Assembly (NCBI GenBank): GCA_015179125.1
Contig: WHVA01000288.1
Span: 1 to 64,000, forward strand
Direction: 5' to 3'
Source: Gautieria morchelliformis
Taxonomy: Eukaryota > Basidiomycota > Agaricomycetes > Gomphales > Gomphaceae
DNA: 64,000 nucleotides
The notes under the pieces are model-generated. The model had not been told where the DNA came from, searched no databases, and saw only the letters and a program-made list of their open reading frames with translations. Below, piece after piece: positions 1-64,000 of the stretch; the first letter of the stretch is position 1; every line of letters starts with the position of its first letter. The translations under genes and the position numbers were made by a program.

Positions 1-247
1 CCCGGCCCTTTAGCGCCCAAGAGCTCGCGCGTCGCGAAGTCATTTCAGACTCCGCTGGGTGCAGCCGCTTGTGAAAGTAGGAATAACAAGATGAAATGGA
101 GAGATAGGGAGTGAGTGGAAAATTTCGAAAATAACCAGAGAAATGGGTGCATGATACAAGAACAACATGAGAAGAAATTGAGAAAGCACACAACAAATTG
201 GATATATTATGCTTGATTTTGGTGCAGGAGCATCAATGCACCCAACA
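1..247 (-). repeat. LTR of copia A (3' LTR, partial)
   Basis: Identical to 4762-5008 over all 247 bases. On the minus strand it starts TGTTGGGTGCA, directly after a purine tract. The remaining ~252 bases lie left of the window. Confidence 0.95.
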
Positions 248-258
248 CGCCCCCTCAA
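248..258 (-). other. Polypurine tract of copia A
   Basis: The minus strand reads CTTGAGGGGGCG between the pol stop codon (261-263) and the LTR start. This is the expected place and composition for the plus-strand primer of an LTR retrotransposon. Confidence 0.8.
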
Positions 259-260
259 GC

Positions 261-2167
261 TTAATATATTCCGATTTGTTCGTTGAGGATCTTCACTCTA
301 GGACTAGGAAGTCCTTTGGTGAGGATATCTGCCAACATTTGTTCGGTTGGCAAATAAATGAGCTTGGCTTGTTGATTTTTGATTATATCTCGAAGGAAAT
401 ATAATCTAATGTCGAAATGTTTGGTTCTCGTGTGTTGTTGAGTGCCATACGTGATGGCAATGGCTGATTGATTGTCTGAATAAATTTTGATGGGTCTGTT
501 CAGTGGTTGGAATATTTCAGAAATAAAATGGCGCATCCAAAGAGCCTCTTTGCCCGCATGGGTCAGGGCGACGAATTCGGCTTCAGTTGATGAGAGGGCT
601 ACTATCGACTGTTTCTGGCAACTCCATGAAACAGTGCCTCCATCAATCTGAAATAAGTATGCCGAATACGAACACCTATGACTCTGTGAACCCCAATCCG
701 CATCTGAATACCCCATCAAGCCGTCTCGATTTCTTCCAAGTGTGAGCTTGTAATGCTTCATGCCTTTCAAATATTTGAAGACACGTTTGACTGCATTCCA
801 ATGTGTGCCACCTGGATTTTCGAGGAATTGCGAAAGCAATGACACTGCAAATGCAATGTCAGGTCGAGTGGCTACGGCTGCCCACATCAGTGATCCTATG
901 GCTTGCCTGTATGGAAACTTCGACATGGCTTTCTTGCCTCTCTCTGTAGAAGGACACTGGTCTTTTGATAATTTAACAGCTGGATCAAGGGGCGTAGCAT
1001 AAGTCTTTGCATCTTCGAGATTGAATTTCTTGATGATCTTCTCGATGTATGCAGGTTGTGAAATTGCAATAGTCTTCTTCTGCCAGTCTCTTTCGATTTT
1101 GAGATTCAATAGCCAATGAATCTCGCCTAGATCTTTCATACTGAAGACCTGAGCAAGATCTCGTTTGACTTCGTCCAGGACTGAATGATTCTCAGCTGTG
1201 ATGGTGAGATCATCCACAGCTGTTGCAATGATCACATGCCCCTTTCCGCCACGTCTATAAAATACAGCCCCATCTGTGGCTGACGTAGTGAATCCTAATT
1301 TGTGGAATTCACCACTTAGACGTTTGTACCATTCCCTTCCAGATTGTTTGAGGCCATAGAGTGCTTTCTTCAAAAGTAGCACTTCGTCTTTGTCTCTAGA
1401 CTCATATCCATACGGCTGCTTCATGTAAATAGGTTCAGGTAGTGTAGCATTGAGGTATGCATAGTCCACGTCCATTTGATGGATAGGCCAGTCATTCCTA
1501 GCAGCAATGGCGCATATGATCCGTAGGGAGGATAACCGAGCAACAGGTGAGTATGTCTCATCATAGTCGACTCCAAACTTCTGTGTGAAGCCTTGGGCGA
1601 CCATTCTCGATTTAGGCATTATTGGTTTCCCTTCTGGATTACGCTTCCAAAGGTAGACCCATTTATTACCGACAATATTGGCTCCAGGAGGTGGTTTGGC
1701 TCGTTCCCACACTCCCTTGTCGATTAGGGCCTCATACTCTTTGTCCATTGATTTCTTCCATATAGGATTATTCAGAGCTTCGTCTGCATTGCTAGGTTCA
1801 ATTTGACTCAAATCCGGCGCCTTGTTATTGTTTTGACCGTCGGTTAGAAACGCACTGATGGCACACTCATAGCTACTGATGCCATCAATCTCGGAGGATA
1901 ATTCTTGGTCGAATAAAACTTCTTTATGGTCCTCAACGTCCTCGTAAGCTAGCGTAGTCATATGCGCGCCAGCTTGTCTCTGGGTTTGAGATCTTGTTAC
2001 GGGACCTGATGGGGCCGGCTGCACTTGTTGTTGACGGATCCTTTCGCTTCTCCTTATCGGTTCAGCTTCTCTAGGTCTGTCATCAACTCCCTGAATAGGT
2101 TGCAGCTTTTCAAGATATTCCTCTGGTGCATTTTCATCAATTTCTTCGATCTTTGCCTCTTCGCTGA
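261..2167 (-). CDS. copia A pol: reverse transcriptase and RNase H
   Basis: Copia-type RT followed by RNase H1-like domain. The frame is open from about 2167; no ATG is needed because it should be part of a polyprotein. The N-terminal linker is charged, then 'NKWVYLWKRNPEGK' opens the RVT_2-type RT. The catalytic motif reads AVDD (in ATAVDDLTI) instead of the common YVDD. The connection region contains 'GSLMWAAVATRPDIAFAV'. RNase H carries the aspartate in 'GYSDADWGS', the glutamate in 'SSTEAEFVAL', and 'YSDNQSAI', ending in 'ADILTKGL'. The stop TAA abuts the polypurine tract. The frame is offset by one from the integrase frame upstream; the overlap 'GCTTAG' has no classic slippery heptamer, so a small indel is the simpler reading than programmed shifting. 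Confidence 0.9.
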
Positions 2168-3184
2168 CTAAGCGACCGGCACAGGCGCTGATGCCGGAAT
2201 GGCCTTCTTCTCCTCTCTAGACGTAGGTAGCTTGGATTCCTCAATAGAAATGATTGGGACCTTTCCCTTCTTCATCTCTGAATCAAACACAACATTCCGC
2301 TCGACAGAAACTTTGTGCGAGTCAGGCCAATAAATATAATGACCATGGCTCTGCGCAGAAATTCCTATCCACCGAGCTCTCTTGGCACGAGCTTCCAATT
2401 TATCTCCCTGAGTGATCTTAACATAGACTTCAATTCCCCACGCGTGAATGTCTTTGAGATTCGGTTTCTCATGGTGGATCATCTCGTAGGGCGTTTTATC
2501 CGGTAGAGCTCTTGTGTGTGTCCTGTTCCTAAGATAATTGGCATGCTGTATTGCATAGCCCCATAATATCTTAGGAAGGCCTGATTCTAACAGCATGGCA
2601 CGAGTTCTCTCAGTGAGAGTTCGGTTCAGACGTTTGGCAACACCATTAGACTCTGGTGTGTCGTGTACCGTCAATTGATGCTTCGTGCCTTGTTTGGCTA
2701 GATGCTGTTCGAATTCAGAGCTCGTATACTCGCCCCCTCGATCAGAAACAAGTGCCTTGATGTGCACATTTCTCTGTCGAAGCATTAAAGCCTCATAGAG
2801 CTTGTACTTTGAGAATGCTTCTGATTTGTTCGCCATGAGATAGATCACCGATTCTCTTGAGTAATCATCGATAAAGGAGACATAATATGACTTCTTATCG
2901 ATTGTGAGGTGCCTTGCAGGTCCCCAGACATCAGAATAAATTCTGTCACTGAATTTTGACGTTCGGTCTCTGGGTTCTCGAGGAAGAGGTTTGCGTGCAA
3001 TCTTGGCCTGAATACACGCATCGCAGACAATTCTATCGCCTGTGGAGCTCATTTCAATGCCCAATATCATGCCATGATTTAATAGATGTTGTAGGGACTT
3101 CTGTGAGATATGCCCCATTTTTTGATGAATTTCCATGGCAGACAAACACATATGGGCTTGAGCACTTGGTGACTGGAGGTCTAG
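2168..3184 (-). CDS. copia A pol: integrase (catalytic Glu replaced by Lys)
   Basis: Retroviral-type integrase. An HHCC zinc-binding N-terminus is visible (HQKMGH, then CDACIQAK), followed by the catalytic core. The two aspartates are in 'SDVWGPA' and 'SDRGGEY'. The expected glutamate, 35 residues after the second Asp, is Lys in 'NGVAKRLNRT', a single G-to-A change on the coding strand. It lies in the same frame as gag-protease upstream, separated by one UGA at 3185-3187, and one frame off the RT downstream. By family knowledge, loss of the DDE glutamate abolishes strand transfer, so this copy should not integrate by itself. Confidence 0.88.
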   Translation of the reverse strand, partial: LDLQSPSAQAHMCLSAMEIHQKMGHISQKSLQHLLNHGMILGIEMSSTGDRIVCDACIQAKIARKPLPREPRDRTSKFSDRIYSDVWGPARHLTIDKKSYYVSFIDDYSRESVIYLMANKSEAFSKYKLYEALMLRQRNVHIKALVSDRGGEYTSSEFEQHLAKQGTKHQLTVHDTPESNGVAKRLNRTLTERTRAMLLESGLPKILWGYAIQHANYLRNRTHTRALPDKTPYEMIHHEKPNLKDIHAWGIEVYVKITQGDKLEARAKRARWIGISAQSHGHYIYWPDSHKVSVERNVVFDSEMKKGKVPIISIEESKLPTSREEKKAIPASAPVPVA

Positions 3185-4504
3185 TCAATATAAACCATTG
3201 ACCTTCGGTGCTTGCATCAATACCTTTCCAGTAGCATTAGATATTGTGCATTTCTGGCCACCGAGTCGAATGTCGTAGCCAGCATCATCGCACCGACCGA
3301 TCGAGACGAGGGTAGCAGCAATTTTTGGAGCATAATATGTATCTTGCAACGTGACTTCTACTGTTTTATCTCCAACCTTGTTGGATAATACAAGCAGTCC
3401 TGAACCAAAGGCATCAAAAGTGCCTTTGTTGGCTGCTCGGATAGTCCTCGGCTGTGAGAATTGACAGTAGTTCCTCAATAAATTTTTGTGAGGAGTCATA
3501 TGCGATGTCATTCCGGTGTCGAGTATAACTATAACTCCTGAGGATGTGCTCAGATTGAAATTAGAGCACTCGTCAAAATTGGTGAAGGCAAGATGCCCAT
3601 CACCACTTTCCTCAGAAGAGGACTCTTCTTCGGCAACATTCGCTTTTGCTTTACCCTTCTTCTTCTTCTTGGCTTTGGCTTTTTTCTTCTGACGTGGTCC
3701 TTGACCTTCTTTACCACCTCCTTTAGCCCAGCAATTTTCAATAGAATGTCCAGGCTTTTTGCAGTTGGTGCATATATGCGCCTTCTGCCCCTTCTGGTCC
3801 TTCTTAGTAGATGAACCAATAAACACCTGCTCTTCTTGCGGGAGTGTTTTCTTCCTGTCATACTGAGCCTTTAGTACCCTAATAATATTATTAGGGACCA
3901 ATGGCATCCCGCATTCTTCAAGCGAAGTGGTAAGGGCATTCATGACTGCCTCATAGGATGGTGGAAGTGACGCAAGGATGATGTCCATAAATTCTTCTTC
4001 GGAAACTCTGGCTCCCATCTCATTAAGACGAGCATATAGGTCTTGGGCCTTGTCCAAATGATCTCTCAAGTCTCCATCCTCAGGACATCTCATACTGCGG
4101 AGTTGTCTCTGCAGGCTGGTGAGGACCATCTTGGGCTTTTTGGTCATCTCATTGACCAATGCATCCCAAGTCTCTTTTGCTGTCTTCTGCTTCTGTAGCA
4201 TCAGGGCTAATGACTCTGACACTGAGACGATGATTTGGGTCTTGGCTTGTCCTTCTCTGGCAAGGTATCTCTCCAGCTTCTCCTCAGCCTTATCCATCTG
4301 AGTTTCCTCAGCTTCTGTGAGAATATGGCCTGGGGGCATAACTGGAGGATCAGGAGGTCGAGTGACTCTCCCTTCTACATGCTTGAGTAGATTTTTGGAC
4401 TCGAAATAGCTGATGAGAGTGGCTCGCCACAATGGCCAATTACTACCATCAGTAGCAAGCTTCTCAACACCCAATAGCTTCTCAGAAGTGTCTCCGGGGC
4501 CCAT
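3185..4504 (-). CDS. copia A gag and aspartic protease
   Basis: A 439-residue Gag-protease reading frame. Residues ~10-200 form the copia Gag region (starting near 'LATDGSNWPLWRATLISYFE'). A CCHC zinc knuckle 'CTNCKKPGHSIENC' follows, then a very basic stretch (KKKAKAKKKKKGKAKA), then the protease active site 'LDTGMTSHMT'. The frame ends 'VNGLY' at a UGA that continues in the same frame into integrase. The chosen ATG lies inside the primer-binding site and only ten bases into the internal region. No later Met precedes the conserved Gag start, so this ATG is likely to be real. Confidence 0.88.
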   Translation of the reverse strand: MGPGDTSEKLLGVEKLATDGSNWPLWRATLISYFESKNLLKHVEGRVTRPPDPPVMPPGHILTEAEETQMDKAEEKLERYLAREGQAKTQIIVSVSESLALMLQKQKTAKETWDALVNEMTKKPKMVLTSLQRQLRSMRCPEDGDLRDHLDKAQDLYARLNEMGARVSEEEFMDIILASLPPSYEAVMNALTTSLEECGMPLVPNNIIRVLKAQYDRKKTLPQEEQVFIGSSTKKDQKGQKAHICTNCKKPGHSIENCWAKGGGKEGQGPRQKKKAKAKKKKKGKAKANVAEEESSSEESGDGHLAFTNFDECSNFNLSTSSGVIVILDTGMTSHMTPHKNLLRNYCQFSQPRTIRAANKGTFDAFGSGLLVLSNKVGDKTVEVTLQDTYYAPKIAATLVSIGRCDDAGYDIRLGGQKCTISNATGKVLMQAPKVNGLY

Positions 4505-4509
4505 AACCC
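4497..4509 (-). other. Primer-binding site, initiator-tRNA anticodon-arm type
   Basis: Directly after the 5' LTR the minus strand reads GGGTTATGGGCCC. This is complementary to GGGCCCATAACCC, the anticodon stem-loop (CAU) of eukaryotic initiator tRNA-Met, and not to a tRNA 3' CCA end. Drosophila copia is known to prime from a cleaved 5' half of initiator tRNA at such a site. The gag ATG lies inside it. Confidence 0.75.
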
Positions 4510-5008
4510 TGTAGAGGACAGGAATTATAGGCAGTAGGAATGGACTTCTTGCTCAAAAGAATAGACTAGAAAACAATTCACTCTCTCAGTGAATTTAGTT
4601 GTCACTGTAAATATATTATACACTACCTAGAAAACAATTCACTACAGAGGATTTCTAGGTTAATAAATCGAAAGAATGCTAGACTAATTTACTTGCCTCT
4701 CTCAGTGAATTTAGTTGTCACTGAGAGAGGGGGAAACTGTTTCACTGCGCATGTACTACTACCCGGCCCTTTAGCGCCCAAGAGCTCGCGCGTCGCGAAG
4801 TCATTTCAGACTCCGCTGGGTGCAGCCGCTTGTGAAAGTAGGAATAACAAGATGAAATGGAGAGATAGGGAGTGAGTGGAAAATTTCGAAAATAACCAGA
4901 GAAATGGGTGCATGATACAAGAACAACATGAGAAGAAATTGAGAAAGCACACAACAAATTGGATATATTATGCTTGATTTTGGTGCAGGAGCATCAATGC
5001 ACCCAACA
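4510..5008 (-). repeat. LTR of copia A (5' LTR, complete)
   Basis: 499 bases bounded by TG..CA (minus strand TGTTGGG...CTCTACA). It contains internal direct repeats (the block 'ctctctcagtgaatttag' occurs near 4581 and 4698) and a 12-bp stem-loop at 4696-4730. It ends next to the primer-binding site. Confidence 0.93.
4696..4730. repeat. Inverted repeat (stem-loop) inside LTR A
   Basis: CCTCTCTCAGTG at 4696-4707 pairs with CACTGAGAGAGG at 4719-4730 across an 11-base loop. The stem is also kept in the solo LTRs near 9480 and 13176, so it is a stable feature of the family. Its role (regulatory or RNA structure) is unknown. Confidence 0.75.
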
Positions 5009-5528
5009 CACATTTCCACAACAAAAACCTCAAAAAAAACACATTAGTTACTCTAGTGTAGCATTATTGTCTGTCTCCAGCTCCCACATCCCTGTCCTCC
5101 TCCTCCTGATCCTTTCCTGAACCCTGGTCTAAAACCCCATCTCCTGACTTTTCCGCTTCCTTGTCCCCCTTGTGTAAATATATATATTGACCTGTATTGC
5201 CGTGAGGCAATACATAATACCTGGTAGCTTACATAGCGCCAGTGGGTCCTCGCAGACACACTGTATAGTTCTTGCATGGGAATCCTCCGGGATTCCCCAG
5301 CTTAACCTTACTTGTAACTGTCACTACGTCATATTAGAATCACCACAGATTGGTTGAGTTCTACTGCCTTGTGATAACACAAGTACTAAGCCACACATCT
5401 TACACTTTTTTGAACTTCCAACAACTGTTTGCGCAGCAAACAGTTGAAGAGTGATTCCTGCAGCATCTTAGACAAGATCGCTGTGCTGATGATTGGAAAA
5501 TCGTCAGAAAATGAATGTAGTACAGCAT
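5009..5528. other. Intergenic, no gene seen; short palindrome and repeat module
   Basis: No coding similarity recognised. A perfect 11-bp hairpin with a 3-base loop lies at 5422-5446 (CAACTGTTTGC / GCAAACAGTTG). A block at 5173-5290 (TGTAAATA... 'ccagtgggtcc'... 'actgtatagtt') resembles 25225-25320, suggesting a shared repeat or LTR fragment. Confidence 0.4.
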
Positions 5529-5925
5529 TGTTACGTATTGGAAATCCTGGAGATTGGAACTAGAAAAGACAGTGGCTTCAACTTATGTGTTGCGCCCCTG
5601 ATGAACTATCGTCCTAGGTATTTTGGATTTGAGTTCCGGAGGTCGGAGAAGGTGGAAGTTGAGAGGAGGATATTGAGAGTCGGAGGTTGGAGAACAGAGG
5701 TTGGAAGAGGCGGAGGACAGAGTATCGAAGGCAGAGAGAGAGACAGAGCTTGCAAGACTTGCTGTGCTAAGAACAGTAGATAGTGCGAAGGAGTTCATGT
5801 ATCGAAGTTGATTATCTGATTGCAGAAATGGAGATATACAGGCGAGGTTTTATACAAAGAGCTGAGACAACAAGTAATAGGGTGGTACTAAGCAAATTCT
5901 GGAGGGAGTGGAAATTGGATGTCTT
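5529..5925 (-). repeat. Truncated, diverged LTR related to chromovirus G
   Basis: Starts TGTTACGTATTGG and follows the chromovirus G LTR (34071-34752) through 'cagtggcttcaacttat', 'gatgaactatcgtcctaggtatt' in part, the conserved 'attatctgatt' (5811-5821), the TATA region (ttttatacaaag) and 'actaagcaaattc'. Similarity stops near 5925, so the U3 end is missing. It is clearly older than the G copies. Confidence 0.75.
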
Positions 5926-6950
5926 GGCATTCTTTTTGTGAGGGCTTGAAGTCAGGGCATGTGCACCCAGAGGGCAAGGGTGAGTTTCTGTGTGGCTTCA
6001 ACCAGATTCTCTTGTAAAGGTGAGGTGAGTGGGGGTGTTTCATTCTCAACTTCAAGGCAAGAGAACCAGTTATGTACAGGCAATGGGGGCACACTTTTCA
6101 CCTGCTGTGGTCTACAAAACTCAACATTGGTCCTCCTGCATCCTCCATCACCTCTCGAGTTGTGGGTTCCTCTCCTGATTCAGGAGTTTCTCAGCTTGCA
6201 TTGGCCAGGGTGAAGAGCTCCAGGACCATCTCCAGTTTTTCTTCGAGGGTCATGGTTCAGATGTCAATGTTGAAAGTATTAAAGAAAACAATATTAACAT
6301 ATTAACTACAAACACAACCCCATATCACGACCAATACTCCGATAACCCCTCTCTCGGGATATATGCACTACGGCACTAGTACCCGAGACCGCCGGATTAT
6401 CATATGCCCACCCAAATTGACCCGATCACACCCCCCGACTCCCCCGATGCCACAGGGACACGTATCACGTGTTACCATGACTTACAACACCCAAAACACT
6501 ATCCAAGAACACCGAGCCCATCCCGAATCACGCACCTTCCATCAGTCACGTGACCCAATCAAGGGACGCGACACGTCGAGCCGACCCTGCCTATACCCAG
6601 ACTATGCCCCCTATCCTTCACCAAACTTCTGTCCCCGCATCCTACTTCACACTCCATCTCCAAGCCCAACCTCGTCTCCCCTATTGTTACATGTGCGCCG
6701 CTCACCCCATTCCATCATCCCTTTAGTATCACACCACCAATCCCTTGACCGCCAAGCGCCACTAGTAACTAATAAATACGTGACCCCATGTACAATAACA
6801 GAGTAGTGAAATAGCACCTCGTTTCACCTCTCATTCTGCAGTAGGATTTCTAGTCGACACTAAAGTCATAAGACACGCATACTTACTGTGCGTGCAGATA
6901 TTCCTGTCTACTCTAAAATCTCACTCGATTTATCTCACAACCAGGAGATT
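5926..6950. other. No recognisable gene
   Basis: About 1 kb without recognisable coding similarity. The stretch 6400-6730 is C/A-rich and open on the plus strand (Pro/Ser/His-rich translation, 147 codons), which looks like a composition effect and not a gene. It probably belongs to decayed repeats. Confidence 0.3.
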
Positions 6951-6954
6951 AAAT

Positions 6955-8060
6955 CAATTATTCTCAATATCATTCCTAGTATAAAACCACAGTCGAAGGC
7001 CTGGAGGCACTCTCGGGCGTAGTGACCGGATTTGTGGCTCCAGTAGCAAGGTATTGAGTGGCGACCACTTTTGTGTGTGGTGTCTACATCCATCGGGGCC
7101 AGGCCATCTCTCAGCAGGGCTGTGCAGATTGCCTTGGTCCATGGAACAGGGGCTCGGGATTGAACATTGGGGCTACGGTGGCCTTTGGGAAGGTGCTGGT
7201 GCCTCGGCAAGGTCTGCTAAGGCTTTGGCTTGTTTCAAGGAATGCCTTGTTCACATCTTGGTTTTGGGACACTCTTTGGGTGGCCTCGTACCATCCCTTG
7301 GGGTCATCGAAGTCTGGGGCACTGTCTCTGAGTTACACCACCTTGTTCTGTAGGCTCAGGTCCAACCCATGACGAAACTTGATGACTTTCATCTTATCAT
7401 CATCGTATTCTGCTAGGTCTATCAATTCTTGGAAAAGGTCGATGTACTTGTTGATCAGGTCCTTGCCTTGGTACCAGCCCATGCCTTCAAGCTTTGTGAG
7501 GGTGGTGAGTTGCTCATTCCTTGGGCAGAACTGGTCCGTGAACTCCTTTCGGCAACCCTCCCAAGCTTGAATGTATGGGGTTCAGGTTTTGGCTTTGGCA
7601 TGCAGGATCTGATTTGTGAAACATGCAGCTCAGCCGGACTTGAAAAATGCCCAGTGGATGTGGGCTTGATCTGACAGGAAGGCATCTCCACTGATCACAA
7701 AGTATAGGGTCAGGGAGTTCAGGAAGGCTTGACCTCATTCTCGGTCCCCATCTAAATCCGAGGGTGTTGCCGGCTTTACTTTTCCCTGCCTTGAACCCAT
7801 CACCAGCCAATCGGCTTCCCCTTCTGAGTCTTCAAATCCTCTGAACTCTTTGGTTCCTGCCTCTTCTCTTCTCATCCCTTGGGCCATTGGCCTCACATCT
7901 AATCTGGTCATGATGAGGTGGTGTGTGTTTGCTATTTCCTCATTCTTTGCTCAGCTCACCTGGAGCTCCTCTTCGATTTCCTCATTCTTTGCTCAGCTCA
8001 CCTGGAGCTCCTCTTCGATATTCCGGATCCATTCAGACTGATCCATCATCATGGGATTTG
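6955..8060 (-). pseudogene. Broken gypsy-type gag with zinc knuckle
   Basis: Pieces of a Ty3/gypsy Gag in shifting frames. The clearest block (rc of 7370-7550) reads 'EFTDQFCPRNEQLTTLTKLE' and continues 'GMGWYQGKDLINKYIDLFQE', typical of the retrotransposon gag domain. At the C-terminus (~7010-7060) a CCHC-like box 'CYWSHKSGHYAREC' has Ser where the second Cys is expected. The N-terminal part (~7934-8060) contains an exact 42-bp tandem duplication. Several stops and frame changes make it non-functional. No matching protease or RT follows on the left, so it is a fragment. Confidence 0.65.
7934..8017. repeat. 42-bp exact tandem duplication
   Basis: Two identical 42-base units at 7934-7975 and 7976-8017 (each starts atttcctcattc and ends ctcctcttcg). 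The unit is a multiple of three and lies in the N-terminal part of the gag remnant, so it would add 14 residues without shifting the frame. Confidence 0.9.
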
Positions 8061-8600
8061 AAGGGATGCTCAGGGATGGACCTGCTGAAGGAATGACTTC
8101 TAAGGAGGGGTGTCGGGTGCCGTATGCTTGGAAGGCATGCTGAAATGTGACTCAGAATTGCTGATGCTGAAATTGCCTATGGATTTACTGCATGGCCCAA
8201 CCACCAGTCCTGGGAGAAGAGCTTTTCCTTCTGTGAGGGCAACTCTCCCTCGACGGTGAACCCATGTGGTCTGGTAGAGGAGGATCCAAAGATATGAATA
8301 AAGCTACCTATATGATATATAACTCACCTGGTAGAAGAGGGTCCAAAGAGGAAAAGCTAAGGACCTCCGCCACCAGTACACTATCTATATACCTCGCACC
8401 CCTGATTGAAGTCAGGGACACCCACTCCACTCCTGACACATGTCCGCATTCCCGTGGCCCTCGCCTATCATGCGCATCTCAAACCACCACCTTGGCGCCA
8501 TTTGGGGACAATTTCCGAAGCTTCAGCTTTGGAAGCTTGGCCAGACCCTTGGGATGTGCTCGGGTCAGATTGGGATTTCAGGTTGGGCCTGAAGCTGAGG
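8061..8600. other. No recognisable gene
   Basis: Between the gag remnant and the transposase remnant. Two near-identical phrases (ctcacctggtagaagagg / ctggtagaggaggatccaaag, 8270-8345) suggest a local duplication. No domain recognised on either strand. Confidence 0.3.
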
Positions 8601-9214
8601 CTAGAAATGTCCTCGGGAGGGGTTCCTCTGACAGTAGCCCAGCAATATCATGACATGTTTTGATGTTTGGTGGTGAACTGACTTAGATATGTTCCCAATG
8701 GAGATGTAGACAGGCCAAGCTTCCTTATCACCACTAAATCGTGATAACTGAGTTTTGTCAGATGCCAGGATCACTGGAGCAATTGTGACCTCTAGAGGCA
8801 GTTTTTTCTGCAAACTTAGTCAGTGTTGCGAATTGAGTATACCACTATGGATCCCACATGCCTGCAGATCCCACCACCACTGTGCTGTCCACATCTCATT
8901 GATTATTTGCTCTTCCTTTCTGTCATCTGTGAAGAGCTTCTCTGGGGTGAACTGCATGTGTTCACAGAACAAAGGGTTGGCAAGTAGTTCACTGACACAA
9001 GCCACTGGATCGCAACACCAGATGTACAGCTCCTCAGTGCATTTCTCACCATTTTAATCAAGCTGGTCACCATGAACCACAAAGGTTTGACAAGTCCACT
9101 CTGGTCCTGACAGTAAGGCATCTATTTTTTGTAGCAGGTCACGTTTTCCTGCATAGGAGGGACATGTGCGTTTGCATGTCTGATTCCCACAATCACCAGA
9201 GAACATGATCAGTA

Positions 9215-9638
9215 TGGGTGCATTTATGCTCCTGCACCAAAATCAAGCCAAATAAATCCCACCATTTGTATTTCTTTCCCATTTCTTTTCAGATTGTTCT
9301 ACTATGATCACCTTATTTTTCAGAATTTTTCCGAAATTTTCTATCAAAGATTTGTACTTCTATTTTGATTTGGTTTTTTCTTCTTTTCACCACTGGCACC
9401 CTTACGTAATCATTTCGACGTGCGCTGCCATGAGCGCTAAAGGGCCAGGTGGTAGTATATGCATGGTGAGACATATTTCCCCCTCTCTCAGTGACCACTA
9501 AATTCACTGAGAGAGGCAAGTAAATTAGTCTTGTTTTCTTCGATTTACTGAGCTAGAAATCCTGTAGTGAATTAATTTCTAGTCTCTTCTTTTGAGCACC
9601 AAGTCCGGTCCTACTGCCTATAATTCCTGTCCTCTACA
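9215..9638 (+). repeat. Solo LTR of copia A with 5-bp target duplication
   Basis: A 424-base LTR A in the opposite orientation to the element at 1-5008. It starts TGGGTGCATTTATG and ends CCTCTACA. The flanks are identical: cagta at 9210-9214 and cagta at 9639-9643. It lies inside the transposase remnant, so it inserted after that element. The first three bases of the usual TGTTGGG terminus are missing. Confidence 0.9.
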
Positions 9639-9785
9639 CAGTAACCTAGCCATAACTTGATTTGGTGAAACTCACAACATCAATCTTGAGAAATTTGTCA
9701 ATTTCTGTTTGGCTAGCACCACTGTCAAACCAGGTCACCAGTTCCCAATCAGCCTGATCCGCAAACAGCCCATAGGTGGGTGCTC

Positions 9786-10285
9786 ACAGCTTTCTATTAT
9801 ATGTAGATTCACCCATTTTATTCTCAGATTATAGAAAAGAAGAGGGTGAAAATATATGGCAATCTTATTGTTGGGATATAAATAAATTTACTTTTGTCCC
9901 TTCCCAAGCGGTGGCTCTGCCGACGAGAACACCTCTTCTTATTTTCACGCCTCTTCTTATTTTCACGCCTCTTCTTATTTTTTCTACCCACTTTTAATAT
10001 ACACTATATCATTATAATTATTCATATATATTACAAATATCTAGACAACTACTATTACTCCATATTGTAGTCTAATACTCTCTCATTATAACTATTCATA
10101 CTAATACTCCTATATCTGTCCAAGTATCTGTTACTCTCTCATATGTATATATATCTTTGAGATGTTTAAATATATACGGAATCATCTAATAACATCTATT
10201 ATTCTCCTTATAAATACTACTGTATATTCCTATATGTTGTTATTAATACCCTTATAGTATATATTATATACTCATATATGCTGTA
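9786..10285. other. AT-rich block with 18-bp tandem repeat
   Basis: Strongly AT-rich sequence interrupting the Plavaka remnant. It holds an 18-bp unit (cctcttcttattttcacg) repeated nearly three times at 9932-9985. The phrase 'ccataggtgggt' occurs on both sides (near 9769 and 10558), so the block may be an insertion. No terminal repeats were identified. Confidence 0.4.
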
Positions 10286-10735
10286 TTACATGACCATTAT
10301 GCCATAGGTACCTAATAGCCCTTGGCATTGTTGGTCACACAACCTCTCAAACAATGTTGGGGCATTTCCTAACATCTGGCCTGCAGGGCCAGGGAATTTC
10401 TCATGGAATAAATCATCTCCAGGCATGTCCTCAATGTGCACCTCATGACCTTGAGTGTGAGGCTCATCATTGGATGCATTCTCTTCCTGGAGTGCATGGC
10501 GGTAACCACAGTAAGCTGCCACCTCTTCATCTGGGGGATCCTCAGCCATATGCCAGTCCATAGGTGGGTCCTCCTCTAAATCGTCATGAGGGCCTGAGGC
10601 ATCCTGATGGGCCCAGCAAACAAACTGGGCTCGCAACACTGCATAATTTTGGAGACATGAATATTCAGGCCTTTGCATGTAGCATAGGTGCTTCTGCAGG
10701 CCTCACAGGTGAATTCACATCAAGGAGCTGGCCCT

Positions 10736-11832
10736 TGCATGCTCTGGATGATATCGACAGTATCTGTTTCTTTTTTTTCATTCAGTATATGATCCCCATC
10801 ACTGCCATTCATGTGACTGGTTCCCACTTGTCTCAAACACCGCTCTCCACCAGACTCGACACCTTCCTCCTTGAGCTCACACCACGATAAAGCCCAAATG
10901 GCAGGCACTGAAGGAAATAGACTTATGGCAGCTCCCTACTTGCAATGCAGCCCCGCGAAAGCCAGAAGTGGATAAGCCTCCACCACTTCTTTGGGTGCAG
11001 CCTTGTCAAAGTGATCAGTAAGAAGCTTATTTCCCACAGCTGCCTTAGCATCCTTGTGAGCTTGGGGCAATTTGCTAGTAAATCCCATCTTCTTACACCA
11101 CTCATTGTATTTTCCCTGAATAAAATAGATTAGGAAGCCTGTTACAATAACCGATGGGGATGCTGTGACCTAATGGAACACTTGCATGTGCCTTCAGAGT
11201 GTGGATACATCGTTGGTGTATACGGCTTTGTGTCTATCCCCTTTTATAATATATAGATTAGTAGATATCTTGATTTGAATGAGATGTTGCTATATACACA
11301 CATAGCTTGCAATCGATTAGCCTTTTGCCCTCTTCAACATGTGCATTAGTGAAGAAGAATTGAATGTCAAGCGTGCGGTCCTTGATTTTATTGCTACTCA
11401 TTTCAGGCACATTATCTATATCATCTAGATCCACAAGCCATCTGTCTGGATGTGTAGTGTCATGGTCTAGGCTGAGCTGCATGTCAGCAGGTACCACTGT
11501 TGGAAGAATGCAATCTTGAATTATATAATACAGTGCAGCTATAAATGAAGCAAACTCACTAGCAGCAGCAGCATCTTTTTCTGTGTTATCCTTCTGTTGA
11601 CTGGAAACCCTCTTATCCTTTGAGGGTTCTGATGCACACTTCACCCTCTTGTCCCAGTTTTTATCTTCTCTAGACTTTGCTGATACTTTTCCCATCTGAG
11701 AGGAACATTTAAAGGATCACGTAGCACTGCACTCGGCTTGACCACATGCCCGGTGCTTGTGACTGTTGGCACTGTAGGTAGCTCCATCTCCAAGTTGCTA
11801 TCAGATGTATCCACACACTGTGCATGGGGCAT
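10736..11832 (-). pseudogene. hAT-like transposase N-terminus, remnant
   Basis: On the minus strand, 11420-11290 reads 'RTLDIQFFFTNAHVEEGKRL' followed by 'DCKLC', resembling a BED-type zinc-finger start. At 11125-10930 it reads 'KYNEWCKKMGFTSKLPQAHK' and later 'APKEVVEAYPLLAF', phrases often seen at the N-terminus of fungal hAT transposases (recalled from family knowledge). The upstream part to 11832 is Ser/Lys-rich with no recognised domain. No dimerisation domain was found, and stop codons interrupt it. Confidence 0.4.
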
Positions 11833-11934
11833 AGTAGTATATGAGCAAGAGAGAAAAATTAACTACACTATTGAGGTAAAATAATATAATTACATGCCCA
11901 TGTAAGAGTAGAACTAACCTTTTTTGGTCACTGA

Positions 11935-13830
11935 AGGTCCTTGGGCTTATCAAAACCCAAGCCAGGCCAGGAAGCTTGGTGTGCCAATGGCTTGGGCCAG
12001 GCCTTGCCCATCGCTAGTCTGCATTTATGAAGGCGTGCTCTGGGTGACTGTCATCACTCGTGTCGTTCTTGTAGTATCGATACAGACAGTCTGCGACCTT
12101 GTTTTCAACACTGTCAATATGTACAGTGTTGAAGTTGAAGCAGGATAAGAACTCTCACCATCTGACCTGATGGTCAGATAGATTTTTCTGGGTCTTGAAA
12201 TATTCAAGGCCCTTATGGTCCATGACTAGGGTGAATCTTCGCCCTAGGAGCTTCTCCTCCCACTTTATAAGGGCCTCGAGCACGGCGATCATCTCATGCT
12301 TACGGGTCCTGTAGTGTTGCTGGGCAATGCTGAACTTCTTTGATAAGAAGCCAATGGGCCAGCATGTCTTCCAGTTGGGGCCCTGGCCATATATGGTGCC
12401 GACACCCTATTTTGAGCCATCCGTGATGACCCAGGATGGGGTCATTTCTCCATGGGTCCACCGGTTGTAGGATGGGGGCTTTGCAGGCCAATGCCTTTAT
12501 GCTTTGAAGGCACTTGTCAAGCAACAGTGTCCATTCTAATGGCCAGTTGTTGCGTATGCATCCCAACAAAGGGGTGGTGTACACACTCATGTCTGGCATG
12601 TACTGGGCCAGGTATTGCACAAGCCCAAGGAAATGTTGGATGTCATTGAACATCCTGGGCTCCTCCGCTTGTGGATGCATTGCATTTTGTCTGCATCCAC
12701 ATGCATGCCTTGGCCGTCTATAATGTGGCCAAGGCACTCCATTCATTCTAAGTACAGGTCCACTTTCTTCTTGCTTAAGAAGAGGTGATTTTTGCGTAGT
12801 CTGTTGAAGACTACACTGAGATGTTCCTCGTGCTCTTTAATCAAGTGTGAGAAGACAAAGATGTCATCCATGTATACATGGATGAAGCGACCTATGCAAT
12901 CATGGAAGATTGCTGTCATCAGTCATTGGAACATCAATGGCGCATTGCAATCTCCCATCTGGATTACTTGGCTTGGAAATGCGCCAAGTATGTAGTAGAC
13001 AGGAATTATAGGCAGTAGGTATGGACTTGTTGCTCAAAAGAATAGACTAGAAATTAATTCACTCTCTCAGTGAATTTAGTTGTCACTATAAATATATTAT
13101 ACACTACCTAGAAATTAATTCACTACAGAGCATTTGTAGGTCAATAAATGGAAGGAACACTAGACTAATTTACTTGCCTCTCTCAGTGAATTTAGTTGTC
13201 ACTGAGAGAGGGGGAAATCTGTCTCACTGTGCATGTACTACTATCCGGCCCTTTAGCACCCAAGAGCTCGCGCGTCGAAGTCATTTCAGACTCCGCTGGG
13301 TGCAGCCACCTGTGAAAGTAGAAATAACAAAATGAAATGGAGAGGTAGAGAGTGACTGGAAAACGTTATCAAAGAAATGGATGCATGGTACAAGAACAAT
13401 GTGAGAAGAGATTGAAAAATCATACAACAAATTGAATATATTATGCTTGATTTTGGTGCAGGGGCATAAATGCACCCAACAAAGTATTGTCACAAATGCT
13501 GTTTTTGTGATGTCCTCTGGATGGATCTGGATCTGGTATGCTTCTGACATATTAAGCTTCATCTGGTATTGGCAGCGCACTATGTCGCTGTGGATGATAT
13601 CCTGATCTGGGAAGGGTATAATGTCCTTCACCGTATTCTCGTTCTGCTGGTGCAGATTGAATACCATGCATAATGTGCCATTTTTCTTCAGTATGCAGAG
13701 CATTGGCACTGCTTGGTGTGCCACCGCCGGTATCCACCACCCTGTGGTGGTGTCTCTTTCCAATTTTATGGAAAGTTCTTTGCGGAAGTGCTCTGGGCAC
13801 TTCGGTAGTTGATACTGCATGCATTTGTTG
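11935..13830 (-). pseudogene. gypsy H reverse transcriptase-RNase H, interrupted by a solo LTR
   Basis: Ty3/gypsy RT-RNase H in broken frames. From right to left: 'QAVPMLCILKKNGTL' and 'MVFNLHQQNENTVKDIIPFP' (13820-13600), 'QYQMKLNMSEAY' (~13560), then after the inserted LTR 'HVYMDDIFVFSH' with catalytic YMDD at 12863-12874. Next come 'HFLGLVQYLAQYMPDMSVYT' (~12640) and the RNase H region 'RKHEMIAVLEAL' with 'VMDHKGLEYF' (12300-12190). The integrase that should follow on the left is absent. A solo LTR of copia A sits between the N-terminal and catalytic parts of RT. Confidence 0.8.
12991..13481 (-). repeat. Solo LTR of copia A with 5-bp target duplication
   Basis: 491-base LTR, starting tgtagtagacagg and ending tgcacccaaca on the plus strand. 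It is flanked by aagta at 12986-12990 and aagta at 13482-13486. It is inserted in the RT gene of gypsy H. Confidence 0.95.
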
Positions 13831-14084
13831 GGATCAATTAGGTTGATCTCATGGTTGACCTCCCTTAAAGGCGGGAGTGCGGGAGCTCGAGTGGAATACC
13901 ACTGAAGAGGTTAGTCATCTTTTCCATCCATTCCTCGCTTGCGTGGAGAATGTCATCGTCCATGAGGACGATGCCAGCAGGGTGAGATGCCACTAAGCAC
14001 CTTGCGCATCTATTCAGTCCCGCTGAGCGCAGGAGTGCCTTCTTCTTCCCCAGTGCCTTCATCATTATATGGGCACGTCTCTCC

Positions 14085-14640
14085 CTACATGTGTAGGGAG
14101 AGCTTGAGGATGAGTCATCTTGTGACTCACCCTCCTGGCTTCAGTGGGCCTGGGCAGACCATGGCCCAGAGGTGGGCCTGCTCACCTTCGGCGTCTGGTC
14201 CTCTTTTGATGATTCTTCGTCAAACGGCACTTTGCCTGTAGGGACAATTTTGTTCCCCACATGAATTGTCCCTGGGCTGGAGAAGTCCAGCACTACACCT
14301 AGCTTCCTTAGGAATGGCATCCCAAGGGTCGCATTGTAGTATTCAACATTCACCACATCGAAGTATTTGTCGTGGGTTGTATGACCAAATTTAATGGTCA
14401 TGTTCATTCCATAGTTTATTGTGGAACAACTACCAATGCATGCCAATTGCAGTGCAATTGGATGTTCTAGGGCAAATGTTTTCATGCCCATGGCTCAAGT
14501 GAATTCAGAGGATATCAGTACCCCTTCGCTTCCAATGTCAAGGAGACAGTGGGCTTTCACACTGTTCATTTCCCAGTACCCTGAGAGGGTACAGTTCCCA
14601 TTTTGCAGCTGTGTGGGCTGCGACTGCTGTTTGATCCAGT
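14085..14640 (-). pseudogene. gypsy H retroviral-type aspartic protease
   Basis: The active-site region reads 'AHCLLDIGSEGVLISSEFT': the usual D-S/T-G is D-I-G, so catalysis is doubtful. After one UGA (14492-14494) it continues 'MGMKTFALEHPIALQLACIG' and ends with the protease C-terminal motif 'LGMPFLRKLGVVLDF'. A related copy at 33353-33994 has DSG and Arg at the UGA position, so CGA-to-TGA decay explains the stop. The downstream linker is acidic and low-complexity. Confidence 0.75.
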
Positions 14641-15955
14641 GGTGATACATCAGTTCGGCTGCCTTGTCAGGGGCAGCCATTGTGCATGCCGCCATTACTT
14701 TGGCAGCGCTATCACTGTCCAGAGAGACTCTGATCGCACTGGATCTATATGTGGTCTGATTGTCCACTGTCTCTTCATCCCAGGCATAGTACTGGGATGG
14801 CTTGGGCTCCCATTTGTCTGTGGGAGCCTCTGTGTCTCCTTGAGCCTCATTGTTTTGAGGCTCACCCTCCCCCTCTTCAGCAATTTTCTGAACAGAGGCA
14901 TGGCCAGGATCCGGTTGCGGATCCTTGTCTTCATTGTGCCTCATGGCTGCTGTCTGTATGCTGGACTTGAGTCATAGGCATTCAGCTTTTCTGTGGCCTG
15001 GCTGGCCACACTCAAAGCAGGTGATGCTGCTTTGGGAATTTGCAGGCTGATCTGGTGGTCGACCCAATGGCTTTGGAGGGAGGCTTGGCTTTGCTAAGCT
15101 CCTGGATGCCTGGGGCTGTCTCATCTCAGGTGGCTGTCCCACCTGGGCAGGGCAGGGCGGCTGTAGATGTTGGAGCGTCCCACTCCTCTGGAATGGGGCA
15201 GGCCTGCTAGGGCCTGTTTGAGACACCAGCTTGCTCAGAGCAAGCCGTGATGGGCTGGTGGTTGCGGCTGCACTTTCTGCATGACACATCCCCATGTTAT
15301 AGTGGGATGCTTCCCCTATCATGCGGGCTGCCTCGAAGAGCTGCTCGATTGAGCTGCTTTCGGCATTGTAGCCCTTCTTGAGGACTTCATTGTGCAGTGT
15401 TTCATGCAATGCTGATACGAACTGTCTCCGGAACGTGTAGTCGTCAGGTGGCTGTATCATACCAGCTGCATGTTAGATCATTCAGCATCTCCTGGACGGT
15501 CTTTGTGCTCTGCATGACTGCGTCAAACCTGTTCGACGTGTGGTGATATGTCAGGGTGTGCAGGAAGCGCTTCTGCAGGCCCTGCATCACCGTCTCCAAG
15601 GTCCACTCACAGACTTGGTGGTCGAATTGGTGGTCGAAATGTTCCATGTTTCTAAGAGTTCCTGGGCCTCGCCAGTGAGGTGAGTGCCCACGTATCCGGC
15701 CTGCATATCTATGCTGGCTGGTCCTAGCAAGCAGTTCATCTTGGGCAATCTCAAGGTGGCTGTGACAAAGACCTCGAATTCTTTGAGGTCGGACCCTCTT
15801 GTGTACAGCTCGGGGTGGGCCAGCTTTATGCTGGCCTTTACCAACGCAGACATGGCATCGGCCATCACGATGTGTATCATTTGCGGTATACTGTCATATG
15901 GCTCTTGTGAGCCATCAGCCTTGTCCAGGATGCCCTGTCCTTCTGTTGGGGCCAT
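14641..15955 (-). pseudogene. gypsy H gag with CCHC knuckle
   Basis: Begins at ATG 15955 ('MAPTEGQGILDKADGSQEPY'), 20 bases from a truncated LTR C fragment. It continues in two further frames: 15647-15444 (Gag core, 'VCEWTLETVMQGLQKRFLHT') and 15460-14972 ('YTFRRQFVSALHETLHNEVL', then a Pro/Gln-rich stretch and the zinc knuckle 'CFECGQPGHRKAEC'). Two frame changes and later stops break it. It belongs with the protease and RT to its left; together they are one old element on the minus strand. Confidence 0.75.
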
Positions 15956-15975
15956 TGACCGGTTGCATGGCTGTT

Positions 15976-16600
15976 GTCAAGATTGGATTTTAGGCGTTAA
16001 TATCGTGTATTAGTGAACACAGGGAATGCCCAAACGACTTGTGCAATGAAGTGTGTAGTTCAGCGAACAAGGTCAAGCTGATAAATGTTTAGAAGGTAAG
16101 AGGGCTACCCAAATGGGGCTCGCTGTCAGAATTGGTTCTTTTAAGGTTTAATAGTGGGTGTCAATGAATCTGAGACACCTGGACGCAGTGAACCAAGAGG
16201 TCCCTGTGTGAATCAACTATGTAGCTGGCAAAGGGTACCAGCTTACTAATACTACGAAGGGGTATATGATAGATGGACCCTGAGTCTACAGTCGAAGTGA
16301 AGCCTTTACAACACTTGGTGAAATGGTCTGAAGTGATGAAGGGTTATCTGAGGTAGATGACCCCTTCGTCGGCGAAGGCACTCCTCTAAAGGCCTTCGCC
16401 AACAGGCGCAGAGTAATCCCAAGGGTTTGGAGTAAGGAGAATTGGTAGTTTTGACTCACTAGTGATGTTCCTAGTCCTGATACAAACGAGGGGCAAGATA
16501 GAAGGGTAGAGCTCAAGAGTTGGTTTTTCACAAGTGCATAGGGTAATGCACAAGGAAGATGTATGATAATTGAACTAGGGAGCATACATGAGAGGTGAGT
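15976..16600 (-). repeat. Truncated LTR of chromovirus C family
   Basis: Starts tgtcaagattggattttaggc, as LTR C does on its reverse strand (compare 32103). It keeps 'gtgttcactaatac' reversed, the 'ttcgtcggcgaagg' region near 16368, and the 'tgataattgaac' segment near 16564. It is cut off at 16600 by LTR F. A ~160-base diverged copy of the LTR end (16129-16290) appears nested within it. Confidence 0.7.
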
Positions 16601-17137
16601 GTTACGATACGATCCGTCGTAAGGTTGACCGAGGTCGGGGACGAAACCCAAGGCAAGGTCCAAGGTTACGGGGCGAGGTTTGGATGGGGAAGTTGGAGAG
16701 GGACTTGGCTTCAGCTTATGTGCTGCGCCGACCCTACGCACGAGTCCCAACTTCGGAGGTAAACGAATAAGAGGCGAGGTTTGGCTTAAGAGGCGGGGCT
16801 TAGAAACTAGCTAAGGATCGAAGGGATACGATAGTTGATTTTCAGACTGAGGAGTAGGTATGCATACAAGGGGGGTTATATACGAGCGAGGGTACGAGTC
16901 AGGGGCGAACATATTAGTGGAGGTCAGGGCGAGGTAATATACGAATGATGCGTGATGGAGCGGAATCAGTAACTAAGGGGATACGGGCATGGGATCAAGG
17001 TCGGATATGAACTCAAGCTCGGGCTCGGGCTCGGGCGCAGGATAAGGATCATATGTACTCAGGCATGAATATCACAAGGCTCGGGCTCGGAAGAAGGTTC
17101 TACCAGTAAGTAACTGGCCAAAGGCCGGGTTCTTACA
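16601..17137 (-). repeat. LTR of chromovirus F (3' LTR)
   Basis: 537 bases, TGTTACGATACG...TTCTTACA on the plus strand. A TATA-like 'tatata' (near 16880, minus-strand CGTATATAACC) matches the TATA position of LTR G. It is followed by gtatcccctcctt, the reverse of a polypurine tract ending ...GGATAC (17138-17150), the same form as in families G and C. No partner LTR is present. Confidence 0.75.
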
Positions 17138-17571
17138 GTATCCCCTCCTTATGGCCGAGACCCTCGAGGCCGTAATATGAACAAGGTTCGCCTATCCTCG
17201 AATCTAGATCCCGGCCCGATGTTAAGTAGCCGGAAAGGCGAAGCTTAAATCGTAACCGAGGTTAGATAAAAGGGTGGGTAGGAGGCAGCGAACCCAAGTG
17301 CCAACGAAATATGGTGTGCCCTCAAGCCCTCTTTAACTCAGCCGTCGACGAGAACAGCGCGAACAATGCGTTCGACCAGACATTGCTGTCTGAGGAGAAC
17401 GAGCCTCGGGCGAGGTTATGCCCTAGGATCGACCCGAAGTTGGCACATTGCCAATTGATGAGACGGGGGCCATCGACATGCGGCAGCCATGGCAGGAAGG
17501 GCTGAATGGCAAAAAGGTGAGTACCGTTGTTGTCTGGTCATGGACGCTGCTGATTTGTACAGTATAAACGC

Positions 17572-18393
17572 ATGTTGTTCTCGTACCACCCTACCGACTT
17601 GTCCCTATACGGGTACAAGCTCGCCGACGGGGGACCTCGTGAGTGGCAGCTCACGACCAAGGCCAAGGCGAGGTGCGTGCGCTGCGAAGAGCGCGACTAT
17701 ACGTGCCTTCGGGCCGTTAGCCTCGACTTCGGCCTCGCCGACCAGGGTGCCTGCGTGTGGTGCAGGACATGCTCCTTGGGCTGTAGTATAGCCCAAGGTC
17801 GTCGCAGCAAGGTGACCCCAGGAAAAGGTCAGGCGAGTGCCGTGGGCAAGAAGCGAGCGAGGAGCGAGGATACCGAGGATGGACCGAGGCCGAGGAAAGA
17901 GGCCAAGGTTCGGGACGAGGTTGCAGAGGACGACGACTCAAGCGACTGGGTCGAGAGGAACCTTGAGACGAGGGTGGAGCGGATGGAAGCGAGGTTGAGC
18001 GAGGAGAAGGGTAAGGGGTCAGAGGGAGCAAGGCATAGTGAGGGGAAGGAAACCGAGGTGGAAAGTCGGAGGGCGAAGAAAAACAAGAAGACGAAAAGGT
18101 CGGAGCAAAGTGCGGAGATGAGGGAGTTGATAGCGGCAGTGAGGGACATGGGACAGAAGGTTGGCGAGGTTGGGGAAAGGGTGTGTGAGTTGTTGGGGGA
18201 GTTTAGGGTGGCGAATGATAGGATGAATCGGGCGGATGTGGAGTTTATGAGGATAAGGAGGAGGCGGAATTATTTGAAGCGGATGCAGGGGGCAAGGGAT
18301 TTGGCGGATTATGGGGGACATGGGGGTCTGGTGGAGCGAAGTAGCAGTAGTAATGAGGAGGAGTCAGGCGAGGGTAGCGAGGAGAGCGAGTGA
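17572..18393 (+). CDS. Antisense accessory gene of chromovirus F: Zn2Cys6-type, charged protein
   Basis: An intact 273-codon gene on the strand opposite to pol, between the pol stop (18531) and the 3' LTR (17137). Residues 35-71 hold six cysteines spaced C-x2-C-x6-C-x15-C-x2-C-x6-C (C35, C38, C45, C61, C64, C71; an extra C67), the spacing of a Zn(II)2Cys6 binuclear cluster with a somewhat long central loop. Basic nuclear-signal-like runs follow (GKKRAR, AKKNKKTKR). Next is a charged, probably helical region (~125-245) and an acidic tail (EEESGEGSEESE). The start is ATG at 17572; a shorter N-terminal leader in another frame (17489) is less likely. Function unknown. DNA binding is an inference from the cysteine spacing. 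A gene of the same design lies at the same place in chromovirus G. Confidence 0.7.
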   Translation: MLFSYHPTDLSLYGYKLADGGPREWQLTTKAKARCVRCEERDYTCLRAVSLDFGLADQGACVWCRTCSLGCSIAQGRRSKVTPGKGQASAVGKKRARSEDTEDGPRPRKEAKVRDEVAEDDDSSDWVERNLETRVERMEARLSEEKGKGSEGARHSEGKETEVESRRAKKNKKTKRSEQSAEMRELIAAVRDMGQKVGEVGERVCELLGEFRVANDRMNRADVEFMRIRRRRNYLKRMQGARDLADYGGHGGLVERSSSSNEEESGEGSEESE

Positions 18394-18530
18394 GAGGATA
18401 TGAGGATGTTGGAGTAACTACTAAGGGAAATAATGGAATTTCTTGGATTTTATTGATTTTTTTGTTGTTCGGTTGTGAGGGGATTTTGTTATCTAACTAC
18501 TGGGTTCATGGGGGTTAAACTAGGAAATGG

Positions 18531-20130
18531 TCATAGGGCAGTCAAAGGTCGTGGCTTGGCCGGGTAAGACTCGTGGAAGTCAGTGACCAGCTCCGAAGCA
18601 TGATCAAGCTCGGAAGCAAGGATCCACGAGGTTTCTTCTTCGGTACCTTCGTAACCAGTCCACCTAACAAGATAGAGTAACTTGCAGCTCTTGCATCTGT
18701 TATCGATCTTCGAATAGAGCATTTCGGAAACCTCAAACTCGGGTTCGCCGTCGATAACGACTGGGGGTGGAGGCGGCTGAACTCGGTTCGGGATGGTGTT
18801 GGGCGAGGCTGGTTCTAGCATAGATACGTGGAATACTGGATGGACTGAATGCATGTGTTCTGGAAGTTGAAGGGTGAATGAGTGAGTACCCGCTCGGGAA
18901 ATGATCTCAAAAGGACCCAAAAACTTCTCAGCGAGCTTCTTGGTAGGCCTAGTTGTTCGGAAGTACTGTGCCTTTACAAAGGCAAGGGATCCAATTTGGA
19001 AATCAGGAGCGGGTTTGCGGCGAACATCGGCCGAGGCTTGGTAGGTCTTCTGAGCCTCGAGGATGGCGCGGCGAAGTTCTTGGTGTAGCTCATCCAGGTC
19101 AACCACGAAGTCTCGAGCTCGTGCCGAGGCGAGGTCGTGCTCGGGGTGGACTGCGAGGTTCGGGTGGTAACCTTTATTAGCAAAGAATGGGGATATGCCG
19201 GTGGTTGCGCTAGGTGCATTGTTGTAAGCGAACTCGGTGAGGGGAAGGAGTGAAGCCCAATTGGACTGTTGATAGTTGCAGTATATCCTGAGGTACTGTT
19301 CCAAGGTCTGGTTAGCACACTCGGTTTGACCGTCACCCTCGGGATGATATCCTGAGGTAAAATGCAACCGCATGTCCAAGGCTTTCCCTAGAGAACGCCA
19401 GAAGTACGAGATGAACTCGGAACCCCTGTCCGAGGTGACGTGCAAGGGAACTCCATGCTTGGAAAAGACATGAAGGACGAAGAGGCGAGCGAGCTCTTGC
19501 GAGGTTATCTTGTCGGTGGTTGGAATGAAGATAACCTGCTTAGTGAAGCAGTCAACAATCACTAGTATGGAGGTGAACTTGGATGAAGGGGGAAGCTGCT
19601 CAATGAAATCCATAGAGATGGAATTCCAAGGCTTCTCGGGAACTGGAAGTTGTTTGAGGAGACCATAGGGCTTGTGACGTTGCAGTTTGCTTCGCATACA
19701 AGTGATGCACGTCTTGCAATACTCCTTGACAAAGGATCTTATCCCTGGCCAAGTGTAGTCTCGTCGGATCAGCTCCAAGGTCTTGTTGACCCCGAAGTGT
19801 CCCGAGAGAATGGGATCGTGCTTGTATTGCAGGATGCGAAGTCGAAGGTCTAGGTTCGGTTGTCCAGCTTGAGAAAACCCTCGGGGTCTGTGGTCCACCT
19901 CGGGTAATTAACCAAGCCGAGGTGTGACTTGGCTATGGGGTCCGAGGGGAGGTTTGCTAGTATGTCAGCTCGAATCTGCTCGGTATCAAGCAGTGAAGCG
20001 GCTCGGAGTATGACGGGAGCGAGGTTAGTAGCTCTAAGGGACGATGCCAGCTGGTGTTGGGTAAACACTGGCCGTAGGTTCTGTGGGTTTATGGTGGCAT
20101 AGTCGCTATTCCCCTCTTTAAGGTAGACAT
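18531..20130 (-). pseudogene. Chromovirus F integrase with chromodomain
   Basis: The 455-codon frame 18531-19898 holds an integrase zinc finger (HFGVNKTLELIRRDYTWPGI, CKTCITC), core aspartates in 'SMDFIEQL' and 'SDRGSEFIS' and glutamate in 'DGQTECANQTLEQYL' (Arg to Cys next to the Glu). A C-terminal chromodomain follows ('LLYLVRWTGYEGTEEETSWI'). Another frame, 19850-20068, gives the linker between RNase H and integrase. Chromodomains in this position are known to steer chromoviruses to modified histones. A frameshift near 19860 and a UGA near 20137 disable it. Confidence 0.85.
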
Positions 20131-20134
20131 CCCA

Positions 20135-21671
20135 TCATCTAGTGAGAGAGTCAGGCTTCGTTCCGAGGCGACCATGTTGGAAGCATATGGCAAGGTTGAA
20201 CTGGGATAGGTATTCTGACCACCGAGCTTGTCGACGGGTCAAGAGCTTCGTTGTTGAAAAGTATTCGAGGTTCTTGTGATCGGTGATAACGTCGACAGGG
20301 TCGCCAGAGCCCTCGAGGTAGTGTCGCCAGCGTTGAAACACTTCAAAAATGGCTAGGAGCTCCTTGTCATGAACATCGTAGTTGAGCTCGGTAGAGGTGA
20401 ATGTGCGGGAGTGGAAAGCGAGGGGATGAAGTTCGCCTTCTGAGGTTCGCAGTGATAAGATTGCCGCTAAGGCATAATCTGAAGCATCAGTCTCTACGAT
20501 TAGTGGAAGGTCAGGAATCCAGTGGGTAAGGATAGGAGCGGTAGTGAACGCCTTCTTCAACAAGTTGAAAGCCTGCCGACAATCCTTGGAAAAGTTCCAA
20601 GGGGTACCCTTGCGGGTGAGTCAGGTGAGAGGAATGGTGATGTCGGAGTAGTTGTGGATGAAACGTCGGTAGAAGTTGGCGAAGCCGAGGAAGGATTGGA
20701 TGTCGCGAACTTTGCGAGGTTCAGGCCAGTCTTGAATGACCTTTACCTTGTCGTTCGCCATAGTTAGGTCCTCCGGAGAGAGTATGTAGCCGAGGAATTC
20801 AACTGAATCGCGATGAAACTCGCATTTGTCTTCTTTGGCGAAGAGGTTGTTGAGTCACAGTCGTCGCAAGACTTCCTTGACATGTTCAACATGTTTGGAG
20901 GGGTCACTGGAGTAGATTAGTATGTCATCCAAGTATACCACCACACAAACGTCCAAAAGGTCGGCGAAAATCTCATTCATGAATCTCTGGAAAGCAGCAG
21001 GGCCGTTAGTGAGACCAAATGGCATAACCAACCATTCAAAAGACCCATAGCGAGTCCTGAAGGCGGTTTTCCATTCATCACCCTCGGCCACCCGTACGAG
21101 GTGGTAAGCGTGACGAAGGTCTATCTTCGTATAAATGCGAGCATTCTTTGGAGCATCAAGTAAATCAGCAATCAATGGCAATGGATACCGATCTTTTTTT
21201 GAGATCTTGTTTAAACCTCGGAAGTCGACACACAACCAAAGTGAGCCATCTTTTTTTGCGAACAAACAATACCGGTGCACCATGAGGCGAGCGTGAAGGT
21301 CGGATGAACCCGATGTTCAAGTGCTCATTGATGAACTCGCGAAGTGCTTTGAGTTCGGAAGCCGAGAGAGAGTAGATGGGACTGATAGGCAGCAAGGTCC
21401 CTTCTTCGAGGTTGATTTTGATATCGTGGGGTCGGTGGGGAGCTAGAGTGTCAGCGCGTGCTTTGCTGAATACATATGCAAATTCGTGATATACTTTGGG
21501 AACATGTTTCTTAACGTTCTCAGAAAGCTCGGAAGAACTTTCTCCCGATGTTGCCCCTCTGGTGAGGAGCTCAGGCGAAGCCAGATTGAGCTGAAACACT
21601 TCGGACCCTTCCAATCTAGATGCGCGCATGAAAGCGGGTGCATTGATTAGGGAAACGAGCGGTGCTTGCAA
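20135..21671 (-). pseudogene. Chromovirus F protease end, RT and RNase H
   Basis: Pieces in order: protease C-terminus and RT start (21671-21165, '[20 protein letters not shown]'), a frameshift at a run of A/T near 21253, RT core (21283-20855, '[20 protein letters not shown]', catalytic '[11 protein letters not shown]'), stops near 20853 and 20632, then RNase H (20563-20135, '[15 protein letters not shown]', '[20 protein letters not shown]'). The two stops replace Arg that is present in chromovirus G. Gag is absent to the right. Confidence 0.85.
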
Positions 21672-21717
21672 CTTCGGAGACGAGGTCGGAGGCGAGGGCG
21701 AAGATGCCGTACGGTGA

Positions 21718-21913
21718 TCAACTCTTGATCTGCTCCATTGTTGTTTCTCTCATCACTAGCTGCATCACACATTGTTCCTTCACTCATCACTACATTCATC
21801 TCCACTGCTATTCATGTATTCCCAATGTTCCTTTCCCACTTGACATCTTTGCGTCTTCCCTGCATCGTGCACTCATCTGTCTGCACCATCATTTGTCATT
21901 CTGTTATTGTTAC
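21718..21913. other. Short unassigned flank between two retroelements
   Basis: Pyrimidine-rich sequence without recognised coding or repeat similarity. It lies between the broken end of chromovirus F and the 5' LTR of copia B2, and may be the older target sequence. Confidence 0.3.
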
Positions 21914-22135
21914 TGTTAGTAATCGGGACGATGATAAGGCCGAGGCAGAGCCGGCACACACTTAGCCGGGAGTTCAAGAACGCTCTCGACTCCGGGTTGC
22001 TGGTGCACCGGCATCACATCGGCACAGCAGCTCGAAGATATTAATAATACAATAGACATCGTATTTTGTATATAAAGGCAGACAATCTCAAGTAGATCGT
22101 AGAACAACAGTTTATTATTACTCCTTCGTTCCACA
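21914..22135 (+). repeat. LTR of copia B (5' LTR of B2)
   Basis: TGTTAGTAATCGG...GTTCCACA, matching 46039-46261 of B3. A TATA-like 'tttgtatataaagg' precedes the region near 22075. It is followed at once by the primer site. Confidence 0.9.
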
Positions 22136-22148
22136 GGTTATGGGCCCC
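22136..22148 (+). other. Primer-binding site of copia B2, initiator-tRNA anticodon-arm type
   Basis: GGTTATGGGCCCC directly follows the LTR. It is nearly the same as the site of the unrelated copia A family and complementary to the initiator tRNA-Met anticodon arm. The ATG within it opens a six-codon frame (MGPGHN, stop) upstream of gag. Confidence 0.75.
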
Positions 22149-22225
22149 GGCCATAACTGAATTACTACAGACCTAGCTTATCCTAACTACACTCTATACT
22201 GCACCAAACTCGATACCGATCAACA

Positions 22226-23311
22226 ATGTTGAGTAGCAATAACACGTACAAGATCGATTCCTTGAACAGGGATAATTACACGGTGTGGCGCCGGTGGCTC
22301 GAGTGGATACTTGACGACTTGGATCTATGGGACATGGCTATCAGCAGGGAGATGGAACTGAGACCGGCAGATGCTGGCAACGTCACTGCGACCGAGCAGC
22401 AGGAAATCGACGATTGGAGAAGGAAGGACAAAAAAGCTAGAAAAGAGATTTGCCTCAGAGTCGCTGATAAACAACGAGTTTACATCAATCGGACAATGTC
22501 TGCATTTGCTGTATGGACTAGTTTACAAGTAATATTCGAATCTAAGGGAGCCGTGGGGATTGTAAATCTCCGAAGAGATTTCTTCTGGATGCTTGCCAAA
22601 GACGGCGCAAACATGGAGGAGCATGTACACAATCTCCACGGCATTCAACAGGAACTGAATGTGTGGGGACATTACATCAGTGACACCGAGTTCTCGAACA
22701 CATTGCTGACATCATTACCAGAGTCTTGGTCGGCGTTTATTATGGCAGTAAACGCCAGTGGAGCTGGAATGATGGCTGATATATTAATAGCTCGAGTCCT
22801 CGATGAGGATCGAGCATGGAAAACGGGATCAGCACGACAGACAGTGCTTAAGGTGCAACAACGTCACAGGCCCAGGAAAGATGACTCAAGAGCAACAAAG
22901 GGAAAGTGCCGAAATTGCGGCAAAAAGGGTCATTACGTGAAGGACTGCTGGGCGAAAGGTGGCAGCAAGGAAGGCCAAGCACCGAAGTGGTTCAAATCAG
23001 GGAACAAAGAAATGGTTAAACAAGCGGAAGAAAAGGACTTCGCATTTGTATCTAAGGAGGTAGCATACAGTGCTATATCTGCATCCGACTGGCTAGCCGA
23101 TTCAGCGGCAACAACACACATAGCTCGAAGCCGAAATGATTTCACTAGCTATGCCGAGGAGCAATCAAAGGAATTTCACCTGGAGCAGTACTACATACAC
23201 AAGGCTGAGGCACTATATACATGGAATTCAAAGTCGGCACTAAGACGAACACGATCAAGCTACATGACGTCAAGCATGCACCGGATGCGCCGAACAACCT
23301 TGTCAGTGTAG
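22226..23311 (+). pseudogene. copia B2 gag-protease
   Basis: Gag starts at ATG 22226 ('MLSSNNTYKIDSLNRDNYTV'), 90 bases past the LTR. A CCHC knuckle 'CRNCGKKGHYVKDC' is followed by the protease site 'WLADSAATTHIARS' (D-S-A). A ~7-base deletion near 23170 relative to copia B3 shifts the frame; the last ~50 codons to 23311 are out of frame. The real frame resumes in the next entry. Confidence 0.85.
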
Positions 23312-25230
23312 GGCATCTAACTGATAAGGGCAACACGGCCACATTCACAGGCACCGGCGTCGAATTCAAATCACGCGCCGGAGTTATTTTTTCACAGGGA
23401 CAGAAACGTGGGAGGCTATTCTGTATGAAGGCATGGGTCACTCGATCAGTCGAGGCACGAGATTTTGCTGCAGCGGCAAAGGAACGGTCATGGGACAAAT
23501 GGCACAGGATACTCAGGCACGTCAACATAAATTCTATAAAAATGTTGAAATCTAACGACCTAGTTACTGGACTCGAGATTGACGAGTCAAAGGAGCCGAG
23601 TCAGTGCAAAGCTTGCATACAAGGCAAATGGCATGTGGAGCCGTTCCCCAAAAGAGCCGATGACACTGTTGATCAGGTTGGTGACCTAACAGTATCCGAT
23701 GTATGGGGGCCTGCCCAGACCGAGGGACCATCGCGTGAAAAATACTTTTATTCTTTCACGGACATCAAATTGAGGTACACTGTAATCTATTTCGGGAGCA
23801 CCAAAGATGAAGCACTCAGGCACTTCGAAACATACAAAGTGTTTCTCGAGACCCAAACAGGTCAGAAACTGAAGAGGTTTCGCTCGGACAAAGGCAGGGA
23901 ATATGTCAATAAAAATTTCAAAGAATTTTGTGCAAAACATGGCATTATCATGGAGACCACAGCTCCATACTCCCCAGCCCAGACTGGAATTGCAGAACGA
24001 CTCAACCGGACTTACTCAAGCACGCACGGGCAATGATATTCGCCAAGAACCTGCCAAAAATACTCTGGCCCGAGGCCGTGGCTTACACATGTTATATCAA
24101 AAATCGATCACCCACGCAAGCGCTTGGAGATGACGCAACGCCGTTCCAGGCACTATTTGGCAAGAAGCCGAACATAGCACGTCTAGAGGAATTCGGGACA
24201 AACTGCTGGGTCATGGTACCAGATCAATGCTGAGCTAAACTTGACCCAAAGGCAGAAGAACTTATATTCGTTGGAGTAGCTGAACATGCAAAAGCCTGGA
24301 GGTATTACAATAAAGCCTCAAAGCACGTTCAAATCTCAAGAAATATCACATTCGACAAAAATGACAATAAACTCTATCCTATCCCGGATAACAACGATGA
24401 CGACACCACTGATACGGCACCGCTCAAGGGGGAACACTCACCACGCGAGCATGTGCCGGACCCGATCCCATCTACCCTGCAGACGTCATCACCCTAGACA
24501 ATGCCCGTCCCTGATCCACCTGAACAAGCGCCAGCTCCACAGATTCGACGGAGCGCGCGTATCACTCAAAGGCCGGATTACCGGAAACTGAATGATTCAG
24601 GACGCACCGAGCAGGTTTACATAACAAAAGAAATCGTTACAGAACCTGAGAATTACAGAGCAGTGATATCACGTGATGATGCACCAATTTGGGAGAAAGC
24701 GATGGAAATTGAAATGGACTACCATAAGACCCTAGGAACATGGGAATTAACATAACTACCACCTGGATGAGTAGCTATCAGCTGCCGATGGGTATATGCT
24801 GTCAAAACGCAACCAGATGGACAATTTGATAAAGCCAAAGCAAGGGTCGTGGCTCAGGGATTCACACAGAGGCCAGGGGTGGATTATTATGAAATAACTT
24901 CACCTGTGGTCAAGTTCGATTCACTACGTGTTCTATTAGCCATCGCAAACACACTCGATTGGGAAATCGAAATGATGGATGTCAAAGGCACCTATCTCAA
25001 TTCAACCATAGATGAGGAGATCTACATGCGTCAGCCCGATGGTTTTGATGATGGATCTGGATGTGTTCTAAGAATACACAGAGCACTCTACGGACTCAAG
25101 CAATCGGGACGAGCTTGGCATCAGCGCTTACGCAAATCACTACTCGATCTCAGCTTTCATCAAAGTACAGCCGATGAATGCATCTACATCAGACAAGATA
25201 AGGACTCAATCGAAGTCATATCTGTAAATA
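23221..25230 (+). pseudogene. copia B2 integrase and partial RT
   Basis: Integrase zinc finger (HRILRHVN..., CKACIQGK), core with 'SDVWGPAQTEG' and 'RSDKGREYVNKNFKEFC', then 'TGIAERLNRT'. A one-base deletion near 24010 shifts the frame. RT follows ('MAQGFTQRPGVDYYEITSPV', 'LYGLKQSGRAWHQRL') and stops after 'DKDSIEVISV', just before the catalytic YVDD seen in B3. Stops at about 24233 and 24756 replace codons that are open in B3. Confidence 0.85.
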
Positions 25231-25342
25231 ACCTATGTATCTACATGTACAATAGTTATTACATAATCCCAGTGGGCCCCTTAGGGACCCACTGTATAGT
25301 TTATGCGTGGGAACCAGCCACAGCCAGTGGTCGTATCGTAAC
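25226..25342. repeat. Junction fragment with imperfect palindrome
   Basis: Between the copia B2 break and the LTR C fragment. It contains a near-palindrome around 'cagtgggccccttagggac' followed by 'ccactg' (25270-25294). The phrases 'ccagtggg' and 'ccactgtatagtt' recur at 5240-5275, so it may be a fragment of another repeat family. No coding content. Confidence 0.4.
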
Positions 25343-25642
25343 ACATACTTCATCTTCGTTACCTTAGCCTTCGAACCATTTTCTGTGCTGTTGGCGAAGG
25401 GCTCCGAAGGAGCACCTTCGCCAGCGAAGGGATTGTCGCTACTTAGACAGCCCTTCCATGACACCTTGCACCATTTCGCTACGACTGTAGATAGGGTGAG
25501 CCCTGTTCGGGCAACCCTCTTACCTTGTGAACATTCATTGGTTCACCTATTCGCCGAACGGCATACTTATTTGCACAAGTTATTTGGGCATTCGATGTGT
25601 TCACTAATACACGATATTAACGCCTAAAAACCAATCTTGACA
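25343..25642 (+). repeat. LTR of chromovirus C, 3' part only
   Basis: Matches 31678-32000 ('tagccttcgaaccattttc' ... 'aaaaaccaatcttgaca'), with one internal deletion of about 20 bases near 25470. It ends ...AATCTTGACA and continues without any leader into RT. Confidence 0.85.
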
Positions 25643-26760
25643 GTGGACTATCGACGGCTGAATCGTATCACGCGAAAGAACAAGTACCCTATCCCACTGA
25701 TTCCGAGCCTTATTGACCAACTCAAAAGTGAGAACGTCTATACCAAATTTGACCTTCGTGCCGGGTTCAATAATGTTCGGATTGCCTCTGGCCAAGAATG
25801 GAAGACAGCCTTCCGAACTCGATATGGATCCTTCGAGTACCTCGTCATGCCGTTCGGATTGACAAATGCCCCAGCTACTTTCCAGCACTTCATGAATGAC
25901 ATCTTCCAAGACATGGCTGATGTCTTCGTTGTAGTCTACCTCGACAACATCCTTATCTTCTCCAAGAACAGGAAGGATCACTTAGAACATGTCCAAATGG
26001 TCCTCTCCCGTCTTTGGAAACACAACCTCTTCATAAAGCCCGAGAAGTGCCTCTTCCATTCGAACTGGGTTGAGTTTCTCGGATTCATCATTTTCCCTGC
26101 TGGGGTCTCCATGGACATCGAAAAGACAGCGGCAATCACAAAGTGGCCTGTACCGACGAACATTCGCGAAGTCCAATCGTTCCTGGGCTTTGCGAACTTC
26201 TATAGGAGATTCATCATTTCGTTCTCAGACATCGTCCTGCCACTCACCCGCCTGACCAGAAAGGATACTCCATTCGTCTGGGACGAGGAACAGCAGGAGG
26301 CTTTCGAAGCACTCAAAGCCGCATTCTCAAAAGCCCCAGTCCTCATCCACTTCGACCCGACTAACCCAATCGTCATCGAAACAGATGCCTCCGACTACGC
26401 CATCGCCACCATCATCTCTCAGATTACCCCCTCCGATGGTGATATCCACCCGATCGCCTTCTATTCGTGAGGAATGGCACCCGCCGAGATGAACCATGAG
26501 ATCTATGACAAGGAGCTACTCGCCATCTTCTGTGCCTTCAAGCAATGGCGAAACTATCTCGAAGGGGCATCCCACGTCATCCTCGTGCTCTCCGACCACA
26601 AAAACCTTGAATACTTTGTGACCACAAAACAGCTGACCCGATGACAGGTCTGTTGGTCCGAACACCTGTCAGGGTTCAACTATATCATTCGCTACCGAGC
26701 TGGGCGACTTGGCACAAAGCCGGATGAATTGACCCGTTGGGGCGACGTGTACCCAAAAGG
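25643..26760 (+). pseudogene. Chromovirus C RT-RNase H fragment with mutated catalytic motif
   Basis: Starts at 'VDYRRLNRITRKNKYPIPLI', already inside the RT fingers, so the N-terminal third is missing. The catalytic motif is YLDN (in VVYLDNILIF) where YLDD is expected. RNase H includes '[18 protein letters not shown]' and '[20 protein letters not shown]'. TGA codons at about 26468 and 26642 stand where Arg is usual, and the frame changes near 26740. Confidence 0.85.
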
Positions 26761-28335
26761 GGGGATGGTGCTTATGCATTGGCGAATCCCCACAACTTCC
26801 AGTCAATGTTTAAGACCAGGCAACTCATTCGCGCCATCATCCTTGACTCTGCATCACTGTTGACATCCATCCAACAGGGCCAGTTGACCGATCCCTTGTC
26901 CTCAGCCCAGATTACTCGTCTTCAGTCTCAGTCATTGGCAATCACCCCTTCAAATGTGAATGTGAAGTCAGACCCCTGGTCACTTGGGGAGGATAACAAA
27001 ACACTGTTATACAAGCAGCGAACGTATGTCCCCAATCATAATGATATTCGCTTGGACATCCTTCGCTCGCTGCATGACCATCAGTTAGCAGGCCACCCAG
27101 GGATCAACAAAACGATGAAGAGCATTCGGAGACAGTATCATTGGCCGAACATGTCCGCCTTCGTCACAAACTACATCGGCTCCTGTTCAAAGTGTCGCCA
27201 TGCTAAATCCATTCATCACAAACCCTTCGGTCCACTTCGCTTCCTACCCATCAGCCAACAACCTTGGGATTCGATCTCCATGGACTTCATCGAAGGGCTC
27301 CCACCGTCGGATGGACACGATATGATCCTTGTCATTGTCGACAGGCTAACGAAGATGGCCCTGTTCATTCTGACATTCTCAGACATCAATTCGGGGGACG
27401 TCACCATGCTCTTCCTTCGACACATATTCACTAAGCACGGTAGCCCCAGCGACATCATCTCCAATCAGGGGAAGCACTTCACATCCCAATTCTGGACCTC
27501 TCTCTGCGAAATCCTTGGCATCAAAGGCAACCTTTCTACAGCCTACCACCCCCAAACCGATGGACAGACCGAACGAGTAAACCAAATCCTCGAACAGTAT
27601 CTCCGAGTCTATATCAACTACCAGCAGGACGATTGGGTCGACCTCTTGCCTCTCGCCGAATTTGCTTACAACAACACAGCCCATTCGGCGACCCAGGTCA
27701 CACCCTTCTTCGCCAACAAAGGTTTCCATCCAAAGCTCGAAGTATCACTCACTTCGGTCGCTTCCGAAGACACTTATCGCCAGTCGGCAGACCTCAAGGA
27801 CCTTCACCAATACCTTCGAGATCAAATCAAGAAATCAATTATCCAGTACACTTCGGCCACAACCAGTCGCCACATTCCAATCCCTGAGTTTCAGGTCAGC
27901 GACAGAGTATGGCTCAACTCGCGAAATATTCGCACAAAACGACCTTCGAAGAAACTTGACCACCGAAGACTTGGCCCATATCCTATCACGGCTAAAATAT
28001 CTTCTCATGTGTTTCGCTTAGGCTTACCACTGGACCTTTGCCAGATCCACCCTGTGTTTCATGTATCCCTTCTCGAACCCGCCACGACATCTAACATCCC
28101 AGGTCGATATGCAGACCCCCCACCTCCTATCGAAATTGACTCCACTGACGAGTACAAGATCACGAAGATCCTCGATAGTCGCATTCGCCAGAAGCGATTG
28201 GAATATCTAGTGGAGTGGAAGGGATACGAACACACTCCCGACGCTACGTCTTGGGAACCCTCTTCGAATGTTACTAATTCTGCTCGCAGACTCGCCGAAT
28301 TCCATGCGAAGTACCCCCAGAAACCCAAGGCTTAG
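26737..28335 (+). CDS. Chromovirus C integrase with chromodomain (open frame, catalytic Asp lost)
   Basis: 532 open codons. HHCC finger ('HPGINKTMKSIRRQYHWPNM', CSKCRHAK), core with the first Asp in 'SMDFIEGLPP', the second replaced by Asn ('IISNQGKHFTSQFW', usually SDRG), and Glu in 'DGQTERVNQILEQYL'. A GPY/F-like module ('RRLGPYPITAKISSHVF', 'HPVFHVSLLEPA') and a C-terminal chromodomain 'LEYLVEWKGYEHTPDATSWE' follow. The frame is open but the active-site change should prevent integration. Confidence 0.85.
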   Translation: MGRRVPKRGDGAYALANPHNFQSMFKTRQLIRAIILDSASLLTSIQQGQLTDPLSSAQITRLQSQSLAITPSNVNVKSDPWSLGEDNKTLLYKQRTYVPNHNDIRLDILRSLHDHQLAGHPGINKTMKSIRRQYHWPNMSAFVTNYIGSCSKCRHAKSIHHKPFGPLRFLPISQQPWDSISMDFIEGLPPSDGHDMILVIVDRLTKMALFILTFSDINSGDVTMLFLRHIFTKHGSPSDIISNQGKHFTSQFWTSLCEILGIKGNLSTAYHPQTDGQTERVNQILEQYLRVYINYQQDDWVDLLPLAEFAYNNTAHSATQVTPFFANKGFHPKLEVSLTSVASEDTYRQSADLKDLHQYLRDQIKKSIIQYTSATTSRHIPIPEFQVSDRVWLNSRNIRTKRPSKKLDHRRLGPYPITAKISSHVFRLGLPLDLCQIHPVFHVSLLEPATTSNIPGRYADPPPPIEIDSTDEYKITKILDSRIRQKRLEYLVEWKGYEHTPDATSWEPSSNVTNSARRLAEFHAKYPQKPKA

Positions 28336-28517
28336 ACGTTTACCAAACCCCAAGAAAACGACACTCTGTTCACAATTCTACCTATAGATTCAACTCCCTT
28401 AATTAATCTCCTCTCAATCCTCACCCAACTCCCTTCGGCTCATTCTACACCTGCAACCGACGCCTCTTCAGACGCTCCGAGCTCCCCATCAACCTCTTCG
28501 CCCCCCCCTCGATGGCT

Positions 28518-29186
28518 AGTAAGGGCACTCACTCAGGGATTGTGCATCATACTTGGCCATCATCCTGACCATACCCCTTGCTATCCGTGCCCTCTTACCT
28601 TCCCCATCAGGAGCGAAGCAGATGCATAGTCGCCTGACTGTGACAGGCTCTACAGCTTTCACCGACCCAGGCACACCCCCGGCTGACTGCGAATCAGAGT
28701 AGGGGACTTCGCCGAATGCATCACCAAGTTAGCATAGTCATCACAAGAATACATGAGAAAACCATACCTTCCGGGTCCTTCTTAGTCACCTCCCTTCCTT
28801 CGCACCCCTTCGACGTCAGCGTAAAGATCAGGGCAGGAGTCGAATCAATATCCGCTTCTGTGGGTACCGATTCCAATGTCGATGCCAAACTCTCCAACCA
28901 CACCCTCGTTTTCTGAATCTCCTTCGCCAGCTCGTCTACTTCGGACGGTCTTTCGAACATTTGGTCAGCCACCGCCTCGGCCTGCAGCATTTTCCGAAGC
29001 TCCTCCTAGACCTCATCATTGAGCGAACGAAAGCTAATAAAGAAAAAGGCTGGTACTCACTTGGACTCCTGCCGCATCGACCAGCCACTGCTCCACTTCC
29101 CCTCGAAACTCTCCCCGAAGCTCCGGCCTAACCCTCGACACGACCTGCGATCGATCGAGGAGAGCTGAGTACCCAGGTGTCGTCAT
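28518..29186 (-). pseudogene. Antisense gene model in chromovirus C with half of a Zn2Cys6 motif
   Basis: On the strand opposite to pol, 3' of the pol stop. A consistent spliced model: exon 29061-29186 ('MTTPGYSALLDRSQVVSRVR'), intron 29006-29060 (GTGAGT...TAG), exon 28768-29005 (helical 'EVDELAKEIQKTRVWLESLA'), intron 28687-28767 (GTATGG...CAG), last exon from 28686. The last exon encodes 'CAWVGESCRACHS', then reaches '..RRLC' only after a one-base shift. The result, C-x6-C-x2-C-x6-C, resembles the second half of the cluster in chromovirus G ('CDQCHDRKRRC'). The first CxxC pair was not found. Stops are at 28607 in frame and 28518 in the shifted frame. Probably a decayed member of the same antisense gene family. 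Confidence 0.4.
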
Positions 29187-29240
29187 AAGGGCAGTACGCT
29201 TGGCCGGGGTGCTTAGTTGGGCCCCATAACCCCGTTCCAC

Positions 29241-29780
29241 GCTGCGTTTTTAAACAAAACAAAGAAGTCGTGCATGGACCATGCTGTATGGGATCCTGCT
29301 TTGCCGGTCAAATAGGAGAAATTCCATGTATTTTCGAAATAGTGACCTTAAAATATAGCATACTGGTATTGCTATCATTGGGGATGAACTATTTAAACTT
29401 CCTCTAATTTCCTACCATTTTTTCGCCATTTCTAATGAAGTCTTTGGCTCAAAACACTTCTATTCTGTTGCAGCAGAGTTATGAATCCACATGTATCCAC
29501 AACTCTGCTTATTCAAACTCCGACGCGCGCGAGCCCGAACCCTGTGGACACTTACGCACCCACAAATTCTGGCCAACCTACCGGTTCGGACTCAGCACTC
29601 TGGAAATAGCAATTTATTCCCAAGCCTCCACAACACAGTTTATGCAATACAAACTCTGCCCAACCTATGCTACCATAGCAACAAGGCTATGCTAGGCTGT
29701 GCTGTGCCATAGCTACACTCACATTGGGTCCACAAGATACAACAACAATCTCTTGGTAGTTTAGCTAAGAATCCCCCATG
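29241..29780. other. No recognisable gene
   Basis: Sequence between the antisense gene model and the repeat-rich promoter block. No coding similarity. A possible LTR-like start 'tgtgctgtgcc' near 29698 may mark the left edge of the next block. Confidence 0.3.
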
Positions 29781-29990
29781 GTCACATGACTATCACATGA
29801 CCTCAAAAACAGCTCAAAGTCACCTGATCATCCACAGTCACCTGACAATCACCTGACCTCAAAGTCACCTGATTATCTACAGTCACCTGACAATCACCTG
29901 ACCTCAAAGTCACTTGATTATCTACGGTCACCTGACAATCACATGACACCATCACATGACTTTCCTTCGTCACATGATAATCACATGAGC
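29781..29990. repeat. Minisatellite of E-box-like sites (CACATG/CACCTG)
   Basis: About 14 copies of [AG]TCAC[AC]TGA within 210 bases. The central part is a 45-bp tandem repeat: 'cagtcacctgacaatcacct' begins each unit, with two full and partial units at ~29837-29945. CACNTG is the E-box bound by bHLH proteins. It precedes the heat-shock-type element and TATA box, so an enhancer-like role is plausible but inferred. Confidence 0.7.
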
Positions 29991-30059
29991 GTGTGAGTTT
30001 CTTACATACTCTTAGCTTTACTGTCACAGAGCTGTGACTTTAACCCAATATAGCAATAG

Positions 30060-30200
30060 AACCTTCCACAGCCTTCCAATAGTTTCCAAACCTTTCCTGA
30101 AGCTTCTCTAAGCTTCCACAAGGTTCTTCACAGTAGTAGAAGCCTCTACAAGGTTCCTAGCAGTAGTTACATAAGCTAGATAGATGCAGTATAAATAGCC
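30060..30200 (+). promoter_or_regulatory. Promoter-like block: heat-shock element and TATA box
   Basis: A perfect three-unit heat-shock element TTCCTGAAGCTTC (TTCnnGAAnnTTC) at 30094-30106. Further TTC/GAA half sites follow ('agcttccacaaggttcttc', 'gtagaagcc') in the next 60 bases. TATAAATA is at 30190-30197. The order enhancer, HSE, TATA points to transcription to the right. The downstream sequence to ~30750 has no coding frame, so this may be the U3/R part of an unidentified LTR inserted in chromovirus C. Confidence 0.55.
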
Positions 30201-30954
30201 TGCAGTTTTAGCAGTGAATCAGCCAATGCATCATCATCTACTATCACGTACCTCGTGTGACTTGCCAAGCTTGCACAGCTTACTAAGCTGCTAACCCCAG
30301 CTAGGGTTATTACACTTACTTAGTGTATTAATTCTCAGTTAAGTAGTTGCATTTCTACTTAGCCACCCGGACTAACACTCCAGGTGAAATTCTGCAGAGT
30401 GAGTCTGACAATTGATTTCCTTGTCAATTAGCTCTCCAATACCCGAGACGAACTGATCAGTGACTTTCCTGTTCAGTGACTTTCACAAGTCACTTCTTAA
30501 ACCCTAGTCGCTCGTTTATGGCAGTGCATTGACGTTAATCGGGTCAGTCCACTTACAAACTCTCCTGTGAAGCCATTCCTATCTTTTTGGAATACTTGGA
30601 CCCTGATAGTCGTCCTCGAACCTACAGACTTTTAGTTTATTGTTCAGTGCTGCTAAGAAACGTATTGCCTTCCATCCATATTAACTTGGACTAGTTTTTA
30701 CGCGGATTGCAACCAAGGTACAAATATTAAATTATTTCCGGAGTTGTGCTGCAGCATTGTTTAATATTCTTTGAGTTTCGTATATGACACGTTCTGATAG
30801 ACCAAAGTGTTAGCTCTGACACCAAAGTCTTGAAGGGTTCCAAAACACACGCAGCTACGCAGGGCCCAGGCTTCAGAGATCCCATCGGGGGACCCATTAC
30901 GTCTTTAACGGTTCCGCCCCACCATAGGACGCAGTGTCATTGGACTCCGAAGCT
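30201..30954. other. Non-coding leader-like region
   Basis: No gene. Near 30812-30823 it reads gctctgacacca, the reverse complement of a sequence close to the common LTR-element primer site (TGGTATCAGAGC). This may be a primer-site remnant of a minus-strand element, but no matching LTR was identified beside it. Confidence 0.3.
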
Positions 30955-30967
30955 AGGAAGGGGGTAC
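30955..30967 (+). other. Polypurine tract of chromovirus C
   Basis: AGGAAGGGGGTAC directly before the 3' LTR. It has the same purine-plus-TAC form as in families F and G. Confidence 0.75.
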
Positions 30968-32000
30968 TGTCATGACCGGTCTATTTCTCCTACCGCACTG
31001 CTTCTATGTTCCCTCTCGTCACTCCCTAGCATCTTCGCCAGAGTTCGCCGCACCTACCGACCACTCCCCCTCCACGTCCACTCTACCCACTGTTTGCCCC
31101 ATTCTCCGAACCGCTATTCGCTGCTCGTGCATTTAGCCAGCAGGCACGCCATCAAATATGATCGATACCATTCACACGGCATGATGGTTCATCATTAACC
31201 CCATCATCTTCATAATCCAACCCCATTGGGCGTTCATATGGCCAAAGTGTGTTCGCAGGACGTCCCTTCCATAGGTCGTGCGGGATCAACCCAGTAAACG
31301 AAGAGTCCGTGCAGGGTAGCATGTATGCGGGTCCCAAGACATGGTTTTGTCCATAAGTGCCTTCACTCCCTTTTACTCTCCGTCGTTTCATGTTCGCATT
31401 CTTCCCTCACTCTATTGTATGTTTATTCCATCTACTTAGTATCATGACTGCGCACCCCTATCCAACCCTGACTTGTGACAGCCTCTTTCCTATTCGCTGA
31501 TACCTTACGAGCATTTGATATAAGTAGTTTACATTCGCATGTATATTCCCCAGTTCAATTATCATACGTCGTTCATCTTGTGCAAATTTGACCTCGCTGT
31601 GGTCATCGTCTTAAAGCCTTCTCTTGGATATTTCCATCTTCAACTAGCAGAGGACTTGGGTGCCACTGGTGAGTTCTCATACTTCATCTTCATTACCTTA
31701 GCCTTCGAACCATTTTCTGTGCTGTTGGCAAAGGGCTCCGAAGGAGCACCTTCACCGGCGAGGGGATTGTCGCTACTTAGACAGCCCTTCCGTGACACCT
31801 TGCACATTGCATCGTCAAGTGCCACACGCCATTTCGCTACGACTGTAGATAGGGTGAGCCCCGTTCGGGCAACCCTCTTACCTTGTGAACATTCATTGGT
31901 TCACCTATTCGCCGAACAGCATACTTATTCGCACAAGTTATTCGGGCATTCGCTGTGTTCACTAATACACGATATTAATGCCTAAAAACCAATCTTGACA
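30968..32000 (+). repeat. LTR of chromovirus C (3' LTR, complete)
   Basis: 1033 bases, TGTCATGACC...AATCTTGACA. A TATA-like 'gatataagtag' lies near 31515. CTTCG/CGAAG words are dense ('gcgaagggctccgaaggagc'-type runs near 31730). No target duplication is seen (left ggtac, right ggcgt). Confidence 0.9.
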
Positions 32001-32102
32001 GGCGTGGCTATGGTAATTGGCGCGAACAGCGAGAATCGGTTGCCGAACATGACAATGGCGATCGGAACGAACACAAAGGTGGAGTGAGAAAATAGGAAAA
32101 CT
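32001..32102. repeat. 102-bp spacer, duplicated at 33237-33341
   Basis: The segment ggcgtggctatggtaattgg...aggaaaact lies between two inverted LTR C copies and is repeated at 33237-33341 with a single visible base change in its first 30 bases. Left junctions share 'ttgac' (LTR end ...cttgaca; other copy ...gtttgac), which suggests a microhomology join. Confidence 0.85.
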
Positions 32103-33136
32103 TGTCAAGATTGGTTTTTAGGCGTTAATATCGCGTATTAGTGAACACAGCGAATGCCCGAATAACTTGTGCGAATAAGTATGCCGTCTGGCGAATAGGT
32201 GAACCAATGAATGTTCACAAGGTAAGAGGGTTGCCCGAACGGGGCTCACCCTATCTACAGTCGTAGCAAAATAGCCCGTGGCACTTGACGATGCAACATG
32301 CAAGGTGTCACAGAAGGGCTGTCTAAGTAGCGACAATCCCTTCGCCGGTGAAGGTGCTCCTTTGGAGCCCTTCGCCAACAGCACAGAAAATGGTTTGAAG
32401 GCTAGGGTAACGAAGATGATGTATGAGAACTCACCGGTAGCGCCTAAGTCCTCTGCTAGTCGAAGATGGAAATCTCCAAGAGAAGGCTTAAGACAATGAC
32501 CACAGCGAGGTTAAATTTGCACAAGATGAACGACGTATGATAATTGAACTGGGGAATATACATGCGAATGTAAACTACTTATACCGAATGCTCGTAAGGT
32601 ATCAGCGAATAGGAAAGAGGCCATCACGAGTCAGGGTTGGATAGGGGTGCGCAGTCATGATACAACATAGATGAAATAAACATACAATAGAATGAGAGAA
32701 GAGGGAGAACATGAAACGACGGAGGGTGAAGGTGGCGAAGACACCTGTGTACGAAATCATGTCTTGGGGCCCACATATACACTGCCCTGCACGGGTTCTT
32801 CATCTACTGGGTTGATCCCACACGACCCACGGGTAGGACGTCCCACGAACGCACCCTACTCATATGAACACCAAAAGGGGGTTGGACCGAGAAGCTGATG
32901 GAGTTACTGATGAGCCATCATGCCGGATAGGGATGTCGATCGTGATTTGATAGTGTGCCTGCTGGCGAATGATGCGAGCAGCGAATGGTCATTCAGCGAA
33001 ATGCGAGGAAGGGTGAACAGAGGTGACATAGAGGAGGAGAGGTCGAGGTGGAGGGTGAAGCCGAGCGAACACTGGGGAGGAGTAGCGAAAGGGGAAATGG
33101 GGATAACAAGGTGCAGGAAATACACAGGTCATGACA
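32103..33136 (-). repeat. LTR of chromovirus C in inverted orientation
   Basis: 1034 bases, tgtcaagattgg...gtcatgaca on the plus strand. It is an inverted copy of 30968-32000, with very high similarity where compared (last 80 bases differ at two or three sites). No element body is attached on either side. Confidence 0.9.
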
Positions 33137-33352
33137 ATCCAATTACCAGAACACCATCGGAAGAGGGTCGAGCAGAGGAGGTGGTAGACCCAGCCATGAC
33201 TGCCAAGTCAGTCCAAAGACGTCGATCGTGCGTTTGACGGCGTGGCTATGGTAATTGGCGTGAACAGCGAGAATCGGTTGCCGAACATGACAATGGCGAT
33301 CGGAACGAACACAAAGGTGGAGTGAGAAAATAGGAAAACTGAGCATCTGAGT
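33137..33352. other. Unassigned 100 bp plus second copy of the 102-bp block
   Basis: 33137-33236 has no recognised content. 33237-33341 repeats the 32001-32102 spacer, then runs into the gypsy protease fragment. Confidence 0.6.
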
Positions 33353-34070
33353 ATGGGAAATAAACGTGTCATGACAACCACCTACAGGTCCAGCGCGATC
33401 AGATTCGCGCCGGAGGACGAAACTGCCACGAAAGTCATGGCGGCACGCATGTCGGTCACGCCAGACAAGGCGGCCGAGCCGGTGTATCACCACCGAAGCA
33501 AACACAGGACGTGGCCAACGCGCCTGCGCAGTGAGAACCGTACCCTATCGGGGTACTGGGAAATAAACAGCATAAAAGCCCACTGCCTGCTAGATAGCGG
33601 CAGCAAAGGGGTACTGCTATCCCCCGAATTCACGCGAGCTACAGGGATGAAGACATTCTCCCTGGAGCAGCCAATCGCGCTGCAGCTAGCCTGCATAGGC
33701 AGCCATTCCACGATCAACTATGGAACGAACACGACCATCAAATTTGGTCGTGAGACATACGACGAATATTCCGACGTAGCGAACATTGAATATTACCACA
33801 CTATCTTAGGGACACCATTCCTAAGGAGATTCGGTATAACCCTGGACTTCTCGAGCCCAGGGAGATTCCGCAAGGGGAACGAAGTGATCCCCACGGGCAA
33901 GGTCTCATTAGACGACGACGGATCGACGAACAAGGACAAGGGGCCATGGGTGAGCAGGATCACCTGGGCACCGAAGCCTAACCTGGCTCATTGAAGCCAG
34001 GAGGATGAGTCGCGGGACGACTTGTCCTCGAACTCACCCTACAACCTTTGGGAGAGGTGCTCTCACCTAA
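33353..34070 (+). pseudogene. gypsy H-type protease fragment
   Basis: Open from 33353 to 33994. 'ALSGYWEINS'-like start ('TLSGYWEINSIKAHCLLDSG'), intact D-S-G, then 'TGMKTFSLEQPIALQLACIG' and 'LGTPFLRRFGITLDFSSPG'. This is the same protein as the broken protease at 14085-14640. The similarity continues past the stop to 34070, where LTR G starts. Gag and pol are absent, so it is a fragment of one element, cut by chromovirus G on the right. Confidence 0.8.
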
Positions 34071-34752
34071 TGTTACGTATCGAGATTTCCACTAAGTCGG
34101 AACTGGAAAGGACAGCGGCTTCAACTTATAGGTTGCGCCCCCGATGAACTATCGTCCTAGGTATTTCGGAAATGAGCCGGAAGCCGGAAAGTACTGGACC
34201 AGAGGTTTGGTCGGAACTTGAGTCGGAACTGAGGCGGAAAGCGGAAGACCGAGAGACTGAGATCTTGCTAGACTCGCTGTGCTAAGAACAGGAGATGGAG
34301 CGAAGGAAATCAAGTATCGAAGGTGATTATCTGATTGCAGAATAACAGACATACATGAGGGGGTTTTTATACAAAGCGCAGAGCAACAAGTAATGGTGTT
34401 GTACTAAGCAAATTCCGGAGGAAGCGGAAGTCGAGTACAATGTGTGGGAACTAACTAATTGGGAACAATGGGACCACAAGGGGGGTTCAGGGTAAGGTAG
34501 AACAATGGCAAAGAACAAGGGGTCGGGAAAACATATCTGACAACGAACTACAAGGGTGACCGGATAGATGGTTTTGATGGATGGCGAGGTGGGTCCGGTG
34601 GGTCCGGGTAATAGAGTCGAAAGAACAAGGGAAATGTACAAGGGGCGGAATGGCGGAAATGTCGGAGGGGCGGAACGTGTGGCGGAACTATTGGAGAGGC
34701 GGAATGTATGGCGGAACTGAGGGTCGGAAGTCGGAAATGAACGGTCGTAACA
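34071..34752 (-). repeat. LTR of chromovirus G (3' LTR)
   Basis: 682 bases, TGTTACGTATCG...GGTCGTAACA. It contains attatctgatt at 34326-34336 and the TATA region beyond it. It differs from the other LTR by a ~12-base indel and scattered substitutions. The next bases, gtatctcccttct (34753-34765), are the reverse of the polypurine tract AGAAGGGAGATAC. Confidence 0.92.
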
Positions 34753-34874
34753 GTATCTCCCTTCTAAGGTCGAGCCCCGCGAGACCACAGGTCGGAATCA
34801 CGTGACCTGTGAACAAACGCGTCGGAGTTTGAAATATAGGCTGAAGGACAAACGCGTCTTCTCTCCATTCCATC

Positions 34875-36102
34875 ATGAGTGCCCCAGTAGATTTCTCTAA
34901 GATGTCCAGCGCGGAGATGAAACAGCACTTCGCTGATATGCTCGCGCAAAAGGAAATGGCCGAGAAACGCGAGGCTGAGGAAGCTGCGCGGAAAGAGAAA
35001 GAACGTCGGGAGAAGGAGCGGAAGGAGCAGGAGAGGAAAGAGCGCGAACGCCGCGAGGAGGAGGAGCGCGTCCGTGAAGAGAAACGGAAACGGAACGCGG
35101 CACGGAAGGCTGCTGCGGACAAGGCCGCTGCAGAGAAAGCGGCTGCGGAGAAAGCGGAAAGGGATCAGGTGAGTCGGAAATGTCCGGCGGAAATGTTCTT
35201 GAAGTTAACCAGAGTTCTTCCAGGATCATGTTCAGGACGAGTCAGAGTCAGACTCGGAAGGTTCGGCGGAAAGTACACCGACTCCGGAAGGAAAAGGGAA
35301 GCAAAAGGAGATTGCGACCCCGGTGAACCTTGTGGCGGAACGGAAAAGTCGAGCGGACGCATTCCAGAAGGCTCGAAAGGAGAAGTTGAGTCGGATGTTG
35401 GAACTCCGTGAACTGGGGCCGGAAAATCCCGCGACTAAGAAGCGGAAAACTCGGGACGGCGATGAGGAAAAGGCCCCATGTGACCCATGCGAGTCTAAGG
35501 GGGTGGATTGCTCGTGGTCGAGCAATCCACGGGAAACGTCGTGCGACCAGTGCCATGACAGGAAAAGGCGCTGCGTCGTGGACGGGTGCGCTTCGAGGCT
35601 GGAGCGAAAGAAACAGAAGGTTGAGGAGTCAAATCCGAAGGCGGAACCGGGACCGAGCGGAGGGAGGGCCGAGGTATCATTTCCGGTGACCGGAAAGTCG
35701 GCACAGGCGGTGTTGAATCGGTTCACCATGGCTTCTCCGCTCCTCGACATTGCCGGGTCGCTGAGGGCCATGCGGAAACAGCAGCGTGAAATCCGGGACA
35801 TCATGATCGAGATGGCCGAGGTTCAGCAGCATCAGGTTCTGTCGATTCAGAACCAGATGACTGTCATGTCTACCGTCCTGCAGCAGTTGACGCGGGAAAT
35901 GCGGTGGCGGAACGATCTGGTCCGGGACCGAATGGATGCGCGGCTTCGGGAGCAGGGAATTGGGGCGGAAGCTGGTCCGAGCGGTGGGGCGGAAACAAGG
36001 GAAAGGGTGGAAACGGAGTTGGTGAGTGTCGAGGTAGGAGAGGCGGAAAAAGAGCCGGAAGCGGAAGAAGAGGTCGAGGCGGAGACAATGGGGGAGGAGT
36101 AG
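34875..36102 (+). CDS. Antisense accessory gene of chromovirus G: coiled-coil, Zn2Cys6-type protein
   Basis: A two-exon gene on the strand opposite to pol, starting 123 bases from the 3' LTR and ending 130 bases before the convergent pol stop. Exons 34875-35168 and 35224-36102 join in frame across a 55-base intron (GTGAGT...TTCCAG), giving 390 residues. Residues ~20-98 are an almost unbroken Lys/Arg/Glu helix (EKREAEEAARKEKERREKER-type). C184, C187, C194, C205, C208 and C215 have the exact Zn(II)2Cys6 spacing C-x2-C-x6-C-x10-C-x2-C-x6-C, with 'CHDRKRRC' basic as in fungal zinc clusters. A second helical region (~255-335) and an acidic tail (EAEEEVEAETMGEE) follow. No disabling lesion is seen although pol is damaged. 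DNA binding and dimerisation are inferred; the role in the element is unknown. Confidence 0.78.
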
Positions 36103-36232
36103 GGTGTCGAAGTGACTTGTAATATTTTTCTTGAAGTGTCGGAAATTAGCGTAACGGAAATTGAATCGGATTTTAATAATGACTTGAGAACTGTAAGAAA
36201 GCAATGGGTGTCGGAAATGAGGTCGGAATTGA

Positions 36233-37690
36233 CTAGGGCGCGGAAATGGGGCCAGGCTTGTCAGGATATGACTTGTGGAAATCAGAGACGAGGTCAGAGG
36301 CGTGGTCAAGTTCCGTGGCGGAAATCCACGAAGTCTCTTCGTCAGTGTTTTCATAGCCTGCCCACTTGACTAGGTACTGGAGTTGGCAGCGGTATCTTCT
36401 GTCGAGCTTGGAGTTGAGAATTTCCGAAATCTCATATTCCGGTTCTCCGTCGATGACGACTGGCGGAGGCGGAGGTTGTTCTCGATTCGGAATTGTATTC
36501 GGAACTGCTGGCTCAAGCATAGAGACATGGAATACCGGATGTACTGCGCGCATATTGTCAGGAAGTCTGAGGGTGAAAGAACGACTGCCGGCCTTAGCGA
36601 TGATCTCATAAGGACCGAGGTATTTCTCAGAGAGCTTCTTCGAGGGGCGAGTGGTGCGGAAGTTTTCCGCTTTGACAAAGGCTTTGTCGCCTATCTCGAA
36701 TGCCGGTTGCGGAAGGCGTTTCCGATCGGCGGAAGTTTGGTATCTCTTCTGGGCAGCGGTAATGTTCTCTCGGAGGTGCTGGTGAAGGTCGTCAAGTTCC
36801 ACAACGAAATCTCGGGCTCTTGCAGAGGCGAGGTCGCGTTCAGGGTGGATGGCGAGATTCGGGTGGTAGCCCTTGTTGGCATAAAAGGGTGAAATTCCGG
36901 TGGTAGCGGAAGGCGCGTTGTTGTAGGCAAATTCCGCAAGCGGAAGAAGGTCGGACCAATTGCTATGTTGGTAGTTGCAATAGACGCGGAGATACTGCTC
37001 AAGGGTCTGATTAGTACGTTCCGTTTGTCCGTCTCCTTCGGGGTGATAACCGGAAGTGAAGTGGAGCTTCATGTCGAGAGCCTTGCCGAGTGTGCGGAAA
37101 AAGGAGGACACAAATTCGGATCCACGGTCGGAAGTGACATGGGAAGGTATTCCGTGCTTGGAAAAGACGTGGAGCACAAAGAGCTGTGCGAGCTGGGCGG
37201 AAGTTATGGTGTCGTAGGTTGGAATAAAGATGGACTGCTTTGTGAGGCGGTCAACGATCACTAGAATGGTATCATAGCCGGATGACTTAGGAAGTTTCTC
37301 AATGAAATCCATGGATATTGAATTCCACGGTTGTTCCGGGATCGGAAGTTGCTTCAGGAGGCCGTAGGGTTTGTGACGTTGAGGCTTGGCTCGCATACAG
37401 GTGGTGCATGACTTGCAGTAGTCTTGGACCATCGTGCGGAGGAGAGGCCAAGTATAGGTACGTCGGATTATGTCGAGGGTCTTGTTCTGGCCTTGGTGTC
37501 CTGAGAGCGGATGATCGTGGCTTTGCTGGAGCACGCGAAGTCGTAGATCGTTGGTGTCCGGAACGTAAATCCGGGACTTGTACCGGAGAAATCCGTCGGA
37601 ATCGAGGGACCATCCAGGACTGGTGCGGTCATCGAGGTGGGCTGCGGAGGTGGGGTCGGAACGGAGTGCGGAACGGATGTCGGAATGGAG
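36233..37690 (-). pseudogene. Chromovirus G integrase with chromodomain (nearly intact)
   Basis: 433 open codons to 37534, continuing upstream in the same frame to a stop at ~37692. HHCC finger ('HPLSGHQGQNKTLDIIRRTY', CKSCTTC). The DDE triad is intact: 'SMDFIEKLPK', 'SDRGSEFVSSFF', 'DGQTERTNQTLEQYL'. The GPY/F module 'KYLGPYEIIAKAGSRSF' and chromodomain 'LQYLVKWAGYENTDEETSWI' follow. It faces the antisense gene, whose stop is 130 bases away. The stop upstream fits a CAG-to-TAG change. Confidence 0.88.
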
Positions 37691-37693
37691 AGA

Positions 37694-39300
37694 CTAGGTG
37701 TCCATAATAATTGAGGCGCGGAGTAGCGGAAACTGCAATGCTGTGGCACGCAGGGACGATGCCAGTTGCTCAGTAGAGAATACTGGGCGGAAATTGTGCG
37801 GATTAACGCTGGCATAGTCGCTACTTCCCTCTTTTGGGTAGACGTCCCAACGTCTAGTGAGCGCGTCGGGTTTTGCTCCGAGCTTTCCGGGGCGGAAACG
37901 GATCACCATGTTGAACTGTGAGAGGTATTCAGACCAGCGGACTTGACGGCGAGTCAAAATCTTAGTGGTTGCAAAATACTCAAGGTTCTTATGATCCGTT
38001 ACAACGTCGATCGGATAAGTTGGACCTTCGAGGTAATGTCTCCAGATTTTGAAGGCTTCGAAAATCGCAAGTAGTTCCTTATCGTGGACGTCGTAGTTGA
38101 GTTCCGGGGCGGAAAAGGTGCGGGAATGAAAGGCGATCGGATGAATTTCTCCGTCGTCGGGTGAAATGATGGAAAGAATGGCGGCTAGCGCGTAGTCAGA
38201 AGCGTCGGTTTCGAGTACAAGTTGGGCATCAGGAATCCAGAAACCGAGTATGGGAGCCGTGGTGAAGGCCGATTTGAGGCTTCAAATGCGGAACGGCATT
38301 CCGGTGTGAAATTCCATGGGGCACCCTTCCTGGTGAGACGCGTGAGCGGAACAGTAATGTCGGAAAAATTATAAATGAAACGCCGGTAAAAGTTGGCGAA
38401 GCCAAGGAAAGACTGCACATCCTTAACACGTCGGGGTTCCGGCCATTCTTGAATTGCCTTGACCTTGTCCTCTGCCATGGTAAGACCTGTTGGAGAGAGG
38501 ATGTAGCCGAGGTATTCGACCGTGTCGCGATGCCATTCGCATTTCTCTGCTTTTGCGTAGAGATGGTGTTTGCGTAGACGGCGGAGTACTTCGCGGACAT
38601 GTTCCCGATGTTTTTCCGGTGTGTCGGAATAGATGAGGATGTCGTCAATGTAGACTAGAACGCATACGTCGAGGAGGTCGGAAAATACGTCGTTCATGAA
38701 TCGCTGAAAAGCGGCGGGAGCGTTGGTTAGACCAAAAGGCATGACAGTCCACTCAAAGGCACCGTAGCGGGTGCGGAAGGTGGTTTTCCACTCGTCACCT
38801 TCCCGGATGCGGACAAGGTGATAAGCGTGCCGGAGGTCAATTTTGGTGTAGATCTTCGCCCTGCGGGGAGTGTCGAGTAAGTCGGAAATGCGCGGAAGCG
38901 GATATTTGTCCTTTTTAGTGAGGGCATTGAGTCCGCGGAAATCGACGCAGAGGCGGAGAGATCCATCCTTCTTCTTGACGAAGAGGACCGGAGCGCCGTG
39001 CGGAGACAGCGAAGGGCGGATAAAGCCCATGTTGAGATGTTCATCGACGAACTCTCGGAGAGTAGGAGTTCACTTTGCGAAAGGGAGTAGATCGGTCCAA
39101 GGGGCGGAGATGCTCCTTCTTCCAAATCTATCTTCAAGTCGTAAGGTCGATGTTCAGCAGGTTTGTCGGCTTTGGCCTTATTGAACACGTCCGGGAAGTC
39201 ACGATATTCTTCCGGAACTGAGCTCATGTCGACCGGAGCGGAAGTCGAGGCGGAACGAGCCTTGACTGAAGCCGAATCGGAGAGGTGAAGCTGGAAAACG
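37694..39300 (-). pseudogene. Chromovirus G reverse transcriptase and RNase H
   Basis: RT start in one frame (39227-38980, 'YRDFPDVFNKAKADKPAEHR'), a one-base shift near 39070, then RT core (39030-38185: '[20 protein letters not shown]', catalytic '[11 protein letters not shown]'), another shift near 38280 at the RT/RNase H boundary, and RNase H ('[16 protein letters not shown]', 'KNLEYFATTKILTRRQ') to 37694. The motifs are intact; only two indels break the frame. Confidence 0.88.
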
Positions 39301-39381
39301 GTCGTATCTCTTGCCGTTGCAATACGCGGAAAGCGGTGGCGGAAACGAGCGCAATTCGAGGAGCTTCGAGGGGCGGAGGTG

Positions 39382-40059
39382 CTAAAGCGGGACCGGAGTG
39401 CGGAACTGAATCCACGAGCGGAGTTGCAGAAGAGGCCTGACCATCTTTGCAGAAGACGTCGGAATAGATGGAAGTTGATCCGGGGTACGGAACTGTATTT
39501 GACCCAATGCCCAGTTAATCGACGGATTATATCGGGTGAGCCAATTGTGTCCTAGTACAACGGAACAGCTAGCATCTAGCGGAGTAACGTAAAACGTAAC
39601 TTCATGGTTGTCCCCAGTAGCGAAACGGATAGACAGATCCACAACTTGGGAAATTCCCGTGTTGGAAGACCCGTCGAAAAGGCGGAGCGGAATAGTTGGA
39701 ATGTTGCGGGTCGGAAGTTTATGTTTCAAAACAAAGTCGGAATCGAGGAAACAATGAGTCGAACCGGAGTCGACCAATGCTGTAAACGGGGGTGCGGAAA
39801 TTGTGTCGGAAGTGAGCGGAACAGAGAGAGAGTCGGAGGACGAAAGAGCGGATGCGTTGAGTTTAACCTCGTTTGTCGCACGAATGGGGTCAACACAGCC
39901 CTCAGCTCGTGCGGAGGCCGGAGGACTGCTGACTATTTTTTTGAATCCGCAGCGGGAACCGCTTCGGATTTCTCTTCCGTCTTTGCTGCGCGGCCTTTGG
40001 CTTAGCAGCGGAGGCGGAAGCGCGAGTGCAGTCGCGAGCGACGTGACCTCCTTTGCCAC
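39382..40059 (-). CDS. Chromovirus G aspartic protease
   Basis: Retropepsin domain with 'TALVDSGSTHCFLDSDFV' (D-S-G), flap-like 'LRLFDGSSNTGISQVVDLSI' and the C-terminal 'VVLGHNWLTRYNPSINW'. It is in the frame of the first gag part and overlaps the end of the shifted gag frame (39902-40059). It should be made as part of Gag-Pol. Confidence 0.82.
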   Translation of the reverse strand: MAKEVTSLATALALPPPLLSQRPRSKDGREIRSGSRCGFKKIVSSPPASARAEGCVDPIRATNEVKLNASALSSSDSLSVPLTSDTISAPPFTALVDSGSTHCFLDSDFVLKHKLPTRNIPTIPLRLFDGSSNTGISQVVDLSIRFATGDNHEVTFYVTPLDASCSVVLGHNWLTRYNPSINWALGQIQFRTPDQLPSIPTSSAKMVRPLLQLRSWIQFRTPVPL

Positions 40060-41370
40060 AGAAGAGGCAAAGGTTGTTGTCCATGCGACGCTGGCGTTCT
40101 ACAGGGGTTAGTTTTCCGTCTTTCCCAAGTTTGTCGGAAAGATCCGGGGTGCTCTTCCGGGCGTTGGTGTTAGAACCAGAGGCCTGGTTGTTCCGAGGGG
40201 TGTTGTTGTTGTTCCGGTTGCCGGAGTTGGATCCGGAACTGTTGTTGTTGTTGTTTCCGGAGTTGGTGTTTCCGGAATTGGTCTTCTTCTTGTCTTTATC
40301 AGACTTCTTGTCGGAAGACTTGTCGTTCTTGCTCTGGGCGGAGGTTTCACGAGCAATCTCGGAGTGTCTTTCCCAGTAGCGCGAATCGATGGATTGGGCG
40401 AGGTTGCGGAGGTCGGTAAGGGTGGCGGGTTTTCCGACGCGGGCAATTTCATCCTTGATGCGGGATGGCAACCCATGTAAAACTGGCGTCGGAGTGCGGC
40501 TTCTCCCCATTGGACTCGAGGAGCGAGCTGCTGAAACGTGACGATATATTTAGCTATCTTATGAGTGTCTTTCATGCGAAGCTTATCGAGTTCATTTTCC
40601 GCATCGGCTTCCATATCAAATGGTCCGAAGTTGCTGCGGAGTTCGGAAATGAAATTGGGGTAATCGTCGGCCCAGTCGACGAGAGCGAACGGATCCATGA
40701 GGGCGGGTTCGAAATAGTCGAGCGCCGTGCCTCGGAGATAGGAAAGGGCATAATTGACCTTTCGTTCGTCGTCGGGAAAGGCGTCGGGACGATCACGGAA
40801 ATTGAGTTGAAGCTGAACCAGAAATGGCTGGAGCTTCTTGGGATCGGAACCGTCGAACTGATCTGGTTCGCGGACCTTAGTCTTGGGTCGTGGTGGTGCT
40901 TGGGCCGGGCGCTGGAGTTGTCCGGCTAGCATGGCGATGGCTTGTGCAAGATCCGGAACTGGCGCGGGCGGAACTGGGTTGGCGGGAATCTGAGGTGGAA
41001 TTGGAGGTGGAGGACCGCCGGGAGGACCGCCTGGGGGACCGCCGGGTGGGCCGCCATGAGGGCCGCCTGGAGGGCCGCCTGGAGGTGGTCCTGGTGGAGG
41101 TGGTGGTGGTGGAGCTGGGCGTCGGTATGACGCTGCTGTTTGTTCGCCGCTGCTACTCGTCGAATTCCCGTCGTAGTCGGGATTGTCGTCGGGATTAGCG
41201 TCGGGAACTTCTTCGAAACGTTGCGGAAAAGCATCGGAAAGCTCATCGTCGGCACGAGAGCTGCTGGAGGGTTCCGCGTGCCTTGGTGCTGCGGATCTAA
41301 GATTGCCAAAATAAGAGAGAGCTTCAACAGCTCCTGCTCGAGCTGAAGTAGCTGTGGTACGAGGAGGCAT
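39902..41370 (-). pseudogene. Chromovirus G gag with PG-rich domain and zinc knuckle
   Basis: Starts at ATG 41370, 20 bases from the primer site ('MPPRTTATSARAGAVEALSY'). Residues ~85-135 are a collagen-like run of Pro-Pro-Gly/Gly-Pro-Pro units. The Gag core follows ('FDGSDPKKLQPFLVQLQLNF'). A one-base deletion near 40475 moves the frame to 40510-39902. That part holds an Asn-rich stretch (NTNSGNNNNNSSGSNSGN) and the knuckle 'CLFCGKGGHVARDC'. Apart from the indel it is complete. Confidence 0.85.
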
Positions 41371-41390
41371 AGTGATAGTTATCGGGTGGG

Positions 41391-41401
41391 AATCAGATAA
41401 T
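41391..41401 (-). other. Self-complementary primer-binding site of chromovirus G
   Basis: Two bases inside the 5' LTR the minus strand reads ATTATCTGATT. This is the exact complement of AATCAGATAAT, found on the same strand in the LTR at 41670-41680, 34 bases after the TATA box (41708-41714), where the transcript should begin. In Tf1/sushi-group elements the first 11 bases of the RNA fold back on the primer site and prime reverse transcription. No tRNA-type primer site is seen. Confidence 0.75.
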
Positions 41402-41403
41402 AC

Positions 41404-42095
41404 TGTTACGTATCGAGATTTCCACTAAGTCGGAGCTGGAAAGGACAGCGGCTTCAACTTATAGGTTGCGCCCCCAATGAACTATCGTCCTAGGTATTTC
41501 GGAAATGAGCCGGAAGTCGGAAAGTACTGGACCAGAGGTTTGGTCGGAACTTGAGTCGGAACCGAGGCGGAAGGCGGAAGATGGAAGGCTGAGAGAGAGA
41601 CTGAGATCTTGCTAGACTCGCTGTGCTAAGAACAGGAGATGGAGCGAAGGAAATCAAGTATCGAAGGTGATTATCTGATTGCAGAATAACAGACATACAT
41701 GAGGGGGTTTTATACAAAGCGCAGAGCAACAAGTAATGGTGTTGTACTAAGCAAATTCCGGAGGAAGCGGAAGTCGAGTACAATGTGTGGGAACTAACTA
41801 ATTGGGAACAATGGGACTACAAGGGGGGTTCAGGGTAAGGTAGAACAATGGCAAAGAACAAGGGGTCGGGAAAACATATCTGACAACGAACTACAAGGGT
41901 GACCGGATATATGGTTTTGATGGATGGCGAGGTGGGTCCGGTGGGTCCGAGTAATAGAGTCGAAAGAACAAGGGAAATGTACAAGGGGCGGAATGTCGGA
42001 AATGTCGGAGGGGCGGAACGTGTGGCGGAACTATTGGAGAGGCGGAAAGAGTGGCGGAAACGAGGGTCGGAAGTCGGAAATGAACGGTCGTAACA
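41404..42095 (-). repeat. LTR of chromovirus G (5' LTR)
   Basis: 692 bases, TGTTACGTATCG...GGTCGTAACA. On the minus strand a TATA box (TATAAAA, 41708-41714) is followed by the predicted start AATCAGATAAT (41680-41670). Confidence 0.92.
41708..41714 (-). promoter_or_regulatory. TATA box of LTR G
   Basis: Minus-strand TATAAAA, 34 bases upstream of the predicted RNA start used for self-priming. It is also kept in the 3' LTR (near 34370) and in the old LTR near 5860. Confidence 0.65.
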
Positions 42096-42104
42096 ATCGA
42101 TCCC

Positions 42105-43886
42105 TTGAACGGGGATAATTACGCGGCGTGGCGCCGGCGGCTCGAGTGGATACTCGATGACTCAGATCTGTGGGACGTGGCTATCGGCAGGGAGACGGAA
42201 CCGAGACCGGCAGATGCCGACAACGTCACTGCGACCGAACAGCAGGAGATCGACGATTGGAGAAGGAAGGACAAGAAGGCTAGAAAAGAGATTTGCCTCA
42301 GAGTTGCCGATGAACAACTAGTTTACATCAATCAGACGATGTCTGCGTTTGCTGTATGGACTAGTCTACAAGCTATATTCGAATCTAAGGGAGCAGTGGG
42401 GATTGTAAATCTCCGAAGAGATTTCTTCCGGACGCTTGCTGAGGACGGCGCGAACATGGAGGAGCACGTACGCAAGCTCCGCGGCATTCAACAGGAACTG
42501 AATGCGCGGGGGCATTACATCAGTGACACCGAATTCTCGAACACGTTGCTGACGTCATTACCAGATTCTTGGTCGGCGTTTATTACGGCAGTAAACGCCA
42601 GTGGAGCCGGGACAACAGCTGATATATTAATAGCTCGGGTCCTCGATGAGGATCGAGCACGGAAAGCTGGATCGGCACGGCAGACGGCGCTTAAGGCGCA
42701 ACAACGTCACAGGACCAGGAAAGATGACTCAGGAGCAACAAAGGGAAAGTGCCGAAATTGCGGCAAGAAGGGTCATTACGTGAAGGACTGTTGGGCGAAA
42801 GGTGGCGGCAAGGAAGGCCAAGCACCGAAATGGTTCAAATCAGGGAACAAAGAAACAGTCAAACAAGCAGAAGAAAAAGACTTCGCATTTGTATCTAAGG
42901 AGGTAGCATACAGTGCTATATCCGCATCCGACTGGCTAGCCGATTCAGCGGCAACAACACATATAGCTCGAAGCCGAAATGATTTCGCTAGCTATGCCGA
43001 GGAACCATCGGAAATCGAAGGAATTTCACCCGGCGCGGTACTACATACACAAGGCCGAGGCACTATATACATGGAATTCAAGATCGGCGCCAAGACGAAC
43101 ACGATCGAGCTACGTGACGTCAAGCATGCACCGGATGCGCCGAACAACCTTATCAGCGTAGGGCGTCTGACTGATAAGGGCAACACAGCCACTTTTTCAG
43201 GCCCCGGCGTCGAATTCAAATCACGCGCCGGAGTTACCTTTGCACAGGGACAGAAGCGCGGGCGGCTGTTCTGTATGAAGGCACGGGTCACTCGATCAGT
43301 CGAGGCACGGGACTTTGCCGCAGCGGCAAAGGGACGGTCATGGGATAAATGGCACAGGATACTAGGGCACGTCAACATAAACTCCATAAAATTGTTGAAA
43401 TCTAACGACCTAGTTACTGGACTCGAGATCGACGAGTCAAACGAGCCGAGCCAGTGCAAGGCATGCATACAAGGCAAACGGCATGTGGAGCCATTCCCCA
43501 AAAGAGCCGAGGACACTGTAGAACAGGTCGGTGACCTGACAGTATCCGATGTATGGGGACCTGCCCAGACCGAGGGACCATCACGTGAAAAATACTTTTA
43601 TTCTTTCACGGACATCAAATCCAGGTACACGGTCATCTATTTTGGGAGCGCCAAAGATGAAGCGCTCAAACACTTCGAGACGTACAAGGCATTCCTCGAG
43701 ACCCAAACAGGTCAGAAACTGAAGAGGTTTCGCTCAGATAATGGAGGGGAATATGTCAATAAGAATTTCAAGGAATTTTGTGCAAAATATGGCATTATCA
43801 TGGAAACTACAGCTCCATACTCCCAGCCCAGAATGGAATTGCCGAACGACTCAACCGGACCTTACTCGAACACGCACGGGCAATGA
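42105..43886 (+). pseudogene. copia B3 gag, protease and integrase N-terminal part
   Basis: 593 open codons. Gag ('YAAWRRRLEWILDDSDLWDV'), CCHC knuckle 'CRNCGKKGHYVKDC', protease 'DWLADSAATTHIARS', and gag-pre-integrase region 'GRLFCMKARVTRS'. Integrase HHCC (HRILGHVN, CKACIQGK) and the two aspartates in 'SDVWGPAQTEG' and 'RSDNGGEYVNKN' follow. A one-base deletion in a run of C at ~43823 (three C against four in B2) moves the frame; codons after that to 43886 are out of frame. Confidence 0.9.
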
Positions 43887-46090
43887 TGTTTGCCAAGAAC
43901 CTGCCTAAAATACTCTGGCCCGAGGCCGTGGCTTACGCGTGTTACATCAAAAACCGATCACCCACGCGAGCGCTTGGAGATGACGCAACGCCGTTCCAGG
44001 CACTATTCGGCAAGAAGCCGAACATAGCACGTCTAGAGGAATTCGGGACAAATTGTTGGGTTATGGTGCCGGATCAACGACGAGCTAAACTTGATCCAAA
44101 GGCAGAAGAACACATCTTCGTCGGAGTAGCAGAACATGCAAAAGCCTGGAGGTATTACAATAAAGCCTCAAAACATGTTCAAATTTCGAGAAATATCACA
44201 TTCGACGAAAATGACAACCGACTCTACCCTATCCCAGACAACGACGATGATGACACGGCACCGCTCGAGGGGGAGCACTCACCGCGCGAGCATGTGCCGG
44301 ACCCGATCACATCTACCCCACAGACGTCATCACCCCACACGACACCCGTTCCTGAGCCACCTGAACAAGCGCCAGCTCCAGAGATCCGACGGAGCGCGCG
44401 TATCACTCAAAGGCCGGATTACCGGAAACTGAATAATTCAGGACGCACCGAGCAGGTTTACATAACGAGAGAAATCGTCACTGAACCTGAGAATTACAGA
44501 ACGGCGGTATCACGTGATGATGCGCCGATCTGGGAGAAAGCAATGGAAATTGAGATGGAACAACACAAAACGTTAAGAACATGGGAATTAACAGAACTAC
44601 CACCCGGACGAATAGCTATCGGTTGCCGATGGGTATACGCCGTCAAAACGCAACCGGATGGACAATTTGATAAGGCTAAAGCAAGGGTCGTGGCTCAAGG
44701 ATTCACACAGAGGCCAGGAATGGACTACTACGAGATAACTTCACCCGTGGTCAAATTCGATTCACTACGTGTTCTATTGGCGATCGCAAACACACTCGAT
44801 TGGGAAATCGAAATGATGGATGTCAAAGGCGCCTACCTCAATTCAACTATAGATGAGGAGATCTACATGCGCCAGCCCGACGGATTTGATGATGGATCTG
44901 GACGCGTTCTAAGAATATACAGAGCGCTCTACGGACTCAAACAATCGGGACGAGCTTGGCATCAGCGCTTACGCAAATTACTACTCGATCTCGGCTTCCA
45001 TCAAAGTACAGCCGATGAATGCGTCTACATCAGACAAGATAAGGATTCAATCGAAGTCATATCTGTATATGTGGACGACTTCGGACTATTTGCTGACTCC
45101 AAGGGAGGGATGATTAAGCTCAAGGGGGAGCTTCATGGAAAATTCCCCTTAACAGATTTAGGAGAAATGAAGAAAATATTGGGAATTAGAGTTGAGAGGA
45201 ATAGGGATGAGGGAACGCTGATCATGTCTCAAGGACATTACATCGACATCATACTCGATCGATTCAACATGACAACGGCTCATTCGGTATCTACACCCCT
45301 GCATAAAATGATCAAACTCACGACACCCATGGACTCAACAGGTCCAACTGCCGAAGTACCCTATGCCAAAGCGATCGGATCACTCATGTATGCAGCACTC
45401 AGCACGCGACCTGATTTGGCTTTTACCGTACAACACTTGAGCCAATTCACTACTACTTATGGACCCGAGCACTGGACGGCGATCAAACACGCGCTCAGGT
45501 ACCTCAAAGGGTCACGTGACGACGGCATAACATTCCGACGAGACGCTGGTCTCGACCTCGAAATATTTGTCGACTCGGATTATGCTAATAGAAACGACGC
45601 ACTATCTATTAGTGGCTATGTAGCTATGCTAGGAGGAGGAACCATTGCATGGAGCTCGAAGAAGCAGCGAACGATCGCGCTATCTACCACGGAGGCCGAA
45701 TACATGGCACTTACCGAGGGCGCCAAGCAATTAATCTGGCTGAGACGTTTCATCGAGGAACTTGGAATCGATCAAACCCAGCCCACGTCACTTCGATCAG
45801 ACAATCTAGGCGCCATTACACTATCGCATGACGCAACGTATCATGCGCGTACCAAACACATCAATGTCGCATATCATTTTATCCGTGAGAAAGTGGCCTC
45901 TCACGAGGCATCACTTACATACGTACCGACGAAGGAGAACGTAGCGGACATATTTACAAAGGGATTAGACATGCACCAACATAGGTATCTATTAGGGAAA
46001 TTGGGATTTTACCGAAGGGATTTCTCGCTGAGGGGGAGTGTTAGTAATCGGAACGATGACACTGCCGAGGCAGAGCCGGCACGCATTTAG
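43778..46090 (+). CDS. copia B3 pol: integrase end, RT and RNase H
   Basis: 770 open codons. It begins with the integrase glutamate region 'NGIAERLNRTLLEHARAM', then a Pro/acid linker and RT ('WVYAVKTQPDGQFDKAKARV', catalytic 'ISVYVDDFGLFA'). The connection 'GSLMYAALSTRPDLAFTVQH' and RNase H with 'FVDSDYANRNDALSISGYVA', 'STTEAEYMAL' and 'HTKHINVAYHF'-type motif follow ('ARTKHINVAYHFIREK'). All RT and RNase H catalytic residues are present. The frame continues through the polypurine tract and 17 codons into the 3' LTR before stopping. Confidence 0.9.
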   Translation: MCKIWHYHGNYSSILPAQNGIAERLNRTLLEHARAMMFAKNLPKILWPEAVAYACYIKNRSPTRALGDDATPFQALFGKKPNIARLEEFGTNCWVMVPDQRRAKLDPKAEEHIFVGVAEHAKAWRYYNKASKHVQISRNITFDENDNRLYPIPDNDDDDTAPLEGEHSPREHVPDPITSTPQTSSPHTTPVPEPPEQAPAPEIRRSARITQRPDYRKLNNSGRTEQVYITREIVTEPENYRTAVSRDDAPIWEKAMEIEMEQHKTLRTWELTELPPGRIAIGCRWVYAVKTQPDGQFDKAKARVVAQGFTQRPGMDYYEITSPVVKFDSLRVLLAIANTLDWEIEMMDVKGAYLNSTIDEEIYMRQPDGFDDGSGRVLRIYRALYGLKQSGRAWHQRLRKLLLDLGFHQSTADECVYIRQDKDSIEVISVYVDDFGLFADSKGGMIKLKGELHGKFPLTDLGEMKKILGIRVERNRDEGTLIMSQGHYIDIILDRFNMTTAHSVSTPLHKMIKLTTPMDSTGPTAEVPYAKAIGSLMYAALSTRPDLAFTVQHLSQFTTTYGPEHWTAIKHALRYLKGSRDDGITFRRDAGLDLEIFVDSDYANRNDALSISGYVAMLGGGTIAWSSKKQRTIALSTTEAEYMALTEGAKQLIWLRRFIEELGIDQTQPTSLRSDNLGAITLSHDATYHARTKHINVAYHFIREKVASHEASLTYVPTKENVADIFTKGLDMHQHRYLLGKLGFYRRDFSLRGSVSNRNDDTAEAEPARI
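46029..46038 (+). other. Polypurine tract of copia B3
   Basis: CTGAGGGGGAG immediately before the LTR. It lies inside the coding frame (Leu-Arg-Gly-Ser). Confidence 0.8.
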
Positions 46091-46261
46091 CCGGAGGTTC
46101 GAGATCGCTCTCGACCCCGGGTTGCTGGTGCGCCGGCATCGCATCGGCACAGCAGCTCGAAGGGATTGGTAATATAATGGACATTATAATTTGTATATAA
46201 AGGAATGATCTACTTGAGATCAATGTAGAATATCAGATCATATTTACTCCTTCGTTCTACA
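46039..46261 (+). repeat. LTR of copia B (3' LTR of B3)
   Basis: 223 bases, TGTTAGTAATCGG...GTTCTACA, matching the B2 LTR. A 'tttgtatataaagg' TATA region lies near 46191. Confidence 0.92.
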
Positions 46262-47069
46262 CGCTGAAGCGTTGCGTTCGCTACAGCCAGATCACACAAA
46301 ATTGCCCGCCTGTTCAGCTGAACTGAAAAACTCGAAAATGCAACCAGAATTGGGGCTTGCCCAATTCTGATTGCTTTTTGAAATTCGAAATGCAATGGCC
46401 GAACATCCTCTAAATTTCCACGATGTAGTCACTTGCTTCTCCACTGACTGGTCAAATGGATTACGTAGAGACTACTTACATGAAGGACTGGCGAAGAGAA
46501 GACGATGTCGGACTTACAACTAAGCTTCAGAACATCGGCATCTAAGCTGTGGTTCCTGTCAGATTGAAATTTGACTTTCTATTCCGCCGTTTGAAATATA
46601 CCGTAAGCGTCCAACTGAGCGGAGCCGCCAGCCTTAACTGGTTTTCTTCCTTTTCTCACATCGTAGCTACAGCCTCATCACCACTCCTACAGCCTCTCTT
46701 TCTTAGCCACCGCGGAAACCAGCTCAATATAGCAGAACCTTTGCACCAAGCAAGCCAACGACTAGATCATTCCAGCGACGGATCCAACAGTGGCAAGGCC
46801 ACCAATCCCGCCCAGCCAAGCGGCTCGGCCTTCGCGCGCACCCTTGCTTGGCACGGTGGATGTGTGAGCGACTCTCCGCATTCTGCGTGCTCGGCGCTGA
46901 TGTATCCGACAGGGTCAGCCGAAATTGCGCGCCACGGGGCATGCAGGAGGATGGATTGCCGCTGTACGCGCTGGGGACCTCAGGCGTCAGGCCCAGGCGT
47001 CACTGATCGACCCAACGCGCCTCACTGCGGATACTGTGAGTCTACGAAGTAATCTATTCTAACATTATT
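46262..47069. other. No recognisable gene
   Basis: A 167-codon frame (46549-47052, Ser/Ala/Gly-rich, many Cys near the end) has no recognised domain and no splice or start context that supports it. Treated as non-coding or unknown. Confidence 0.3.
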
Positions 47070-47165
47070 AGTGTTTTTGCTACCAATAGATAGTAGCTCA
47101 ACTGAATGGTGTGCCTAATCTTTTCAATTCAGTTGGAGCTACCATCTATTGGTAGCAAAAACACT
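47070..47165. mobile_element. Short inverted-repeat element (MITE-like), copy 1
   Basis: 96 bases with long terminal inverted repeats: 'agtgtttttgctaccaatag' at the left pairs with 'ctattggtagcaaaaacact' at the right, extending inward to 'agctcaactgaat' / 'attcagttggagct'. It has almost no internal sequence. A related copy lies at 51064-51175. Confidence 0.75.
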
Positions 47166-48141
47166 GATCTGAATGGCAAGTCAAATGCGATATGTATTTT
47201 GGTAGATTCCGGATTGGTGCTCATACCAATCGACTGCTTCTCGATGGCTCCGAGGACAGTGTCCCCCGCGGTACGGCCGTAGGTCTTACGGCCACTTTAC
47301 GGTGTCACATGTACCGTATCCGTTCCGTACCCTGGATCACCTGGACGCTCAACGGTACGTACGGTGTACCGCAATCATACGGCCGTAATACGGGCATACA
47401 AGAGGTAAGGGGCAGTTGGGATAGTTGAATTTGCATTCTTAGTATAATGATCAGTGTACTAGTGTTGTGCTATGCTAGACGTGTGTAAGTATCTCTTCTT
47501 GGAGGGAGGTGTTTGAAGAGCTGAAACATCTGCGCGCATCCTCGGCGAGGGACATTAGAACAGAGGTAGAGACCGATCGATCAGTCACCGACGACCGTGT
47601 CCGAGACATACTACGTACACTGCGTATGGTGTCGGCTGCATATGGAGGTGACGGCAGTCACGTAGGTTCAGGTCTGCCTTGACAGGCTAAAGGGCGGATA
47701 CCTGCCCGTAATACGCGCGCGGCATGTACGGGTACGGTGCCGAGCCCTGTCCACCCTTACTCGCAACCACTACTGCTCCCTACTTGGAAACATTTTACAA
47801 CTACGCCGCGGAAGTCCACGTTATCAGGAATAGAAAAAGGAGTCTGTCGCTTGCTCTGCTGCGACACTGTCGAGTGCCATAGAGCCCTGATGCTGATGCC
47901 AATAGACTACCCCTTCTTCCCTGATGTATAACGCCCCCACAACGCCCTTCTTTTCACTTTTGGGTCGAGAAACACATGTCCCTGGATCCTGTGTATGTCT
48001 TTTCCCCATGTACCTCATGTCAGCCTCGGTACTACTTCTGGTTTCGGCATCTAATGTGGCTGTCTGGGTTTCTATTTCATCTCTGGAATTCTCGACAGTT
48101 CTCCTTCTCTCTGGCTTCACCCAGCTTCCGCTATTTGGACT
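47166..48141. other. Intergenic: palindrome-rich block and upstream region of the PLP gene
   Basis: 47260-47400 is rich in GTACGG/CCGTAC words, with the 10-bp palindrome TACGGCCGTA at 47272-47281 and 47378-47387. The rest contains no supported gene. 47900-48141 is pyrimidine-rich, in the usual position of a fungal promoter and 5' leader. Confidence 0.4.
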
Positions 48142-50099
48142 ATGACACTCGCCAGCATCTACAGCAGCCTCTGTTGCCACAGTGGCAATGTTGAGCCCTC
48201 AACCCAGGACGAACTTGGTGAGAAAGGCTCAGAGGATACCGGCTCCAGCCACTCATACGTGGCATCTCCTCAACTCCTCAACCCCACGAAGCCCACAGAT
48301 GGCTTCCCTGCCGTACAGCATAATTTCCTACTCGCCTACCCACAATATGCCTCTCAAGTATTGGACACCATCCGCCAAACCGAATTCAAACGTCTTGAAA
48401 AGCTCGTGTATCTCGACTACACCGGGGCAAGTCTGTATCCAGAAAGCCTAGTGAAGCAGTCCAACGAATTTCTCTCTTCAAACGTACTTGGTAACCCTCA
48501 CTCCTCTAGCCCGCCGTGAGTCCAAACAATTGATCCTACTCACATTCGTGATGCGCTCATATACTATTCAGGTCCCGATTAGCATCTCATCACACAGACG
48601 TAGCCCGCACTGCCATTCTAAAATTTCTGGGCGCAGATCCGAACATATACTCCGTCGTCTGGACAGCCAATGCCTCGTCGGCTATGCGTATAGTTGGGGA
48701 AGGCTACCCCTGGCACCCAGGAGCCCGCCTTTTCCTTGCCCACGATAGCCACAGTTTGTTTCGCGCGCATTTTTCTATTCTATGCCTGAGGCTGACCTTG
48801 GGCGTAGATAGCATGAATGGTCTCAGGGCGTTCGCACACAACAATGGGGCAGCTGTTGATTATTACCCCATGTCGGCCTCTGGTGGATGGGAAGAAAAAT
48901 GGTCTCTATTGGTGAGAAACATCCGCCTATGATCACACTAATTTGACCGCTATCGTAATCCTTAGCAAAAAGTTTCGTCTCTTCGATCATCTCCGACTGA
49001 TACTTACCCCGGAATATTTGGCTTAACTGGTGCGTGCGAGCGATCACACCTCGGTAGATCGTCAATATTGCGCACTAACCACAATTAACAGGGCAATCTA
49101 ATGTAACAGGATTCAAACCACCACTATATCTACTCCAGCATGCATCTTCCCAAGGTTTTCATACCTTCCTAGATGCCGCTGCACTCGCACCAACGACACG
49201 GATCTCTCTCTCTGGGCCAGAACTCAAGAACAGCGTCGATGCGCTAACCATCAGTGTTTACAAGATCATTGGATACCCAACAGGCCTTGGGGCTCTAGTC
49301 ATAAAAAAAGAATTTCTCAACCAGCTCAAGAAGACTTGGTTTGCCGGAGGGACCGTTGATGTTGTCCAGGCGCCTGGAGCAGTCTACACTTTGCTTGATG
49401 GGCATGAGCGTTTCGAGGTACGTCGGTTGTATGCCCCACATCAAAGTTAAGACCCTGACCTAGGGTTAGGATGGTACGATCAATTTCCTGTCGATGCTTA
49501 CAATACCTCGAGGTCTATCTATGATGGAGACCTTGATACCTGCACTCTCACAGCGTCTATCCTGTCTCACCCACTGGACAAGCCGCGCGCTTTCTGAAAT
49601 TAGACACCCGAACTCGGGGCCACCACTTGTCCACGTGCGCTCCCCCTCCCCATTACTCTCCTTGTCAGCTGTTTCCCAGAGCCAAGGAGGCCTCATTGCA
49701 TTTGAGGTCTCGGACGCTGCGGGTACATTTATCAACTGCGACGCCATCGAGTATGGTGCTGGTAAAGCCGGCATTTGTCTCCGAGCCGGATGCATGTGCA
49801 ATCCTGGAGGCACGTCAGACATTGCCGGACTGGCCATAATGGGTGAAGTGGTCAGCGGGGATCGGAAGGAGGATTTGGAATCGAAGTTCGGAGTCCGATC
49901 TCGGGGCCTCGTCGTGAGTCGAGTTTCATCGGATATAAGCCCCACTAAAACCCCTCTGTGTCAGAGGGCAAGTTTCGGACTTGCAAGCAATTTCTCCGAT
50001 GCATGGACCTTTGTCGAATATATGAGAGCGCTAGCCTCTCCAGGCAGATTATCGCGATTGCAGGACGAGTGGGCGGAATACACGGTTTCGGGTCATTAA
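48142..50099 (+). CDS. PLP-dependent enzyme, molybdenum cofactor sulfurase N-terminal domain type
   Basis: Six exons (48142-48515, 48572-48753, 48808-48911, 48966-49029, 49092-49417, 49470-50099) joined in frame across GT..AG introns of 52-62 bases give 559 residues. Class V aminotransferase (NifS-like) fold: 'LVYLDYTGASLYPESL', 'VVWTANASSAMRIVGE', 'HDSHNSMNGLRAFA', 'LDAAALAPTTRISLSGPE', PLP-lysine region 'SVYKIIGYPTGLGALVIKK', and the cysteine motif 'GKAGICLRAGCMCNPGG'. These match the N-terminal desulfurase of eukaryotic MoCo sulfurase (HxB/ABA3/MOCOS), which uses cysteine to sulfurate the Mo centre of xanthine dehydrogenase and aldehyde oxidase. The C-terminal MOSC domain found in the full-length enzymes is absent, and the protein ends soon after 'LASNFSDAWTFVEYMRALAS'. 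It may be a single-domain paralogue. Confidence 0.85.
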
Positions 50100-51063
50100 C
50101 CTTCGCATCATCTAACCTCGATCCGGGACACAAGATCACACATTAGTTTCCTTTAGTTTTATCGTCGTGTTTTGCCTGTTATGCTTAGCCTTGTGCGATT
50201 TTCTAGGAAACGTAATGCGACCATTTAATGGCTGTTCTTCCGTCTCATTCCGACAATCTGCTTTTCATTATAACCTGTAATACCTTTTAATGATAATGAA
50301 ATGGTATTAATTTCGTTTGCCAATTCCATGATCCAGTACAATAATTTTGAATTTGGATTGAAACAGCCGATCGATTTCGTTGCGCAGGGTCCAACCAGGG
50401 TATATATACCGAAGCTCGCGCGTCCAAAAAATCGAAGGTCCCCACTTGTTCTCAGTTTGCAGGGAACTTACTGATCTTTGGTTGCACAGCGTGCATCATC
50501 GGGGGTGTCTCTATCTAGGTCTTTAGTAACATCCGTGCGTGTGTACAGTACGTAAATCCTCAGCGGTACGTACTAATTACATAAGTACAGCCATGGCCCA
50601 TCAACAATAAGTTTACTGACTTTCTCGAATTTGTTCCCATGATTGACAATGTAGTCGGCCAAGCTCCAAGCATCACCCGTTTTACAAGTTTTAGCAAACT
50701 GCCACCAGTTATATATAAATTCAGGCCTGCGCTACCAGTGGATGTCAAAATTTTTCCTTCTTCGTCCTCCTACTCCTTTGATCGTACCAGTATTCTTATT
50801 ACGTTATAGACTAAATCTGAGGAATCGATCAGGACTTTTGGACTCGTAGCCTTCCCTTCTTCTTGTTGGCCCCCTAAGTTCGTTTTTCTTTATTTATGAT
50901 CTCTTGATTTGTCAACGACCAAACCCAAAAAAAAAATGGAATTCTTTTGGCCATGGGCTGCGACATCGATCTGCACCGTCAGTTTCTGACTCTAGTTAGT
51001 CTACTCTCTTAGACTCTACTGGACTTCTCTAGACTTCTCCTTCTCTCTAGACTTCTCTCTCTT
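50100..51063. other. Intergenic, no gene seen
   Basis: The 3' flank of the PLP gene and the 3' flank of the convergent P450. Short GTACGTA words occur near 50548-50573. No coding or RNA gene recognised. Confidence 0.4.
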
Positions 51064-51175
51064 GTGCTTTTGCTACCAATAGATAATATTAGCTCAACTG
51101 AACTGAATGGTGCGCCTAATATTTTCGATCCAGTTAATTCAGCCACAGACAATATACATTGGTATCAAAAACACT
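51064..51175. mobile_element. Short inverted-repeat element (MITE-like), copy 2
   Basis: 112 bases starting gtgcttttgctaccaatag and ending 'ttggtatcaaaaacact'; the middle 'agctcaactgaa...tgaatggtgcgcctaat' matches copy 1 at 47070-47165. More diverged, particularly in the right arm. Confidence 0.7.
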
Positions 51176-51342
51176 ACTCAGAGATTCAAGATTGGCTTAT
51201 TGATCAAAGCCATTTCAGGCAATTCATGATCAGATTAATTATCAATTATCATAGTCGAAATAGAAGTCACTGCTAACAATACAGTTCGAAATGCATAAGT
51301 TATGTGCAATGGTTAGACTGGAATGAAGCAAGGTGCCTGATC

Positions 51343-53312
51343 TCAAAGTACAACCTTTCGTACTGTTAATGGCAACGAGCTTTTATGCGCACCCTTCACC
51401 CTCGGGCGAACGACAAAACTCAACAGCGGCTCGATCTCTTCCGCGGGCGAGAACACAAACTGGCGTACCAACGTCGCGAGGACAGCTTTCATCTCCAACA
51501 CGGAAAACCTGCGGCCGATGCATCCACGTGCACTAGATAGCCGGTGGCAAGTCAGTATCAGATTTAACGAGCTCTGCGTATAATGGAGACGCACCCAGTA
51601 CTGAAAACCAAAAGTTCCCTTCGCCAGTCCTTTCGCTTTTCTCCCGCTTCTTTTCTCTCAATATCCGCCCATCGACGTGGATTCCACGTATGTGCGTCCG
51701 GGCCCCAAACGTCCTCAGCAGTCTGCATCACATTCACGGGGAACAAGATAATGGTTCCGCGAGGAATGAATAGGTGTGCAGATCGATCGGGAGACAGGCC
51801 GCGTGACTGTTGGTAGGACGATTTTGGGGGAGGCGTAAGTGGTACAAGACTGTCCTGTGAAGCTTCACGGTGCACTTGGAGGACGACTGGGTGTATACGA
51901 AGCGTCTCATTGATGACCGCATCGAGGAAAGGAAGGCCGCTGTGTAGCTCGTCAAAGGTCGGTTCAGAGCCCAACGCGGATACTTCGTCCCGGAGCGCGT
52001 CTTGATGAGTCGGGTTCAAGGCAAGCTCGTGGAGTGCCCAGGCAATTACGGTGGCTGTAGTCTCATATCCGGCAAAAATCAACGTCATCATCTATGGGCG
52101 ATTTTGAGCGAATGCACCAGACAGTTGTGGGATGTATTTAATAACTTACCTCGGCTGCGATCTCTTGCTGACTTAGAGTATTCGCGGCACCGGGACGTTC
52201 TGCCCGAAGCAAAAGCTCCATGATACTCTTGCCCCCTGTATCCTGACTGTCCTGCCCAACCTGTTTCGTCTCTTCCCAAACTTGGTCAGTGATCTTGCCA
52301 AGCATCTGCCGGCTGCGGGCAAGTGCTTGCTGACGTTTGGAAGGTATCCTCAGAATTGCTGGGAACGCCCATAGGAATGCATGAACCAGGAAGGCGGAGA
52401 AAGAATGGGTACCACTGCTGTCAGTGAGCCCATCGAGTGTGCGCGCAAGTGGATGTTGAGCTTTGGAGGGATCAAGTGTCTGGAAATCGTACGCGAACCC
52501 TGCCAGTCCGATTGTGTCAAGTCTGGGGTGTTCTAATTAGCCGAGCCAGAGAATTATTCTAAAAATACGCACGATATGTGATTCGCCCATCTCTGAACAT
52601 CAATGACGGCATTGTCTCCAGATGCGGATTCAAGGATTGTATTCCACGCTTGAGCGGTCTTGTTTGCACTGTCAATGAATATAGGGGAAAGAGCACGCAG
52701 AGCTTCCTGACTATGAATATTGAAACAGTCAGCGATGCTCAAACGATACAGAAGCCTCACATACCTGAAACCTGGACTGAGAATCCTACGTTGGCGTAAA
52801 TGCGCCTCGCCCTCAGCCCAAATTAGGCCTTTACCAAGAAGAGTCAAGAAAAATTGGCGCTCTCCGTCAGGCTTGGGGAATTCATAACAATGCTGGTGGC
52901 CCAAAATATACTGTATTGCCGAGGGGTCAGCCAAGGATAGGAAACTCGACTGGATATATGCGCGTAAGTAAGATGAAGGATGGAGAGTTGACGCCAAACT
53001 TACGCCCAGGACTCCTTTAAACTTGACGATTCTTCCGAACCGGTCATACCATTCGAGATATTTCTGACCAGGGTCGGAATTATACATCTCCCACTCACTA
53101 CCCCATAGCCAGCTGGGAGGATTGGGACCAGGAACATCACGTAAGTGTAATACGGGAGGCTCCCCAGAATGGGAGCGAATTAAACGCCAACGAGAAAAGG
53201 CGGTGGATAAGCAGCGGAGTGCGTAGACGAGGGCGAAGCCAGTGAAGAGGTCTAAAACGCCTCGGATGGAAGGTGGAAGTTGGCTCAGAGCGGGGTGAAG
53301 GTGACTGAGCAT
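51343..53312 (-). CDS. Cytochrome P450 monooxygenase
   Basis: Six exons on the minus strand (53312-53004, 52949-52765, 52710-52573, 52522-52150, 52091-51595, 51532-51343) joined across GT..AG introns of 50-62 bases give 563 residues, usual for a fungal microsomal P450. An N-terminal membrane anchor is visible ('VLDLFTGFALVYALRCL'), then the Pro-rich hinge 'DVPGPNPPSWLWG'. Helix I has oxygen-activating 'FAGYETTA', helix K has 'INETLRIHP' (ExxR), then 'WNPRRW' and the haem-binding loop 'FSTGARGCIGRRF' with the Cys thiolate; the last intron splits this loop. All hallmark residues are intact. The substrate is unknown. The neighbouring lactonase faces the same way, but no wider metabolic cluster is visible. 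Confidence 0.92.
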
Positions 53313-54915
53313 TAGTAGTTAGGCTATATGTATTAAAAGGTAAAAGGATCGTATCCAGGAGCCCCAAGCGATGAGGGGTAGCGAAGAGGATGAAACTTGG
53401 CAGCGGTTGTCTGGTGGTTTATAACAGCAATAAAGGACACAGCAAGCACAGCACGAGCACCTGACAAGTGAAATATCCATCTCGTGACACCACTTGTGCC
53501 AGTTTTCCGGTAGCAGAGCAGATTGAGCAATGAGGGCCGGAGGATAACACTTAGACGCCCGGCGAATACCTCCGCTGGCGCAGAGAATCAGTGGCGGTAC
53601 TTGATATCTACTTGCACCACTCTCCATTCAATGGTCGGCACGTCATTACCCATGGCAAAAGGGCGATTGAACACGAGGTCAGAAGAGGAACTTGAACCCT
53701 TCCTCAATCAGAACATCGCTAACGCCCGGCGCAAGGGCAGCCGTTGACTCACCCGAGTCCAACGCTGATCAAGCCCAAGTACAGCATCAGTGATAGTTCA
53801 GTGATACCGAAATGTGTCGGCGGGAATCACGGGTGTTTCCTTTTATCACACAATCTGTCCTTATAATCTCTCAAAGCGGAACGCATGAAGGGGGGCGCCG
53901 TTTCTAGACCTCATCGGCGCACCACGTTCCTCCAGGTAAGCTCTTCTTTTTGCCTCGCCGTATGTTCACGTGCGGTAGAATCAGTTGGTAAGCGTGGGCA
54001 CCTAGCTGGCACAGCTCGCCCACTTCTCGACAACGTCACTCGGTCGTCGGGTACATCCAACCCGGGCTACACGCTTGCACAGGCTTCATCTAAACACCGT
54101 GACCCGACTCTTTCGGGCACCCTGTGTGTGTTGGCCACGTGTCCACAATTCTATGTGATCTGCAGAGCGTCTTTCAGATCGATACTGTCCACCGAGAGTC
54201 TCGGTGGACAGTATCAATCTGAATGACATGGCAGAAACTGGGCGACGTTCCACGAAGCTCTCCGCGGACTCGTTCCTTTCGCGGCTACCATCTTGACCTG
54301 GTCCTCGAATGAAGTTTTGCGACACTCAAATGAGTAACACTTTACCCATATCGGACAAACGATGAACAGCCTTTCAATCCAGGTTGAGCGTCTGGGTGAC
54401 CCTTCGCTCACAGCGCATCAGGATCACCTATGCAGTTAGCGCCTTGTGGTGCTCGCGGTGTAGTTCCAGCGTCCTTATTTGTTTAGGCTCTGCCATTCCA
54501 ACGTTATTGTCTATTACCGGGGCTTATTCTGGTATCGCACTCAGGTACTCTGCGTCGCCGGGGCCCGGCCGTCGTTGCTGCAATGGTCAAGGCACATGCC
54601 AGTGGTGGGCCCCTTCGGCGACTTTACTAGCCTTCAATGCAAACCAACAGGTTCGAACTGTCAAGAGGTACCCGAATTCACGATACGCGACCTTCGTCCC
54701 CATCTCGAGCGCCCCTCAAGATGCTCCTTCTGTATCGACAGCGCTTAACAGCAAACAGCCTTATCTAAGCTTCTACCCGATAGCGACTGATCCGCAAGTC
54801 GCATATTCCAGTAGGTACATACACATGAACGCCTAATCTACCTGTGGAGGGATATACTCATAATACAATTTCCACGTCCATGGTACAAGCAGTCTCTTCT
54901 GCACTATGCTTGCGT
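53313..54915. other. Intergenic between P450 and lactonase; contains a 51-bp palindrome
   Basis: No supported gene; short frames here mirror each other because of the palindrome at 54173-54223. The P450 promoter should lie in 53313-53800. Confidence 0.4.
54173..54223. repeat. 51-bp near-perfect palindrome
   Basis: Arms 54173-54197 and 54199-54223 pair around one central base with a single mismatch. The left arm begins ttcagatcgatactgtccac and the inner part is 'accgaga g tctcggt'. Confidence 0.9.
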
Positions 54916-56102
54916 CTATGCTGTCGACAACCAGTAAAAGCCGGTGGGTCTCTCCACATCTTTGAGATACGCGATTTCTTTGAGGTCTTTACCCCCGTCC
55001 ACTCTTTCGAACATCTTCACGCCACCTCCGAAAGTGCCGCCGGCAATGAGGTATCGTCCCTCCTCATCAAGGGCGATGCCACGCAAGTGATTCAGGCCAG
55101 TACGAATCTCCCTGACAAGTTTAATCGAGCCCGCACCCCCCATTTCAAAGATCGACAAGATGTCCCCTTCGGGGCTAGGGTCGTTCCGGTTTGTGACATA
55201 TAAATATGGCGTAGGATATGCAGATGAGACCGTGGCGCTCAATATTTCCGCGCTGAGGGGGGGAGGGTCAATATCGGCGGGGTTGTTGGGGGGATCTGAA
55301 AGAGTGGTAGCCACGTCAAGTGCGACAGGCTGCTCAGGCAGGGGCGGGAGAATGTGTGACGTGAGCGTGTTCGACAGTTCTAAGAGAGTGTACAGAGTTT
55401 CGCCTAGGGAAATGTATTCAAATGGTGATAGCTGCCTCTAATACGTCGCGTACTTACCAAGGATCACTCCGTGCCTCGGCCCCCCGCCAGGCTGCATATT
55501 CACTTGACCCTTCACGACCCATTTGGACCCATCCTTTTCTAGCCTCCACAGTTTATCGGCACCGAGATCAGGAATAAGGACCTCCTTGCCATTAGGGTTG
55601 ACTAGAACCTGGTGTGGATGCGAAGCTTCTTGGCGCGATATGATGGGACCTGATCCCGTGAACGATATAACTTGAGAGGGCTTTGACGGGAGATACGGAG
55701 GCGAGGACGAGAGAGGGAGGATTCCCACGTTGCCTCCTGCATACTGTGAACAAATCAAGATATCGTGTTCAGAGATACTCGACAAGGACTCACGTTCGCT
55801 GCAATCAAATCGTCTCCAGATACAACTAAGTGGCACGGATCGGCACCACCGCTGCTCGCTTCAGCTATAACCTTGCCTTGGCCGGTGTTCAGGTCGAATC
55901 TCAAAGCCTTGACCATGCCATCTGCCTGCTCGTGCGCAGTGAACACCACAGACGTATCACTCGAGTGCGGAGCAATCCAGGACGGGTGGTGCCCTACTTC
56001 CAGAGACGAAACCACGGACAATGAAGGCGGCGACACTGCAGTGTCAAAAGATAGAGTGGTTACATTGGAGGTGTAGGACGCTACCAGGATCTTGCGAGGC
56101 AT
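54916..56102 (-). CDS. Seven-bladed beta-propeller lactonase / muconate cyclase family protein
   Basis: Three exons (56102-55794, 55743-55458, 55403-54916) joined in frame across introns of 50 and 54 bases give 360 residues, normal for the family. Repeated propeller motifs: 'VGHHPSWIAPHSSDTSVVFT', 'GGADPCHLVVSGDDLIAAN', 'SHPHQVLVNPNGKEVLIPDL' with 'GADKLWRL', 'GGGPRHGVIL', 'PYLYVTNRNDP' and 'GLNHLRGIALDEEGRYLIAG'. This pattern is the 6-phosphogluconolactonase-like family (lactonase, PF10282 type), which in fungi also includes 3-carboxy-cis,cis-muconate cyclase of aromatic degradation. The sequence alone does not decide between them. No signal peptide, so cytosolic. Confidence 0.87.
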
Positions 56103-57800
56103 GGCTGCTGCAATTTCGCATACTCTCTCGAGGACCCATCACGGTCCGTGCACCGAAGGCTTCCTATTTTGGACGTAAAGTTCCGAAGTCTCTCCGAAGT
56201 CTGCGCGTACGCAAATATGCGTGAACGCGGTTTTGCGGATCAATTTGTATTCGACTTTCCTATTGGTCTTTCGTGGGACCCCGAGTCTCTCCGCAGCATG
56301 GATCACGCGCTGGCTCCCTTACAGTAACGCTAGATTGACAGGCGCTGTAGTACAAAACACGGTATGAAATCGAAAAGCGAGTTTGTGGGATACCACGGCG
56401 TGCGGGAGGGCTCTTCAGCAGGTACCTCTTCTACAGTTCCCAGGAAACTGGAGAAGTGCTACCGGCTGAAGCGGCGCAAAGGGCTTAGAGCAGGGTGGTA
56501 AAGGGAATCGGCGCCAGCGAGGCCGCCGCGCGGGAAAAACTTTATCGGCTGACGGACGTGTGTAAATGCAAGTAATCCAAGAAAAGAAAAGAGCAGGTAG
56601 GGTAAGATAGAAGTATGCGAGGGGGTACCCGATGACGACACGAGGCGTTAAAACACCATAGGGGAAAAGGCATTCGTGCCGCAGAGAGAGGGGGTGGGGA
56701 GACGATGACGACGGAGAACGACGGAACAAGCTAAGCTGTGGAAAGTCAGTGTGCGCGGAGCATGCGAGCAGCGATAAAGTACCTGTGCGAAGGTAACGGC
56801 GCAACGCAAGCGAGCGAGGGAAGGCGCGCTGGCGCGAAAACAGATAAAGCAAGTATGACCCCCAGGCTATTTCGGAGGCAAACATTGCATCCGGGACCAG
56901 CTTGAAAGCCGCAGGCTTCATGCAGAGAGGCCCGCATTGGCGGATGGATGGGCCATGGGTGAAGGGGAAGGACAAGAGAAGACGCGATTTCTCTCGGGCA
57001 TCGAAATGATCCCAAACAATTCTTTGTCAGCTAAGTATGTTTGCATTGTTTGGCAAGGTTGACTAAGCAGAGTTTGCGGGCAGTTTGCAAGTGTGGTTGT
57101 GTTTGAAAAGCAGTGGGTGATATATTGCAGACCGAAGGCTTGCCCATAGGTTGCAAGCAGAGGGTGCATTTAACACAAGCAGAAAAACTTGAAATTTATG
57201 GAGAGATTATTGCGGCCTGAGCGCAGTCTAGTCACTACCTGAAGGGCAAGCCGCAGGAGGGGGCCAAACAGGCAAACAAACCTCTGGCTGTGTACATGTA
57301 AACTAGAGAGAACCTACCCCTGAACATATACTTGGTTATGACTGGTCATCCCATCCACTAAGATATTTTGAAGTCCTCTCTAACCCTCTTACATTTTTTG
57401 ACCCGTCTTCAAAATCCAACACCTTTCGAAACTCCCCGGCCTGATCAACTGGTGAGCATATCACACAAATTTCCATAACTAATCAAGAACTATTATGTCG
57501 ACTCGAACCGGCCGAACATACCAATGAGCAATGCGCTGCCAGCACGGATGCGGTATGTACACTCAATACTACTCATGGTGAACGCCTAACAGCATTCCAT
57601 GAGGCACTGAGTAGATGACAAGGGGACGAATGGGGTACAATGCACCTGCCATCCCAAGCATCGCTACAAGTGACCACCTGCGAGGGATCGATACCCTCAG
57701 TGGACACCTCCAACAAGGTTAGAGCAGAGGAGATACCACTTCTGCCTTCCATCTCAGATGTGCTCTCTAGTACTGCACACGTCGAAGCTCCCTCGGACCT
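56103..57800. other. Intergenic, no supported gene
   Basis: A 186-codon minus-strand frame (56415-56975) contains one hydrophobic stretch ('LAYFYLTLPALFFSWITCIY') but no recognised family or start context; it could be a small membrane protein or chance. The remainder has no recognisable content. Confidence 0.3.
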
Positions 57801-57989
57801 TTAAAGGGCCAAGGTGGAAGCTGTAAATGTTCCTGGGAGTGCTGAGCGCAACCCGGTGGAAGCAGCAGTCAGCAATAATGCTGACGTTGTCCCTCCCAAT
57901 GACAAGGCGAGAGCCCCTGTCAAGTGGGAGGATTTTGATGGCTCTGAACACCCGTACAGTCACCTACCGACTGGTTGAGGAGGAACTGA

Positions 57990-59720
57990 GCCTAAGAACA
58001 ACTCGATGCAGTCAATGTGTACTAGTCGTGAACTCCACGAACGTGATGCAGCTTCACATAGTTCTTACATGGAATTCATGATGAACATACTGTATGGTCT
58101 AGATGATGACATACAGAATGAATTATATGCTCGAGCTGAGAGATACAAAAACCTTAAACGTACAACGGACTTAGACTCCAACACTACATGTAGCATAGTC
58201 TCTTCCTACACGCCTTCTCAGCTGTCCTATGCCATGGGCACACCACCCGTAGCAGAATCCTCCCATATGAGAGACATACATCAGACAGGAAGTAGTGTCG
58301 CCTCCTCTGAGATAATCGATGAGCACATTGATAAGCACGGATCTGTAGAGAAATCTTAAATCTCGCTGCAGTCAATCAAAAGCATAACCTTGAATGACAC
58401 CAGCTCGACAGATGAATCCACTGCGAGCACTGAAGTACCCCATAATTGTACCAGATCGTCCGAACTGCCGGACATCATTATGTTGTGAGGCATAACACCA
58501 GGTGGGAATGTTATGAAGCCCAGCATCCTGCGTGAGATGCACAAGGCAGCGGATCAAGCTCCTCCCATGAGCTACTTTGTGAGGAACATCGCCCCTGCTG
58601 GACAACCAGACCCAGACGGATCTGACTTGTCTGACTCAAGCTCATCCGGTAGTGGCACAAAAACATTCCACGCTGCCAAGCGTCCTGAAAAGAAGAATGA
58701 CGACCATGAGCAGCGGAGGTAGGACACGGTGACTAGAGTCAAGATTGATACACCCACTGCTTATGATGGCACACCAGACTTCGATGCCCTCAAGCATTGG
58801 TCATATGCCATAAATGTGTGGTTTGAGATTACTAGCTTCCCCAAGAAGCACTGTGTCAAACAGGTGCTTGCTTTCATGTCAGGAAAGGCACAGCAGTATT
58901 TCATGGCATTTGTCACACCAGATATTAAGAACTGGACGGTCGAATCTGTGGGACATGGTCTATTCAACTACTGCTTTCCTCCTGCTTTTAGAAGGCAGAT
59001 GAGGACACGTTTCAATGAACTCATGCAAGGGAAACACACCATAAAGGAATACCTTCGCCTGCTGTGATCAATGGCAGCACGACTGCCTGACATCACCGAG
59101 TTCCAGCTGATACGGCAGTTCTGGGACGGTGTACAGTCATACTTACGCCTGAAATGGACTGAGAACGGATTTACCTCCGAGTTCTCCACACTAGATGACC
59201 TGGAACTGTCAGCAGAGCGATATGAGAATGCGGAAAGCTTATGACTGTACCAATTATGTTGGGGTGGCAAGGATGTGCAAGCATCCACAACAACGCACGC
59301 AGACTGCCCGACAGTGACAGAGAGCGTGCGCTTGAGTCAGAGGACGAACAGAACTGCAAATAAGCAAGCACTCACTGTCTGGAGCAACCACTGGCGTGGC
59401 TTCAAACCATCAGCAACCACTGACAGCACGTGTCCCTCTTCTGCATTTACACAGCCAAAACTTCATGCTCCTCGAGCTGCCATGACAGTACCTTATGTAC
59501 AATGCCCTCAGATGACGCCAGAAAAACGCAACGAACTATGAGCAATAATCAATGCTTCATTTGTGAGCAAAAGGGACACTTATCTCAAGCTTGTCCTTGC
59601 CGTTACACAGTAAGGCCCCCTGGCATCCAAGCAGCAACCGTGAACTTCACGAAGCTGCAAGAAGCCTCCGATACAGCCCATAATCAAATGGAGCTAGCAG
59701 GCTACAGCTGAACTGCATGG
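57990..59720 (+). pseudogene. gypsy J gag with zinc knuckle
   Basis: N-terminal acidic part (58006-58359, 'YGLDDDIQNELYARAERYKN'). Gag core from ATG 58729 ('KIDTPTAYDGTPDFDALKHW', 'FNELMQGKHTIKEYLRL'), interrupted by UGA at ~59066 and continuing 'SMAARLPDITEFQLIRQFWD'. The CCHC knuckle is 'CFICEQKGHLSQAC' near 59560. Several frame changes. Confidence 0.75.
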
Positions 59721-59745
59721 ACCTGGACTTACCAACGGACAGCGT

Positions 59746-60240
59746 ATGTCAGGGGACACCCTGTTTTCCATTTCCAGTTCCGACACCACACCCAGTTCCA
59801 ACTCCATTTCTGACTCCGCTTCCGGTTCCGATTCCATCTCCGGTTCCGCTTTCGGAAAGGATTCTGCTTCTGGCAGAACTTCCACCACTTCTGTTCACTT
59901 TGCCAATTCCACTCCAATTTCAGACTTCTGCTCTCGGAACAGTGTTGGAAGTCAAGCGACTCGCGTAATAGGTGGCATCAAGGGTTGCTCAAGGGTCAGG
60001 GAGGTCAGGGGGATGCAGGGTTGATGGCGGGTGCCAAGTGTTGTCCCTGGCTGCGCAGCGTAGTATAATACGGGCTCGCTGACATTGGGGGTCCTTAGAA
60101 TTTTCTCTTCAGATTTCCCCTTGTCAGGTGAGAATCCCCTCTCTTGTATACTCTGTTCATTTATGTATACTTCGGATTTCCCCTTGTCAGTTGTGTGGTA
60201 GTGTGATCTCCACAGCCAGCTAGGGTTGCCCTTACAGTGT
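59746..60240. repeat. TTCC-rich inserted block
   Basis: Between gag and protease of element J. 59760-59940 is dominated by TTCCG/TTCCA words on the plus strand, the complement of the CGGAA signature of chromovirus G. The phrase 'gatttccccttgtcag' occurs twice (near 60112 and 60176), and the block ends ...cccttaca. Possibly a degenerate LTR of a G-like element; termini not established. Confidence 0.35.
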
Positions 60241-60675
60241 GGCTGCTACCGGCACCACTGATAGCAGCAATTTTCTGCCTGAGATCACCTTTGAGAACGC
60301 AGTAGATGAGTCAGATACCGATTCTGAAGAAGAATTCTTACAGTCGGTCTGCACGAATGATTGCACAATGTTTCTATGATGACCTTTGCTTGGGAATTTC
60401 TAATGCCATGCCGCATGATGGCATAGAAAACCCTGATGAACATGACTGGCCAAGGAGATATAATGCAATCCCACTGACAGATGACGTTGATGAGAAATCA
60501 GTACTGATCATTGATAGATTCTTGAGATGGACATACTGAATTCAAATTGGTCACATATTCAAACCTGAATTTTATTATGTACAGTGGATGCATCATCATA
60601 ATAGCACCACTTACCCAGAAATGTTCCCCGATTCATTAGACCTACTCTGGTTGGAACGAGCTGACGATCAGTGCA

Positions 60676-61284
60676 ATGAACCAGAAGAAATGGCCAGGAA
60701 GGCTTGGATGGGCCTCACTAATCCTGGCAAAGACATTGCCCATGCGTCAGAAGAAAACACAAAACGCATGGGCTGAACAATGCGAGTCACCAGGATACGA
60801 CTTGCCATCATCCCTTGCCCGCCTATCTTGTGATGCGGTAGGCATGTCTGTAACTAAAAAGAAATGGGCTCACCAGAAGCCAGAGACAGAAGTCTACCCA
60901 GATAACATGCATACCTTAGAGTGTAATGCATCAAAACCTAAGGACTTTCAGCGGCTAGTACCAAAGTCAATTATAGTAGAGTGCAACATATCTGGCAAAG
61001 CAGTCCGGGCCCTGCTTGACAGTGGATCCCTGTCCGACTTCATCTCTACAACAGTCGTAGATCAACTCAGGCTGCCCATGCAACATCTGGCAAAGCTGAT
61101 CCCATGCCAAATGGTTGCTTTGGGGTCTAGAACTATGATTACAAGTTGTGTAGAAGCTGAATTCACCTACCAGAGCATTCATGAACACTGTCAATTCAAC
61201 GTGATCAACCTAGAAAATCATGACACCATTCTAGGCACCCCTTTCTTGTGGCAACACAAGATCCTCCAAGGTGGTGATAGGTAG
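60676..61284 (+). pseudogene. gypsy J aspartic protease
   Basis: 'VECNISGKAVRALLDSGSLS' with an intact D-S-G, 'FISTTVVDQLRLPMQHLAK', and the C-terminal motif 'HDTILGTPFLWQHKI'. It is preceded by a linker in other frames (60306-60776). No start of its own is expected. Confidence 0.75.
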
Positions 61285-61489
61285 CGATGTGGCTGCTCCC
61301 ATAAATGGTGTGGATGTCGCTAAAATTTCATCTATGGCTGCAGACTTTGTAGAAGATGAGATAGAAAAGCTGCGTGAGCAGCTCAGGCAAGAAGCGGCTG
61401 ATCTCTGCACCCCTGCAGAAGACACACTGCTCCCACTGCTACAAGCAATTAATCATAAGATTCATATCATAGATGAATCAAAAATTTAG

Positions 61490-61745
61490 TCGTACCAGCC
61501 GTCCAAATGCCCTGAAGCCATGAAGGATCTATGGCATGCGAAACAAGATCAGTATCTAAAGACTGGACGTTGGCAATACTGTGTTGGCCACAATGCTATA
61601 CCTATGATGATGGTTAGCAAGAAGCCTGCTGCTGATGGTACTCCACACCTACATACTGTCTTCGATGAGTGTGAACACAATGCGAACATAAAGAAAATGG
61701 CAAGTCCTATCCCAGATCAACAGAACATACTAGGACATGTCATAG
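61490..61745 (+). pseudogene. gypsy J RT N-terminus only (catalytic core deleted)
   Basis: 'YQPSKCPEAMKDLWHAKQDQ', 'AIPMMMVSKKPAADGTPHLH' and 'ASPIPDQQNILGHVIDH' correspond to the fingers of gypsy RT. The sequence then jumps directly to 'QIANWKTPTNKALLAQ', which normally lies after the palm and thumb. The YxDD region is absent, so about 350-400 bases appear deleted at ~61745. Confidence 0.75.
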
Positions 61746-62844
61746 ACCACAAGGTAGACCAGATTGCAAACTGGAAGACACCCACAAACAAAGCACTTCT
61801 AGCGCAATTGTGGGCATCCCTGGTTACCTTTCAGATAACTGCCCTGGATTGCGGCTCAGCAGCTCTGTGCTGAGTACACTCACCGGAGCGGCTAGGGTTT
61901 GGAGGTGGGGCCCTACAGAACAACGAGCCTTTGAAGATATCCAATATTCCATACAAAAGTACCGGGACCTACATCGTTTACTGATCCACTACAAAGCCAA
62001 TCTTGTCGAGAACCCTGTAAGTCTGACTATAGAAGCAAGTCAGACTGGGGGAGGAGGTGTAGTGACACAAGGCAAACCTCCAAATGTCAATAACATCACG
62101 TTCTGGTCAGGAAAATTCAATTCAGTGCAGCAAAATTACCCTGTACATGAAAGGGAATTACTTGCAATGGTTGAATCTCTCAAACACTACAGATATCTGC
62201 TGCTAGGCATCCACTTCAATATCTACACAGACAACAAGCTGATCGAATTCCTCATGAAGCAGAAAAACCTATCAGCCCGCCAACAACACTGGATAGACCT
62301 GCTAAGTGACTTTACCTTCAAGATCAAATATATCCCGGGCCCTACAAATGTATTTGCAGACACGTTGTCACACATCTACAGCAATGAGAACTTGGGAATA
62401 GTCAGGGCTGACTCAGAATATATCCATGATGATGACGCACCTGAGATCCCTACTTCGCTGCAAAGCCTTTCTCATCCTCTCATCATGGGAGTCGAGGCAA
62501 AGGGTGAGGTAGACCTGCAAATCGCAGCACTGACTAGAGCAGAACGTGCCAAGAACGGCCCGCGAGCCTCTAACCAGGCTCCAGACGATGAACCGGTAAG
62601 GGCAAGCACATGCGCAAGAAATGCATGCACTGCCCGCCCGGATGACCACTCTGCCAGAGGGGTCGCTGTCCTGCCTATCAACGAAGAAGCCCGCACAGCA
62701 CTGTTAAAGGTACGACAAAATAATAAGAAAGAATCAAAGAAAGCTGCAAAGACGTCACCTCAGCAAGTGTCCCACAAGAGGGGTCCTGAGCCACCCTGCA
62801 CAGTAGTAAAAAATCGAGCCACTCGCACCACAGTAGATGACTGA
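61746..62844 (+). pseudogene. gypsy J RNase H and linker
   Basis: After a frame change near 61810: 'VWRWGPTEQRAFEDIQYSI', 'LTIEASQTGGGGVVTQ' (first Asp position changed to Glu), 'YPVHERELLAMVESLKHYRY', 'IYTDNKLIEFL' and 'TFKIKYIPGPTNVFADTLSH'. A long charged linker follows to a stop at 62842. Confidence 0.78.
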
Positions 62845-62892
62845 GATGCAACGAGTCCTCCAAATGAGGACATTGATGAACCTCTACCGGAT

Positions 62893-64000
62893 TTGTTATC
62901 AATAGCAGGGGACAATGAACAATATGCACCCCCTCCCTTTTCCGAGGTTGTATCCATGATGCACCCATCCTTGAAGTTTCCAGACTGTCTTCAGAGCCTA
63001 TATGGTGAAGATAAATTCTTCAGTAAGATACAGGTGGAGCCTGACAGGTACAACAATTTCAGTGTACGCAATGGCCTGTATTACTTAACCGGGCATGGTA
63101 TGGAGCTCCTATGCATACCCAATGGCCTGGCCAATGGTGAATCCATCAGGGAGGTCCTCATCTCCCATGCACACTTGATGTTAGTGCATCTGGGAGGGCG
63201 TAAAACCTTCCATTACCTCAGGAGCAATGCATGGTGGCCAGGCATGCACCAGGACATCACAGACTACTGTGCCACCTGCCACATGTGTGCAACAGGGAAA
63301 TCACGCAACCAGAAGCCGCTGGGAAAGCTTAGGTCACTCCCTGTTCCATTCGGCAGATGGAAGCAGATCGGTGTGGATTTTGTTGGACCATTGCCTGGAT
63401 CACGCAACTGACTAGGCAAGTTCGACATGATCTGTGTTGTAATAGATCATCTATTGTCAATGGTACACCTGTTACCCTCGAAAAGCACTTACCGAGCACG
63501 AGATGTTGCTGAGATGATCTTTGATAATATCTATAAACTGCATGAAATACCTGAGATCATCATCAGCGACAGAGACTCGCTGTTCACTAGCGGTTTTTGG
63601 GAACACCTACACCGTCTCACTAACAGTGAGCTCCACATGTCTACTGTGTATCATCCGCAGACAGATGGCACCACCGAGCGAGCAAATCACATAGTAACAC
63701 AAATGCTCTGTCTTGCCGTATCACCCGATCAAAAGGACTGGGTGCAAAAGTTACCTATGATAGAGTACGCGTTTAACAGCGCATGATCCAATATCACAGG
63801 GTACTCACCCTTCTTCCTGAACTACAGAAGCGTTCCTGCACCTATGCTGTGGAACACAGCGCAAGATTCACTGCCTGGCATGCGCACTTTCATCACGCAT
63901 CTCCAAGATGCTCTGATATCAGCACATGATACGACCCTAGTACAACGAGTGAAACAGACGTACTATGCGAACAATAGCCGCAGCAATAGGGCTGCACACC
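62893..64000 (+). pseudogene. gypsy J integrase, broken, continues beyond the window
   Basis: HHCC finger ('HLMLVHLGGRKTFHYLRSNA', CATCHMC), core with 'GVDFVGPLPGS', a UGA at ~63409, 'IISDRDSLFTSGFWEHL', and 'YHPQTDGTTERANHIVTQML'; a second UGA at ~63784, then 'TGYSPFFLNY' and on to the window end. The DDE residues are present. The stops fit decayed Arg or Ser codons. No chromodomain visible within the window. Confidence 0.8.

Follow-up and report, generated by a model that had tools for sequence, protein, structure and literature searches.

Comparing copies of a chromovirus, here called G, across the genome of Gautieria morchelliformis, we found that a spliced frame lying antisense to its gag-pol is, to judge from the substitution pattern between copies, a conserved protein-coding gene under purifying selection. 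Its product is a probable DNA-binding protein, and the element that carries it is crowded with the word CGGAA. The reading that we favor, at a probability of about 0.45, is that a self-directed nuclear coiled-coil protein of the Zn2Cys6 type recognizes CGGAA across its own element, LTRs included, and keeps that element expressible, in the manner of VANC or as a self-specific transactivator.

A two-exon antisense gene and its exchange between copies

The window is a stretch of 64 kb, and the assembly searched comprises 122 Mb in 1113 contigs. In the window copy of G, whose LTR pair differs at 16 of 681 aligned positions, the antisense gene occupies the strand opposite to gag-pol, between the stop of the integrase-chromodomain frame (36236) and the 3' LTR (34071-34752).

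34071..34752, minus strand: 3' LTR of chromovirus G, reading TGTTACG..CGTAACA on the plus strand, from the LTR pair alignment
34167..34246, plus strand: CGGAA array in the LTR, 7 sites
34646..34736, plus strand: CGGAA array in the LTR, 8 sites, start spacings 8, 17, 12, 17, 12, 13, 7
34753..34874, plus strand: region upstream of the antisense gene, with CACGTG at 34799 and TATA at 34835; the presumed polypurine-tract side of the LTR falls within it, and it may act as a promoter
34840..36220, plus strand: exchangeable cassette, break points approximate
34875..35168, plus strand: exon 1 of the antisense gene, charged N-terminal part, up to the donor
35169..35223, plus strand: intron of the antisense gene, 55 nt, GTGAGT..CTTCCAG
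35224..36102, plus strand: exon 2 including the TAG stop, with the Zn2Cys6-like domain and the long C-terminal helix
35479..35589, plus strand: C-x2-C-x6-C-x10-C-x2-C-x6-C-x4-C, residues 184-220, second half basic
35737..35952, plus strand: long helix (exon 2 residues 172-243), probably a coiled coil (AlphaFold2)
36236..37693, minus strand: integrase with chromodomain (Pfam)
38188..39069, minus strand: reverse transcriptase frame (Pfam)
39385..40098, minus strand: protease frame (Pfam)
40108..41370, minus strand: gag frame, whose last part overlaps another open frame and is probably past a frame change
41404..42095, minus strand: 5' LTR, from the LTR pair alignment

An earlier note on this DNA had described two exons encoding 390 residues with a clean GTGAGT..CAG intron, opposite to pol between the pol stop and the 3' LTR. 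The exons (34875-35168 and 35224-36102) and splice sites are correct, the placement is borne out in the window copy, and the two-exon antisense gene is confirmed as real and more interesting than first stated. We dropped the length of the open frame as an argument for a gene, since a 297-aa open stretch also arose in 84 of 1000 shuffled versions of the region (first-order Markov), and accepted the gene because of the comparison between copies, that is, splice sites, frames, cysteines and dN/dS.

The genome holds at least 122 matches to the antisense gene (106/1060 candidates scored; such counts are lower bounds), and 50 antisense-gene loci with their flanks (L001-L050) were compared. A GTGAGT donor and an AG acceptor stand at the aligned place in all 50 copies; the spliced frame reaches at least 370 aa in 39 and is broken or short in 11. 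Both anchors were located in 48 copies, and in each of these the gene lies between the LTR end and the integrase stop on the opposite strand, the placement that the earlier note had proposed to check in database hits; in the remaining two the integrase anchor is absent from the stretch examined. Among 88 integrase copies of G scored (from 7361 candidates), 35 have a listed antisense match adjoining. Ten of the other 53 were examined and the cassette was present in all ten, some near cluster 4 (see below) but broken, some of other versions, and two with large internal deletions.

Between gene versions, dN/dS is 0.10-0.20 by NG86 (dS 0.65-1.79) and 0.13-0.24 by YN00; pooled inside the two large clusters it is 0.13 and 0.17, and for the closest within-cluster pair it rises to 0.28 (NG86) or 0.40 (YN00). 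Version differences pile up at third codon positions (for example 69, 59, 154). Across four version pairs, identity is 39-64% in the interior of the intron against 70-88% in the exons, and the upstream region (34753..34874) is 84-90% identical, above the exons of the same pair. Absence or neutral decay of the frame in other copies, for which the earlier note would have given up the gene reading, is thus not what the comparison returned, and the dN/dS check that it proposed points to purifying selection. Positive selection behind the divergence of versions is rejected on the low dN/dS of the comparisons made. Copies listed without stops looked at first like intronless sub-families. They do have the intron, however: across the large second cluster, 13 of 14 copies have one of 51 nt, divisible by three and free of in-frame stops. 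An intron may persist here because the gene is antisense and the genomic RNA cannot splice it.

The earlier note also took about four lesions in gag-pol, with none in the antisense gene, as a hint of selection or activity in trans. This argument is weak, since the contrast is that of the window copy only: open pol frames in other copies of G are long (up to 1361 aa, often 1257 aa), and the antisense gene is itself broken in some copies.

At a distance of 10%, the 50 cassettes group into 7 clusters, with 30, 14, 2, 1, 1, 1 and 1 copies. Identity between the cassettes of cluster 6, which are window-like, and those of cluster 4 is 0.758, versus 0.954 and 0.971 within the clusters. For the LTRs of the same two clusters, identity is 0.971 between and 0.971 and 0.976 within, and for the integrase 0.979 between and 0.979 and 0.985 within. 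Cluster label is not tied to backbone distance, as 620 of 2000 permutations reach the observed difference for the LTR (42 copies) and 629 of 2000 for the integrase (43 copies). The cassette cluster of a copy differs from that of its nearest integrase neighbor in 7 of 45 cases and from that of its nearest LTR neighbor in 10 of 44, and the break points lie near 34840 and 36220. Since the backbones are alike between cassette versions, antisense units have moved between nearly identical elements, and by this pattern of identities the antisense gene is an exchangeable cassette.

The encoded protein

The six-cysteine spacing claimed in the earlier note is exact (Cys 184, 187, 194, 205, 208 and 215, with a seventh Cys at 220) and is present in 15 of 15 aligned exon-2 sequences, where all seven cysteines are invariant. 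We class the protein as Zn2Cys6-like only, because the Pfam profile Zn_clus (PF00172) scores 12.4-16.2 bits, below its gathering cut-off of 21. It is like the fungal Zn(II)2Cys6 domain in cysteine spacing and unlike it in the sub-threshold score and in having the basic stretch in the second half; in Gal4-type domains that stretch is in the first half. An AlphaFold2 model of exon 2, built on a 15-sequence alignment, has a mean pLDDT of 57.9. Residues 172-243 are modeled as one helix with a block pLDDT of 78 at the start and 93-97 thereafter, residues 36-63 as a second, shorter helix (mostly 67-89), and the cysteine region falls below 50 in a method that models no zinc and with only 15 aligned rows. 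The confident long helix supports a long coiled coil.

Searches for relatives returned little. Region 100-345 of the 390-aa frame gave 0 relatives among 1063 candidates in a protein collection, and four versions together gave one hit among 8000 scored, a chimeric G. morchelliformis model with 28 residues at 89%. The antisense protein of a second element in the window, element 2, gave one hit, in the same species, among 2943 candidates. Viral contigs yielded 73 pattern matches with 0 confirmed, and solved structures two matches (E 0.023 and 6.2), which we read as coiled-coil and chance. In the G. morchelliformis protein P0001, antisense exon 1 sequence is joined to a part assigned to Pfam PF20414, which we take to be DUF6698; either an exon may have been captured from the antisense promoter, or the gene model may be an artefact.

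The CGGAA word in G and the words of related families

CGGAA occurs 150 times on both strands of 34071-42107 versus 28 expected, the highest z among all 5-mers, and its 15 one-base variants occur 8-53 times each. On the strand of the antisense gene, which carries 121 of the 150, the density is 23-25 per kb in the LTRs versus 0.7 in 1-21900 and 46300-64000. We ran 1000 synonymous-codon shuffles per frame, keeping protein and codon usage. The observed count was reached in 0/1000 for both strands in gag (where the shuffled stretch may have left the reading frame towards its end) and in integrase, for TTCCG in protease and in reverse transcriptase, and for CGGAA in the antisense gene. CGGAA in protease (313/1000) and reverse transcriptase (151/1000) was not significant, TTCCG in the antisense gene gave 153/1000, and RNase H was weaker (TTCCG 38/1000, CGGAA 116/1000). 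The same shuffles revealed no CGGAA excess in the tested frames of element 2, element 3 and copia. These results show that the CGGAA enrichment is explained neither by amino acids nor by codon usage.

The sites are also kept: between versions, 41-89% of CGGAA sites are retained versus 18-38% for other CGNNN words. Retention over CGNNN words reaches p<0.05 in 9 of 10 directed comparisons, the exception being L036 to L049, and CGGAA sites outlast the one-base variants in 7 of the 10; within a version pair, the two directions are not independent. Moreover, the sites are phased. A start-to-start spacing of 12 nt occurs 15 times in the element versus 2.9 expected, 5 versus 0.7 in pol alone, 7 versus 1.4 in LTR plus cassette and 6 versus 1.1 in locus L047 (each 0/1000 jitters), and 3 versus 0.5 in cassette L036 alone (7/1000). 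Cassettes L031, L049, L050 and L033 alone have no spacing at the threshold of at least 3 occurrences and at most 30/1000 over 36 spacings tested. Weaker excesses appear at 7, 18 and 29 nt, the last with 7 versus 2.3 in the element (6/1000). Genome-wide, CGGAA phased at 12 nt gives 1791 matches, versus 4 for the reversed control and 7 for an 11-nt spacing, although this count comes from a few ancestral arrays copied many times and adds no independent evidence. At G000 C2:271307-271551, about 20 twelve-nt tandem units CGGAACGGAGTG overlap the beginning of a G-like integrase match that starts at 271518.

A 12-nt start spacing of CGGAA amounts to CGG-N9-CGG, and the CGG triplet is the classic half-site of Zn2Cys6 factors. 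One such factor, AmyR, is reported to bind CGGN8(C/A)GG or CGGAAATTTAA (PMC5468973).

Two further elements in the window carry antisense genes of their own.

17572..18393, plus strand: element 2 antisense gene exon, C-x2-C-x6-C-x15-C-x2-C-x6-C; in the window copy, a frameshift affects an upstream exon that starts at about 17311
18534..19907, minus strand: element 2 integrase-chromodomain frame, 75% identical to G over 438 positions
28766..29005, minus strand: element 3 antisense gene, conserved exon, at least 150 genome matches (150/196 candidates scored) among matches listed down to 34% identity

The element 2 gene has at least 163 genome matches (141/567 candidates scored), most listed without stops. 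Its cysteine pattern is found in 5 of 6 copies, the sixth lacking the last Cys, and dN/dS is 0.18-0.33, with one of 15 pairs at 0.60. A profile comparison of the element 2 and G antisense proteins aligns the cysteine region only, at 1.9% probability, so that homology is unsupported. The element 3 gene, with introns at about 28500-29250 on the minus strand, follows an integrase that ends at 28335 on the plus strand and is 46% identical in the comparison with G; it looks unrelated, and its recognized exons contain no zinc cluster that we could find.

The over-represented words of elements 2 and 3 are other than that of G. The top word of element 2 is CGAGG (58 versus 13.7 expected), and that of element 3 is CGAAG (33 versus 6.8; 19 versus 6.0 in the integrase frame); neither is a CGG half-site. 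Densities per kb form a block pattern, with CGGAA at 9-19 in G, CGAGG at 8-19 in element 2 and CGAAG at 7-10 in element 3. There are exceptions to this pattern: CGAAG reaches 3.9-6.5 per kb in element 2 and CGAGG 6.2 in the element 3 antisense region, and CGGAA stands at 9.4 in the element 2 locus L061, where much of it (950-1505) precedes the second exon. Two copia stretches have a top z of about 5 for other words. The element 2 integrase frame is richest in CCGAG, with a z of about 3 that is within chance for a single frame. Where the G integrase has CGGAA, the aligned bases of element 2 read CCGAG at 5 of 10 sites, and where it has TTCCG they read CTCGG at 2 of 17; at 12 of those 27 sites the amino acids are the same in G and element 2. 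Most of the CGGAA/CCGAG cases would be NCG-GAA versus NCC-GAG, a synonymous change.

Several repeats were seen along the way. In L065, at about 590-850 on the LTR side of an element 2 copy, an expanded CGAGG-rich tandem repeat places that element's own word in a length-variable array. The window itself has a tandem repeat of TCACCTGAC/TCACATGAC units with a 45-nt period at 29802-29989 and a large inverted repeat at 31221-32880, with arms of up to 398 nt that are 92% complementary.

A genome-wide search for three phased CGGAA brought up a further family, H, with an integrase about 42% identical to that of G and 40 CGGAA in its pol core versus 12.2 expected (z 8). We had predicted that H would carry an antisense gene; the prediction failed, as none is recognizable. 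One H copy, seen over its whole length (L072, L070, L073), has 491-nt end repeats, with pieces 99.7-100% identical. Its pol has a serine-rich tail and stops within the 3' LTR (the left repeat of that copy), leaving no room for an antisense gene. A second copy, L071, of which 3.3 kb were seen, looks like the first, with pol running into the 3' LTR and without a recognizable antisense gene. Relatives of the G antisense proteins were not found in these two copies, the best E values being 0.045 (L071) and 0.29 (L072). Thus, CGGAA is not confined to elements with an antisense gene, as by our own criterion a VANC-type word should be. Its reader would be a host factor, or else H makes use of the G protein. 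The case for the antisense protein as reader of CGGAA is lowered because H has the word without the gene, but not removed, because the sister families changed gene and word together.

Who reads the word, and comparison with known systems

The favored reading can be laid out as follows. A convergent promoter between the LTR and the ATG would give a spliced antisense mRNA, whose protein, presumably nuclear and zinc-bound, would dimerize through the long helix. The dimer would sit on phased CGG sites along the element (CGG-N9-CGG), with CGGAA as its putative target, and either LTR chromatin would be kept open or transcription activated, two outcomes that are indistinguishable here. In its favor, G and element 2, close in integrase, differ in both antisense protein and words. 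Against it stand the gene-less H, the sub-threshold Zn_clus score, the low pLDDT of the zinc region, the words CGAGG and CGAAG, which are no CGG half-sites, the exceptions to the word pattern, the strands and cassettes in which enrichment or phasing falls short, the further excess at 29 nt, and element 3, which has a word and an antisense gene without a zinc cluster in its recognized exons. The earlier note's proposal that the element carries its own regulator-like gene is therefore partly supported: what stands is an element-borne, antisense, coding gene with conserved splice sites, purifying selection and a Zn2Cys6-type cysteine pattern in a CGG-rich element. DNA binding, a spliced transcript, action on its own LTR and antagonism to silencing belong to a good hypothesis, with H as one clear counter-example. 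A broader proposal, which we hold as doubtful, is that fungal chromoviruses practice modular self-recognition. A spliced antisense cassette would encode a family-specific DNA-binding protein to whose word synonymous sites are tuned element-wide; the cassette would be swappable, sister families would have switched both parts, and the gene-less H would live off the protein of another family.

That G and H, so far apart in integrase, share CGGAA while H has no recognizable antisense gene would equally be expected if a host Zn2Cys6 factor read the word and several chromoviruses used it for transcription, the antisense protein acting otherwise, for example as a partner or competitor. CGG is indeed a general target of such factors, AmyR among them. 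However, the sites continue beyond the LTRs throughout the coding regions, where a promoter factor would not need them, and the sister families G and element 2 differ in gene and word, which leaves a host reader unlikely. If instead the element had captured a host transcription factor and kept it for LTR transcription only, CGGAA being a separate quirk of base or codon preference, the Zn2Cys6-like pattern and the dense one-strand sites of the LTRs would be accounted for. This we regard as improbable, since the enrichment outlasts synonymous shuffling on both strands of gag and integrase, is absent from the tested frames of element 2, element 3 and copia, and comes with no host relative beyond the one chimeric same-species hit among 8000 candidates scored.

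The antisense RNA itself might matter, tuning gag-pol or feeding small-RNA silencing, with the protein incidental; its position beside the LTR would suit such roles, which have been proposed for other elements (PMC7264820). The third-position changes, the dN/dS of 0.10-0.20, the invariant cysteines and the splice sites kept despite a diverged intron make this very improbable. Whatever the protein binds, cassette diversity could be kept by homology-based host silencing or by a self/non-self contest favoring rare versions, a view that draws on the two 76%-identical versions fully mixed with 97-98% backbones and on the 7 clusters among 50 copies. Yet the comparisons made show low dN/dS and no excess of amino-acid change, and the diversity could be a chance leftover of inter-family recombination; we see this as a long shot.

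VANDALs are DNA transposons, whereas G is a retrotransposon. In other ways G resembles the VANC/VANDAL system of Arabidopsis (Hosaka 2017, PMC5735166; Sasaki 2023, PMC10398659): the element encodes a protein, a short word recurs along that element, and related families have different words. A dense family-specific word is what we found in G. The VANC21 word YAGTATTAY lies in non-coding regions and is absent from two coding probes tested (PMC5735166), whereas CGGAA also fills coding frames. VANC binding and demethylation were established by experiment (PMC5735166, PMC10398659), and G is known here from its sequence; the likeness proposed is one of working principle and not of membership.

Antisense genes between pol and the 3' LTR, present in most copies, are also described for Grande (gene23), RIRE2, PvRetro13 and Retand (PMC7264820, PMC11963269), and the former paper calls the function of such LTR-retrotransposon genes unknown. 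The gene of G agrees with these aORF-3R genes in position and strand (48 of 50 copies), in presence in most copies examined and in conservation. DNA binding is predicted for the TRP28 proteins of Retand, and family-specific tandem repeats are frequent in the elements that encode them (PMC11963269). All four, however, are plant elements, Retand being a non-chromovirus; the Retand text available lacks the words zinc and intron, and neither a short element-wide word nor cassette exchange was found in these partial accounts (PMC7264820, PMC11963269). Among fungi, titles and abstract openings, which are not proof of absence, yielded no published Zn2Cys6 antisense gene or CGGAA-type word in a retrotransposon, and the text of PMC3248453 on LTR retrotransposons in fungi, as far as available, contains neither "antisense" nor "zinc". 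By description only, we liken G to Boty, a Ty3/gypsy element of the fungus Botrytis cinerea whose antisense gene also lies between pol and the 3' LTR.

That gene, brtn, was reportedly described by Zhao in 2011. In G, the sequence by itself points to a candidate target of the antisense gene, and the genome offers more than 100 matches and natural swaps of versions. If the protein binds CGGAA and alters its own element, self-directed regulation by a TE-encoded protein would be known from fungal retrotransposons as well as from plant DNA transposons, and a retrotransposon would be seen to hold binding sites for its own protein at synonymous positions.
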